Shown piece by piece: positions 1 to 64,000 of a stretch of 64,000 nucleotides of DNA. The stretch's first letter is position 1; each line of letters opens with the position of its first letter. The notes under the pieces are model-generated. The model did no database searches. It was given only the letters and a program-made list of their open reading frames with translations, and was not told the DNA's origin. The DNA comes from Daedaleopsis sinensis (lineage: Eukaryota; Basidiomycota; Agaricomycetes; Polyporales; Polyporaceae), in NCBI GenBank assembly GCA_033807695.1, contig CM066302.1:2294001-2358000 (forward strand), read 5' to 3'. The position numbers and the translations under genes were made by a program.

Positions 1-1
1 G

Positions 2-771
2 GTCCTACAACTTCCGTTCCCTCATAACCCTGACTACAAGTATTCAATCTACCTGGTGGGACCCGGGCTCCGTCCGGAAAACCTGTCGCAGTGCATCACT
101 GCCGACATGTGTGCTCCCATATTCCCGAACGTGGAACATCCATCCAATCGCAAGCCGGTTCACTCAACTCCGGAGTTCCCTTTCAGTAACTGCTGCCACT
201 GGTTTGGAGACGACACTGCACTCAGCCTTCGGATCAAGAAGGGCATATACGACTGTCCTGACGGGAAGACATACTTCGAGCTATCTCCTGAGGAGTACGT
301 GGCCATGGAGTATCGTCATGTAGATGACAACCATAGGATCGGCGCTATGCTCGCCCAGTGCGAGCAAAGTACCCTTCAGGACGACTCGGACTCGGAATCC
401 GACTTGGAGGATGAATGTAACGAGTCGATGCCGGACATCTTCGGACTGGATTACGATAGCCGGCGTATCCTCATTCCCGTCGTTCATACCTGGCTTGACC
501 TTCGAGAGCAGATCAAACAAGAGGACATCCCGAACCCTCTGGAGCTGGTTCAGGAGTGCAACGCTTTCGCTCAGTACGTTGTCTTCCCATACGATGTTAT
601 GTTGACTTCTCTAACCACAAGTACAGGATTGTGACAGATCTCATGGCTCGGAAAGCCTTGGAACGTCAGTGTCAACAGCGCTCTGAAGAGAGTTCTCAAG
701 AGAGCTATCGTTCGCGTAGAACATATCGTCGGAAGCTATTCGGTGTGTACTTGAGGTGCTTGATCTTATAG
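2..771 (+). CDS. CYHW-family protein, copy 1 (5' partial)
   Basis: Unrecognised family of unknown function that recurs nine times in this window. The window opens inside the second coding exon (2-573); the exon encoding the N-terminal module lies off the left edge. Visible are the family signature MCAPIFPNVEHP, then PEFPFSNCCHW (Tyr of CYHW replaced by Cys), an acidic Ser/Asp-rich linker, and the conserved C-terminal block ending in DIPNPLEL. A phase-2 intron (574-626, GTACGT to ACAG) sits exactly where the other copies have one. The last exon (627-771) adds a basic tail with many Arg, Glu and Ser. There is no signal peptide or membrane segment in what is visible. An in-frame GTG near position 56 is not the start, because the open frame and family similarity continue upstream to the window edge. 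Confidence 0.7.
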
Positions 772-1932
772 ATCATCGTGCTAACCATTGTCGTGCTAAG
801 GATATTGCGCGAAGCTTAGGGGCACAGTACGATCTGTTCTACGACTCAAGTAGTTATAACTTATAATTAGTACCCACGCTCTCACTTCACATTAACCACT
901 TTCTCTCAAGTCAATACAGCCGGTGAACACACGAGGTCGATCGCGTTGCCGTAGCGGAATAAACTCCACAACCCACTTGAAGGTAACTATATGAATCCCT
1001 CGCTCGCCTTCCATGCGTCGTAGTACACTTCAAGATGGTCCAGCAAACCGCCCTTACGTGGACGCCACCCAAGCAATGCACGTGCTAGGTATGGCCGAAG
1101 GATAGCGTTCGTCGTCAACGCCGCTTCGAAGACTATTTGACAGAGAGTTAGTCAATCGAGAGCCGGTAATTCGAGGAACAGTACTCACGATTAGAAGGCG
1201 GTACATAGCTATACCCCTTTGCGCCTGAGATCTCAACCAGCTTCTGCAGGACCGCATCCGTACTCTCATTGACGTCGTTTGTCGCATCGATGATCTGTCC
1301 TCGAGCAATGGCAGCCTTCTCCGCAGCGAGCAGGTACACCTCCGCGAGGTCATCACAATGGACGAGCGACAGCCGTCCACCGGGGGAGCCGAACCACTTT
1401 ACCTGGCCTTCGTATGCGCTCTTGAACATGATGGCGAAGAGAGATGCCGAGCGGCCGTATAAGAGCGACGGGCGGATGACTATACCATTGAGGTGAGGGT
1501 TCGTCACGACCTTCTGCTCTTGCGCGGGGCGCCATGCCACCAGCTCGGTGGGGTTAGAGAGCGGGGTGGTGTCGGAGATGATTTCGTTCGGATGGTTGCC
1601 GTGAACCCATGTCCCGGAGGTGTAGATGTAGGTTAGCTTGGGAGCGTCCGGAGCGCGCTGTTCTAGAGCTGCCTGAGCGGTAGCAGAGAGGAGATTGGCG
1701 GAGAGGGTCTTGACGTCGCTACCTCCGACGGCGTCTACGACCGCATCGAGGGTCGTGATGAGGTGAAGAAATGACGACGTATCATTGATGTCCGCGACAA
1801 CAGGAATGACTATGGCATGGATGTGGAGAGTCACATCAGAGCTCGAGAGTTAGAGCTGTTCGGGAGTAGTCAGAACTCACTTTCTTCCTGCCTGAGCTGC
1901 TTCGCCTTTGCTTCGGATCTCGTTTGGCCATA

Positions 1933-1949
1933 CATCAGCAAAAAGTCGG
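1933..1949 (+). repeat. Left terminal inverted repeat of the Plavaka element
   Basis: Starts CATCAGCAAA directly after the target TA. It pairs with the right end over about 17 bp with three mismatches. Confidence 0.7.
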
Positions 1950-2080
1950 ATGTCACCTCCTGCAATCTGAGGATTGGCCAAATTGAGCGTGATTGGGCTG
2001 ACACGCGTGAGCGCCAATGTCACGGGTGGGTAGGGACCTAAAGGCACGCACTCGCAAGGTGACAGGGTCCTGGGCTGATG

Positions 2081-2631
2081 TGTTGAACTTGTGGTTAGTT
2101 GTACAGATAGAAGCGTGTTAGACGCTATGGACACAGCCTCATACGATACTTCTCTCGGTTATCTCGCCTTACTTTTTATCTCTCGTTCATTGTTCCCTAT
2201 ATAGCAACTATTGTACTTTCATTGCTTCTCTTCTTCATTTGTCGTTCTACGTCGCTACAGATCACTTCTCCGTGGTCAGATGATCACTCCTTTATTCCTT
2301 CTTTAGATATCTCTTTGTTTCTACTGAGTCAGCTACGCACAGCACGACTCAGCTCACTCCGTTCCTCATGAGTCAGCCTCGTACTGCCTGACTCATCTCG
2401 TCACATGTCTCTCCTCTAGTCGCTTACTCATGCTGCTCCTATACGGTATATAAGGAGGGACTCTTTGGCTCGGACTCCTCAGTCTTTTGCTCACTAACTG
2501 AGGACGCCCTTCCGTGTGTCTCTAGGTACTTGTTCATCTATGCTAAAGTCTTTTGCTCACTAACTGAGGACGCCCTTCCGTGTGTCTCTAGTCGTTGCGT
2601 CTCTTTGCCTTCACAGGTTCAGACTTCATCA
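2081..2631 (+). repeat. 5' LTR of the copia element
   Basis: 551 bp, beginning TGTTGAAC and ending CTTCATCA. It contains a TATA box, a cluster of TGASTCA motifs, and a perfect 45-bp direct repeat (2481-2525 and 2547-2591) separated by 21 bp in the likely R/U5 part. Confidence 0.95.
2325..2453 (+). promoter_or_regulatory. LTR promoter: TGASTCA cluster and TATA box
   Basis: Three perfect TGAG/CTCA heptamers (2325-2331, 2369-2375, 2389-2395) and one near match CGACTCA (2345-2351) lie 50-120 bp upstream of TATATAA (2447-2453). TGASTCA is the known recognition sequence of Gcn4/CpcA/AP-1 bZIP factors. The inference is that this LTR responds to amino-acid starvation or stress. The same array recurs at +5757 in the 3' LTR. 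Confidence 0.6.
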
Positions 2632-2648
2632 GGTTATGAGCCCTGCGC
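2632..2648 (+). other. Primer-binding site matching an internal part of initiator tRNA-Met
   Basis: GGTTATGAGCCCTGCGC directly abuts the 5' LTR. It is complementary to the anticodon-arm region of fungal initiator tRNA-Met (GCAGGGCUCAUAACC), not to a tRNA 3' end. This is the half-tRNA priming known for Drosophila copia. The tRNA sequence is recalled, not searched. Confidence 0.75.
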
Positions 2649-3608
2649 TCTGATCTAGTTGCTAGTCGACATTCGCGCGCAAGTATCCGTCGACCCTCTG
2701 CCCGTGCACTCCCTCCACTCTTCCCTCACTCTTGACTGTGCCCGCCGACATTGCTACCAGGGGGACTTTTCTGCGCTCGTGACGCAGCCCTGAGTGCTTT
2801 TACCTAGCTCTACTAGTTGCTCGCTGTACCAAACCCTTTGTGCTCTCGAGGCATACGGGTTCTTTTGCTATCCCTCAGCCAGGCCTCGCACTTGCGACTG
2901 CCAGCTGTTGACCCGGGGTGTCTATCACCTTTGGACCGGAGGACAACCGTTTGGACCCTCCTTACGATAGTTTGTTTCGGTACTACAGTACTATAGTTCT
3001 TCTGGGCACAGTTGGCGACTTCTACACTGGTTCGTTGGGGATACCGACTCTCTGACTTACTGGTTCACCTCAATAGGTGTTCATCTCTACGTCGTCCTTT
3101 GCACGAGGCACCTCAAACCATCGCGCTTCCCTGAACCTTTCGCTTCGACACTGTGGCGACTCCTGTCGATTGCAGTCACCTCTACCACAGATACGACAAC
3201 GTCCTTGAAAAGGATTACTGCTGGGACGAGTCTGAAAGAGAGTGGTATCCTTGTGAAATTGGACAACCTTGTCCTAACCGATACAACGAGGTTGCTGCTC
3301 CGGACAACGTCAAATTCGACGAAGATCACGAAGCCCCAGCAGAAGGACAAAAAATTGTTGTCACACCACCTCAGACAGCAGTCGTTCCATCTCCTACTCA
3401 AGTCTCCTCTCCCAATCCTACTCAGATCCCTCTTCCTGAAGAAACTTTCGACGAATTAACTCCATTAGTCGAAGTCACTCCTGTTCCACCTCCAACCGTC
3501 GAACCAACTCCTCTTCCTCCAGCTCCTACCACTACTCTTCCACCTCTTCCTGCTTCCAACCTTCTTGCGGACGTTCCTGACGACACTGGTTTTATCCTCT
3601 CGATTGCC

Positions 3609-6600
3609 ATGTCTGAAGCCGGTCTCGAGAAGAACCTCCCGACTCTTCGTGGTCAGGAGGGGTATCGGGAATGGTCTCGTCAAATGATGGGCTATCTCCT
3701 GATGGTCGATGCATGGGAGATCGTCAACGGCACGGAGACTACGCCTACCGATGCCAAGGAGCTTGCTGATTGGAAGAAACGAGATGCCCGAGCTCGGGGT
3801 ATTCTCATGTACAAGACGGACTCGGAGGTTGCGAAGATCTACGAAGGAAAGACCTCTTCCAAGGATATTTGGGATGCCCTCAAAACCACCTACGAGAAGA
3901 CGGACTCTGGACATGCTTTCTCCAAGTTCGAGAAGTTGCTCAATACGCCTAGGTTTAGCGAGTCCAAGCCGATCGCTGACCAGGTGAACAGCTTCATCAG
4001 TGCTTTGAAGGAGCTCACTTCTACTGGTTCGAGCACCTCCATTGCTGAGCATCTCAAGGTTTACTGGTTGTTCTCTCGCATGCCTGATTCCTATCGCCCT
4101 GCCATCTCCACCATTCTTCACACCACTGAGGAGAAGGCCTTGACTCTCGACAACGTCAAAGCGAAGTTGAAGGTCGAGGACTCTCTTCGGGAGACGTCTA
4201 TTGGGCAGGCGAACAAGATCGTCAAGTCGAAGGGCAAGTTCCCTCCTTGCAAGTGGTGCCAGGGTACGAATCATGACCCTAGTCGCTGCTTCAAGAAGTA
4301 CCCTCACTTGAAGGACGAGTTCGATGCGAAGAAGAAGGGCAAGGGCAATAATTCTGGGAATAAGGGGAATGGACAGTCCGCTCAAACCGTTGCTGCTCCA
4401 GCCGGTCTCAATGTATGCGTAGCTAATGCCTCGAGCAACACGATCTCGGCTTCCTACTATGTTGCGGCTCACACCGCTTCTGAGGGACATATTGCGACTC
4501 ATTGGCTCATGGACTCTGGTGCTTCTGAGCACATCACTGGTCAGTTCGACGATTTCATCAGCTTCACACCTTACAAGAGCCGGAAGTACTTCAACACTGC
4601 GAACAGCGGTGACTCCGGACAGGTGTACGGCGAAGGCGAAGGAGTCATCCAAGCCCAAGCCGAAGTCGACGGTCAGCGTACCACTATCGAGCTCAAGAAA
4701 GTCTGCTATGTTCCAGCCGCAGGTCATCTTCGTTTGTTCTCGACTGGCGCCATTGAGAAAGCGGGCAGTTTCCTTTATCAAGGGGATGGAAGAATGAGCA
4801 TCTTCACCTCAAAACCTGTTGGTCAGGTCGCATCAGGATCGACGATCACTGTCGCTGGGAAGAAGGTCATCGAGGCCCGCCATCTTCCAAGTGTCAATCT
4901 TTACATCACTCATTTGTGGATACCCGAGAAGAATCGCTCTGTTCAAGCGGTTCCTAAGTCTCTCCCTCACGATCTCGTTCACCAACGCTGGGGTCATCCT
5001 GGCAAGGAGGCCGTGACACGTATTCCTAAGGCCGTTGAAGGGGTTCCCGATGTAGGACCCGCTTCGGACAAACCTTGCGACGGATGTGCGAAAGGCAAAC
5101 AGCATCGTGCTCCGTTCCCTCCCTCTGACAAACGCTCTGAAGGTCCGTGCGATATGATCCACATGGATTTAGCCGGCCCGATGAGTACCTCGATTGGTGG
5201 TTATAACTACTTCTCTGCGTACGTCGACGACCATTCTGGACTAGCTGTTGCGACGTCCATGAAGAAGAAGTCAGATCAGATCACTGCCTTTAAGGACTTT
5301 AAGGCATGGGCTGAGACGCAGACTGGTCGTAAGATCAGAACCGTACGATCCGATCGAGGAGGGGAATACATGTCCGAAGAATTTCAGGCTTTGCTGCGCG
5401 AACAAGGGATTGAGCACGATAAAACTCTCCCTGGGACACCACAACAGAATGGACGTGCTGAGCGATGGATCCGTACGATTACTGAGAAGGCTTTGTGCAT
5501 GCTTCACTTTGCCGGCCTTTCTCACGGATTCTGGAAACTTGCACTCGACGCCGCCGTTCATATCTATAATCGTCAACCTATGCGTCGCCTCAAATGGCAA
5601 TGCCCCATTACCGTCTGGTCAGGAAAGAAGCCTGATGCTTCCTACTTCCGGGTATTTGGGTGTAAAGCCTACGTTCATGTGCAGAGACAACAAAGAGATG
5701 GGAAGCTCGACCCGAAGGCAGTCGAGATGATCTTTGTGGGCTATGAGCCAGGTTCCAAGGGGTATCGTCTATGGAACCCAGCCTCCCGTCAAGTCGAAGT
5801 CTCACGCGATGTAGTCTTCGACGAGACTGTCTTTCCTGCACGTAAGGACACCGGCAGTCGTCGTTCTACCCCCGACGACAGTCCATTTCCGAACCTCCGT
5901 GATTCAGAGGAGTCTGACGATCAAGTCGACGCTGATGATCCGGACCTTCCTATACCTCCTCCTCCTGACTCTCAAGATGACGAGCCTGCTCCAGTTCCTG
6001 CTCAACCGCAACAACCACCGCCGCAAGCTCCGCCCGCTAATCCTCCTCCTGTAGTCCAAGCACCTCGTCCTGACCACCGTCGCCAACGACATCCTCCTGT
6101 CGCAGAACCCCCTCGTCGTTCTACTCGTGAGAACAAGGGACAGCATTCCAAGCGGAATGAGGACAATGTCTACGGTGATGAACCTCCTGCTCAGATAGAC
6201 AGACGGACGGATGATGATGGACATCAGCGTGAGGCGGAAGCAATTCTATCGTATTTGCACTATTCTCGGTATAAGTCTGGCATTCCTGAACATCATCGGG
6301 ACGCTATGGCTTCGCCGGATGCGGCACAGTGGCAAGAAGCGGAACGTTCGGAGTATGAGTCTCTCATGGCTAACAAGACATGGATCTTGGTTCCTCGTCC
6401 TAAGGACCGAGCCGTCGTCAAGTGCCGATGGGTCTATGATCGCAAGTCTGATGGTCGCTTTAAAGCTCGCGTTGTAGCTAAGGGTTATACGCAAGTCTAT
6501 GGGAAGGACTACAACGAAACCTTCTCACCTGTTGCTCGATTCGAGTCCATCCGGTATCTCTTTGCGCACGCTGCGCTAGAGGACTGGGAGATCGATGCGA

Positions 6601-7826
6601 TGGATGTAAAGACTGCATTCCTGAATGGCGATCTGGACGAAGAGATCTACATGGAGCAACCGGAGGGTTGGGTCGTTCCTGGCAAAGAGGATCACGTTTG
6701 TCTGCTTAAGAAGGCTATCTATGGTCTTAAGCAAGCCTCGCGCCAATGGAACAAGAAGATCCACGAGTCTTTAAAGGAACAAGGGTTCATTCGGACCTAC
6801 TCTGATGCCGGAGTCTACGTATATCGCCGACAAGGGGAGGATTACGTGACAATCGTTGTTCTGTATGTCGACGACCTACTTCTCATGGGTCCTAGTCGCA
6901 AACGGATCGACAACGTCAAGAAAGCGTTAGGCAAACAGTACAAGATGACGGACTTAGGTCCGCTTCAACGATTCCTTGGTCTACGTGTACGTCGAGATCG
7001 TCACTCGCGGACTCTTGACATTGACCAGGAAGAGTACATCGATGCCATTCTGGAGACCTATCAGATGGTGGACTGCAAGCCTGCGCGCACTCCTCTTCCC
7101 GCTGGAGCTCTTCTAGTCCAAGCTACAGTGGAAGCATCGGCATCTCTCCTCAAGCGTTTCCAGAGTCTACTAGGCAGTCTTCTCTATGCCTGTCTCGGAA
7201 CGCGACCGGACATCTCCTTTGCCATCAGCCGTCTAGGCAAATATGCTGCGAACCCTTCGGACGAACATCTCACCTACCTCTTCTACGTTCTCCGATATCT
7301 CAAGGGTACAAAGCATTACTGTATACGCTATGACGGTTCAACCGACGCTGGTTTGATCGGCTACTCCGATTCAGACTGGGCTGAGGATCGGGATGATCGG
7401 CATTCCCAAACTGGCTTCGTCTACCTGATGGCTGGTGGAGCAGTCTGCTGGACGTCTCGTCGACAGTCTACTGTTTCGCTTTCTTCTACTGAAGCGGAAT
7501 ATAAGGCGTGTTCGGACGCCAGTCGTCAGATGATGTGGCTAAGGACCTTCGGCGATGAGATTGGGGACGACATCTCTTCTGCAACACCTCTGTGTATCGA
7601 CAACCAGGGTGCTATCTTCCTTGCAGATAACCCGTCCGTTGACCGAAGGACCAAGCACATTGAAGTGCGCTACCACTTTGTACGGGAGTACATCGAAAGT
7701 GGGAGCATGGACATCTTCTATGTTGAGTCGAAGAAGAACTTGGCAGACACCCTGACGAAGAACGTCTCCTTCTCTATATTGGAGTACTTTGTTAAGGAAT
7801 CTGGTCTTGTTACTTCCGCGTCTTGA
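3609..7826 (+). CDS. Copia Gag-Pol polyprotein
   Basis: A 1405-residue frame counted from the first in-frame ATG (3609). In order: a UBN2/gag-like region with LRGQEGYREWS; a CCHC zinc knuckle (4248-4290, CKWCQGTNHDPSRC); an aspartic protease with DSGA near 4513; a GAG-pre-integrase HHCC finger (about 4978-5090); an integrase core with MDLAGP, SDRGGEY and TPQQNGRAE; a long Pro-rich linker (5930-6110); reverse transcriptase with FSPVARFESIR and YVDDLLLMG (about 6865); and RNase H with SDSDWAED, SSTEAEY and the LADTLTK tail. Integrase before RT defines Ty1/copia. The same frame is open upstream to 3135 without any ATG, adding about 158 Pro-rich, coding-like codons; the real N-terminus may therefore use a non-AUG start or a spliced leader. 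The leader between the primer site and 3135 shows no other gene. Confidence 0.93.
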   Translation: MSEAGLEKNLPTLRGQEGYREWSRQMMGYLLMVDAWEIVNGTETTPTDAKELADWKKRDARARGILMYKTDSEVAKIYEGKTSSKDIWDALKTTYEKTDSGHAFSKFEKLLNTPRFSESKPIADQVNSFISALKELTSTGSSTSIAEHLKVYWLFSRMPDSYRPAISTILHTTEEKALTLDNVKAKLKVEDSLRETSIGQANKIVKSKGKFPPCKWCQGTNHDPSRCFKKYPHLKDEFDAKKKGKGNNSGNKGNGQSAQTVAAPAGLNVCVANASSNTISASYYVAAHTASEGHIATHWLMDSGASEHITGQFDDFISFTPYKSRKYFNTANSGDSGQVYGEGEGVIQAQAEVDGQRTTIELKKVCYVPAAGHLRLFSTGAIEKAGSFLYQGDGRMSIFTSKPVGQVASGSTITVAGKKVIEARHLPSVNLYITHLWIPEKNRSVQAVPKSLPHDLVHQRWGHPGKEAVTRIPKAVEGVPDVGPASDKPCDGCAKGKQHRAPFPPSDKRSEGPCDMIHMDLAGPMSTSIGGYNYFSAYVDDHSGLAVATSMKKKSDQITAFKDFKAWAETQTGRKIRTVRSDRGGEYMSEEFQALLREQGIEHDKTLPGTPQQNGRAERWIRTITEKALCMLHFAGLSHGFWKLALDAAVHIYNRQPMRRLKWQCPITVWSGKKPDASYFRVFGCKAYVHVQRQQRDGKLDPKAVEMIFVGYEPGSKGYRLWNPASRQVEVSRDVVFDETVFPARKDTGSRRSTPDDSPFPNLRDSEESDDQVDADDPDLPIPPPPDSQDDEPAPVPAQPQQPPPQAPPANPPPVVQAPRPDHRRQRHPPVAEPPRRSTRENKGQHSKRNEDNVYGDEPPAQIDRRTDDDGHQREAEAILSYLHYSRYKSGIPEHHRDAMASPDAAQWQEAERSEYESLMANKTWILVPRPKDRAVVKCRWVYDRKSDGRFKARVVAKGYTQVYGKDYNETFSPVARFESIRYLFAHAALEDWEIDAMDVKTAFLNGDLDEEIYMEQPEGWVVPGKEDHVCLLKKAIYGLKQASRQWNKKIHESLKEQGFIRTYSDAGVYVYRRQGEDYVTIVVLYVDDLLLMGPSRKRIDNVKKALGKQYKMTDLGPLQRFLGLRVRRDRHSRTLDIDQEEYIDAILETYQMVDCKPARTPLPAGALLVQATVEASASLLKRFQSLLGSLLYACLGTRPDISFAISRLGKYAANPSDEHLTYLFYVLRYLKGTKHYCIRYDGSTDAGLIGYSDSDWAEDRDDRHSQTGFVYLMAGGAVCWTSRRQSTVSLSSTEAEYKACSDASRQMMWLRTFGDEIGDDISSATPLCIDNQGAIFLADNPSVDRRTKHIEVRYHFVREYIESGSMDIFYVESKKNLADTLTKNVSFSILEYFVKESGLVTSAS

Positions 7827-7828
7827 AC

Positions 7829-7837
7829 GAGTGGGAG
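7829..7837 (+). other. Polypurine tract of the copia element
   Basis: GAGTGGGAG immediately precedes the 3' LTR. It is short and interrupted by one T, but it is in the required position for plus-strand priming. Confidence 0.55.
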
Positions 7838-8388
7838 TGTTGAACTTGTGGTTAGTTGTACAGATAGAAGCGTGTTAGACGCTATGGACACAGCCTCATA
7901 CGATACTTCTCTCGGTTATCTCGCCTTACTTTTTATCTCTCGTTCATTGTTCCCTATATAGCAACTATTGTACTTTCATTGCTTCTCTTCTTCATTTGTC
8001 GTTCTACGTCGCTACAGATCACTTCTCCGTGGTCAGATGATCACTCCTTTATTCCTTCTTTAGATATCTCTTTGTTTCTACTGAGTCAGCTACGCACAGC
8101 ACGACTCAGCTCACTCCGTTCCTCATGAGTCAGCCTCGTACTGCCTGACTCATCTCGTCACATGTCTCTCCTCTAGTCGCTTACTCATGCTGCTCCTATA
8201 CGGTATATAAGGAGGGACTCTTTGGCTCGGACTCCTCAGTCTTTTGCTCACTAACTGAGGACGCCCTTCCGTGTGTCTCTAGGTACTTGTTCATCTATGC
8301 TAAAGTCTTTTGCTCACTAACTGAGGACGCCCTTCCGTGTGTCTCTAGTCGTTGCGTCTCTTTGCCTTCACAGGTTCAGACTTCATCA
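7838..8388 (+). repeat. 3' LTR of the copia element
   Basis: 551 bp, the same length and apparently the same sequence as the 5' LTR, including both copies of the 45-bp repeat. It is followed by the TGATG duplication. Confidence 0.95.
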
Positions 8389-8574
8389 TGATGCGCGTAT
8401 ACGGGGCGGTGAATTGTATTGTATCGTGGTGCTACGTGAAGCTGCCCAGTTGAGGGGGTTGGGCAGCCATGAGAGAGGTGTTGGTGGACACTATCGAGTC
8501 CTGAGCGCCCGAGAGGTAGGTGATGACTCTGCGGAAACTTTCGGAACGATATATGGGATAGCACAATGTATTAC

Positions 8575-11500
8575 TTAGTACACGTTAAACTCGGTGCTGT
8601 CCAATATGTCGCCATCATTGTCAGCGGCCTCGGGCTCGTCATCGACATCTTCCAGCTCGAATTCACCAGCATCCCCATCATGATCATCCACGTCGTCGCC
8701 ATACTCAGACGACACATAACCATAGTCCATCAGCTCATCCTCATCCACCGCATCGTCATCCTCCCCAGCCTGGTTGTCATCGCAATCATCGTCGTCGGTG
8801 CAGTCCATGTCGAATGTGCCATCGGGACTGACAGTGGCACCTAACGAGGGCGCGGCCTTGGGCGCGACACCTGTGCGGGCGGTGCTGTCGTGTCGGACGT
8901 CGCGTTGGTGTCCTATACCATCACCGAGGTATCGTATGAACATGTCTCTGTCGACAAAGCTGTACAAGTCCCAGTTAGTCATTATGTAGTAGCGGGCCAA
9001 TTAACCACAAGGTGGAACACTCACAAGTTCACGTAATGCGACCGCCATTCCTCATGTTCTTCATCGCCCCTGTCCGACTCCGAATCGGTGTGGCGGTCGT
9101 CAGCGTCGGCGATCGTTGGCGTGCGATATATGGTCTGAGTCCCGTAGGCGAATGCAGGTATCAGATGTGTGGCGCGCAGGATGTGCTTGGGGTCTACAAA
9201 ACCAAAGGCGCCGTCATCGGGATTTGCCCATCGCAGACGGTGGAGCCGACACGCGGCGAAGCCACCCGCAGCGGCGGTGTCGATGTCGAACCATCTGACC
9301 CACAGGACATGCTCCCGTTGCGGCTCAGTGTCGTCAGCACCGGACATATCCTCTCCAGCATGGTAAACATTGACGTGGAAAATTCCAAGCACGCGGGCGT
9401 AGAGGAATGGGTGGCCTGCTGAATCGGAATACATCATAACGTCGGGGTGGGTGCTGGGGTTAACCGAGTCTTGGTCTCGGCGCATGTCGTATGTGGTATA
9501 GTTGATACGAAGGGTCTTGTGCGAGTAGATCCTGTCCAAGCGGATCCGAACTGTGTTCAGATCGGCAGAGCTAGGTTCGTATCCCTCCGGAAGGTTTTCC
9601 CCGCCAGGGAGCCTTCGGAGCAGGTGCCCCTTGAGTAAATGGAGGAAATTACCGCATGCGACATCTGCGGCATTGTCGACAAGGAACTGGTGAAGGTCGA
9701 CGTGGTTGCGTTGGTCCTCGGAGATTTGGAACGGTAGATCGGCGGGTGCCGAAGGGAGTGGCTCATGCGATGCGGTTGTGAGTCGAACAGGTTCGAAACC
9801 CCTCTTACGTTGGGCTTGTTTGGGTTTGCGAGGTTGTTTGCGCGATTGGACGTTGCACCCGATCTTGTGTAGTACATGCTGGCGTCGCGTCTCTTGAGCG
9901 ATTTGAGCAACGAACTTCGCATTCTTGTTGGTCCGCGCATAGAACTGCTTCGGTCGGCGGTGCTCAAGCTCTCCCTGGTGAGTTTGACTACAAGTCAGCC
10001 TCGGCGCTTGTGATATGTTAAATCTGCATCGTACTCACCGTCTGCGAGGTGAAATTATCCGAGGTTCCAAACATTCGGATCGCGCGCACATAGTCCCCCA
10101 GACGGTGCCACTTGTAGGTCAAGAGGTTGAAGACCTTCTTCGTAACTGAGGTCTTCTGCGCCGGTCTTGAAGTGGCTGCACCCGGAGGATTTGCAGCAGC
10201 TGTGGCGACACGAGCTTGACGTGCTTGACGGTGCTGCGTCTCTTTCGGTAGCTCCCTTGTCTGATAAAGGGGGCACACCTTCTTCAAGAAGGTTCGCATT
10301 GCGTCACCTAGCGCACGGGTGGCGGTGTCGAATGTCGTGAGCGTTGACTCAGAGTGAAGGCGGAGTTTCGCAAGGGCGTGCCAAGTGGCCAGCCTGAAGA
10401 GCATTGTGAGGATATACGTGTTCACGGGCTCGGGCAGCAGGTCTTCAAAGACAGGAATAGCACACTGCAGATCAAAATCAGCATTGCTCGAGCGGGACAG
10501 CTGATTGCCACGTACCTGGAGCATCTGCTCGAAATCGCGCGCGGCGAGTTTCTTCATTGCAGAAACATTGCGTCCAAATCGTCGTATTGTTCGTCGCCCG
10601 AACATCGGTACCATCGCAAATCTGTCCGGACGTTCATTATACGTCAGCACTGGCCATTCCTGAGAGCACTGTGGTGCTTTACCGTTCATCGAGGGTTTGG
10701 ACTACATTCCCTCCGGCTGCAATCAAAATCCGGACGAGATGGGTGAACGTGCTTTTCCAGACGCCGAGTTCGAACTCGTGCATCAGGTCAGGCACGAAGA
10801 GATCGTAGACTCGTTGTCCATACTCGGCGAAACGTATGGAAAAGGCACTCTATGTACATTGCATCAGCTAGATTACACGTTGAATGATGGCAACATATGA
10901 TTAACCTACCCGTGTGGGATTCGCGGACATCTGCCCCACTGGGGTCTTCTTGATCGTATCGCTGTCTGGCGCGGTTCCTGTCTTGAAGATCCAGCCACGG
11001 ACCTTCTCAATCCACATGTGCGTGCGCTGGTCGTCATGGCGAGGTCGCTGGGTGCGGCGGGCAAGATCGCGAGCGGTACCCATGTCCACGAGGTCCCGCT
11101 TTTCGACTAAGCAGTCGGGACACGGACAGTTAGCTAGCTGCTTTAGACATGCGATGAGACACCTGTTAGCAAAGCGAGCAGTGAGTCAGCGCATGGTAGA
11201 GGAGACAGGGCAAAACGGAACTGATTGGCAGCGAAACGTACTTTTCGGGATAGTCAGCAGAGTACGTGAAGATTCTCGGAAAGACACGGCGGATAACACC
11301 GTCCCCACACTTGATCAGCATTCCGTGGCGGAACGCATGCATGAAGTCTTCATCCAAAAGGAGGAGCCATATTTTTTGCATCAGGTCTTGTTTGAGAAGT
11401 CGAAGTGTCGCGGCTGATGGTGGCTGTCCATACACCTTCATATATGCTTCGTGAACGGCCGTAGTGGATAGCTACATATGGTCAGTTAGTACAGCACTGC

Positions 11501-12990
11501 ATACATGAAGGGGGGACGCGCTCACAGAGGGGACATACGCTCGGAGATGATGGGCTGCGAACATGCTCGGTTTGAGGCGTAGGTACTTGGTAAGGTTGCC
11601 GAACCAGACGTAGACGGGCCATAGCGATGCAGTCCCGAAGTTGGTCAGATGTGTCGAGTCAGAGTACACCATGATCGGCGCAAGGACGTATTCGACGTCG
11701 TCGGCGTCTTCACGGTGGCGCGGCTGAGCCTCGAGTTTTGCATGCTCGATGTTCATGGCCTCAGAGTTGTATAGTTCGGAGTAGAGTCGTTCTTGTGCTG
11801 GCGGTGTGTCGGCTGAAGATGGCAGGGTGTGCAAGAGCGTGAACGGAATCCAATGATATCGATTCGCGATTGCGTCCTCACAAGCCTCGCGGATCAAAGT
11901 TGTGAATTTGCGTAGCCAGATGCCAGTGACTGGGAAGATTGGTGCGGCCGACTCGGATGGGTGTGAGACCTTCTCCTTGGGCAGTCGGAGGTCCACGGTA
12001 GCCTCGTGCCACCCGTCGTCACCGCGGAGTGTCTTTGAGGTCGAGGTCGAGAAGTCATCCAGTCGACGCTGCTCGCGATCGACACTAAAGCCCTCCAGGT
12101 CGGCCTTCTCGAACTCAGGCTGATTGATCACATCGGTGACGAGCCTTTGCAATTCACCTTTCGACTTCGTGTTAGACCCTGAGTACTGCCATTCCATAAG
12201 TTTGAACGTGGTCCAATTCAGAAATGGAGCATAGCTCTTGGCGGCTACGTTCCTGGCGTCTCGGGCGTATGCTGCGAACGTTCTCCCGAAAGGACGCAGC
12301 GGCGATGAATCCTCGGGCGCTGCAGGAGGTCGCATGTGTGTTGAAGAGTTGACAAACTCGTGCAGAGGGAGGGCTTCCTCTGGGTCGTGCACCGGGGCTT
12401 TCGCGTACCGGCGAAAGAGGCCAAAGCGGTTTACGGGGGTCTCGACTGGAGGCGGCTGCATATATAGTGGTGGTGGGGGGGGTGGATAGTCGTCTGGTGC
12501 ATCGGGTATCTCCTCTATGGAAGGGGGAGGGGGCTTCTGAGCTACTGGAGGTTGGGGTGGCGGGCGGGGAATGTGTGCTGGCAAGCCACGCAGCGACGTA
12601 GGTACCATGTCTCTGACGCGTGACGGGGCTCTATGCTGACGCCCCGAGCGACTGGTAGTTGTGGTCCAAACAGGTTGTGACGCGAGAAGGTCTGCCTGCA
12701 ACATGAACCGATATTGTGAGCACAACAGCTGGATCTGGTATGAAACCTGAAACTCGTACCTCGAGCCTGTCGCGTGCCTCGGCCTCAGCCCGCTCCTTGT
12801 CGGCTGCTACCTTTTTCTTCTGCTCCAGATCCAAACGAATCTTCAATGCTGCAGCTTGCCGGGCATTCTCGCGATGGTCGACGTGGCGTTGTAGGTTGGA
12901 ATACAGGCGGTGAGCCTTTTTGCACGTCAGTTGATGTTCACTAAGTCGTTCAAAGGCTTTTCCGCAGCCGTTGCAGGCTGTCTTGACCAT
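8575..12990 (-). CDS. Plavaka-family transposase
   Basis: A DNA transposase of the Plavaka family, known in agaricomycete genomes. The ATG at 12990 starts a protein beginning with a Cys2-His-Cys-like finger (CNGCGKAF...H..TC). A coiled coil follows, then a Pro-rich stretch with PPPPPPLYMQPPP, and then the conserved core: FGLFRRY, WQYSGSNTKS, YSELYNSEAM, YSDSTHLTNFGTASLWP, KIWLLLLDEDFMHA, FTYSADYPEK, CPCPDC, IRRFGRNVSAMKKLAARDFEQ and ATWHALAKLRLHSE. The C-terminal third contains VLWVRWFDID and a long acidic Asp/Glu tail. At least six exons are visible, e.g. 12990-12760, 12695-11526, and 11471 onward. I saw no internal stop or frameshift in the coding frame, and I could not assign the catalytic DDE residues by eye. 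The stop is at 8575, about 180 bp from the nested copia LTR. Confidence 0.85.
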
Positions 12991-13341
12991 CACAAGGACA
13001 AGCAAGAGGAAGAGTGCCCAATACACCCGCATACTGACGGCGGCAGCACTGTAGATAGAGATGAGAGACAGGACCAAGGCCCGGGAGGTCGAACGTGCGA
13101 AGTCCAACCTTCGCTTGAGCTAGCAGGGAACGGTCACGTGTCAGATCCAGCTTCATCGCCGAATTTGGCAACTCAGACGCCGAATTTGGACGAGCAGCAT
13201 GAACTCCGCCGAGGCTTCTACGCTCGACTCCACCTCGCACACAAAACCTCCATTTTCCCCTTCGCCTCTCGATGTCTCTTTCCCTCTGTCTACCACCTCC
13301 CTACTGCCACAGTGCCTCCGTCGTTCGACACCGACAGCGCC
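12991..13341. promoter_or_regulatory. Bidirectional promoter of the Plavaka element
   Basis: 351 bp separate the start codons of the transposase (minus) and the companion gene (plus). No clear TATA box was seen on either strand. The arrangement implies co-regulated divergent transcription. Confidence 0.5.
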
Positions 13342-15837
13342 ATGCCTGCCAACAAAACTAAGGGGGCACAGAAGGCAACGGTCCCGTAAGCATATCCCCT
13401 GTAGTAGCCGACTATATGCGCATATAGTCATCACCCTCTCCATAGAAACCCGACCTCAGCTCCTCCCAGGTCGCATCACCCTGCTGTGACGTCTCAGCCT
13501 GCAAAAACACCTCACTCAAGGCCTCACCATGAATCGTCTCAGGCCACTCACCGCAAGACAAAACATAGCGACCCATCGAAGCCAGCTTATGACCAAAAGA
13601 AGCATGAAGCCCTTCAGAGCAAGATCCGTGAACTTCAGGCCCTCGAACAAAACCTGGACAGACTGCAAGCACACTCAGTCCGGGCGTCTGACTCAGCCTC
13701 TGCCTCTCGTCCCCACGTCACCCCACCGGCGAGTACCCCTTCCCGCAGTCGTTCGCGTCAACCGAGCGGACCTCCACGTCGCAGTTCCCGTTCAGCAAGT
13801 CCTGCTCGTCGTCGTCCCCCCCCAGCCATAATCCCAACCACCCCTCGCGAACATCCCTTGCCCAGTACCGCACGTCGTGAGCCGCATACACCCGTGTCCG
13901 GTGATCGTGCTCGCCCACCGTTGCGCGAGGACGGAACCCCCACCTCTAATGCCCAAGCCCTCACCTTCGCACAGGCAGAGCTGGCAGAGATGGACGACGA
14001 CGAGGAAGCAGACTACACCGACATGGACGAAGACGACTTTGGGGGTGACGCCGGTGACGAAGAAGCCCCCGTCGAAGCTGACGCCGACGATATCACTCCT
14101 GCGATGTTTGAGCAGCTCATTCAAGAGTTGCGCGCCGCCAAGAAAACACGTCATCGCATCCAGTACTAGTCTGCCGTCCAGTTCACCTCACCTCACACGC
14201 TGAGTTTTTCTTCACAGATCTTCGAACTCCACCGCAGAGTTCCTCAAGCACCTCGCACGTCGGATTGCACGTTTCCTGGGCCCACATGTGCTGTATGGCG
14301 CAATGATTACCACCGGACTGTCAATCATGGCATTAGGCCCCATGGACAAGAAGGAACGCAAGAGCCGGATCAACGTCGTCGCGCGCTACAGGTATGAACA
14401 TTCACCACATTCCCCTCCGATCCTCTAACACCCCATAGTGACACCAAGACCGCCAGTGAACACCTCAGTATGTTCGAAGACCTATGCCAGTCGTTCCCAT
14501 TCTTCACATCTCTCCTTCCCTACCTCGTCAAAGACAAGCGCGTGAAGACAATGCAGGTCTTCACCATTGCAGCATTCGTAAGCAATGTAACCCTATGGCC
14601 TGAACACTAACAACTTATTCAATTACAGATCAAGCACCATGCCAGCGCCGCGCGATCGTCAGACCTCAATTCCATCCTATCCGCCCTGCACAAGTTTCTG
14701 CCGACCGCCACTACGATCCACGGCCAGGTCATCCCACCTCTGCCGGCCGCACACTGTATCAAGAGCCGGAACTTCGGCTACAACTCAATGTGCACCGGAC
14801 GTCTTTCGACTCCTATAGACCGAGTCGACGATTTCGATAAGGACCCGCAGGCGTAAGTAGAGATGTGCGACGCGCGCGTGTCCATCTGACACTCGCTCCC
14901 GCAGGTTTTGCAACCGCATGACTACTACCTCAGCTGCTCGCGCTCTCGCGCTCGCGCGTGCCCGGAAGACCATGCCCGCTTACCTGTTTCAAGACGATCT
15001 GTTGGGCAGATACGACAGCGCCAACCCAAGCAAGGGCGCCTTTAGAAGCCAGTTGCTCGTTGATGTACGCGTTTTCTCACATGATAGTGCCCCGCGCTGA
15101 CGCCTTATTGTAGATATTCAGACATTTGATGACTGGGCCGAGTTCCGCTCTAGCTCCTCCCGGAAACCAAGGGAACGGTCGCGCGACTTTGTCGCGCAAA
15201 TGGCATCTCACGCAGGTCGTTCCAGAAAACCTTGCCTATGTGGCCTGTTTGGTGAGCTAAAGTCGCCCCTCCCGACGCCCGTGTCATCGCTCATCTTTAA
15301 CGCTCCTCTCCAGCTCGCATTCATACTCTCCGACGAGGCTGAGTGGACCAGCACGGACGCGGGAGGACTCAAAAAAGCGCTGTACGAGGTTATCCTCACG
15401 TTCTTACGTGTGGAGCACGAAGACTTCATCACCGCCTCCGACTTCGATATCGAGGACGAGACAGGCACCGACCGCGAGAACCTGTTCGCATGGTGGAATC
15501 GGTATGATCTTCAGCCGCTCTCGAATCCTTAAACTAACCCCATGGCTTCAGATGGGTGTACGGCAGCGCCGCCGGTGACACTCACTTCCTCGGTGACTTC
15601 TTTGCCAACGACGAACGCTTCGAAGAGGACCTCCCGGACATTCGGTCTCGTATTCTCGAGGATGCCACGACAACTTGCGACGCCAGGCGCCGCGACCGGG
15701 AGGCGCGCCGCGAGAATCGCGACCATGTTGCGCCTCCACCCCCCGCCGGGCCTACCTCACGCGAGTCATCCCGGGCACCCGATCAGCAGGACCAAACCCA
15801 GGGGTCCCGCTCGCCTTCTATCCATAACCCCGAGTAG
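13342..15837 (+). CDS. Plavaka-associated protein of unknown function
   Basis: A nine-exon gene inside the Plavaka inverted repeats. Exons: 13342-13385, 13470-14162, 14218-14391, 14439-14577, 14629-14852, 14905-15064, 15114-15251, 15314-15501, 15552-15837. They sum to 2046 nt, exactly 682 codons, which supports the model. The first 250 residues are disordered: basic Arg/Ser/Pro-rich, then strongly acidic. A coiled-coil-like helix (KIRELQALEQNLDRLQ) lies near the start. The centre looks folded, with RFLGPHVLYGAM, SIMALGPMDKKERKS and KHHASAARSSDLNSIL; the C-terminus is Arg/Glu-rich and basic. I know of no domain for it. Its place in the element suggests a role in transposition, such as DNA binding, an accessory transposition factor or a counter-silencing factor; this is inference only. 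Confidence 0.8.
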
Positions 15838-16297
15838 TACGTTGACGCCCCCCATCTTTGCTCTTCATGACAGTGTTCTCCTGCAAGTGCCATCGCCATG
15901 CTCTGTGTCGTTCGAGTAGTAGTGTTTTCCTACCTGTACATGTACTACTTACATCACTTGCTCGACTAAATACATTGTGACTCCGCTGCAATGTGCGTGA
16001 TCGTGCCGTGTACTGAAATATATTATATGAATGGCAATAATATATCCATCAGTTGCCCTAGTCCTACTCGTTACCAGGCAATACCCCGTAACATCCTGAG
16101 CACAACGATCCCTTATCCAGGGGCCAATCACGCGCGTATATAAGCCGGTGCGCGAGGGATTGCTGGAATTGCGCTGCCACCCCGTCCCCATGCCTGGATT
16201 GGGCGCGCGCGGGTCAGTCACAGAGGCAGCGCAAACTCAGCCCTCGTCTGTGCTGCATTGTCCGCATCGCGCGGCATCGCGCGTACGCGCGATGCTA

Positions 16298-16314
16298 CCG
16301 TCAATTTGCTGATG
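16298..16314 (-). repeat. Right terminal inverted repeat of the Plavaka element
   Basis: Ends TTTGCTGATG directly before the target TA. It is the inverted partner of the left end. Confidence 0.7.
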
Positions 16315-16457
16315 TATACAATATGCCCAGCCCGTACGAATGCCTGTGCGACTGGAAAGCCAATGAATCCCGTTGCGCTAATTTTCCAATAGGTAAGTCT
16401 CTAATGGTTAAAGATGTAACCTTAGAGGAAGACCCACCCAAGAATCAGAACTTTCAT

Positions 16458-17323
16458 GATGAGGCCTACCACTTGAACTCGCGTCGGGGGGGTCGATGTA
16501 GGAGACACACTCCGGATGTGCGAAGTGCTTTTATACTTGAGAACGGCGTTCTCGCCTCTCACGGAGAGTGTGCTAATTCCATGCCTCGGGCGTTTTAAGA
16601 TCGTTGTTGAAGTGGGTCAGTTAGTAATCAATTGGTTATTTGTAGGACGCAGCATGGTGCACTTACAGAGTCCCTAGAACATGTGTGTCAGCAGTGTGAG
16701 ATAGCTTCCTCTTCTCGGAGGGACGACTCACTATTACACCGTGTTGTGCCCGCAGCACTGACAATCTATCCGGCGATGACCGCGGGATTTTGAGAGAGTG
16801 TGCCAGGGGGGCTTACCAGTGGGTCGCACGTCGTTCAGAAGTCTGTGTGGCAGTAGAAGCGCATATTGAGGTCAGATAATGAGACCACTATGCAACGAAA
16901 TAGTAGAGAGATTCTGTAGTCGTAGTCAAGAGGACAAAGTACTGGCATGAGAATCGGGCCGAAACTCAAAACGTTAGCGCGAAGTTTCCAAAAGGGCGCT
17001 TAGGTTACCAAAACGGGCACATGAAGGGGCCTGTACATATGTCCCTCTCGCTCAACCTATGTCTCCCTGGTTGAACAGCCATGACTAAGGTCCCAATCCG
17101 GTGGCATTCATGTTTGGACTCGATGTCTCAGTGAACATGAATGCTCAAAACCGCCGCATATTGCGTATTACAACACATCTATGTAAGGCTCAGGCTGATC
17201 CCCTACTACGATAGACTGTTCCTTCCACCTTAAATTACCTACGATATCCGCGCTACCGAATCATCGCCATGCATATGCGACATCAGGCGGGCGCACGCAA
17301 CCGGCCAGCAAAGCAGTCACATC
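16458..17323. other. Intergenic region with epimerase promoter
   Basis: No convincing gene. It contains the TATA box listed above, and a plus-strand frame at 16323-16598 overlaps its left end only as an antisense shadow of the split gene. Confidence 0.6.
16529..16535 (-). promoter_or_regulatory. TATA box of the split epimerase-like gene
   Basis: TATAAAA on the minus strand, about 75 bp upstream of the exon-1 ATG at 16457. The spacing fits a TATA-driven fungal promoter. It remains attached to the short 5' exons, so the locus may still be transcribed into the transposon. Confidence 0.55.
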
Positions 17324-18939
17324 CTAACAAGCAACCCCGACGTTTTCGGCATGTTCGTCGTGCTTGTTCAATTCAGACGAATATACCGCCCTCATCGTGC
17401 TCACAGGACGCTTCCCACCATGCAGCTCGATGACCTGATCGGGCCCCGATGCTGAATCGCGTCTGTCTTTGCTAGCGTCCAACGCGGTAGACGAGCTCTT
17501 CCACGTTGCGTTCTGGACGTTCACTGTGAACGGAAGCGACTGCTCTTCTGAGATGTGGGGTGGTGGATATGTGAACTGGTGGTCGAGGTGCGACTTCTGC
17601 AGCGCGACCAGGACGATGATGGCTGTCGGGTACAGGCCCTATGTATTGTACACAAACGGCGGAAGAGAGGAAGAGAATAAGTGAGATAGCGGGTGAGCTT
17701 AGTGAGCTTGATGAACGTACAGTGATTTGTTGCATGAACATCGTCACATAGGCAAAGAAAATGCCGCCGTTGAGGCTCGGGATGAGGACGATGACATTTA
17801 GCAGCTGTCAGAAAGATCAGCTGCGCGACTACCTATTACGGGGATCGTCTCACCATGAAGGCCGTATAGAAAATTCCGATATCGACTAGCAGCGTCATTA
17901 TGCTATTTACTGCGCTACTGGTGCCTGTACGCAGGTGGCGGGCGAGGTCTCGACGTTGCAACCTAAGCAGTCTTGCTTGTCAGCTCTCGGAACGGCAGGC
18001 CGCAGAGGCAGAGCGATCATACCAAGCCTTGTACGCAATCATAGCCGTCGCCCACACATTCGTCGCCGCTGACCAGGAGAAAGCGAAGGCATTCACAATG
18101 GTGTTATGCTCTGTGAGTATGTCGACCGGTGGCGGGACCGGATAGTAGAACCCAACAAACATCACGCTGAACGCAGTGAACACCCCTTCAATTTCCCTGT
18201 TAGCCCATCTTTGATACGAGGAATCGGGCGACATCCTGAATACGCACCGATAGAGCCAATGACCCAGAAGAGAGCGACTGCAACAACTCCTCTATGCTTT
18301 GCCCAGACGACGCACACCCTCCAGCAAACGATCGCATCCCCGAGAATGATCTGCCAATCATGCCGCGTCTTCAGTCAGATCCACAACCCCACGATCGATG
18401 TAGATGGAGCCTAGGACTTACGCAGACGACGCTTGTGATACCCTGGACGACTCGCAGCTCCGGACTCGACAACCGAAACTTGCCCGGCGCGTGCGGTAGC
18501 CCATAGAATGTCAGCGTTCTCAGGTCCTCCCACAGCAAGCGAACGTCAATCGCCCAGTCCAGTGTCGACAGTGCATACATGGAGAGTGTGGCGCCGAGCA
18601 TGAGACGGTTTGACCATGAGTGCCGAAGTCCGCGCTTGCTATAAGACTAGTGTCAGCGACACGCTCGTGTACCAGTTCACAGGAGACATACCAAAGGAGG
18701 TATGTTGAGATGAATATCAGAAGCGTAAATACCGCTGGAGAAGAGAGGGTTTAGTACACATCTATCCTTCCTGTGGAAGGGGGACCGAGGAGAGCGAGTC
18801 ACTCACCGAACAGCGCGGTCTCCACGACCACCGGGAAAACCTCTTCATGCGCGAGCGTCGTGAGCTCTTTGCGGAGTTTGACCGCACTGGTCGCGCTTAT
18901 CGCACCGGTGCTAGTTGATGTTGCAGTGGTGTTCGACAT
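17324..18939 (-). CDS. Fungal multi-pass membrane protein
   Basis: The ATG at 18939 (MSNTTATSTSTGAISATSA) starts a multi-exon protein whose exons encode a series of hydrophobic segments: FTLLIFISTYLLW; MLGATLSMYALSTLDW; a segment around VCIILGDAIVCWRVCVVW; VAVALFWVIGSI; VFTAFSVMFVGFYYPV; a segment with WSAATNVWATAMIAYKAW; and later IFFAYVTMFMQQ and LYPTAIIVLVAL. The C-terminal tail is cytosolic-looking and polar, ending VGVAC with the stop at 17324. Seven to eight transmembrane helices with short loops and small introns at loop borders are typical of the fungus-specific integral membrane families (DUF6533/DUF6534 style) common in agaricomycetes; the ligand or transported substrate is unknown. 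The N-terminus has no cleavable signal peptide. Exon borders between 17750 and 18700 are approximate. Confidence 0.75.
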
Positions 18940-20035
18940 TCGAGGAGGGCCCGGGAGCGCCACGAGAGAGCCGGACGGGTGACGAGGATCTTGGTAGTAA
19001 GAGACGAGTGTCGCACGAGCGAATTTGAATCGTGGGCACTACTTGTAGACCCACTACAAGGTTCACGACCCACGGCGATGAGTGATCGGGGTGATCGTGA
19101 GCAAGGCGGCTGTGAGACGAAGCGAGACGGGGAACACAGAGCAGACCGGACACGGAAGAGGGGGGCAGCGACGCCAGACTCATGATAGATATGCCGGGAT
19201 TTTGAGTCTTCCTGCCGCGGGCCACTGCATCCTGTCGCGCTGGGGCAGTCAACGTGTCCATGCCTCAACCCACCATGCCGGCGCGGACTCCCCTCGTGGC
19301 CCGCCCTGTCAGTGGGGCGCCTGATCCATGGGTGAACGCGGCATCGCCTGTGCATCCCTGCATCGCGGAGCCATGTGCGCCGACCGCAAAAATACGTTAG
19401 AGTCGGGCGGGAAACACTCACCCACAGTGGTCCGTCGGGTTCGGGGGGGCGCTCTTGTAACGCGTGCATGTCCGGAAGCAGAGTGGCCGGCCCAAGAGAA
19501 GTCTCAGCGGAAGTCTGGACAGCAGCCGTTAGCTTCGAGAGCGTTATCAGTTTCCAGGGAAGGTTGGCGCCAACATTCATGCATGGAACGTGCATATTGC
19601 GCCGAGTGCTTCCTGAGCGCACGCCAGCGCATCTCAAGCTTTCTTTTCGGGCGTTTGCGTGGGGTAGAACCGCCCATCGAAAGTGAACGTAGTGTATAAC
19701 CAAGCAGACAGTCGGGCGCATATAAGCTGCCGAGGATAGGTGTGAATAGGGCGGGCACAGCAAGTCACCCTCCCAGGCGAACAGAACACATGTTGCTGTC
19801 GAGGTGTTTCATCGAACGAGAGAGAACATCCGCAAAAAGTGCGATGCACCTGCGAGACAGCGCGGAAGATTTTGAGGCTGTAACTAGTCATGTCGAACGA
19901 CTTCGGCGGCATCGAGCGGTGATAGATGTTTGCATAGGTGAGAGTACAACAATAGAGGTCTTGATCTAATGGACCGAAGCTCGTGCAGACTTTGGGACGA
20001 AATTCGAGATGCGCCCTAAAGCTCTGACCAACTGC
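18940..20035. other. Intergenic region, no supported gene
   Basis: A 288-codon minus frame crosses it but starts at TTG, has no family features and overlaps the first exon of the membrane protein. I see nothing else. Confidence 0.55.
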
Positions 20036-21253
20036 TCACGCAGATTGCGTATCGCCTTGGCTGGACGGAAGCCTATCGTGCACCGGTTGCATGTCAGCTG
20101 CGTAAGTGAGTTTTGTTGAGATCTTGAACTTACGTCTAGGTTTCGCTCTAACCGGATCCAGCTTCTTCGACTCTGTAGTGGTGGTGAGCGGAGCGGGCGG
20201 GCGGGAAGCCGCGCGTCGCCGGGCAGCCTTAACGATCCTGCGATCGCGGAACGCACGATGGTTAACACCACAATCTGCTAAAGCGATGCCTAGGGCTAAC
20301 CTGATCAACGCAGCACGCTCCTCGAAGAAGTCGACTGGACTGGATATCTCATCCTGGCTGATATGCTCGGTGAGGTCGTACCACATATCAACGAGTGGTA
20401 ACAGGCCGGTGTCCTTAGCGTTCCTGCGTAGACTAGCAAGGTCAACAGCCGAGGCGATGGAGTCGACCGAGATTGCGTCTGCATCGCGCTCGCCGCTCGA
20501 ACTTGATTGAGAGCTCTCGTGCGTGGTCCCCGTGCTCGAGTCCTCTAAAGCCGAGAAGCTAGGGTCGGTCGCGCTGCTAGGGGCTGAGGAAACAAAAAGT
20601 GGGGGTTCGAACGGAGGACCGTCCCACTGGAAGCCGTCGGGCCAGATCATCGGCGCCGGCTCCAGGTGAATGGATGGCCCCCCGTCTTTTGCGATCCGGT
20701 CGTTACATGTCTGCCTTGACACGATACGGTCTTCGGAGTCATAGTTCTCTAAAACATCGAGGTCCTCCGGTGCGAGATAGAGAGCGTCGTCTGCGTTCCA
20801 ACCTTCAGCGCAGGCACGGATCCGGACAGTCACACGTGTGCGATACCAGTGGTAGCAGCCGTCGAAGGGGAAATACGGCTCGGGGAAGACAGGTTCGCGG
20901 TCGTGCGGATGGGCCGTATTTGGGAAGATGGGGGTGCACATCGAAGGTTCGATCCCTCGTCTCGGGTCTGGGTGACGGAGAGACGGACCAATGAGGGAGA
21001 CGGAGTAGCAGAACCATGGTTTTGTAGGGAAAGGAAGCGTGACATCCTACGCAGACGAGGTGCATCGGTTTGGGAATGGGGGCTCGCCGCTCAAGGGATA
21101 GTGACTCACCGTATGGATATATGCCAGATAAGACTTCACTTCGATGGATTTTGCAGCTATGATGGCCTCTTCATCGTTGAAGTCGCTCACAGCAGCGGCC
21201 GGGTTCATACGTATGACTCCGTATCTTCTAGAAGTGGGGTAGTAAAGGGTCAT
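20036..21253 (-). CDS. CYHW-family protein, copy 2
   Basis: Four exons: 21253-21110, 21046-20301, 20237-20134 and 20097-20036, totalling 1056 nt (351 residues). Exon 1 carries the N-terminal module RYGVIRMNPAAAV...KSYLAYI. Exon 2 starts LPFPTKPWFCYSV and holds MCTPIFPNTAHP and PYFPFDGCYHW, then a Ser/Thr/acidic linker and LLPLVDMWYDL with EISSPVD. The phase-0 and phase-2 introns match the other copies. This is the most diverged member: the linker is longer, with PPFEPPLF, and the exon-3 tail is Arg/Ala-rich (KAARRRAASRPP), which could be a nuclear or nucleic-acid-binding segment. No signal peptide or membrane helix. Function unknown. Confidence 0.78.
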
Positions 21254-22157
21254 CGTGCAACAGCGGAACGAGGGAGGAGCGACTTGGTAGGGTGAAAGAC
21301 TGGCAACGCATTGTCAACATATATATATACTTGCGCAAGGACCGTGCTGAGTAGTCGGCAATCGCGCCACAGCGAGGACCTCAGGTCTCAGTGATCGTCG
21401 GGGCCAGCAGGTATTGTCTTGTCACCAGCCGAGCCGCGTCGTATTGTCTTGTTAGAGCCCCGACATGATCTGCTGACTAGTAAGCTGAGAAGTGGTTGAG
21501 ACAGCAGAGAGGATCTAGATCAGGACAATCACTGTCAAAGCATCTCCAAGCAGATAGTTGCCAAGTAGCTAGTGCCCGATGGGAGGAGGACAGCAGCAGC
21601 AGCAGGAGAAGGAGGATCATCTCGTTGAACTGGCGTCTACATTCAAATTGTCACTGAGAATTATTCCCACGACCAACTCTCGATAGCCGCTCATAGCGGC
21701 TCTCAGCCGCCGCTCTCTCTGAGTCGATCTTTTAAACTTCGAGCTCTTCACGCTACTCTGGATACGTCTACAACTTGAAGTAGTCTGTTACCACTCAGAA
21801 AAAAGGAGTAAGCTTACTTTCCTTGATAGTGCATTGCAGCAGAAGAACCCAGCTGACCGAATCATGCTGTACTTCAACTTGCAAGCCGCTTGCTACTGCT
21901 ACGGTTCGAGCCTGAAACCCATGAATATAAGGAGTCACTAGTCAACACTGGTGTATAGGTGCGTGTTTGAAGCACGCGCTACTACTCCGACGATATGAAA
22001 GTGGGCACGAGAATGCACGAGACGTGTATGTGTCGAGTTCGCCACTTATGGCCAAAAGGGAACGTAGGGTAGTCGGACAAGGTGCAGTACTCGCTTCAAG
22101 GGCTTCTTCAACGTCTCTCTGAGTTTCTTCGGCAAGAGGTGACCTGTAGAGCTCCTG
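21254..22157. other. Intergenic region with conserved 3' element
   Basis: No gene recognised. At 22041-22080 lies a conserved block (TATGGCC, GGGAACGTA) shared with the sequence just downstream of copies 4 and 6. A short CAG-type repeat lies near 21593-21606. Confidence 0.5.
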
Positions 22158-23233
22158 TTAACTCTGATATACAGACCGGATGTGTAGTATGAACATACAG
22201 TGACGATTCCCAGACTCAGTGAGAGGATTCAAGTTTGTGGGCAGGGGATCATCTAACCGCGCGGCCATCGTCGCAAAATCATCGTCACGACGCTTTCGAG
22301 CCTCAGCGATCAACCTACAAGAGTCGTAAGCCAGATAAAGATGGCATATAATGAACATATATACAGTACCTCTGCACCGCGTCGTACTCCTCGAATAACT
22401 GCTCGGGGCTTGGAATATCCGCCTGTTCAAGATTCCCTGGCAGATCCAACCACAAATCCACAATCGGCAACGTCGCCCATCTCTCCATCTCTCCTCCAAG
22501 GAGCCCCATGCTCACGAGTGTGCTCAGTATGTCGTTCTCTGAGACCTCTCCATCGTGTTCCTCGATGATCTCGTCTCCGGACATACTGTCGCTCCAACTT
22601 GAGCGCGACTGGGATTCAAGATCCACGAAGCTCCCTGCGTCCTCGCCCGATCTTGGAAACAAGTCTGGACGAGCCTTCCGGATACGACTGAAGTCATTGC
22701 CTATCATCTGTAACATGTTGACTCTTCCTTCGGCCGGGAGCTTGATAGCAACGTCATCGTCGAATCCCTCGTCCCGTCCGCGCACGCGCACATTCATGGA
22801 GCATCTATCCAATGACCAGTGATAGCAGGTATTGAAGGGAAATTCTGGATTGGTGCTCAGTGGCGTGCGTTGAGTAGGATGGCTTGTGTTTGGGTAGATA
22901 GGAATGCACATGTCCGGTGTCGATCCGGCTTGCAGCTCTGTCGGAAGAAGGCTTGGTGCAATAGCGACTACACAGAAAGGGTACCATGGCTGTCCCGGGA
23001 AAGAGAGGGTGAGTTCCTGTATTGCAAGACATGTGAATGATGTCTTATAGTACGTGACGTATCAGACACACAAAGGTTGTACTTACTTGCTTGATCCACA
23101 CCAGATACTTCCTTTCTGGAATGCGTCGAGCAGCATCTAATATGTCGTGATAGTTGTACGGCTCCAGAGTAGCAGTATGGTTCAGTCTCATGACTGCATA
23201 CGAGCCACTCGTCGGAGAGTGTATTTTCTTCAT
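22158..23233 (-). CDS. CYHW-family protein, copy 3
   Basis: Three exons: 23233-23087, 23016-22370 and 22314-22158, total 951 nt (316 residues). The N-terminal module is SGSYAVMRLNHTATLEPYNY...ERKYLVWI. Exon 2 begins ELTLSFPGQPWYPF and contains MCIPIYPNTSHP and PEFPFNTCYHW, followed by VRVRGRDEGFDDDVAIKL, an acidic linker (SDSMSGDEIIEEHDGE), and LPIVDLWLDLPGNLEQ with DIPSPEQLFEEYDAVQR. Exon 3 encodes the basic helix LIAEARKRRDDDFATMAARL. It is a close tandem duplicate of copy 4, including about 130 bp of 3' flank. Soluble by appearance; function unknown. Confidence 0.82.
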
Positions 23234-23545
23234 ATGAGACGAGTGTCAAAGAGATAGAGATGAGTCGGTTCTTGGAAAGGGGGCAGGAAACGTCGACCTT
23301 CTACCAGAAAGTGCGTGGTCGTCGCCCCGAACTCTTTGTACATATTTGTTCATGTAGGTGTTTGAGAGAAACCAGTTACAATATCATTCGACCTATCAAA
23401 TTCATCACCGCTCATATCAATGCTATGTGATAAGGGCGACACGCTCATCCACACACCATCATACTTGTATTACATAGGTGAGATCCTGCCCAAGCATTTT
23501 GACTCACGAGCTGAATCATGATATAAGAAGAGTAGAGAGACTAAA
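23234..23545. other. Intergenic spacer between copy 3 and the plus-strand gene
   Basis: Divergent promoters of copy 3 (minus) and the gene at 23546 (plus). No motif stands out. Confidence 0.5.
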
Positions 23546-24866
23546 ATGTCACCTCAGAGTGCTCACACTCTCCGACGAACCTTCCACTGCCGTCTCCGAC
23601 TCGCTTTGTTCCCAATGTTCTCCCTCTGCGACACTGCTTGTAACCCCAGAGACGACATCGATACTATTCCTACAGAGTCAGAGTCAGCCATTATCGGTGG
23701 CAGGATCTTCTATGGACCCCTATGGAAGATGCTCGGCCGTCCCAGTGACTATGCAGCTTCCGCGAGTATCCATTCTCGGATCACTCGACACCGTCAACCT
23801 CGACCTTGTGTTGCAATAGACCATTTACTGGAGTATTCCACAGGAGCAAAGGTCACTGTTTGCTTGATGACGACCTATTGCGGAAAAGAACTCTCCGCAC
23901 TACCTGCCATTTTCCAACACTTCAGCATCCCTGTCTTTCCTACCTCGCCGAGTGTTCCTCATATCCACTCCACCCCCGACTGGGACTCCAAGACACCACA
24001 GTATATACTTGCTATCTACTGGCAAACCAAGAAATTATCCTTCAACAGATCGGGTGATAAACCGCAGAAGTGGACAAGCACAAGCATGTTTGGGCCGCAA
24101 GCTCTAGTGCAGCTCACACAGTGTTGCGAGCTTTATGAAGAGTCATGGAAGGACAACTGTCAAGACCCTGGCTATCTCCGGGAACAAACTGAAGCACTGA
24201 TTGTGAGTGTACCCGATAGCATGTTGTAGAACTTATAGTTAACGCGTCGTCCGGTCCCGTAAACTACTAGCTCCATGAGGCTAAGGACCGGAAACGGAGC
24301 ATCGTACGCCGCTTCTAACTATGGTATTACGATCCTTAACGCATGATGCTCACAATGGATAAATTATCTAGTCTTCCTACCCGTATCGACGATCTGTGGA
24401 GTCTACAGTCACTAAGCAATCTAGACGTTCCTATCGTCACGAAGAGAGTGCATCGAAGTCTTTCACATCGCATCGAATTCCAGAGGAAGGGGAAGCCATG
24501 GATCTATATGAGGAGCCGGGCCAGGTAGGTATTAGCTGTGTATCCGAAGCAGCACTTACTAGACAAGTATTGTAGGTCACTCGCAGATCTCCTGGTGGAG
24601 CTGTAGACCCCGGACCGTCTACTTATGAGCCGAGCACATCTGGGAAGCATCACTACGTATCCGGTGGGCCCGTTGCAATTGCTGAAGTGGTTCGTAGGGC
24701 ACTCCTATCAGCGCATCAACAGTGTAGCTCACTCAATCCGATCACCCCATATAGCCAAAGCTTGAAGACGTCGCAACGCCGGCCAAAAAGGGTTGGAGGG
24801 GCGACATCATCAGCAAGTTCAGTCGCATTATTCCAAGGAGGAAGAGCTCAAAGGAATGACAGCTAG
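23546..24866 (+). CDS. Three-exon hypothetical protein
   Basis: I do not recognise this protein. ATG at 23546; exons 23546-24202, 24372-24524 and 24576-24866, with every intron in phase 0 and standard GTGAGT/GTAGGT donors and TAG acceptors. The total is 367 codons including the stop. The second and third exons are open in the frame the splice sites dictate, although each contains stops in the other frames; this is the main support. The first 219 residues look folded, with VTVCLMTTYCGKELSALPAI and CCELYEESWKDNCQDPGYL. The C-terminal 147 residues are Ser/Arg/Pro-rich and probably disordered. No signal peptide or membrane helix. It lies between the duplicated copies 3 and 4 but is not duplicated with them. 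Confidence 0.6.
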
Positions 24867-25332
24867 GGCCGCTCTATTAATCGAAGCGATTCCGACTTGG
24901 CGACACAAGTGCACGTTCTCCAATCAATGTACCCGTACAATGGGGCGATGGAGCTTGGAGACGGTCACCAATATGTATCTGTTCGAGCACTGGACACTAG
25001 CAGTCCGCCAATGTTCTCATATCACTGAGTGAATTGTCACGCCTCACGTACTGGCACGACTCCGGGGTGGGAATTATGTACTTGCAAGTCTTGCTGCGGG
25101 CATTCCGAGATTGGTGAACATTGCGCAAAGAGTAAACACTAGTGTATACGTGCGTGTTTTATACATGTGTGGCTATTCTGGAGACATGAAAGTGGGCAAA
25201 AGTGACTGAGGTTTATGTGTTGAGCTCGCCACTTATGGCCAAACGGGAACGTATGGTATTCGGACAATTCTCAAGGGCTTCTTCAACGTCTCTCTGAGTT
25301 TCTTCAGCGAGAGGCGACCTGTAGAGCCGCTG
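24867..25332. other. Intergenic region with conserved 3' element
   Basis: At 25228-25266 lies the same TATGGCC...GGGAACGTA block found downstream of copy 3. The duplication of copies 3 and 4 extends into this flank to about 25135. Confidence 0.5.
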
Positions 25333-26402
25333 TTAACTCTGACCTACAGACAGGATGTGTAGTATGGGCTTACAGTGACAACGGTCAGACTCGATGAGAG
25401 GGTGCATAGGCAGGGGATCATCTAACCGCGCGGCCATTGTCGCAAAATCTTTATCACGACGCTTTCGAGCCTCGGCGATCAACCTACAAAGAGTTGTAAG
25501 CCGGATTGATATGGTATATAACGAATATATGTACAGTACCTCTGCACTGCGTCGTACTCCTCGAATAACTCCTCGGGGCTTGGAATATCCGCCTGTTCGA
25601 GATTCCCTGGCAGATCCAACCACAAATCCACAATCGGCAATGTCTCCCATCTCTCCATATTTCCGCCAAGAAACCCCACGCTCACGAGTGTTCTCAGTAT
25701 GTCGTTCACCGAGTCTGACATGTGTCCATTGTGTTCCTCGATGATCTCGTCTCCGGACATACTGTCACTCCAAGAGCGAGATTGGAAGTCCTCCATATCC
25801 ACGAAGCTCCCTGCATCCTCGTCCAATTGTGGATACAAGTCTGGAAGAGCCTTTCTGATACGGCTGGAGTCATTGTCCATCATTTGCCACATTTTGACTG
25901 TTTCCACGGCTGGGAGTTTGACAGCAACGTCATCGTCGAATCCCCCTTCCCGTCCGCGCACGCGCACATCCATGGAACATTTATCCAAGGACCAGTGATA
26001 GCAGGTATTGAAGGGAAACTCTGGATTGGTGCGCAGTGGCGTGCGTTGAGTCAGATGGCTCGTGTTCGGGTAGATGGGAATGCACATGTCCGGTGTCGAT
26101 CCGGCCTGCAGCTGCGTCGGAAGAAGGCTTGGCGCAATAGCGACTACACAGAAAGGGTACCATGGCCGTCCCGGGAGAGAGAGGGTGAGCTCCTGCAAGG
26201 CACGATATGTGAGTAATGTCGTATACGTGACAAAACAGGCGAAGGTTGTACTTACCTGCTGGATCCAGACCAGATACTTTCTTTCTGGCAGGCGTCGAGC
26301 AGCATCTAAAATGTCGCCATAGTTGTATGGCTCCAGAGTAGCAGTATGGTTCAGTCTCATGACTGCGTACGAGCCACTCATCGGAGAGTGTATTTTGTTC
26401 AT
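25333..26402 (-). CDS. CYHW-family protein, copy 4
   Basis: Three exons: 26402-26256, 26192-25540 and 25483-25333, total 951 nt (316 residues), the same length as copy 3. N-terminal module SGSYAVMRLNHTATLEPYNY...ERKYLVWIQQ. Exon 2 has MCIPIYPNTSHL, PEFPFNTCYHW, VRVRGREGGFDDDVAVKL, the acidic linker and LPIVDLWLDLPGNLEQ with DIPSPEELFEEYDAVQR. Exon 3 has LIAEARKRRDKDFATMAARL. Reading frame and splice sites are intact. Differences from copy 3 are scattered substitutions and compensating small indels in the linker, as in a moderately recent duplicate under some constraint. An in-frame ATG six codons upstream is possible but lies outside the conserved start. Confidence 0.82.
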
Positions 26403-27123
26403 CACAGACAGGAGTTGCAAATCGGGGGGATGCGGTAGCGGCAGTGGGTTCGAGTTACTTGTTCGAATTCATACACCGTCACCGCTCTGGGCTCTTTAAA
26501 CATGTTTATGCATGCAACTATCTGAGAACAAAAGGCAAGTGACAATTAACTCTGCACTGTACCCTTCACCGCTCACATGAACAATAGGACGCGCTCTCAG
26601 CGCACTAGCCTAGGGCCGGATAGGAATGTATGGAAGCCGCACAGTGAGGTTCTTACACAGTGCTCGAGCTCTCCTGAACCCAAGCCGTATCCGAATCCTC
26701 AATGCTTGCACCGTTCGTAGCATGAGCCCTAGAGCCATTCGCCGCTGTGAGTCAGCAAAAGATGAGTACTAATCATTCTGACTACTACTCACCTTTTCGC
26801 TTTGCAGAAGTAGGCGCATCTTGAGCTTGCACGTTCTCCGTTTTGACGACCGCCGCATCGTGTGTCAAGATCATGTCTGTACTATTGTCTTTACTCTCTT
26901 GAAGACGTCGTCGACCTTCCTTGACAAGACTACAAGATGGACGATTTGTGCTCTGCGCCTCATCCGAGGCAAAAATAACTCACTTCACCAAGGTGTCACG
27001 CTCCCTGACTATGTCGGCGGGGTCTGGAATTTCTTCCTGAGGGAGATTCTCTCGAAGGGTTTCCCACAGGTCCACGAGAGGGTAGAGCTCGAAGTCTTGG
27101 TCTGGATCGCCGAAGATTCCCAT

Positions 27124-27350
27124 TGTAAGAGTTCTTGAAGAGCCTAGCACTACCGTGCCCTGAATACGCTGCACCAATCTCTATTTGAGAAGTGCAAGTA
27201 CTCGGTAGGCGTGGTAGAAGGCTGAGGGCCTCTGCCACGTCGTACCGGTACTCTAACATACGTAGATGATTACATAATATTAATATAGTACTTTTATCTT
27301 ATCTTATCGCCCGGTAGTAAGGTACTCTCGTGGAGTCGAGGTATCTTACA
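27124..27350 (-). repeat. 3' LTR of the chromovirus
   Basis: 227 bp, bounded by the short inverted repeat TGTAAGA/TCTTACA. Same sequence by eye as the other LTR. Flanked outside by CCCAT. Confidence 0.95.
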
Positions 27351-27362
27351 CTCCCCTCCTCT
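27351..27362 (-). other. Polypurine tract of the chromovirus
   Basis: AGAGGAGGGGAG on the minus strand directly before the 3' LTR, where plus-strand priming occurs. Confidence 0.7.
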
Positions 27363-27511
27363 AGAACCCAATCAGGGTTCGTATAATCAATGAGAAGATG
27401 ATTAAGAGTATAGTATGATAAACCAATGATTCTCGAACACGAGCGATCGTAGCAATATCAAAAGTTCAAGCCTACCTATGCGGCAATGGACAATTGAATA
27501 TACTCCCAGTA

Positions 27512-30082
27512 CTATGCTGAGTGAGTGCTCGAGAGTGGAGATAAAGTATGTACGTCTCCCGGAATAGAATTCTCGGGGTTGTGTGTAGGAATGTCCATGT
27601 CCACGTCCAAATCGGCAGGGTTTTCGGGTGAGGAATTGGGAAGCGGGTAATCCTCGAGCGAGATAGGGTGATCAGGCCATGCGTCCATACAGTCTCTGGG
27701 CCGATGCAATATCCAGTTGCGTGACATGCGGGCGACACATTCCATAAGTCGAGATGACCGCTCAGATAATCCACACTGAGCGAGCCACTTCACGATATCG
27801 TCCATGGATGCGTTAGCGACGTTGCCCTCGAAGGTGCGGATATCCTCGGACTTCGCGACTGGGTACCCGCGTAATAAGACTATACGCTCGTAAAGCCCCA
27901 TAACGGAGAACACGCGACATAGAGTGTCCAGAAAAGCGGCCCGCTGCGACGAACTGACTCCCTTATTAGGGGCCACTCGTCGTTGAAGAATGTACCCTTC
28001 GACGAGTCCGAGGCTCGGAACCTCAGTCTCGTTGTGACGATCCTCCCGAAGGAACTTGGGGACGAGGGATGGCTTTGCCGTCCAATACTCCAACCACTTC
28101 TGGGACTCGTCGAAGTGATTCGGAGTAGTTGGGGTATTCCTTGTGTCCCGATGCGGCTTGACGACGATATTCACCTCGCCCTGAGACCGCGGCTTCCAGC
28201 CATTCTTGATCAACGAGAACCCAGGCACTGCCATGAGCTCGCTATTCTCGTCCACCTGCTGGATGATGTGACGGAGGCGGTAGCTCGCGCCGGCTTGTTG
28301 ATCGCTGGCCTCCTTGATGAGGAAGAGCGCAGCCTTGGTTGTCGCCGGAACGTAGGTGCTCCATACATCGGCCAGTTTGGGCTCGGTATCGTACAACTGG
28401 ATTAGGTTCTTTGGCCACGGCGATGCTCCTGACTCCGGCGCATTGTTCGGCCAGACGATCGGTCGCGGAACATGAGTTCGCGCGCGCAATGCGAAAGACG
28501 GTGGTGGATGGTTCGAGCTGGCTACGATCCCTTTCTTTGCCTCCTCGGCCTTCCGCTTGGCTATCCTGTACTGTTTTTTCCCCAGCAGCTTGTTGACCAG
28601 CTTGGGGTCGATGAGCGGGACGTCGGAATCCGCATCGTCAAAGTCGTCTTCGTAGTCGGTGTCCAGCTCGTGGTAGTCGATTTCAAGCACCTGCACTTTC
28701 ACGTTGGAGGACGATGAAGGTTCAGATGTCGTTGAAGTCGTCTCCTGCGGCACATGCACTGGTTCGATAGAGTTTGTGATGCTGGTTGACGCGACGGCCG
28801 ATACGTCTTGCCCCCACGGTTGCCCGAGGTTGTCGACGGTGATGTTGTTCTCGACGATCGGGCCCGTGATCACGTCTTGCGGTTGTCCCCACATTGCACC
28901 CATAGATGCGCTCCCTACCCAGTTGGGAGGTAGCTGCATCATTTCAGACGGTGCGGATGGTGTGGACGCAGGGATGTGAGCGGCGAGTACCGGCGAGTTG
29001 GGAACCATTGGTGTAGCGACGCGGGGTGTTCTTGGATGCGTCGGTGTCGACCGATAGCTCGACGATGAAGGGATCCGAACCACGGGCTCACTTCTGCGTG
29101 AAGGGCCTGCGTGGTCTCGAGGTGCGGCCGGGTGATGTGCCGGAGCGCGACGATCCTCCCTGCGTTCTTCTCGTGGTGTTTCACGATATGAACGGTCCTC
29201 ACGACGATCATCGCGAGCGGGTCGGTCGTTGCGGGGAGGGCGATCTTCACGGTCTCTTCTAGATGGAGACCGCGACCTGTCGCGTCTGGGAGAACGAGAT
29301 CGGCGACGAGATACTCGTCGCAGTTCTTCTTCCAGCCTATCTGCCCTTCTCTTCTGCTCCTCGTATGCCTCCCGTTCCGTTCTGAGCCTCTTCCTAAGGT
29401 CCTCGATGGCCCCTGCTGCCTCCTCAGCCCGACGATGTTCCTTGCCCACCTCGTCACGGACCTTCGCCAGCTCCTCGTTCCTGGTCTTGATCATCGACTG
29501 GAGCCGACGAATTTCTTCGTTGGGCCCCTCCCCCCTCGACGACTGCCATTGTTGGAAGTGGTCGTAGTACGTCTTCTGCTGCTCGGCCCGCGCATTTTCA
29601 TGCGCGGCGACGAACTGGCTGTCGTTCGCCGCTCCCATGAAGTGTTGAAGGAACGAGGAACACGTTGAACACCTCGGGTCGCGGTGTGCCATGACCATGG
29701 CCGTCTTGTCCACACACTCCCATTGGATTATGGGTTGCATGGGCATGAGCGGCGGCATGCCAGCGGGCATCGTCACATTCGTGGGTGGGAGGGAGAATGT
29801 CGGCTGAGGCGGTCCAGCGTATGGGTACGTTGTCGTGGTCGTTCTCGGGTCGACATTCGGGTATGGAAGGGCCGGCTGCATGACCATTGGGTATGGCTGA
29901 CCATAGCCGGTTGTTGTATTGTAGGTAGGAGGTGCGACTGCCTGGAGTGGCATCGCACCTCCCGGCGGGTGTGGGTATAGCAGTGGCATCTGCTGCTGTT
30001 GCTGCTGCTGCTGCTGTTGTTGCTGTTGTTGCTGTTGTTGCTCGTCGACGTTCATGGCGATGTGCGTGGGGTTCGGGTTCAT
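27512..30082 (-). CDS. Third ORF of the chromovirus, unknown function
   Basis: 856 residues from the ATG at 30082, in element sense, 155 bp after the pol stop. Order: a poly-Gln run (about residues 15-32); a Pro/Met/Tyr-rich low-complexity part; a short Cys-containing patch (RCSTCSSFLQHF); a long charged coiled coil (about 188-255); an RS/RD-rich stretch with SRRRSRSPRRDRSRSPSRR; a Ser/Thr/Pro linker; an acidic patch (DYEDDFDDADSD); and a roughly 350-residue C-terminal part that looks globular. There is no signal peptide or membrane helix, so it is not env-like despite its position. RS and coiled-coil parts suggest RNA binding and self-assembly; this is inference. It could also be a captured host gene. 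I do not recognise a family. Confidence 0.8.
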   Translation of the reverse strand: MNPNPTHIAMNVDEQQQQQQQQQQQQQQQQQMPLLYPHPPGGAMPLQAVAPPTYNTTTGYGQPYPMVMQPALPYPNVDPRTTTTTYPYAGPPQPTFSLPPTNVTMPAGMPPLMPMQPIIQWECVDKTAMVMAHRDPRCSTCSSFLQHFMGAANDSQFVAAHENARAEQQKTYYDHFQQWQSSRGEGPNEEIRRLQSMIKTRNEELAKVRDEVGKEHRRAEEAAGAIEDLRKRLRTEREAYEEQKRRADRLEEELRRVSRRRSRSPRRDRSRSPSRRDREDRPPRNDRPARDDRREDRSYRETPREERREDRRAPAHHPAAPRDHAGPSRRSEPVVRIPSSSSYRSTPTHPRTPRVATPMVPNSPVLAAHIPASTPSAPSEMMQLPPNWVGSASMGAMWGQPQDVITGPIVENNITVDNLGQPWGQDVSAVASTSITNSIEPVHVPQETTSTTSEPSSSSNVKVQVLEIDYHELDTDYEDDFDDADSDVPLIDPKLVNKLLGKKQYRIAKRKAEEAKKGIVASSNHPPPSFALRARTHVPRPIVWPNNAPESGASPWPKNLIQLYDTEPKLADVWSTYVPATTKAALFLIKEASDQQAGASYRLRHIIQQVDENSELMAVPGFSLIKNGWKPRSQGEVNIVVKPHRDTRNTPTTPNHFDESQKWLEYWTAKPSLVPKFLREDRHNETEVPSLGLVEGYILQRRVAPNKGVSSSQRAAFLDTLCRVFSVMGLYERIVLLRGYPVAKSEDIRTFEGNVANASMDDIVKWLAQCGLSERSSRLMECVARMSRNWILHRPRDCMDAWPDHPISLEDYPLPNSSPENPADLDVDMDIPTHNPENSIPGDVHTLSPLSSTHSA

Positions 30083-30237
30083 AGTGGTCGACAGTGATGG
30101 TGGTAGTGGAGGAAGAGAGAGAAGGGTCGGTGATCTGACAAGTCCTCGAATTTCTTTCGTAAGCGCGTTAAGCGCCTATTTCCTTTTCCAGCCGATTTTG
30201 ACATATACGCGATCACATGATGTGTATTCATGACGCG

Positions 30238-33200
30238 TCAAGCCGTCTTCGGCTTCTTCGGCAAGGATTTCCAGTGCTTTACTCCTTGTAGTCGGAAATA
30301 TTCGTCTAGCGCGGCGAGCTTGTTACATTCAGAAAAAGGTTCCCATGTAGTATCACCATGCGTCCATCGCACGTAGAATTGTACTTGGTTGCCTTCCCAA
30401 CGATGTCCTATGATTTCATCGACTAACCACTCTTGTTCGTTATCCGTCCCCATGTCGTAGTACACGCGTGAATCTCGGTGCGGAAATAATGCGTCGTCAT
30501 TGGCTTCGTGCTTTCGTAGTAGGTCTACATGAAACGTTGGGTGCACTCCTCGTTCGACAAGATCTGGAGATAATTCGAGCTTGTAACTAGACGTTTCTGG
30601 ACTAGCCTCGACGATCTTGTACGGTCCAATAAACTTTGGCACTAACTTCCGCGCTCTTCCCTTCGGTATTGATAGATTCTTGGTAGACAGATAAGCCAGG
30701 TCTCCTACTTGGAAACTAGGCTCATCTGATCTACGCTGGTTGGCGTAATGAGTTTGGTTCACGCGACTTTCAATAATTACGTCGTGAGCCATCTCCAAGT
30801 TTGCCCGAGCTCGTTGAGCAAACTCTCGCACTCCCGTGAATGTAGATCCCGTCTTGATACCAGACATTGTTCGTGGTACATACCCATAATTGAGTTCGAA
30901 AGGGGCGAATCCGGTGGATGCACTGACCGATGAGTTGATTGCAAACTCGACGAGAGGTATCTTCTCGATCCAATCTAGTTGATCCGGGCTGACCATGGCA
31001 CGAAGGATCTGATTGACTGATCGAATATTACGTTCCGAGGCTCCGTCCGTTTGCGGATGAAACGCCGTCGACATGAGTAGCTTTGTTCCCAGTAATCTAT
31101 GTAACTCGCGCCAGAATTTGGATGTGAACTTTGGATCCCGGTCTGATACAATTGATTCAGGTAGTCCGTGGAGTCGGACTACCTCTCGCATGTATACAGA
31201 CGCTAAGTCAGCAGCCGTGTCGGTGGTGTGTATTGGAATGAGGTGAACCATTGACGTGAGACGGCATACGATGACCCATAGGTAATCATAGCCGTTCGAT
31301 CGAGGAAAAGGTCCAACGAAGTCCATAGATATCCCTCGCCATGGTAGCATTGGTATTGGTAACGAGTGAAGTAGTCCGGCTTTCAGTTGGTTGCTTGATT
31401 TTGCAGCATGGCAGCGCCAACAGGTAGCACAGAATCGATCTACCTCTAGTCCTAGTTTGGGCCACCAAAACCAACGGCGGATGTATTCAGATGTGCGTTG
31501 AAACCCGTAGTGTCCTACAGTATCATGACTTTGGTCTATGATTATCTGTGTAGTCGTTCGTTGTTTGAACTTGACACGAGGAATGCATAGCACTTCATCG
31601 CCGTGACGGTTGATTGTATACAAGAGCCCGTCTCGATTGACAAAGCTTTTGTACTGCGAGGGTGCTTGAAGTATCTTGCTAAACATAGTGTCTTCGGCGT
31701 ATCCCGACTTGATGGCTTCTAAGAATCCGTCGATCTCACTGACTGTCTTCTGAAGAGAAGGTCCCGAGGCCATAGAATCCCATACTGATGGCATAGGTTC
31801 CTGGTCATCGGTAACTTCACCTCCTATAGGTTCGGATGACGTCTTCTCCAAGATCTTCTCAACAGCATTAGCCATTTCTCGAGACTCTTCGACCCTCGGC
31901 TCTTCGCGCATCTTCAGTTCTCGATGTTCGTTACGGTCTTTTGGGTCCAGTCCTTGAGGGTTTTGACGAGTAACTCTTCCAGCGCGCAATTCGGCGACTC
32001 GATTCCCTGGAAGGTCATCCCATTCGGGATCTAGGCGGACATCAGCGTTCACATAGTCTTGTACGGGATGGAATTCGTCCGCATTGTCATTCTCGTAGTA
32101 TCGAGAAAGACAATCCGCAACTTTGTTGTCTTTTCCGGCTACGTGGCGAACGGTGTACTCGAACCTTGCCATGTACTCGATCCATCGTACTTGACGGTTG
32201 TTAGGCTGGGTAGCGTTCTTGAAGAACTCGAGAGCTTTGTGATCGGTTACAATGGTAAACTTGCGTCCCATGAGTTTGTCTTCCCATTTCATAAGTCCTT
32301 CAAGTATTGCCAACGCTTCCTGCTCATACGTGTGATACGCGCGTTGAGCGCTGGTGAACTTCTTGGATAGGAATCCCGCAGGTCTACATGTCTTCCAGTC
32401 TTCTCCTTGCCCGTAGAGCGCGCCTAGTCCGTGAGCTGAAGCGTCGCAAATCAGCCAGATAGGTTCCGGAAGTCGAGGATCGATAGGCTTGAGTATAGGA
32501 GCCTTGCAAGCCAACGCCTTGATCATCTCGAAGCACTTTTGGTGTAAAGGCCTCCAGACAAAAGGTCGATCGTTGTGTTCCATGTCCGATAGTATTGTAG
32601 TATACGCCGAAACATTGGGCATGAACGGTCCCAAGTAGTTGACTAATCCCAGGAATCGTTGTACTTCGTGATACGATCGAGGTGTTCTCCATTCCCGTAT
32701 TCGAGCCATCTTGTCAGCATCCGCGTGTAACCCTTTGTCGTCAATGATATGACCTAGACAATCCATCCTCTTGGAATATAAGTCGCACTTGGCTTTGCTT
32801 AGGTATAGCTTAGCCTCGCGTAACTTGTCGAATACCAGCTTCAGGTGCTTCTCATGGTCCTCGAGGGTGTCAGAGTACACGAAGATGTCGTCCAAGTATA
32901 CATGCACGAAGCGACCGATGAAATCGCGGAATAGCGTGGTCATCAGTCGCTGGAACGTTGCAGGAGCATTGCAGTCTCCTTGTTGCATGACTAGACTGGT
33001 TAACGTTCCGAACGGTGTTGAAAACGCTGTCTTCCAAACATCTTCTTCCTCGATGCGTACTTGTTCATATGCATCCGAGAGATCTATCTTGGATCGATAT
33101 TTGGCTCTTGCCACGTCCATTCGTATCTGGTCTTGATCTGGAAGAGGCGTAACGTCTTTCACGGTGTTGTCGTTGCGTTGTCGCGCATCCACTACCGTTC

Positions 33201-33810
33201 GTAACTTGCCGTTCTTCTTGGCGATACACAACAACGGTGCGGCTTGTGGAACGTTCGTCATCTTCCACCATAGCGCGTCGGTGTACTTCTTGATCTTGGC
33301 AAGCAGTTCTGTCTTGACAGCCTCAGGACATCGCGGAAGTCGATACCTGTACTGCTTCGCCTCGTCGATCAATGGGATCTTGTGGTTAACTTCACGCCAA
33401 GGCGGTAGCTCTGGCGGTGGAGGTTGCATCATGTCTTCATATTCTTCGAACCATCGTCGTCGTATTGCATGTATCTTCATATCTTCCTCCGACATGGGAC
33501 GCTCTACGTGAGTTTCCCGTATCTGTTCGTCTTCGATGTAGTCGCGTAATATATTTGCATATAATTGATGAATTCCTAGAGGATCTGGAAGTCCTGCTAG
33601 TCCAAGCTTTGGTCCTTTGGACGAATGAATTGATGGCAGGCTCCGTTCGGATGTCCTTGGATTAGGTGCATCCTTACGTCGACCTTGATGTCGTTCGGGT
33701 ATTGTCAAGGGCACGGTTAGATTACCGTCCTCCTCCCCCCCCGAAGACTTGCTTGTCTGCGCATTGCGGGAATGGGAAGGTTCTACAACGATGCTTCCCG
33801 CTGCGTCCCT
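30238..33810 (-). CDS. Chromovirus Pol (RT, RNase H, integrase, chromodomain)
   Basis: Continuous in frame with the upstream gag after one UAG codon (33813-33811). It has no ATG near its beginning, which fits expression as a Gag-Pol fusion. Visible: reverse transcriptase (LCIAKKNGKLRTVVDAR, FGTLTSLVMQQGDCNAPATFQ, VYLDDIFVYS near 32880); RNase H (ICDASAHGLGALYGQ, TDHKALEFF); an integrase HHCC finger and core (SMDFVGPFPRS, IVSDRDPKFTSKFW, TAFHPQTDGASERNIR); and a C-terminal chromodomain (about 30420-30330; VDEIIGHRWEGNQVQFYVRW). RT before integrase plus a chromodomain places it in the Ty3/gypsy chromoviruses. The chromodomain suggests targeting to heterochromatin-like marks. No lesion seen. Confidence 0.92.
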   Translation of the reverse strand, partial: RDAAGSIVVEPSHSRNAQTSKSSGGEEDGNLTVPLTIPERHQGRRKDAPNPRTSERSLPSIHSSKGPKLGLAGLPDPLGIHQLYANILRDYIEDEQIRETHVERPMSEEDMKIHAIRRRWFEEYEDMMQPPPPELPPWREVNHKIPLIDEAKQYRYRLPRCPEAVKTELLAKIKKYTDALWWKMTNVPQAAPLLCIAKKNGKLRTVVDARQRNDNTVKDVTPLPDQDQIRMDVARAKYRSKIDLSDAYEQVRIEEEDVWKTAFSTPFGTLTSLVMQQGDCNAPATFQRLMTTLFRDFIGRFVHVYLDDIFVYSDTLEDHEKHLKLVFDKLREAKLYLSKAKCDLYSKRMDCLGHIIDDKGLHADADKMARIREWRTPRSYHEVQRFLGLVNYLGPFMPNVSAYTTILSDMEHNDRPFVWRPLHQKCFEMIKALACKAPILKPIDPRLPEPIWLICDASAHGLGALYGQGEDWKTCRPAGFLSKKFTSAQRAYHTYEQEALAILEGLMKWEDKLMGRKFTIVTDHKALEFFKNATQPNNRQVRWIEYMARFEYTVRHVAGKDNKVADCLSRYYENDNADEFHPVQDYVNADVRLDPEWDDLPGNRVAELRAGRVTRQNPQGLDPKDRNEHRELKMREEPRVEESREMANAVEKILEKTSSEPIGGEVTDDQEPMPSVWDSMASGPSLQKTVSEIDGFLEAIKSGYAEDTMFSKILQAPSQYKSFVNRDGLLYTINRHGDEVLCIPRVKFKQRTTTQIIIDQSHDTVGHYGFQRTSEYIRRWFWWPKLGLEVDRFCATCWRCHAAKSSNQLKAGLLHSLPIPMLPWRGISMDFVGPFPRSNGYDYLWVIVCRLTSMVHLIPIHTTDTAADLASVYMREVVRLHGLPESIVSDRDPKFTSKFWRELHRLLGTKLLMSTAFHPQTDGASERNIRSVNQILRAMVSPDQLDWIEKIPLVEFAINSSVSASTGFAPFELNYGYVPRTMSGIKTGSTFTGVREFAQRARANLEMAHDVIIESRVNQTHYANQRRSDEPSFQVGDLAYLSTKNLSIPKGRARKLVPKFIGPYKIVEASPETSSYKLELSPDLVERGVHPTFHVDLLRKHEANDDALFPHRDSRVYYDMGTDNEQEWLVDEIIGHRWEGNQVQFYVRWTHGDTTWEPFSECNKLAALDEYFRLQGVKHWKSLPKKPKTA

Positions 33811-36800
33811 CTATTCGTTCTCTGGAGGGTTTAACAGTGCTACGTGCAACTGTTTTGCCACTCCTGAACGACGTTCTTGTCCTCGATGCCGGACTAACTC
33901 TGCCTCTTCGATATCTTGGTACGTAGGTATTTCTTCTCCTCGTATCGTGATTCGTCTCTTGCCAAAGCTGAGGTCTACATCGAACTTGGCAAAGAATGGC
34001 GTCCCTAGTATTATGTCGTAGCGGTCGATGTCCACTATGTCGAAATAATACATGTCGTTGACTTTGCCTACTTGTATTCTTGCTTTGGCACCGTACCCAA
34101 TCTTAGTCTTACTTCCTCGTGTTCCAAGTTGTAAGGGAACTTGTTCTTGAAGTACGATGCTGTCCGCTAGCGTTATGTATGCCAGAGTCGGCGACATTGA
34201 GTCAGTATTGCTTCCCGAATCGAAGAGCGCGTATGCTGGTATTCCGTTGATGAGTATTTCGGCGCATAGTGGTCGTATTTCTCGCCAGTTCCTCTTTGGT
34301 TGGTCCTTGGAGTCTAGCAACCGTCGTACTCGAGTGTCTTGCAGCCATGTTTGACGTACAGATTTCATAGGTACCGGTACGTCCATCTTGAATGCCATTA
34401 CCATCTTCTCCACCGATTCGGACCACTCAGAAGTCTGCTTGACCTCGAGTAGTTCGCCGTCCGCATTTTCTTCTTCAGTGGTCGTTTCTTCTTGTCTTGT
34501 GTCTTCTGAAGGTTCTACTACGGTCAGCGCGGCGGTGTACAACTCGTAGTATTCTTCTTCAACATGCTCCGTTTCGTCGTCTGACTCGGCGTATATTCCT
34601 TGGTATTCCTCTTGGTCCGAATTTGGTGGTTCGATGTCTTGACTCTCTTCCGGCAGCTCGATAATGTCTTCAACATTATCCGTCGTTTCGTTCTCTTCGA
34701 TTTCTTGTCGATGCATTCGAGCTCTCGGTTTGCCATAATTCGGGCAGTTAGGATCACTTGCGTAATGTCCTATCTTCCCACATGCGAAGCACGCGTCCGA
34801 CTTCACCTGTGGACCTTTAGCTGGAGGCTGTATTGCCTTCGCTGCTGGTCTACTTGTCGATATTGCCGGTTGCTTATCCTTTGACGAGTCATGCCGCGTG
34901 AATGTGGTACGCTTCACGAATACCGGTCGATTTGTCTTGGATACATCCGTCTTCTGTATAGGTCGGAAATTCCTCTTGGTAAACTTCGAACCTCCAGTAT
35001 GGACGAAAGGTGAGCTTGATGATGACTTATTCGTCTCGTGTTTAGGTGGACCTCGATCATTGGATCCTATAGCCTTGCGTCGTAGCTTGATACCCGCTAG
35101 CCCTTCTTCGATCTGCAGGGCGGCCGTATATACTTGTCGACTGTCGAGCGAGTGTATATCTAATCCTCGACTAATTACCAGATGATGTTCGTAATCATGT
35201 GGTAAACTAGCCAGGAATCGATCACGGAAGACTGTATCCGAGGGTTTGTCCAACATTCGTGATGCCCAGTGTATCATTTCTTGATAAAGATGAGCTACTC
35301 CTCGACCGTGTTCGTATCGTATGCTGTAGAACTTGTTACTTGCTTGCTGGAATGCGTCGGTGACCACGAATCGTTGATACAGCGATACTACCGCTTCTTC
35401 GAATGTCCAGTATTGCTGAACTCGGTATGGCGAACTGATGTTATGGAAGAACCAGTTGGACGCCTCCCCGGACAGTGCAGGTTCCAGTATGTCTAGACGA
35501 GCGCTGTCCAAGTCGGGTCCTGTAACATGCAGTTTCCTACAATAACTGAGTACACCATTGAGCCATACGTTGAAGGCGGCGTCATCGTCCTTGCCATCGT
35601 ACTTCTCCGGAGGCGATAACTTGGCATGTCTTAAGTAATCCGGAAGTGGTCCAACGATAGGTTGCGAGACTTGGTCGCGTATCATCGTAACGATATTCGC
35701 TAGCCCTATACTGTCGCGTAATGACGTTACCGGAATAAGTGGGTTCACTTGTGTGGTATGCACTATCGGTTGTCGCGCTGTAGCGGGTAGTTGCTGTGGT
35801 ATTATATTCGCAAGGGTTGGTTGCCCAGTGCCTTGAATATTTGCATAGCCAGTTCGCGCATGGGATGCAGACTGATTCGTCCACGCTGATTGCGCGGCGT
35901 TCGTCCATGGATTGACTATTGGAGCCATTGGACCTTGAGACAAGTAAGCCGGTTGTCTCGTATGTATTGTTGTTGTAGGGGGTGCTTGCGATTGAGGCTG
36001 ATCCGTAGTGGCGAACGCAGACGTCGATTGAGGTTGTTCTATCTTCGAAGTAGCCCAACTAACTCGCCTGATGGGCGGCGGTTGGGTTACCACAGTCTGC
36101 TGTACCGTTGATCGATTCGTACTTGGACCTGTTGCCGCCGTGGTTGACGGTGCTTGTACCCCACTCGGATGTCCTTGTGGCTTCACGAATTTTCTACTCG
36201 TTGTAGGCGCAGTCGCCGATGGGCTTGAATCACTGGACGTTGACATTCCCGATTTTCTAGCTGCGTATGAATCCACGATCGCTTGAGTAGCGTCGGGCGA
36301 TACATTCGCAGCCACGAACGTGGGTACCATCGGATATTGTGGAATGGGAGCCGATACAGGGAGCGTGCTTGACAATCCTTGAGGTGGTCGAGCCCACAAC
36401 GGAGTCCCCATGCGCGATGTCGACGGTTGTGGGTTCGGGTTGACATGAGTACTCACTGATTGTGGCCTTAATAACCCTGCTCGTTCAAGCCTCTCGGTTC
36501 TACTTGCTCCCAGCGCTGTTCCTATCTCCTGGTCGAGGGTGGTAGCTCCCTGAGTTGATGTAGCCACCGCGTTCTCGACTTCTTCTGCATCTTCGGAATC
36601 GGCCAGTAAAGGTTCCATCGTTTGTGATTCTTCATGTGCTCGTTGTTCCTCCTCGTCCGATTCTGAAGGATTCTTCTCAAAGCCCAATTGTTCGCCCAAC
36701 TGTATAATGTAATTGCGAATGTCGGTCAGTCCAGCTTCCTTGAGTGCCGTAGTCGCAATTTCTAGGATGTTGCCCACTACTTCATCGTGTTCTGCTCTTG

Positions 36801-37248
36801 TTGTCCCAAAATCGGTGTCTAGCTGCGATGCTCGTGCTTTACCTTTCCTGTCGGTTACATTAGGCGGTAATCCTCGAATCACATCGGGAGTCGTGTTTCG
36901 GTTATCATGTGAGGAAAACACATCTCGATTCGAAGAATCTTGTACATCGTGGATGCGTAAACTATCGAGTGGAGATGACATTGCTTGAGCCGGGGTGTGT
37001 CCTACTTGCATAGCAATCAGAGCAGGCCTACTTGGCCCCCCTGATTGTTGTGCAGAGGTCGACCGTCGAAGGTGGACTGTTGTTCGCGGCGTCGTTGGAT
37101 TCATTTGTTCTGGAGGGTATACCGGTGTGTTTGATGGTGCCAGCGCAGTTACGAATCGGGGTCGTAATTGCAATGGTGGTGGTCCTTGGTGAGTGTCTGT
37201 CGATTGGGATCGAGGTGTCGTTGGACGGTCTTCTTGTGGGCTATCCAT
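33811..37248 (-). CDS. Chromovirus Gag-protease
   Basis: 1145 residues from the ATG at 37248 to a UAG at 33811. The first 500 residues are Ser/Thr/Pro/Gln-rich and disordered. The retrotransposon Gag region follows (WLNGVLSYCRKLH, EASNWFFHN, FEEAVVSLYQRFV, RFLASLPHDYEHHLV). Then comes a zinc knuckle CFACGKIGHYASDPNC with unusual spacing (Cx2Cx4Hx6C, two residues longer than the usual Hx4C). After an acidic stretch comes an aspartic protease with ALFDSGSNTDSMSP and DIILGTPFF. The next in-frame codons after UAG continue open into Pol, so the terminator is probably read through at some rate. Confidence 0.9.
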   Translation of the reverse strand: MDSPQEDRPTTPRSQSTDTHQGPPPLQLRPRFVTALAPSNTPVYPPEQMNPTTPRTTVHLRRSTSAQQSGGPSRPALIAMQVGHTPAQAMSSPLDSLRIHDVQDSSNRDVFSSHDNRNTTPDVIRGLPPNVTDRKGKARASQLDTDFGTTRAEHDEVVGNILEIATTALKEAGLTDIRNYIIQLGEQLGFEKNPSESDEEEQRAHEESQTMEPLLADSEDAEEVENAVATSTQGATTLDQEIGTALGASRTERLERAGLLRPQSVSTHVNPNPQPSTSRMGTPLWARPPQGLSSTLPVSAPIPQYPMVPTFVAANVSPDATQAIVDSYAARKSGMSTSSDSSPSATAPTTSRKFVKPQGHPSGVQAPSTTAATGPSTNRSTVQQTVVTQPPPIRRVSWATSKIEQPQSTSAFATTDQPQSQAPPTTTIHTRQPAYLSQGPMAPIVNPWTNAAQSAWTNQSASHARTGYANIQGTGQPTLANIIPQQLPATARQPIVHTTQVNPLIPVTSLRDSIGLANIVTMIRDQVSQPIVGPLPDYLRHAKLSPPEKYDGKDDDAAFNVWLNGVLSYCRKLHVTGPDLDSARLDILEPALSGEASNWFFHNISSPYRVQQYWTFEEAVVSLYQRFVVTDAFQQASNKFYSIRYEHGRGVAHLYQEMIHWASRMLDKPSDTVFRDRFLASLPHDYEHHLVISRGLDIHSLDSRQVYTAALQIEEGLAGIKLRRKAIGSNDRGPPKHETNKSSSSSPFVHTGGSKFTKRNFRPIQKTDVSKTNRPVFVKRTTFTRHDSSKDKQPAISTSRPAAKAIQPPAKGPQVKSDACFACGKIGHYASDPNCPNYGKPRARMHRQEIEENETTDNVEDIIELPEESQDIEPPNSDQEEYQGIYAESDDETEHVEEEYYELYTAALTVVEPSEDTRQEETTTEEENADGELLEVKQTSEWSESVEKMVMAFKMDVPVPMKSVRQTWLQDTRVRRLLDSKDQPKRNWREIRPLCAEILINGIPAYALFDSGSNTDSMSPTLAYITLADSIVLQEQVPLQLGTRGSKTKIGYGAKARIQVGKVNDMYYFDIVDIDRYDIILGTPFFAKFDVDLSFGKRRITIRGEEIPTYQDIEEAELVRHRGQERRSGVAKQLHVALLNPPENE

Positions 37249-37303
37249 CGTATGTTGCTCTTCTCGTGTAGATGTTCGTCGTTCACGAAGGAGCGTAAAA
37301 AAG

Positions 37304-37530
37304 TGTAAGAGTTCTTGAAGAGCCTAGCACTACCGTGCCCTGAATACGCTGCACCAATCTCTATTTGAGAAGTGCAAGTACTCGGTAGGCGTGGTAGAAG
37401 GCTGAGGGCCTCTGCCACGTCGTACCGGTACTCTAACATACGTAGATGATTACATAATATTAATATAGTACTTTTATCTTATCTTATCGCCCGGTAGTAA
37501 GGTACTCTCGTGGAGTCGAGGTATCTTACA
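37304..37530 (-). repeat. 5' LTR of the chromovirus
   Basis: 227 bp, apparently identical to the 27124-27350 copy. The gag ATG lies only 55 bp inside it. Confidence 0.95.
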
Positions 37531-38850
37531 CCCATACTCACCAGGTCTTCGACGAGCTCCGTTGTGGGATCGACGCAATTTCTTCCGCCGCGACAGTCAT
37601 CGCGCTGACATTCGAAGTAAGACGACTGGTCGTCCGAGTGTACACTCGGCGTCGTCTCGAAGGGACTGTCGACTGCTTGAAGGTCATGCTGACGGAGGTT
37701 CCATCAAAATTCTAGTCCACAGGTCATCGAAAAATCAGTCACCGCACCTCACAGGCAGAGCTGGCTGGCACTTCTTGGATGTCGTTCACCGCGAGAGTCG
37801 GATTAAGCAACTTCTGCATGGACGAGTAGTCTTCGCTCATGTACTCCATCAGCTGGAGTTGACTGTCCGATGACAGCTTGCAAGCAATATCATCGTCGAA
37901 CTTCTCTGAGCGTGCGCGAACTCGAACTTTGATACAGGAGCTGCTATCGGCCCAATGGTAGCAATTGCTGTAGGGAAACTCCGGTTCTGTGTGTATGGGC
38001 TCTCGCCCGCTTGGGTGACTTGTGTTGGGATAGATGGGGGTACACATCTCCGCCGTCATGCCTTTCTCCTGGTCAACACGAGGGAGGCGTGGCGCAACTG
38101 GGACAACGGTATAGGCATACCACGGTCTATTGGGCATAGGGAACATCAGCTCCTACCAAGTCGTGAGCATTCAGACGTCTAGCTCGAAGTCTATAGAGTG
38201 CAACGCCGCGTACCTGTTGAAGGTAAACGAGATACTTCTTTGTTCGTATAGATCTTGCTGCCTCTTGGATATCGGGGAATTGATACCTCTCGACGGTGGC
38301 GATTGCATCTATATGTATGATTGCATAACTGCCGTCCATAGGGGAGAAGTAGCGGCCCATATCTTGCGGTAAATGAGATGTAAATGATAGCCGGGGATAG
38401 CTGCTCGCAGTAGAGGTCTGCTGATGATGAGGGCACGGACAGAGCTAAAGAGTGTGCGAAGAACGAGGCGGCTGGAGTCCTGTCTCCGGGCGCGGCTTTT
38501 GTACACGTTTGGATCTGTGGGTCCTCGGCGCAGTGGCTCACCTGTAAGAAAGAGCTCTAAGAAGGAGTAATCAAACGCTCTTTTGTCTGTATGGGAAGTC
38601 GTCGAGGAAGAGCGTTCGTGGCGACCTGTAGTCGTATTCTTCGTCATACTAGCCAGTACCTATTGGCGACGGATGTCGCGATATACAGGACTGCACTTGA
38701 AATCGTGGCATTGGTCTCGGGCCTATAGAAAGAAAGCCGATGGCAGTTCGATTAACACATCGTGCAGGAGCCATACCTATCATCGGAAGGGGTATCAATT
38801 TACACCGGGAGATGATACAGTAGGTCATACAGTCAGCGAGATCAAAAAAG

Positions 38851-38885
38851 CTCATGGCCAAATGGGAACGTAGGGTAAACGGAAA
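38851..38885 (-). other. Conserved element downstream of CYHW copy 6
   Basis: Shares ATGGCCAAA and GGGAACGTA with the blocks at 22041-22080 and 25228-25266. All three lie about 80-150 bp after the stop codon of a minus-strand CYHW gene. May be a 3'UTR or termination element, or simply retained duplication flank. Confidence 0.5.
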
Positions 38886-38999
38886 AGATGTCGTACTCGG
38901 GCTACTACTCTCTTGGCGTTGTGCCCGAGGGTGAGAGCAACGCTCGAATGCAGAAACCCTAAGAGATGTCCTTCATCAAGATGTATCACAATCAACAGG

Positions 39000-40180
39000 T
39001 TATAGCAGCCACTTACGTATCTGTCTATTAGCTTGAGCAGCGCGGTCTTGAGGCTGCGGAGATGGAGAACGAAGGGACCTGGATTCTTCAGAAGAATATA
39101 TGTCTTCCTCTTCCTCTTCCTGGCGTCTTTGCGCGGTCATGACAAGGCTGCACAAATAACGAACTTCAGAGCGCATCAAACTCCGGCAAAATTTGAGACT
39201 CACTTGAGTATCGCGTCCCGTTCATCAAAAATACCGGCTGGATTGGGGATGTCATCTTCCTTGAGCATGTCTACCAAGTCGTACCATATATCCACTATCG
39301 GATAACCATTCATATCCACGAACGGGTTACCGAAAACCCCAGCGGTGACCAGTTCGCCCACAATCTGGTCAACCGTGACGGAATTCGTGCTTTCGCCGGA
39401 TATAGAGTACGAACCCTCCGTACGCGTGTCATAGTCGTCGGAAGATCTGGATAGGTCGTCACCCGACGCTCTACGAAGATCCTCGGCACTGCAGGCGACA
39501 TCGTGATCAAGTACGTCCTCAGCTCCGGCGTGCGGCTGCGATGGAGGGATCACAGCCTCTCGTGATGCTTGTGGGGGCTGTTCCGGAGGCGACGTGCTAT
39601 CTGTCCTCTGCCGAAACTGGTTCCCAGACTCGCGGAGGCGACGGATGTCGAGGCTCGTGTAGTGGAAGAGTTGCATTCTCGAAGGGATCGGAACGCTGAC
39701 GGCCTTGTCCATAACGAAGAGCTCCGGCGGACAACGTACTCGTACTGGCAGTTTACCAATTGACCAGTGATAACAATGACTGTAGGGGAAGTCGGGTTTG
39801 GACTGAACGGGGGGTCGGGACGTGGGGTGGTCGGTGTTCGGGAATATCGGGGTGCACATATCGGTGGTCAAACCCGTTCTGCTGTCCTCCGGAGACAGGC
39901 ATGAGCCGATAGGACATGCCATCATAGGATACCACGGCTTGTCAGGGAAAGGAAACAGCAGTTGCTACAAGCGATAGGCCACATGAGCTACAGATATCTT
40001 CGAAAGGCATTCATCGAACATGCTTACCTTCGAGAAAAATACTAGATAAAGCTTTGTGTCTATCTTTTTGGCTTGTGCAAGAAGATCTGCATATCCGAAT
40101 GGTTCCAAAGTCGCAACTGGATCCATGCGAAGGACGGCATATCGTCCAGGGAGTGGCGCGAACGCTACCGATGGTGGCAT
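39000..40180 (-). CDS. CYHW-family protein, copy 6
   Basis: Three exons: 40180-40028, 39964-39204 and 39147-39000, total 1062 nt (353 residues). Exon 1: PGRYAVLRMDPVATLEPFGY...TKLYLVFFSK. Exon 2: LLFPFPDKPWYPM, MCTPIFPNTDHP, PDFPYSHCYHW, a long acidic/Ser linker, YPIVDIWYDLVDMLKEDDIPNP. Exon 3: an acidic Glu run followed by a Ser/Arg/Pro tail. The start is set at the ATG that gives an exon of the family's usual length; an in-frame ATG further upstream (40318) would add 46 residues without family similarity. Intron phases are as in the other copies. Function unknown. Confidence 0.78.
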
Positions 40181-41627
40181 GTGAGGAAATGTTGGCGGAG
40201 ACCGTTTTCCGGACAACTCGTTGGTCGATACTAGTACACAGGTAGATCCTTCAAAGGGACGCCCACGAGAGGATGGGGGAGGGGATGGGGCAGAAAGAGA
40301 CCTGGTCGACTGCAACATTAGTATTGCTGAACACCTGTTCGCGCCAAGTTTCGTTCTATTTGTCTCCGTGTGTGAAGACACTCACAGAGCGCGGTGGAAT
40401 ACAACAAGGAATTCCACCTGGATACTGATGGCGCTCACTGTGTGTGGGCCGTCTAGTCGAAGCAACCATATGCATCTGGTTCTTATTGTCTCTCACCTAT
40501 TCGCAACGTATCCTATGTCCCCGTCCTCATGTCGACCTGTTGACTTGACTTTATGAATAAGTGCGCGGTCGCCCCAGATCGGTGTTCTAGATAACACGAG
40601 GCACACGCACAGCACCTCACTGGCCTCTGCTCACGTCTTTACGTTAGCACGTTCAACGACTCGGAGAACCAACGACACCAATACAGAACGATAATGCTCA
40701 CGTAACTAGCTCATGCTCATAACAGATATCGAGCAGATTTAAGATTCGTCTTCGCTCAGCTGAGCCGTGGCCACACGTCAACGAGGGGAAACATCTCGAC
40801 CTAGTCGGGGTCCTCGGCGAATATATCAAGTATCGTCGTCTGGTTGGAGGCATCGAAGATCCTGAGCGAATTGACAAGGCGTCTGCGTCGCTCGCGCTAT
40901 CAGACCCCTTCTTGGCTGCCGATCCCGTAGGACGAGAACTAACAGGGTAGAGAGAATACGTGGAATGTTGCTTGGATACTGTCCACATAGAGACCCTTCC
41001 TTGATCAGTACGCACCTGTATCCAACGCCGCCGCATAGAGGAATGTGTTACCGCAGGAGATCGTTTTTGGAAAGACCGCAGGGACTCGACTAGCGGAAGA
41101 GTGCGTAAAGAGGGTGAATGTCGCGACACGCTTGCTGTTCAGAGCGATGTGTGACGGTCTATGCATCAACGACGTCCAAGTCGAAGATATCTTTTTCGAA
41201 CGCGTCTAGAGAGTGCACGTAAGTGCTGCATAGAAGCTACTCGAAGGAAGAGATTGAATTACTTGCAGAGCTCAGTATATGGACAAACGTCTGTTGGCTG
41301 TCTCGTCCGACATCGATATCTGACAGCGACTCGAGAGTCGGAGTGCCACGTCGCTGGCAAGAGAATCAGGTCCGATGGAAGATCTCGTTCGAACTTGTAA
41401 ATTGCGGTGAGGTCTTGCACCCCCAAGAGTACTTTGTCCGACGACTCCGAGCACCAGAAGAGGTTTCAGTAATAAGTGCAAGCTCAGGATCAAACTCAAG
41501 TGACGTTGAGAGCGAATTTTTAAATTTCCCAAATCTGGCACAGCTAGCGCCGGCACTTTGACCACCTACCGCCATCTGGGTCTGTCCCTCCTCGTACTCA
41601 CTGAGTATTGCTACCGACCTCAGCACC
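40181..41627. other. Intergenic region, no supported gene
   Basis: Several short frames exist (for example 41223-41561 plus) but none has introns, family motifs or a neighbour relation that supports it. It contains the promoters of copy 6 (minus) and EFG1 (plus). Confidence 0.5.
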
Positions 41628-42545
41628 ATGGGCTCGTCCAGGAGAACCGTGTCTGACCCCTCGTCTTCGGCCCAGCCATCCGGATCACACCACAAAAAAC
41701 GACCGCAGCACAAGAAACACCCGTCCGCACCTCCCTCGCAACCCTCAGGCTCCCCCGCCCTCCCCGGCGTGCAAAAGCTCAAAGCCGCCCTGCGGCAGAC
41801 GCGGCGGCTCCTCGCAAAGGACAAACTCGCAGCGGACGTGCGCGTCGCGACGGAGCGGCGGCTCAAGGCGCTCGAGGCGGACCTCGCGCAGGCGGAGCAG
41901 GCGCGCCTCGAGCGCACGCTGGCGACGCGCTACCACAAGGCGAAGTTCTTCGAGCGCCAGAAGGTGACGCGCAAGATCGCGCAGACGAAGCGGCAGCTCG
42001 AAGGCCGGGGCAAGGGCAAGGACGGGGACGGGGACGGGGAGGAGAAGGTGCTCGGGAAGAAGGAGCGGAAGAAGCTGGAGGCGCGGTTGGCGGCGCTCAG
42101 GGTCGACCTGAACTACGTCGTCCACTACCCGAAGACGAAGAAGTACATCTCGCTGTTCCCGCCGGAGGTCAGACAAGGGGAGCGTACCAAGAAGGAGAAA
42201 GCGGAGGAGGAGGAGGAGACCTCGGAGACCGATCGGCAGAGGGAGGAGGTCAGGGAGTGGGTGAGGGAACAGATGGAGGCGGGTGCCTTCAGCTCGGAGC
42301 CGGAAGTCGAGCTTGCGAAGGCCGAGGGCAAGAAGGTCACGGCGACGAGCACCGAGTACAAGTCGACGAAGACCAAAGACTCCCCTGAAGACGGGAAGTC
42401 ACGACATGCTGTCCAAGGGGGGCTCGCGGACGACGATTTCTTCGCGACTGATGAAGACGACGAAGGTGAGCAGGGAAAAGCAGGTGCGGATGGTAGTGAA
42501 GAGGACAGCGAAGAGGAAGAGGATAGTGAGATGGACGAGGATTGA
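41628..42545 (+). CDS. EFG1: rRNA-processing protein EFG1
   Basis: 305 residues, intronless, ATG at 41628 in a good context (CACCATGG). The Efg1 family is nucleolar and works in early 40S pre-rRNA processing as part of the small-subunit processome. The N-terminus is Ser/Pro/His/Lys-rich. The core is a long, very basic helical region (VQKLKAALRQTRRLLAKDK, RYHKAKFFERQKVTRKIAQTKRQL) ending in the family's LNYVVHYPKTKKYISLF block, and the C-terminal third is acidic. Length and order match fungal Efg1. GC content is clearly higher than in the transposon-rich part to the left, in line with a conserved gene. Confidence 0.88.
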   Translation: MGSSRRTVSDPSSSAQPSGSHHKKRPQHKKHPSAPPSQPSGSPALPGVQKLKAALRQTRRLLAKDKLAADVRVATERRLKALEADLAQAEQARLERTLATRYHKAKFFERQKVTRKIAQTKRQLEGRGKGKDGDGDGEEKVLGKKERKKLEARLAALRVDLNYVVHYPKTKKYISLFPPEVRQGERTKKEKAEEEEETSETDRQREEVREWVREQMEAGAFSSEPEVELAKAEGKKVTATSTEYKSTKTKDSPEDGKSRHAVQGGLADDDFFATDEDDEGEQGKAGADGSEEDSEEEEDSEMDED

Positions 42546-43221
42546 TCGCGCTCGAGGTGAATCTTCCGTTGTATTCTACCTGATGCAATACTCAACTCGT
42601 CGACGTATGAAGGGTCGCATATTGTCGCATCATCTCTTTTCACGCTGCCTACAGCTGGCTACAACGTACTAAGTGCAATATTGTGATCTACATGTCTCCA
42701 TCTCAGGTACGAAGAATCGGACTTCTCTCTTGTCAGAGGGCTCTTGCTCTCCTCCTTTCCCTCCCCTTACACGTCCGCAACGGCTCTTGTTAGCCACCCA
42801 AACCCTGGTGGAGGTCGATACTGATTTTGCGGCGGCCCGGTGCTCGATCGGTCCCGAAGTTTGGGAGCGCTCGGGCTCTCGCGAGCGTAAGTCGAGGTTT
42901 AGTGCAGTACCTCAGAGTATATCTGGGTACGGATCGCGTACGCACGTCGCAAGCTTGCTGGGATCGGTGCCTCACCCTGTGTGCGGTCATACGGTCAGTC
43001 GCCTGGACAAGGGAAGTCAGCGGAGCTTCCACCGGGTTCCCGGATGTTCTCCGGACCGCCGGACCGACCGCGCCTCTCTGGTCGACGTTCGCGGCGGGCA
43101 GCAGCGAGAAAGGAGGGACTGATTCCGACGTATAAATACAACGCGCATCCCCCGCTATCGCTTCTCCCATCGTCTCCTCTTCACTACCGTCATCTAGTAG
43201 TAATACCCACCAGCGCACATC
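42546..43221. promoter_or_regulatory. Intergenic region with TATA box of the aldo-keto reductase gene
   Basis: TATAAATA at 43131-43138 lies about 90 bp before the ATG at 43222. No gene seen in the rest. Confidence 0.6.
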
Positions 43222-44528
43222 ATGTCTTTCGGAAAGGTCATCCCTCTCTCTACCGGCGCGACGATCCCCCAGATCGGTCTCGGGACCTGGCTCTCAAAGC
43301 CCAATGAAGTCGAGAATGCTGTAAGTCGTCGTTTGAATCGAGGACCGTCGATGGCAGAGTGCAAGGGGGATGTGAACGACATGTTTTGACGGTGCGGGGC
43401 ATCTACAGGTCGAGGCGGCTATTCACGCGGGGTACAGGCACATCGACTGCGCGATGATCTACCAGAACCAGGACGAGGTGCGTTCCCTTCTTTTCCATGT
43501 CATCATCAAGCTCTTCGTGACATCTCGCGTTCCCATCGGTGTAGGTTGGCCGTGCGTTTAAGAAGGTCATCCCCTCTGTCGTCAAGCGCGAGGAGATCTT
43601 CGTGACCACCAAGCTTTGGAACACCTCGCACAAGCCCGAGCTTGTCGAGAAGGAGCTCGACGAGTCCCTCAAGCAGCTCCAGCTTGACTATGTCGACCTC
43701 TACCGTATGTCTGCCCCTCCCGCGCGCGTGTCTAGTACCGACCCAAACTTCCAGTGATCCACTGGCCCGTCGCGTTCCCGCCCGGGGGCGACTTTGAGCC
43801 CGAGGACCCTGAGCGGCCTGGATGGGTGAAGCTCGACCTCGAGACGAGCCTCGTCGACACTTGGAAGGCGATGATCGCGCTCCTCAACACGGGCAAGGTC
43901 AAGGCGATCGGCGTCTCGAACTTCACCGTCGCCCACATCAAGGGCATCGTCGAGGCGACCGGCGTGTGGCCCGCGGCGAACCAGATCGAGGCGCACCCGC
44001 TCAACCTCCAGGACGACCTCGTGCAGTTCTGCAAGGAGCACAACATCCACATCACCGCGTACAGCCCGCTCGGGAACAACAGTACGTCGCGTTTGGTTGT
44101 GATTGCAGAGCGGACGCTCGCTGACACGCGTTTCGCGCAGTGGCCGGCCACAAGAGGCTCACGGAGTACCCTGAGGTCCTCGAAATCGCGCAGAAGTTGG
44201 GCGCGACCCCCGCGCAGGTGCTCATCGCCTGGGGTGTGAAGCGCGGATTCTCCGTCATCCCCAAGAGCGTCACGCCAGGTAAGCCATGTCCCCCGCCGCC
44301 TCCTCTAGCTTGCTAGGGTTCTAATCTGATAATCACTATGCAGAGCGCATCGAGTCGAATTTCAAGCAGGTTGAGCTGTCTGACGAGGACTACGAGACAC
44401 TCTGCGACCTCGGGCGCAAGAACCCGAAGCGGTTCAACGTCAAGACCACGTACCCGATCTTCTGGGACATCAACATCTTCGGGGACGAGCTCGAGGCGAC
44501 CACGACGAACCAGATCAAGATCGCATGA
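43222..44528 (+). CDS. Aldo-keto reductase
   Basis: Six exons: 43222-43320, 43409-43477, 43545-43704, 43755-44081, 44141-44278, 44344-44528. NADPH-dependent reduction of aldehydes or ketones; cytosolic (alpha/beta)8 barrel. Seen: [13 protein letters not shown] at the N-terminus; the catalytic Asp and Tyr in [11 protein letters not shown]; the catalytic Lys in FVTTKLWN; the catalytic His in LIHWPVAF; the family signature [10 protein letters not shown]; the cofactor region [15 protein letters not shown]. The full tetrad is present. Closest in style to fungal glycerol dehydrogenase/Gcy1-type reductases, but the substrate cannot be fixed from sequence. A TATA box lies upstream. Confidence 0.92.
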
Positions 44529-44669
44529 GCGCAGACCGGCTAGCGATCTCGACGTAAGCACAAAAGCGAAGCTGAGATTGGGCCCAGGAGTATATACCGG
44601 CGCAGTGTACTTATCTGTATCATATCTCTCTTTCCGTCCTCCTCGACCGGCACGCGCGAAGTCCGAAGG

Positions 44670-45550
44670 TCACTGTATGATCCCGTTGTTGAGCATCCGC
44701 AGCAGCTCGCTCCGCCAGGTCTGCCTCCTGTCCTCCGGGAGCGGGTTCTCGCCCCCGACCGTGAACGAGAACGGGACCATGTTCGTCATGCAGCCCTCCA
44801 TGTTGTGCATCATGACTAGGAACGTCCCCGCCGACCCGCGCTGCATGCGGCTCTCGTTCGTCGTCTTCATCATGAGCTGCATCTGCGCCATCTGGTCCGG
44901 GGGGAACGGCACGTCCGCCTGCCGGTACACCGCCGCGGCGAGGCAGTAGAAGCCCGTCTCCGGCCGGCGCGAGTGCGGGCGCGGGCGCACGACGACGACG
45001 AGCAGGCGGTCGAACGCGCGTGCGGGCTCGTGGAAGATGTTGAGCGCGGCGTACGCGGCGTCCGCGAGCGAGGGCCCGTGCTTGGACGAGAAGTCGCGGA
45101 GCGCCTTCATGGTGTCGAACGACCACGGGTGCAGGTCGTCGACCTCCTTGTTCATCCTGCACTTCATCTTGTGCGACGCCCACGCCTCGCGCTGGCACTT
45201 CTTGCTCTGTGACCCGACGGCGACGGCGGGCGTGAGGGCGGGTACTATGTAGGCATGAGGCGCGGGGCGCGCAGGGGAGGAGGACGTACACAGTAGAGCT
45301 CGGTCCTGCACCCGCCGCAGCGAAAGAGCTTCGCGCCAGCGGCGCGCGAGAGGTCGCATTGCTGGCAGTGCATCATCCGGGGCTGGAGGAGGGTCTCGCG
45401 GTTCGCTGGGGGCGCGTGGTCTTCGGGGGCGGGAGGGGCGGGGCCGAGCATACCGTCGATGCCGGCGAGCCTGCACCACTCGCAGCGGACGTTGGGGATG
45501 TAGCCCATCGCCTTCACGGCGTCCATGTCCAGATCCTCGAGCCAGTCCAT
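44670..45550 (-). CDS. MYND zinc-finger protein
   Basis: ATG at 45550 (MDWLEDLDMDAVKAMGYIP). Two exons split inside the finger, between ELYC and SKKCQREAW. The MYND-type zinc ligands are visible as CEWC, CQQC, CGGC, YCSKKC and HKMKC; such fingers bind proline-rich partners. The remaining 170 residues (FDTMKALRDFSSKHGPSLADAA... WRSELLRMLNNGIIQ) have no known domain but are clearly paralogous to the neighbour at 45799. Stop at 44670. The genes are head to head with 248 bp between their ATGs, so they arose by inverted duplication and probably share a promoter. Role unknown. Confidence 0.85.
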
Positions 45551-45798
45551 GGCGAGTAGAGCGTCGTGTGGTCGGTCGAGCTCGTGTTCTGCTGCCCGAT
45601 GTGAGGTTTGTGGTAAGAAAATGGCTTTTTGGCTGATTAGGCTGCCGAGGAGTCGGCATTTTCCGAATTTGGCCAAAACCCGCCTTCTTTTTGCCGTAAG
45701 TAATTACGCTTGACCCTCAGGCTCTTGTCCTCTGCCGCCATCCGCCGCCGCCCTCGTCCTCGTTCCTGCGCATATACTCAGTTAATAGTCTGCCCACC
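45551..45798. promoter_or_regulatory. Shared promoter of the MYND gene pair
   Basis: 248 bp between divergent start codons. No canonical TATA box. Likely bidirectional. Confidence 0.5.
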
Positions 45799-46617
45799 AT
45801 GGACATGGGACCGCTCGTCGACTACCTCGAGATTGGCTGCTCGTGCTGCCAGATCGAATACAACGTCTGGTTCCTCACCGGCGTCCCTCCACCTCCTCAA
45901 CGCCATACCCTCCCCGACCCCAAGGCCGCGCTCCACCGCGAGCTCATGCAGTGCCAGTTCTGCTTCAAGTCGCGAGCAGAGGGTGCCACCTTCTTCCGCT
46001 GCGGCGGCTGCTCAATCGAGATTTACTGTGTACGTGCTCGACCTCTTCCCCCCCAAGTAGATCGCCCCTCGGACCCCTGACCGGTAGCATAGAGCAAGGA
46101 GTGCCAGAAGAAGGCTTGGCGCCGGCACAAGGAGAAGTGCGCGCTGAACCGCAAGTACCAGCCGGAGGGCGGGGGCGAGCCGAAGCCGATGAAGGACCTC
46201 CGCGCGTTCACGTCCAAGCACCGGCCCTCGATTTCCGAGGCGGCGGCGACCGCGCTCGGGGTCGCGGACGACCCGCAGCGCGCGCAGGAGTTCGTGTTCG
46301 TGATCTTCCTCCGCCCGCGTCCGACGTCGACGCACGTCGAGACTGCGTTCTTCGCGTTTGGGGCGGTGATCGTGCCGTTCAGCGCGTTCACGCCGGACCA
46401 GGAGCGCGAGATGCGGGGCCAGCTGAAGAACGCGCACGATCTGAACGTCAGGAACGGGTCGCTCGGCGCGATGGAGGTCGTGCTCATCTGCCTCGATCCG
46501 AACGTGGTGAACGTGGTCATGATGGGGTTCTCGAACGACCCGTCGCCGGTGGAGAACCCGGGGAAGAACTGGAAGCATTGGTTGCTGCATAGGCTGAACG
46601 AGGGCATCCTGTGCTAG
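45799..46617 (+). CDS. MYND zinc-finger protein (paralogue of the divergent neighbour)
   Basis: ATG at 45799 in a strong CACCATGG context. Two exons with the intron in the same place as in the neighbour (after EIYC; GTACGT donor, TAG acceptor near 46092). Zinc ligands: CSCC, CQFC, CGGC, YCSKEC, HKEKC. The downstream domain parallels the paralogue (PMKDLRAFTSKHRPSISEAA ... KHWLLHRLNEGILC). No membrane helix or signal peptide. The two proteins are diverged enough that the duplication is old. Function unknown; a protein-protein interaction role is inferred from the finger. Confidence 0.85.
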
Positions 46618-47134
46618 CGACCGGGTCGTAATGGACTGCTGTTGTTCAGAGTAAGTCTCAACTCGCTCGTATATATGTATATTGATTTGACTGTTTGCAC
46701 AGGTGCTGCATGTACCCACTATCTGTATTTTCAACGCGTCATGTATTTGTACATCGCGTTACCTTCAAACAGATATCGCAGAAAGCGGAGACCATTTCGT
46801 GTCCTGTACCTAGGATAGCATCAGCGATGGATACGGAATTTGCCTTATAATTGTGAGTCTCCCAGCCAGCGACAAATACGGACAAATAGAGCAGTGCAGT
46901 TAACACAGTGCCGCAGTACTAGTCCTCCACCATCAGCTTCAACCACCATCTGAGTCTCAACGTTCGACCTGTGTCTTGGGTACAGTCTAGTAAGTAATCC
47001 TCTTCGTTCGACTCTCCTGAGGACTGACGTTCTTCTTGCGAAAGCGAGGCCGTTCTGATTCTAGTAGGACATCGCCACACTACCGTTCATATCCTCTCCA
47101 GGGAGCCATCCGCTGTTCACAATACCAACAGGCC
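46618..47134. other. Spacer with repeated promoter of copy 7
   Basis: From 46756 it matches the 5' flanks of copies 8 and 9 closely. No gene. Confidence 0.6.
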
Positions 47135-48552
47135 ATGGACGTAGAGAAGAAGAAGTTCTTTTCGTTCCCTCGCGCAAACCGGTTTGCGGTGATCCGAATG
47201 AATCCCGTGGCAATGGTCCAGGAGCACGAGCTGGATGATCTAGCGTTGTCTCGCGCGCAAGCCATGCTCCCCAGGAAGTACCTTGTTTACTTGGACATCG
47301 TGAGTAAAGCTCGCTCTCTGTGCATGTATAGTATTGACACCCTTTCCTTAGCCGTTGCAGCTTCCTGTTCCCGGAAACACGTGGTGCAAATACAGCGTGG
47401 AACCTGTAGCGACGGTGTTACGCCCTGAGGACCCTGCACGCGGCATCACCTCTGACATGGTCATGCCCATTTATCCAAACCATCAATATGCCAAGGGTCG
47501 TGTCCCAATTACACCGGAATGCCCCTTTCCCTTCGACAATTGCTTCTTCTGGATTGAGAACGACATCACAGTCCGTATAGCGCACAAGAAGGAGCGATAC
47601 GACGATAGCAGAGCCGTGAAGATGGGTGCTAGGGCACACGGCGCTCTCATGTCTTGCTACGGGTTGGAATTCGACCGCATAGAAGATGCCCTTGACGAGC
47701 TTGAGCGTCTCAAGACGAAGTCTTCGAAGCCTTCCCCCACCTCTCCCTCTTATCCCATCGCGTCTTCCTCAGATACACTACCAGATCAACTCGCCGTTGA
47801 TGCCCCCAGTGATTTCATGGATACGTCCGATCCCGAACCCCGAGGCATCTGTGGTGACGGCAGCGGCGACGACGACGACGCGGGGTCCGTCTCATCGTTC
47901 AGGGAAATCCTTGCCCTCGACATATTCGGCTGGAATCGAAACCCTTCCTCATTGCTCCTGCCACTCTTTGACTTGTGGTTCGATATCGAGGAGCACCTCA
48001 CTGCCGACACGATCCCCAGTCCAGCAGAGCTGTGGCGGGAGCAAGAGGAAATCCAGCAGTACGTCGCCTCTAGAACGCCCCGTGTTCTCGTTGACTAACG
48101 CGAATGTCGTGTAGGATCATTCGAGAAGGACTTAAACGGCGGAAGGAGCAATCTATGCGCAAGTCGACTCTAGCCGTGATAGTTGCCGACGTCGAAGTCG
48201 CCACCGCTGCAGACCGCCCGAACGATGTCGACATGGAGATGGATACCTCGCCCGATCTCCCAGAATACATTGAAGAGAGAGCAGCAGCAGGCGAGGATGG
48301 TTCGTCCCATCTCCAGAGCGAGGGTGATGTGGCTCCCTCGAAGGAGGCGTGGTAGGTGGAGTTGTCATTGTGCGTGTGCAGTGAACTTACTGACTGTCAT
48401 GGTCAGACGGCAATGAAGACACGTCGGAGCGTTCAACTAGGCGCGGCCGTCAACGGTTCGCGGACATCGCTTCCACAATAGGCAAGGTGTTTGCGCACAG
48501 TAAAACCAAGTTAAGGTTACCAACTCGGAGGAAAGATGTCACCGTCAGGTAG
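47135..48552 (+). pseudogene. CYHW-family gene, copy 7, C-terminally frameshifted
   Basis: Exons 47135-47299, 47361-48058, 48115-48351 and 48407-48552 by comparison with copies 8 and 9. N-terminal module NRFAVIRMNPVAMVQEHEL...PRKYLVYLDI. Exon 2: MVMPIYPNHQYAKGRVP (this subgroup has MVMPIYPN, not MCxPIxPN) and PFPFDNCFFW, replacing CYHW; linker Ser/Pro/Asp-rich; LFDLWFDIEEHL with DTIPSPAEL. At the exon 3 end one extra base (AAGGAGG against AAGCGG/AAGAGG) shifts the frame: the spliced total is 1246 nt, one more than a multiple of three, giving an immediate stop. The product would lose the last exon (conserved tail KPKxRxPT...VTVR) but is otherwise whole, so it may still be expressed as a 367-residue form. 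Confidence 0.75.
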
Positions 48553-49129
48553 CGTTCTCGTACACACTTTCGCGATTGATACTTTGGGGCTTCTGATAAT
48601 GTTCTATATGTTTTACCGACTGTATCCACAATGTATCTCAAAAACACTGCACGCGGAGTCAACCCCGGGCCTTGAGACAAGATACACCGTCCGGCGGCGG
48701 AGCTCCTCTCTGCGTCTCTCAGTTCGCATGCTCTACGGCTATGGCCCGAAGTGCGAACACCTACCCGGGGGTCGGTGAAGACCTTGCTGGCAATGAAACC
48801 CCCGGGCTAAAGTGATTGAACCTGCCAACTGTCGACATTGTCGCCATCTCTCCTGCTTTCAGCTTCTTTCCCCCGCTTCCTGCTTACATACCTCATTGAC
48901 AGGGCGAGCATGCCGAGACCACGAATACCCGCTTGACCAAGATCTGAACAAGGGAGTCCTTATAATCTCGGGTTTGATCATGCAGAAGGAAAATACCGGC
49001 TCGATGTCATGATTGACGGTGACATTATTTGCGTGCCTACTATGTTAGTGTTTGTGCATGTCACGTCCAGGCTCCCTCTCCCTATCTCGCGCATGGTGTC
49101 GAAGTTGAGCCGTCCGTCTCCCCGTGCTG
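48553..49129. other. Spacer between copy 7 and the USO1-like fragment
   Basis: Duplicated 3' flank of the CYHW gene, with counterparts at 53111-53753 and 56074-56400. No gene seen. Confidence 0.5.
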
Positions 49130-49522
49130 TGCAGGTCAGGAAAGCGCGATGCTCGTCGCGTCCATGCGTGACATGATCCGGAACCAGGCCGCCGAGATCG
49201 ACAGGCTGCAGAGCCAGCTGAAGGCCCTCGCTACGGCTTCCGGGGAGGCATGCATGGTCCTCCCGCTGGCAAGTGCTGACGCCCTTCTGAACCAACACAG
49301 CCGGAGAACTCGCACGCAGGTCGTGTCGCTCACTGAGCAGCTCAAGAGCAGCGACGAGCACAAGTGGGATGTCGAGAAGAAGCAGGAGGACCTGCTGTCC
49401 TCCTCGACGAGCTCGATAGCAAGCGCCGGAGGAACAAGGAGCGCATGCGACAGACTGGCTTGGACGTGTCGGAGGACGAAGCGAGCGAGGACGACGAGGA
49501 TGATGAGGAAGAGGAAGAGTGA
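49130..49522 (+). pseudogene. Fragment of a USO1/p115-like vesicle tether gene
   Basis: Encodes MRDMIRNQAAEIDRLQSQL, then a piece with VSLTEQL, then a charged coil and an acidic Asp/Glu tail ending at TGA 49520-49522. This matches the end of fungal Uso1/p115, the coiled-coil ER-Golgi tether with an acidic C-terminus. It is a pseudogene: one base is missing after the codons for EDLL (compare the second fragment), and the donor of the small intron is lost (GCATGC instead of GTGCGT). The upstream body of USO1 is absent here. It was carried along with the CYHW duplication unit. Confidence 0.62.
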
Positions 49523-49737
49523 TTGTGAGCGGTGTGGTATGATGATTTCTCTCGCTGTACTGGACTCACTTGGGAGGCAATTGCGGACCGCTAAGCTATC
49601 GAACTGCATTCGGTTGGTATCTCTATTGACATATTGGCAACTCCATATCGTCGTACTAAGCATAGAGCATATGAACATCACAGGCGAGGACTATTCTTCA
49701 ATACCCTCCTTGAGCTGGTCTGAATACATGATGGGTG

Positions 49738-51189
49738 TCACAGTTCCCAGTCCAGTGGAAGCGTAATCCACTTCTTCTTCTTCTTCTTCTTCTTCTTGTT
49801 GATAGACCCCGTGTTGGAGGGCGACGCGGTGCTTGCGGAAGCAACAGTAACACCCTGTATGATAGCAAGTTCAGAATCGATTGTAGCAGCCATGACTTGG
49901 ATATGGTTGGTTGCGTACGGTTTGAGTTTCCGCTCCCTCAACAATCTCTTCTGGGTGTAGTACACCGGTTTCCGGGTATGCGACCTCGTCGGTCTAACCC
50001 AGTGTCAAAGGTGATCTCAGACAATAAACGAACGAACAGGGGCGTACTACGGGGTTTTCTTGATTGTCCAGTTCTTTACTCGTAGGTTTATCTTCGGTGT
50101 CAGAACTTGAGTTCATATTGACGTCCTGTGGGGACTATCTCTGTGATCGGCTACCAGCTCCAAGATAAAACACAACCAACAAGTATTACATACCTCGTTA
50201 AACCAAACCGGGAAGTACGTGTTTCCTGAGCTCGGTGTACGGGCTTTTGGAGCCCGGGTGCTTGCCAGAGGAATATGTGTTGGTCGAGTCTTGGGTCCCG
50301 TGCTATTAGAGGTCTGGTCGTTGTTGGAATTATTGCAGACGATGAAGACATCGTTCAGTGAATGTACTACATAGTACTAAGCAATTCTGACTAACCAATG
50401 AAACAGTGGAGGAGTATCCTGGTTTCCGTACACGAGCCCATTCCTTTGCTACGATGAGCACACGCGTATCAAGTGGTAGGATGGACATTCACTCACATAG
50501 AACTCTCAATTGTAGAATGCAATACGATCGGGGTTGTCTTCATAGCACGCATTCCACTCGTCCCATTTAGACTCGCAAGACTTATGGAAGGCAGTCAAAG
50601 TGCTGTCGTCCTCCAGCATGGTGAAGGAGCTGCGTACGCCCGCATGCTGTAGATTCTGCCACCTGGAGATGGGTGCGCCGAAGTGCTGGAACGAAATAGC
50701 GAGCAGCCAGCGATTTGCCCGTCCAGTCCGTGCCTCGTGCCATTCTGGCTTTGTATGATGGTGGTACACATCCCTCTCGTGAGGTATAGTTTCGTGGGGA
50801 GAGATCGCGATGCAGAAGTGCTGAAGGACATGGGGTAGAATGTCGCGGAGCGATATGTTGCCCAGTGTACCCATGATGGACGTACGAGTACATCCTCCTC
50901 GGGCAACTGGTCGACCTTGCAGTACAACTGCAGGACGCCGCTTGCGTTTGAGGTCCTCGTGTACGCCAGTGAGCAGACTCTGCTGCTCTGAGTCCTCTAT
51001 CTCCATCCCCCGAATGGTGGACACCACATTAATGACGCTTTCTTCCAGTTTGATGATGTCCCCGATTTCGTATCTCTGCGGAGTAGCTACTATATGCTCG
51101 TCTACGCGTGGCGATAGACACTGCGAGCAGTCCGTCGTAGGGCCCCGGGGGGGCTGAGGGGTCAAGGAAGCATGGCCCGCCTCTGCCAT
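49738..51189 (-). CDS. Hypothetical protein with poly-lysine C-terminus
   Basis: I do not recognise this protein. ATG at 51189 (MAEAGHASLTPQPPRG). The first exon encodes about 227 residues, including VDEHIVATPQRYEIGDIIKL and RDILPHVLQHFCIAISPHE, and may contain retained introns. Further coding-like stretches follow on the same strand: one ending GNTYFPVWFNE (near 50190) before a GTATGT donor, one with SSSDTEDKPTSKELDNQE, and a last exon with RERKLKPYATNHIQVMAATI and a run of nine Lys encoded by an (AAG)n tract, ending at 49738. The model between 50150 and 50510 is uncertain. The gene interrupts the tandem CYHW units and is not duplicated with them. Confidence 0.5.
49771..49797 (+). repeat. 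(CTT)n microsatellite
   Basis: Nine CTT triplets. They encode the Lys run of the minus-strand gene. Confidence 0.9.
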
Positions 51190-51686
51190 GTCATGAAGCC
51201 GAACGTTGAGCTCTTGAGAGTATTAGAGACGTCTTGGCAGTGTTGACTGTAGCGACGGTGGGGCTCTCCCGCTGCAGCTGTTCTTTATCAGCTTCTTGAA
51301 AAGCCGGAGCCTGATCAAAGCCTGATTAGGCTTACTGCAGTGCCTCCCCTTAAGCATGGCCACTATCAGCGACAAATACGGACAAACATAGATGGGGCGG
51401 TGCGTTTAACACAACGGTCACCGCCGCAGTACTAGTCCTCCACCATCAGCTTCAAACCACCAGTTAAGTCTCAACGTTCAACGTTCGACCTGTGTCTGCG
51501 TCTTGAGTAGTACGATCTAGTGAGTAATCCTCTTGGTTCAACTCTCTTGAGGACTGACTTTCTTCTGGCGAAAGCGAGGCCGCCGCTCTGATTCTCTGAC
51601 GTGTCGTCAGTAGTAGGACATCGCCACACCGTAACCGTTCATATCCTCTCCAGGGAGTTATCCGCTGTTCACAATACCAACAGGCC
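51190..51686. other. Spacer with repeated promoter of copy 8
   Basis: From about 51365 it repeats the copy 7/9 5' flank (CGACAAATACGGACAAA, CAGTACTAGTCCTCCACC). No gene. Confidence 0.6.
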
Positions 51687-53110
51687 ATGGACGTAGAGAA
51701 GAGGAGGTTCTTTTCGTTCCCTCGCGCGAACCGGTTTGCGGTGATCCGAATGAATCCCGTAGCAATGGTTCAGGAGCACGAGCTCGATGGCCTAGCGTTG
51801 TCTCGCGCGCAAGCCATGCGCCCCAGGAAGTACCTTGTCTACTTAGACATCGTGAGTAAACGTCGCTCTCTGTGCATGTATAGTATTGACACCCTTTCCT
51901 AAGCCGTTGCAGCTACCTATTCCCGGCAACAATTGGTGCAGGTACAGCGTGGCTCCTGTAGCGACGGTGTTACGCCCCGAGAACCCTGCACGCGGCATCA
52001 CCTCCGACATGGTCATGCCCATTTATCCAAACCATCAATATGCCAAGGGTCGTGTCCCAATCACACCGGAAGTCCCATTTCCCTTCGACAATTGCTTCTT
52101 CTGGATTGAGAACGACATCACAGTCCGTATACCGCACAGGGAGGAGCGATACGACGATAGCAGAGCCGTGAAGATGGGTTCTAGGGCGCACAGCGCTCTC
52201 ATGTCCTGCTTCGGGGAGGAATTCGACCGCATGTATGATGCCCTTGACGAGCTTGAGCGTCTCAAGACGAAGCCTTCGAAGCCTTCCCCCGCCTCTCCCT
52301 CCTATCCCATCGCGTCTTCTTCAGATACACTACCAGATCAACTCGCCGTTGACTCGGATGCCCCCACTGATTCCATGGATACGTCCGATAGGGAAACCGG
52401 AAGCATCTGTGGCGACGGCAGCGACTCCGACGACTCAGGGTCCGTCTCATCGTTCAGGGAAATCCTGGCCCTCGACATATTCGGCTGGAATGGAAACCCT
52501 TCCTCATTGCTCCTTCCACTGTTTGACTTGTGGTTTGAGATCGAAGAGCACCTCAACGCCGACACGATCCCCAGTCCAGCAGAGCTGTGGCGGGAGCAAG
52601 AGGAAATTCAGCAGTACGTCGCCTCTAAATCGCTCCGTGTTCTTGTCAGCTAACGCGAATGTCGTGTAGGATCATTCGAGAAGGACTTAAACGGCAGAAG
52701 CTTGCGCAAGCTATGCGCAGGGCGCCTCCGGCCGTGATGGTTGCCGACGTCGAAGTCGCCACCGCTGCAGACCGCCCGAATGATGTCGACATGGAGATGG
52801 ATACCTCGCCCGATCTCCCAGAATACCTTGAAGAGAGAGCGGCAGGCGAGGACGGTTCGTCCCATTCCCAGAGCGAGGGTGATGTGGTTCCCTCGAAGAG
52901 GCATGGTAGGTGGCGTTGTCATTGTTCGTGCGCAGTGAACCAGTAGACTGACTCTCATGGTCAGACGGCGATGAAGACACGTCGGAGCGTTCAACCAAGC
53001 GCAGCCAGCAATGGCTCGTAGATGTCGCTTCCAAAGTAGGCGGGGCGTTTGCGCACAGTAAACCCAAGTTCAGGTTCCCGACTACTAGGAAAAATGTCAC
53101 CGTCAGGTAG
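51687..53110 (+). CDS. CYHW-family protein, copy 8 (intact)
   Basis: Four exons: 51687-51851, 51913-52613, 52670-52905, 52965-53110, total 1248 nt (415 residues), all frames closed. Exon 1: NRFAVIRMNPVAMVQEHEL...RKYLVYLDI. Exon 2: LPIPGNNWCRYSVAPVATV, MVMPIYPNHQYAKGRVP, PFPFDNCFFW, acidic/Ser linker (SDSDDSGSVSSF), LALDIFGWNGNPSS, LFDLWFEIEEHL. Exon 3 starts RIIREGLKRQK and has ADVEVATAADRPNDVDMEMD. Exon 4 ends with the basic tail KPKFRFPTTRKNVTVR. Compared with copies 2-6 this subgroup has an extended C-terminus. It is the only fully intact member of the tandem triplet. Function unknown; nothing suggests secretion or membranes. Confidence 0.82.
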
Positions 53111-53753
53111 CATTCTCGTCCTCACTTTCGCGATTGGTATCATGGAGGCTTCCGATTATGTTCTATATGTTTTACCGATCGTATCCACAATGTATTCTCT
53201 CAAAACACTGCACGCGGAATCAACCCTTGTGACGAGATACACCTTCCGGCTGCGGAGCTCCGCACCGCGTCCCTTAATTCGCATGATCTATGGCGACAAC
53301 GCAGAGTGCGAACACCTTCGCGGTCGGGCAAGCTTGAAGCTTGAAGCCCTTGCTGGCAATGTAACTCCCGGGCTAAAGTGATCGCACCTACCAACTGTCG
53401 ACACTCTCGCCATCTCTCCTGCCTTCAGCTTCTTACCCCCGCTTCCTGCTTGCATTCCTCATTCACATGGCGGACATGCCGAGACCACGAATACCCGCTT
53501 GACCAAAATCTGAACAAGGGATCTGTGTATCAATGTAAGACAGGACACTGCCAATATACATGCAAACTCTTTTAATATCGGTTTTGGTCATGCAAGGTTA
53601 CATGAAGAAGGCAAGTACCGGCTCGATGTGATGATTGACGGTGACATTATTTGCGTGCCTACTATGTTAGTGTTTGTGCATGTCACGTCCAGGCTCCTCT
53701 CCCTATCTCGCGCGTGCTGTCGCATTGAGCCGTCTGTCGTCCCTTGCCGTGTA
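53111..53753. other. Spacer between copy 8 and the second USO1-like fragment
   Basis: Repeats the 48553-49129 spacer with small differences. No gene. Confidence 0.5.
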
Positions 53754-54240
53754 GGTCAGGAAAGCACGATGCTCGTCGTGTCCTTGTACGACGTCACGAT
53801 CCGGAACCAGGCCGCCGAGATCGACAGGCTGCAGAGCCAGCTGAAGGTGCTCGCGACGGCTTCCGGGGAGGTGCGTCGCATCATGCTTGATCCTCCCGAG
53901 GCTTGCAAGTGCTGACGGCCTTCTGAACCAACACAGCAGGAGACCCTGCACACGCAGGTCGCGTCGCTCACTGAGCAGCTTAACAGCAGCGACGATCGCA
54001 AGCCGGGTCTGCGCATCTCACCAGGCTCGGTCACGCTCGGTTCTTGGGCCTCCTAGATGCAGTGATACACTCGGCTCATGGCATCGCCCTCCGAGTCGGG
54101 CGATTATCTAGCGAGATGCCAGTGCACATTGGCGGTAAGATTAATTGTGCGGTAACTTGGACATCGAGTTGAAGGAGTATGAGGACCTGCTCGTCTTCCT
54201 CGACGAGCTCAATAGCAAGCGCCGGAGGGACAAGGAACAT
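53754..54240 (+). pseudogene. Second USO1/p115-like fragment
   Basis: Encodes IRNQAAEIDRLQSQLKVLATASGE, followed by a good intron (GTGCGT donor, CAACACAG acceptor) and TLHTQVASLTEQL. About 150 bp of unrelated sequence (54004-54157) then interrupts it before it resumes with EYEDLLVFLDELNSKRRRDK. It is cut off at 54241 by the start of unit 3, losing the acidic tail. The base missing in the first fragment is present here (CTGCTCGTC), showing that the two fragments decayed independently. Confidence 0.6.
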
Positions 54241-54241
54241 G

Positions 54242-56400
54242 GCGTTACCTTCAAACAGATATCGCAGAAAGCGGAGACCATTTCGTGTCCTGTACCTAGG
54301 ATAGCATCAGCGATGGATACGGAATTTGCCTTATAATTGTGAGTCTCCCAGCCAGCGACAAATACGGACAAATAGAGCAGTACAGTTAACACAGTGCCGC
54401 AGTACTAGTCCTCCACCATCAGCTTCAACCACCATCTGAGTCTCAACGTTCGACCTGTGTCTGCGTCTTGAGTACGATCTAGTAAGTAAAACTCTTCGTT
54501 CAACTCTCATGAGGACTCACTTCTGACGAAAGCGAGGCCGCCGCTCTGATTCTCTGACGTGTCGTCAGCCTGAGTAGTAGGACATCGCCACACTACCGTT
54601 CATATTCTTTCTAGGGAGTCATCCGCTGTTTACAATACCAACAGGCCTTGGACGCAGAGAAGATGTTTTTTTCGTTCCCTATCGCGAACCAGTTTGCGGT
54701 GATTCAAATGAATCCCGTAGCAATGGTTCAGGAGCACCAGCTCGATGGCCTAGCGTTGTCTCGCGCGCAAGCCATGCGCCCCAGGAAGTACCTTGTTTAC
54801 TTGGACATCGTGAGTAAATGTCGCTCTCTGGCATGCATGCATGTATAGTACTACTGCCAAGACCCTTTCCTCAGCCGTTGCAGCTTCCTATTCCCGGCAA
54901 CACGTGGTGCAAATACAGCGTGGAACCTGTAGCGACGGTGTTACGCCCCGAGGACCCTGCACGCGGCCTTGCCTCCGACATGGTCATGCCCATCTATCCA
55001 AACTATCAATATGCCAAGGGTCGTGTCCCAATTACACCGGAATCCCCCTTTCCCTTCGACAATTGCTTCTTTTGGATTGAGAACGAGATCACAGTCCGTA
55101 TACCGTACAAGAAAGAGCGATACGACGATAGCGGAGCCGTGAAGATGGGTGCTGATGCGCACTGCGCTCTCATGTTTTGCTACCGGGTAGAATTCGACCG
55201 CATAGAAGATGCCCTTGACGAGCTTGAGCGTCTCAAGACGAAGCCTTCGAAGCCTTCCCCCGCCTCTCCCTCCTATCCTATCGCGTCTTCTTCAGATACA
55301 CTACCAGATCAACTCGTCGTTGATGCCCACACTGATTCCATGGATACGTCCGATACCGACCCCGGAAGCACCTATGGCGACGGCAGTAACGGCGACGACG
55401 ACGCAGAGTCCGTCGCATCATTCAGGGAAATCATTGCTCTTGACATATTCGGCTGGAATCAAGACCCTTCCTCATTGCTCTTGCCACTCTTTGACTTGTG
55501 GTTCGATATCGAAGAGCACCTCACTGCCGACACGATCCCCAGTCCAGCAGAGCTGTGGCGGGAGCAAGAGGAAATCCAACAGTACGTGACCTATAGATCG
55601 CCCCGTGTTCTCGTTGACTAACGCGAATGTCGTGTAGGATCATTCGAGAAGGACTTAAACGGCGGAAGGAGCAATCTATGCGCAAGTCGACTCCAGCCGT
55701 GATGGTTGCCGACGTCGAAGTTGCCACCGCTGCAGACCGCCCGAACGATGTCGAGATGGAGATGGATACCTCGCCCGATCTCCCAGAATACCTTCAAGTG
55801 GAAGAGAGAGCCGCAGGCGAGGACGGTTCCCAGAGCGAGGGTGATGTGGCTCCCTCGAAGCGGCGTGGTAGGTGGCGTTGGCATTGTTTCGTGCGCAGTG
55901 AATCAGTAGACTCATTCTCATGGTTAGGCGGCGACGAAGACATGTTGGAGCGTCCAACCAAGCGCAGCCTGCATTGGTTCGTGGATGTTGCTTCCAAAAT
56001 AGGCGGGGCGTTTGCACACAGTAAACCTAAGTTAAGGTTGCCGACTATTAGGAAGAATGTCACCGTCAGGTAGCATTCTCGTAGTCACTTTCACGATTGG
56101 TATCATGGAGGCTTCTGACTATGTTCTATATATTTTACCGACTGTATCCACAATATGCATGTATCATATCAAAACACTGCACACGGAGTCAACCCTTGTG
56201 ACGAGATACACCTTCCGGCGGCAGAGCTCCTCACCGTGTCCCTTAATTCGCATGCTCTATGGCGACAACGCAAAGTGCAAACACCTACGGGGTCGGGCAA
56301 GCTTGAAGCCCTTACTGGCTTAATGCAACCCCCGGACTGAAGTGATCGCACCTACCAACTGTCGACAGTCTCGCCATCTCTCCTGTCTTCAGCTTCCTAT
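54242..56400 (+). repeat. Tandem unit 3 (CYHW copy 9)
   Basis: Third unit. Starts GCGTTACCTTCAAACAG exactly like unit 1, and similarity to the other 3' flanks ends near 56400. It lacks a USO1-like fragment. The 5' flank (54242-54662) has no gene. Confidence 0.72.
54663..56073 (+). CDS. CYHW-family protein, copy 9 (original start codon lost)
   Basis: Exons 54663-54809, 54884-55581, 55638-55867, 55928-56073, total 1221 nt (406 residues). The position of the ATG used by copies 7 and 8 is TTG here (54648), so translation must begin five codons later at the ATG 54663, dropping five residues (the MDVEK region). Remaining features match copy 8: NQFAVIQMNPVAMVQEHQL, RKYLVYLDI, MVMPIYPNYQYAKGRVP, PFPFDNCFFW, LFDLWFDIEEHL, RIIREGLKRRKEQ and the tail KPKLRLPTIRKNVTVR. 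Whether the shortened form is functional is open; all later exons are intact. Confidence 0.75.
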
Positions 56401-56711
56401 CCACAAGATCAAGATCTAGTTTTCCGTCTGGATGGAGGCCACGCATTTGCAAGTTTCGCTCGTGAGCGACGTATATATTCTGAGCGACGGAAGGGTCACG
56501 ACATCTTGAGTCATCCTCGAAGGACTGCGTTTTCGGGGTGTATGTGCGGACGTCAACGTGCCCAACCATAGCTAGTGGAGCGCGGCCGTAAGAATATTAG
56601 AACATATGGTGCGAGGAGTGTACTACTCATGGCCAATCACGCGACAACCTTCGCTCAGATATTTCTGTAACCATTCTAGTGTCTGACAGCCATCCCGCAG
56701 AACCTACATCC
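56074..56711. other. Intergenic region
   Basis: Left part is unit 3's 3' flank. Right part holds nothing recognised. Confidence 0.5.
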
Positions 56712-58099
56712 CTACATCCCAGGAACGATGACGGCACGGAATCGCGCGGACGAGCGGCGGTCGTACGCCTCCTGCGCCTTGTCGAGCGGGAACGTCTCCA
56801 CCATGCACTTGATGTTGTGCGCCTGCACAAACGCAAGGCAATCTTCGCCGTCTTTCGCACTGCCGCACACCCAGCCGCGGATCGAAAGCCTACGGTCGAG
56901 CATCGGCACTGCAGAAAACACAGGAGTGTGCCCAAGACCAAGTCAGCCTCCAGATTGATGCCACTGCACGTCCGAGTCGCGAGACTCAACGGGATAATAG
57001 TACTGACTTGGGGGTATGACGAGGGGCGCCGCCTCGACCGCGAGCAGGAGCAGCGTGCCGTTGCACGTGAGCCCATGAACGAGCTTCTGTGTCGCCTCCG
57101 CGTTGGGCGCGGTGCACATTATGACCTTCGCGCCGCCCAAGGCCCGCAGCGCCTGCGCGGGGTCGCCCGCGGAGCCGTCGATATACTCGTGCGCGCCGAG
57201 CGCGCGCGCGACCGCCTCCTTCGCGGGCCCCGACGAGAGCGCGACGACGCGGAAGCCCATGGCGTGCGCGATCTGGATCCCGAGGTGGCCTAGGCCGCTG
57301 CAGTGCAGGCGTGAGTTAGGTTCACGCGAGCCGCTCTAAGGACGCATAGATAGCGGGAGACGGGGACGCACCCTATGCCCTGGATGGCGACGTACTCTGG
57401 CGGGGTGATGTCCATGTGGCGGAGCGAATCTGTGCACACATGCGTGAGTGCGTGCGTGCGTGCGTGCGGTGCGGAGGGGGTTGGCGTACTGAAGCAGGTC
57501 ATGCCCGCGCAGAGGAGCGGCGCGGCCTGCACAGGGTCCAAGTCCTCAGCCACGGCGACCACGGCGTCGCTGCGGAGGGTTACGAACTCTGCGTAGCCCC
57601 CGTCTCTAAGAATACCTGGCCGTGCCACGCGTGTTAGCTGATTTGCCCGCGATTGCCCGCGCAAGCTGCCCAGCGCACCGTTCATCACTATCTGCTCGCA
57701 GGTGGCGTATTCCCCAACACGGCAGCTGCGACATTTGCGGCAGTGGCCGCCGTGCCAACCGGCTCCGACGCGTTGTCCTGGCTTCCAGTCTTCCTCACTG
57801 GGCGAGATCGCCACGACGTCTCCGACGATCTCGTGGCCTGGGATGCGGGGAAACTGGATGGGCAGGTCGCTGTCTGGCACACATTCATCGCTACACAGCG
57901 GGTGAGCAAACACTCGAAAATTCGACGTTGGATATTATGAGGATACTCACCTTCCGCATACCCCGCAGGCGAGCACCTTCACGACAATGTGGTTCTCTTC
58001 GGGGTCCTTCCAGGGGACTGTGATCTTGTGAAGCTTGCCATGGCGTTCAGTGAACGCATAGGCGGTGTAGGATTCGGGATGAGGGAGGGCGGTTTTCAT
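56712..58099 (-). CDS. Zinc-dependent alcohol dehydrogenase (MDR family)
   Basis: ATG at 58099; exon 1 58099-57951, exon 2 from 57890; further exons to the TAG at 56712. Medium-chain NAD(P)-dependent dehydrogenase with two zincs: catalytic ligands in ACGVCGSDE and PGHEIVG; structural zinc in CRKCRSCRVGEYATC (C-x2-C-x2-C-x7-C). The coenzyme-binding part reads YVAIQGIG...LGHLGIQIAHAMGFRVVALS, and the end has KCMVETFPLDKAQEAYDR. No targeting peptide, so cytosolic. Most like the cinnamyl-alcohol/formaldehyde-type ADHs of fungi; substrate open. A TG/CG-rich stretch within one intron (around 57445-57475) is a simple repeat. Confidence 0.9.
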
Positions 58100-59643
58100 T
58101 GTGCTGTAGTCTTGCGAATCGAGGTTGTAGATATGCTGGGGGGTCGAACACGGGCAGCTCAGGAAAGAGCAGTGTCGCCCAGAGATAAACCATTCGCCGA
58201 GATATATACTGACCCGATGCTGACGCCGTGGCATGAGGTGGGCTCTCTTGACATAATGTAGGAAAGGGATGACAACACGCTGGCGAAGACTAAAGCAGCG
58301 TGCACAGTGATAGGATAGCTGCTTGTATTGCGGCGTGGCCAGCCAAGTGGCTGAGAACCTACCGACTCACCTGATTCTGTTGGCATTGAACGCCTCCTGG
58401 AGCTTATTTACGCGCTGATGCGTTTACAATCTCCACGATGCGCAGTAGCAATGAATGCGCACATACGACGGCCTTGTAGACCGGCTCCGAGAAGTGGCAT
58501 TGGACGACGCACCTTCAGGTCAGACACGTTACCGTCGCGTATTGGAGCAGCTGACGAAGCCGACAGCGAGAAGTCGGCATCGGAGGGAAGGAGGATAACT
58601 TAGTCTTCAGCCCCGAGGACTCTGAGTAAACAACAGAAGGCTTGAGGACCGTTCGACCTGTCCTTGGCCGTACCCCGGATGCAGTACTTGCGAATGCCTA
58701 GACCTTCCTGAGTGACGTACAAACTCTGGATAGGGTTGTACAGTCATCGCAGCCTCACAAGATCGTTCCAAATTGCGGCGACCAGCAGCGTATCCTTTGT
58801 CAGACGGCGTCAGGCGGCGAAAGCACTGGGGCCACTAACAAATCATCAAATTCGCGTTGCTGTTGCTGTTTATGCCTTTAGCTTTGACGCAGAAGAGCAA
58901 CTCTGAGGCACACCTGTGAACGACTTGATAGGCCGCTCTCGTTGAACACGGCGTTAACACCAATAAGTTGTGAGTCGGCGGCAAGTTGCCTAGTAGGTTA
59001 CCGGGTACGTTTTTGACACCAATTAGTACGTGCTAGTACCACACGATTAGTCGGTCACACAGCCTTGTACGAGATTAAACAGAGACTCACGATACCATGC
59101 TATGCTTTGCAAACGTCCCATTGCGCCTAGCGTCTGCTAATTGGAGGCTAGCCGCGATGCTTGTGGAGTGGAACACAACACTGCCGCAGCAATCATCGGA
59201 GATAGAGTGCGCAGGTTGTTGTAGGTGCACTAGAAAGCAAACGAACCGACGGTGAGTTCGAAGCGTAGATAGCCGCTCTCGCAACCGTCTTCTGCGATCT
59301 ACCAATCCCCACAATGTGAGCGGATCTTCCTCTACAAGTAGAGACTCGTCTTGCATCAGGTCGTATGAACAGCATACGCACGCGTCAGTACGCTCTCTCT
59401 GGACATGCGACATAGCTGATTGGCATTGGTCCTAATGGAAATGTGTCCGTCCAGGTGGCAGGTAGAAGACCTCGTATTCCCTGAGAGACTGAAATGACAA
59501 AGCATGCATCGGGCGAATACGATGACCTGAGATAGCAAGTGCAAAACTGTCGCGACAATGAGCTAACGCCGCACATAGGGGCAGAAGGCACGCACCAAGA
59601 TAGTAGCAAAATATGTGGTGTGCTGACTGGATTCCTTCCCCCA
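58100..59643. other. Intergenic region, no supported gene
   Basis: Only short frames without motifs on either strand. Includes the ADH promoter and the 3' side of the CHY gene. Confidence 0.5.
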
Positions 59644-60251
59644 CTATCCGAGGCGGTCCGAAAACTCGGCCGCAAATAGTGATCGCGCAGGATCCTGCTT
59701 GGCCCGTTCGTCCTTGAGCATGCTGGCATGACGACGGAGGAATGAGGGTGGGTTGTGAGCTGAGATGTCGCGTACACGCACCGAGCATCCAGTCGAGGAT
59801 CCTCCCCTTCAACGCGGAGCACGGCTTGGGGTGTTGCCGCCTCGATAACCTGACCCGTCCCCAAGGTTCGCCCACGCGTGTCCACATGAATTGAAGTACT
59901 CGACTCACATAGTGGTTGTCACAATGGGGGCAGTATTCGTCGCTCTCATCGTACTCGTTCATGTCCTTCCGGAACGCCTTCTTGCACTTCTTGCAGAGAA
60001 AGGCCATCTCGCTGGTCTTTGCAAGTCGATGCGACTGTGTCTCCGCGTGGCATTCCGCGCAGTCGAACCATTGCTTGCAGCATGGAGCACGGATCGCAAC
60101 TTGCACATTCAAAATGTGTTTACTGGATGGACGACATTGTGAGCTGAACTGTCTATCGCGGTGACATCGCAAATTCTGGCTGCGAGATGGGTCTTGATGG
60201 AAAGGGCTTGGGATGTGTACTCACCACATGCTGCCCCTGTCCGTCAACGTA
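59644..60251 (-). CDS. CHY zinc-finger protein
   Basis: Exons on the minus strand: one ending in CEYVDGQGQHV (to about 60224); one with SSKHILNVQVAIRAPCCKQWFDCAECHAE, FLCKKCKKAFRKDM and EYCPHCDNHYV; one with IEAATPQAVLRVEGEDPRLDA; and a last one MLKDERAKQDPARSLFAAEF ending at TAG 59644. Multiple Cys/His pairs form the CHY finger, which binds several zinc ions. Yeast Hot13, a CHY protein of the mitochondrial intermembrane space, is a distant relative. The start is not resolved: the frame runs upstream through a (TAC)n tract without a clear ATG, so a further 5' exon is likely. Confidence 0.75.
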
Positions 60252-60285
60252 TTCGCAGCGATATATCGAGAGTGATGATGCCCGG

Positions 60286-60316
60286 TGGTGGTGGTAGTAG
60301 TAGTAGTAGTAGTATT
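60286..60316 (+). repeat. (GGT)n/(AGT)n microsatellite
   Basis: Four GGT then six AGT triplets, just upstream of or within the first exon of the CHY gene. Confidence 0.85.
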
Positions 60317-60658
60317 TAGTAAAAGCCTTAGCCAAGGCCGGACGACCCGGATCGACGGTCACCAGACCAGACTCGCTAGTGTCTCATGTGTTCGCGTAGG
60401 CTCCCAGAGAGTATTGTGGCCAATGCATCGATGTTGTGAGACTACTAGTACTAGCAGGCAACATGAGGCTCAGGATGACAGTTCATAGCCTCGCGGTGAA
60501 AACCAAGCCGTGGCCCAGAAGGTACTGCCATCCGCGTCGGCGACAATCGCCCGCATCGGTTTTCTCTCCCTCCCACCATCTCCCCGGCTGCCACCATACC
60601 GCACCCTGCCGCTTCGCGTTCGTCTGCGGGGACAGACTGAGATCCCGGGCTCGCGTTT

Positions 60659-62217
60659 ATGGCATGCGTTCCGACGCCGACTCAGACCCTGTTTGAGGTC
60701 TTCACGACTTCAACGCCTTCCACGTCCTTCAGGGAGATCGTCTCGACAATCCCTCCCCACGTCAGCACCTTTGGGGTTCCGTTCTGCGCCAGCTCGACTG
60801 TCGACGTCGCAGGGAACACGACATGTCTAGCGACATTGACGAGGGAGAGCTTCACTACCATCTCAGGTGAGCATATGCTCTTTTCCCTCGGAGGATGGTG
60901 AAGAAGAAGCGGAACAAGATGATGGTCAAATGCGCATACGAATCTGGGCACCAAATGCGGACTGACCACTCTCATCTTACCCAGATTCCGTGATCACCAC
61001 AATCACGTCTGAGATCGTCATTCAGGTCCCTCTCACCGAGTCCACGCCAACCGCCACTCTCTTCTCTACTTGCCCGACCAATGGCGGGGCCGAACCCCCT
61101 CCAACGCCGACGCCGACGCCGACGCCGACCCCAACGCCGACCCCTACAGCAGGCAACACCACCCAGATCGTATCTGAACTGTCTTCTACACTCCCAAACG
61201 GGTCGGTCCTTGTGTCATTTGTGACTGTCACTTCGACCCTCCTACCTTCCGATGCTACTCCAACAACAACCTCACTGCAGGGGAATGACAGTCATCACAG
61301 CACCCCTCGAGATGACCTAGCACCCATCATTGGAGGTGCTCTTGGAGGTTTTTTGGGTTTAATACTCATTTCCGTGCTCGCATGGTTCATATGGTAAGTC
61401 AATCTCTTGTGTGCGTTCCGCGGCATACACGCTTATTCTTCCCTTGTATAGGCGCAAACGCGACAATTTCCGTGGCTTCTATCCCAAGGACCAAGCACTG
61501 AACTTCGAGCCTGAGGTCTACCCAAACTGGTCGCCACCTGAGAAAAAGAAGACCTCTTCATCCCCAGAGCCCGAGCGACAGCCGTACCAGTACGGCTTGG
61601 TCGGTAGGCAGCCGACCCCTTCCCGCGAATCGTCTCCTTCGACATCTCCAGCACCCACCCGGCCGCAGTCGCTCGCATTCACGCACCTATCCCCCAATCC
61701 GTACACTGCCGGCGTACCTGTCGGACCGCCCACCCCGAACAGCGCCAGTGGCCTGACTCCGAACCCGAGCCCGTACTCCGCCTACTTCCCCCAGCAGCCC
61801 TCCACCCCAGGTGCGAACGTGCCGCACAGCTCGCCCCCGCACACGCCCGCGAGAGCCGTTACGCCCGTGATGCCGCCGCCTCCCCCGCCCGTCGCACATG
61901 CACATCCCAACCCCCCAGCGCCCGCAGCTGCGGAACAGATTGGGCACCACCAGGCCGGCTCCGCGGTCTCTCTGGGGCACAGGATGAGCTACCCGTACCC
62001 CACGGCCATGTTCCCCTCCAGTGCCGCGCAGCGCGACGCGCCGTCTGAGGACGGGGACGAGAACGAGAACGGGTCGAGCGTCGTGGAGCGGCGCCCCGTG
62101 CGTCTGTCGCTGACGCTCGCGAACTGGAACCCGGACACGGACGGGGAGCTGTTCCCGCGCGCGAGCTCGGACGACGGCCGGCCGGAGATCCTCCGCCAGT
62201 GGCGCGAGCCGACATGA
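60659..62217 (+). CDS. Single-pass membrane protein with Pro-rich cytosolic tail
   Basis: Exons 60659-60866, 60985-61393, 61452-62217. The N-terminal part is Ser/Thr-rich, likely O-glycosylated and extracellular, with a (TP)n repeat near residue 110. One transmembrane helix: IIGGALGGFLGLILISVLAW, followed at once by WRKRDNFRGF, a positive-inside stop-transfer. The 250-residue tail is Pro/Ser-rich with PPPPPP and several PxxP motifs, ending in SLTLANWNPDTDGE. This layout is like fungal Mid2/Wsc-type or SKG6-type surface proteins, but there is no Cys-rich WSC domain and no evident N-terminal signal peptide; an upstream exon may be missing. Possible cell-wall or polarity sensor by architecture only. 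Confidence 0.78.
61107..61145 (+). repeat. CCGACG-type minisatellite
   Basis: Six-base repeat encoding Thr-Pro dipeptides in the membrane protein's ectodomain. Confidence 0.85.
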
Positions 62218-63659
62218 CATTGACTGAGGACTCGCCCGCGCACGTGGATCCTGCCTCTCCCCTTGCATTGCATTATTTCCTTTCCTCTGTTACGTCGCAT
62301 GCACGCACTGCGTGCCTTCTCTCGTTGGTCTGCGTTGTGAACTGGACCCCGACTCTGCGATGGAATACTCGTTGTTCCTGGACACGGTGCGACGGTTACG
62401 GTTGTGGTTCGCTCCGCACTCTCGTAGGAGCGCTGCTAGTAGTACGTGAAACACGAATGGGTATACTACTTGCGCTCGGTGGCTCGGCGCCGCTGGCTAA
62501 TAACTATGTATTATGGTATGTTTATTGCCTTCATGAGCTGATCCCGGTTGATTGCGCTGTCGCGGAGTGTGGTAAGCTTTCGGTTTGTGCTGCTCAACCT
62601 CTTGTCTAGCTTGCAACGTCTATCAGCAAATTCGGTCATGACTCCTGGACAATGGAGAAGGTACGCCGCGGCCATGTCGACACTTGACGTCGCTGTTATT
62701 CTGACGCAAGCGAGCTAGACAAAATGCTGGTAATGTGCGCCAGCGCGACGACATCTGCGTCCGACTTTGGCCGCGTCCTTCAGAGATCTTAGTATCACTT
62801 GTTAATCTCGGTATGCATACCTCTCAGGTCTGAACGACAAGCACTATGCTCAAGTCAGCTGTGCACGAACCCTCCGAGTATATGCCATATGCGAGAGGAG
62901 TTGAAAGGTCTTCAGTTTGTACCGCAGGTAAGACTTCTGATTGCATTCGGATTTTACTTATCTTCCCTTTGTGACTCCCTCTTTTCTATGAATGGTGTAC
63001 GTGTACATCGGTGTACGGCTCTCGCGCGAATGAACAAGTAAGTACGACAATCGCTCTCGATCGTATCAATCGCACTCACAGCTTCTTGTAGACCACATAC
63101 TCGGGCTACCTGTCGTGCAACGGTGTACCCTCAGGGTACCAGTCGAGCTCAGTCGATGTTAATAGCTTCCTGTGCCGCTCCGTGATCATCAACGATCAGG
63201 TTGCAATTGCAGTCATAGCGGGGCCGAGACCTGTACGTGACACGAAGGCTTGCAAGAGTCACGGCCACGTCCAAACGGAACGCACATATTGCGCGCATAG
63301 GCTTATGGAATAAATGTTAGAGACATGGGACGCCTCCTCGTCAAGAGCTCCGGAGTCCGATGTCACTCACGTGCCGGGCATACACCTCCTCGCGTGTAGT
63401 TTCTGACCTGGTTTAGTCAACCAGATCCCAAAGGCGAGCTTCCTCAGCGTCACGCATCGATGATCGGCCTCGGAACACACCAAGGCGGCGTTTTAGAGCG
63501 TTTCGTGCACCGCACGCAGTTGACAGGAGGAGGGGATGCCCGGTCATCGAAGCGGGAGGAGCGGGAGGCGTCTCTTGATCCCTATAAACCCAGTGCCCAC
63601 AACTCTTCAGTCGTTCAGGTGCTTCCCCCATTCTACATCTTCTTTCTACACGCCTTACG
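62218..63659. other. Intergenic region
   Basis: No gene recognised. A TATA-like CTATAAA near 63580 probably belongs to the gene starting after 63660. Confidence 0.5.
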
Positions 63660-64000
63660 ATGTACTCCGACCTCCCTCCACAGTTCGTAGATCTCCACTT
63701 GGATTGTGGCTCACAGGGATGCTAATACATCGACATCGAACAGCTATAGCAGCTTGACCTATGGCGCGGTTGCAGCGGCTGGTTTGTGATTCTAAAATGA
63801 TGCGAGCACAACCCTCCTGACATCTCCTGGCAGTCATGTTCTGGTGTGACTACCTGTTCATGCTCCCTACCGAGATCCAGCGCATGTGGCGGAGGCCGTT
63901 CACGGGCTCGACAGTCATCTACTTCATAATGCGATACACGCTCCTCGTCGAGCAGGTGTTCTTCTTGATCGAGGTCTTGCCATCGAGCTACAGTGAATCC
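63660..64000 (+). CDS. DUF6533-type membrane protein (3' partial)
   Basis: An exon ending at 63781 (SYSSLTYGAVAAA), a 52-bp intron (63782-63833), and an exon running to the window edge with FWCDYLFMLPTEIQRMWRRP and YFIMRYTLLVEQVFFLIEV. The CDYL...E...W.RP...RY pattern is the N-terminal DUF6533 signature of agaricomycete multi-pass membrane proteins. Most of the protein lies beyond the window. The start is not resolved: an ATG at 63660 is followed by frames that need another splice, and a TATA-like box lies about 80 bp before it. Confidence 0.6.

Follow-up and report, generated by a model that had tools for sequence, protein, structure and literature searches.

At this locus, a gene for an NAD(P)-binding protein has its first exons, and with them its Rossmann loop, far away from the remainder of its coding sequence, which raises the question of what came between the two parts and in which order. 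The locus lies in a window of 64,000 bp (bases 2294001–2358000 of contig C3), and the assembly searched comprises 51.6 Mb in 24 contigs. An earlier note had described a nest of three layers, with a copia element inside a Plavaka element inside a single, split epimerase-like gene. This nest is real and was borne out here: the two nested duplications, the terminal repeats, the Pfam matches of both elements and the alignment of homologues all agree, and chance is therefore no serious alternative. The evidence demonstrates both duplications, the ends of the elements, the unity of the two gene halves and a frame that is otherwise clean.

The most probable reading (≈0.96) is that a Plavaka transposon of the B type (PlavakaB) split exon 2 of an epimerase/dehydratase-like gene, and that a copia element entered the 329-bp noncoding end of the Plavaka. 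The cut-and-paste transposon would have used a TA within exon 2 as its target, separating the Rossmann loop from the remainder of the NAD(P)-binding host gene. The copia would have integrated, with a 5-bp duplication of its own, in the stretch that follows the transposase stop codon and extends to the left Plavaka terminus, sparing both Plavaka genes.

The Plavaka Element

The features of the Plavaka element are as follows:

1933–16314, no strand assigned: Plavaka (B type) transposon including the nested copia, 14,382 bp (from the ends, TA duplication and Pfam PF18759)
1933–1942, plus strand: left terminal inverted repeat CATCAGCAAA, the first 10 bases mirroring the last 10
16305–16314, minus strand: right terminal inverted repeat, the last 10 bases mirroring the first 10
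8575–12990, minus strand: transposase gene, 1322 aa, 7 introns, open throughout (computed splice model)
13342–15837, plus strand: second Plavaka gene, DUF6698 (PF20414), 695 aa (computed splice model, two boundaries set by eye)

The limits previously given for the element (1933–16314) hold: TA copies lie on either side, at 1931–1932 and 16315–16316, and the ends, CATCAGCAAA...TTTGCTGATG, form an inverted repeat. The spliced transposase model matched PF18759 with 93.7 bits (cut-off 26.3; E = 1.7e-26). In the passages on PlavakaB in PMC12730594, the termini are CATCA..TGATG, the duplications are 2 or 3 bp, and C(2)C and H(3-4)H motifs are located between the catalytic residues. With its PF18759 transposase, CATCA..TGATG ends and 2-bp duplication, the element here would be a PlavakaB by those passages. 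It differs from the published PlavakaB in that the TET/JBP domain is absent from the Pfam matches of both gene models, and in having a second gene, with DUF6698.

When the 8000 candidates sharing most words with the transposase were scored, 36 proved to be homologues, the best of them from Daedaleopsis nitida (66% identity over 73%). The Plavaka DNA is single-copy in the assembly, and the longer relatives, at least those among the matches listed, are ≈65–69% identical. Four relatives carry CATCAGCAAA on the transposase side as well, in the fitting orientation. The distance from the transposase core to this end is 8106 bp with the copia and 1793 bp without it, compared to 1778, 1881, 1919 and 1951 bp in the four relatives. 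Subterminal repeats were looked for as a sign of whether the copia had damaged the Plavaka end, and no repeated 9-mer was found in the left 329 bp of the Plavaka. The right 330 bp contain a GC-rich inverted motif, and the two ends share little beyond the terminal repeat.

The Copia Element

Inside the left end of the Plavaka lie the following features:

2081–8388, plus strand: copia LTR retrotransposon, ≈6.3 kb, with TGATG at 2076–2080 and 8389–8393 (from the LTRs, duplication and domains)
2081–2631, plus strand: 5′ LTR, 551 bp
7838–8388, plus strand: 3′ LTR, matching its 5′ counterpart at 551/551 bases
3153–7826, plus strand: gag-pol open frame, the putative start being the first in-frame start-like codon (from domain matches)

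The two LTRs are thus identical, and the TGATG duplication lies within the Plavaka arm, both as had been claimed. In the copia frame, rve (665–763) lies ahead of RVT_2 (1074–1315). LTRs bounded by TG..CA, a 5-bp duplication and an integrase preceding the reverse transcriptase, the characteristics of Ty1/copia, are all present, and by domain order, LTR termini and duplication size the element belongs to this group.

Eleven LTR pairs from the assembly were compared, nine of them without any difference (one compared over 423 bp) and two with a single differing base, one of the two having a 1-base gap in addition. The 5-bp duplications are visible at 10 of the 11 paired copies. The nearly identical pairs across the copies indicate that the copia family moved recently as a whole. 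The LTR described here is 551 bp long, versus 605–608 bp in nine of the ten other paired copies (the tenth being the one compared over 423 bp), and a stretch of 55 bases present in other copies has no counterpart in it. Six other copies on the same strand differ from this LTR at 5–11 of ≈550 aligned bases; for the four minus-strand copies, the LTRs were compared only within each copy. A candidate for a second nest, at a Plavaka relative on C11, was rejected, as the element ends at ≈C11:1638948 and the copia starts at 1639934, i.e., outside it.

The LTR also contains a 45-bp tandem repeat with 66-bp spacing (2481–2591). Elsewhere in the window, at 27512–37248 on the minus strand, there are long open frames of 856, 1158 and 1145 aa, probably representing a gypsy-type element, since the 1158-aa frame looks reverse-transcriptase- and integrase-like by eye. 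Five further open frames (56–634, 20036–20941, 25479–26420, 51886–52653 and 54818–55621) display a pattern resembling M(C/V)xPI(F/Y)PN and, judged by eye, may be a gene family repeated within the window.

Order and Age of the Insertions

The TGATG copies imply that positions 2075 and 8394 were once adjacent, and the Plavaka therefore predates the copia. To this extent, the sequence of events previously regarded as fixed (gene, Plavaka, copia) stands, but the copia may already have been aboard when the Plavaka entered the gene. In that case, the copia would have entered the Plavaka elsewhere and the 14.4-kb composite would have moved into the gene afterwards, reversing the last two events. Such a jump is conceivable because the copia occupies a noncoding end of 329 bp and the models of both Plavaka genes are open, so that the element could still be mobile; the assembly also has no other close copy of this Plavaka (the next relatives are ≈65–69% identical over long stretches), the state expected after the relocation of a single copy. 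The single-copy state is equally compatible with the original order, however, and the jump requires the movement of a 14.4-kb element, one end of which measures 6.6 kb instead of 329 bp. Furthermore, a left-arm probe (1933–2080) matched only here, and a second Plavaka with a copia at the same point was not found in the assembly; thus, neither a donor nor a sister copy decides the order. We consider the movement of a composite rather unlikely.

All steps had been described as very young. For the copia this is well bounded: with 0 differences in 551 bases, the 95% limit on divergence (K) is <0.54%, or ≈270,000 years at an assumed rate of 1e-8 substitutions per site and year. The Plavaka insertion is more loosely constrained. 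If the host gene has evolved neutrally from the insertion onwards, the lack of any visible change in it caps the divergence at 1.1–1.7% (95%; for an indel:substitution ratio of 0.15 to 0) if conserved residues are counted, and at 2.3–7.8% without the conserved-residue term. The insertions are probably recent. CpG depletion was considered as a clock and discarded: the observed/expected ratios are alike in the copia (0.95), the right arm of the Plavaka (1.06), the 3′ half of the gene (1.11) and the window (1.06), and thus cannot separate the ages, while two 143-bp pieces (0.70 and 0.75) are too short.

The Host Gene

The host gene has four exons on the minus strand, from 16457 to 987:

16438–16457, minus strand: exon 1, with the start codon (spliced join)
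16315–16377, minus strand: 5′ part of exon 2, carrying the Rossmann loop (GATGFIG) and ending in the TA duplication at 16315–16316 (71% match to homologue P0002)
1881–1932, minus strand: exon 2, 3′ part, starting in the TA duplication at 1931–1932 (spliced join)
1189–1809, minus strand: exon 3 (spliced join; assembly search with homologue)
987–1132, minus strand: exon 4, with the stop codon (spliced join; assembly search with homologue)

The joined frame, counting one TA, is 900 nt long and encodes 299 aa plus the stop codon. The introns of the computed splice model are 60, 71 and 56 bp, all GT..AG. The loop lacking from the 3′ fragment had been placed at 16317–16457 on the same strand, and GATGFIG was indeed found there, in the 5′ part of exon 2. 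Joining the halves through a single TA restores the frame across GHIVYGQTRS, which includes the HIVYGQTR previously read at the junction.

The joined exons aligned end-to-end with proteins from Polyporales (e.g., Fomes, Pilatotrama, Cerioporus and Daedaleopsis), the best of which are 69–72% identical, so that the DNA is probably that of a polypore. Among the best 120 of the 397 proteins found, the ten residues around the junction are gap-free in 110 and non-contiguous in 10, including P0005. Median identities to these 120 are 81% for the N-terminal stretch of 27 residues and 59% for the remainder. In 23 of the 25 best homologues, 21–27 of the 27 N-terminal residues are matched; the exceptions are P0007, a partial record (18/20), and P0005, which has a different N-terminus (3/15). 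The Rossmann GxxGxxG loop of the family is present as GATGFIG, and P0002 matches PF01370 (E = 8.8e-13) as well as one solved sequence, the “putative oxidoreductase” 3wj7 (E = 1.5e-4). By these matches, the host protein is predicted to be NAD-dependent epimerase/dehydratase-like (PF01370). A search of the whole assembly with P0002 yielded three matches at E ≤ 0.001, each a piece of the split gene, and exon-3 DNA matched a single place; no paralogue or second allele of the host gene was seen in the 51.6 Mb at this threshold.

An assembly error uniting two unrelated contigs is very improbable, since it would not yield TA and TGATG duplications at the matching ends of the elements, nor a clean frame. 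Even less credible is a coincidental joined frame in which the exons at 16317–16457 belong to a different Rossmann-type gene: such loops are common, but all 27 N-terminal residues match P0002, the body of which is 72% identical to the other gene half, so that both parts lie on one homologue rather than on separate proteins, the join is consistent in frame, length and splice phase, and the terminal repeats and TA copies stop exactly at the break.

Condition and Fate of the Split Allele

Apart from the insertion, the host gene has no stop codon, frameshift or lost splice site, in agreement with the earlier note, which saw no other lesion. It departs at 0 of 68 near-invariant columns (shared by ≥97% of 54 homologues, i.e., the first 60 minus six dropped for length or start). 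Among the 54 controls, 26 likewise show no departure at these columns, 27 show 1–3 and P0005 shows 13. The gene has thus not decayed, although many controls look no different from it.

Reading exon 2 on into the element produces a chimera of 59 residues followed by a stop, and after residue 1 the normal frame has its next methionine at residue 172. The split allele is therefore likely to be null. The gene had also been called perfectly restorable. On paper this is true if one TA is left; if both TA copies are retained, which an ordinary excision would do, the computed frame is lost, with a stop after 69 codons, and the gene is thus restorable only if one TA goes too. Cut-and-paste excision commonly leaves a footprint. 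The parts of PMC9674265 on Marasmius oreades monokaryons describe both insertions and excisions of transposable elements, and the sole Plavaka-related deletion in them is unlike an excision. In the genome of the same fungus, Plavaka is one of the main DNA elements, according to a passage in PMC8290104.

DUF6698 as a Second Plavaka Gene

The plus-strand gene at 13342–15837 matches DUF6698 with E = 1.3e-36. Scoring of the 8000 candidates sharing most words with it gave two homologues, both from D. nitida, on contigs equal in size to those of two transposase matches from the same species. Within the assembly, 44 PF20414 matches fall into 21 loci, and matches to the Plavaka transposase described here into 24. 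Fifteen of the 21 DUF6698 loci lie ≤10 kb from a related transposase (0.2 expected), 12 of them head-to-head and three in tandem; the remaining six are farther away, one at 15 kb. As a control, 66 other Plavaka positions among the PF18759 matches listed, at least one of which (on C10) is shared with the related-transposase set, were within 10 kb of only one of the 21 loci (0.5 expected). The difference between 15 and one indicates that DUF6698 goes with this Plavaka lineage in this genome.

En/Spm (CACTA) is a two-protein element, a layout paralleled by the two genes of the Plavaka here. Plavaka transposases resemble those of En/Spm, according to PMC12730594, the passages of which contain nothing relevant on a DUF or a second protein. 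Neither “DUF6698” nor “PF20414” occurs in the main texts of the open-access papers searched. By analogy with En/Spm, DUF6698 might be a dedicated second PlavakaB protein, usually encoded head-to-head with the transposase and needed for movement, and the copy here might have moved as a copia-carrying composite; as a whole, this proposal is unlikely.

The insertion itself is ordinary, involving known kinds of elements in a well-resolved nest. It does illustrate how a clean gene can vanish from annotation when its first exons are 14.4 kb off, and the nest supplies an exact site for empty-site comparison among strains. More useful than the insertion is the position of DUF6698, which ties a family of unknown function to one Plavaka lineage and thereby gives it a testable role.
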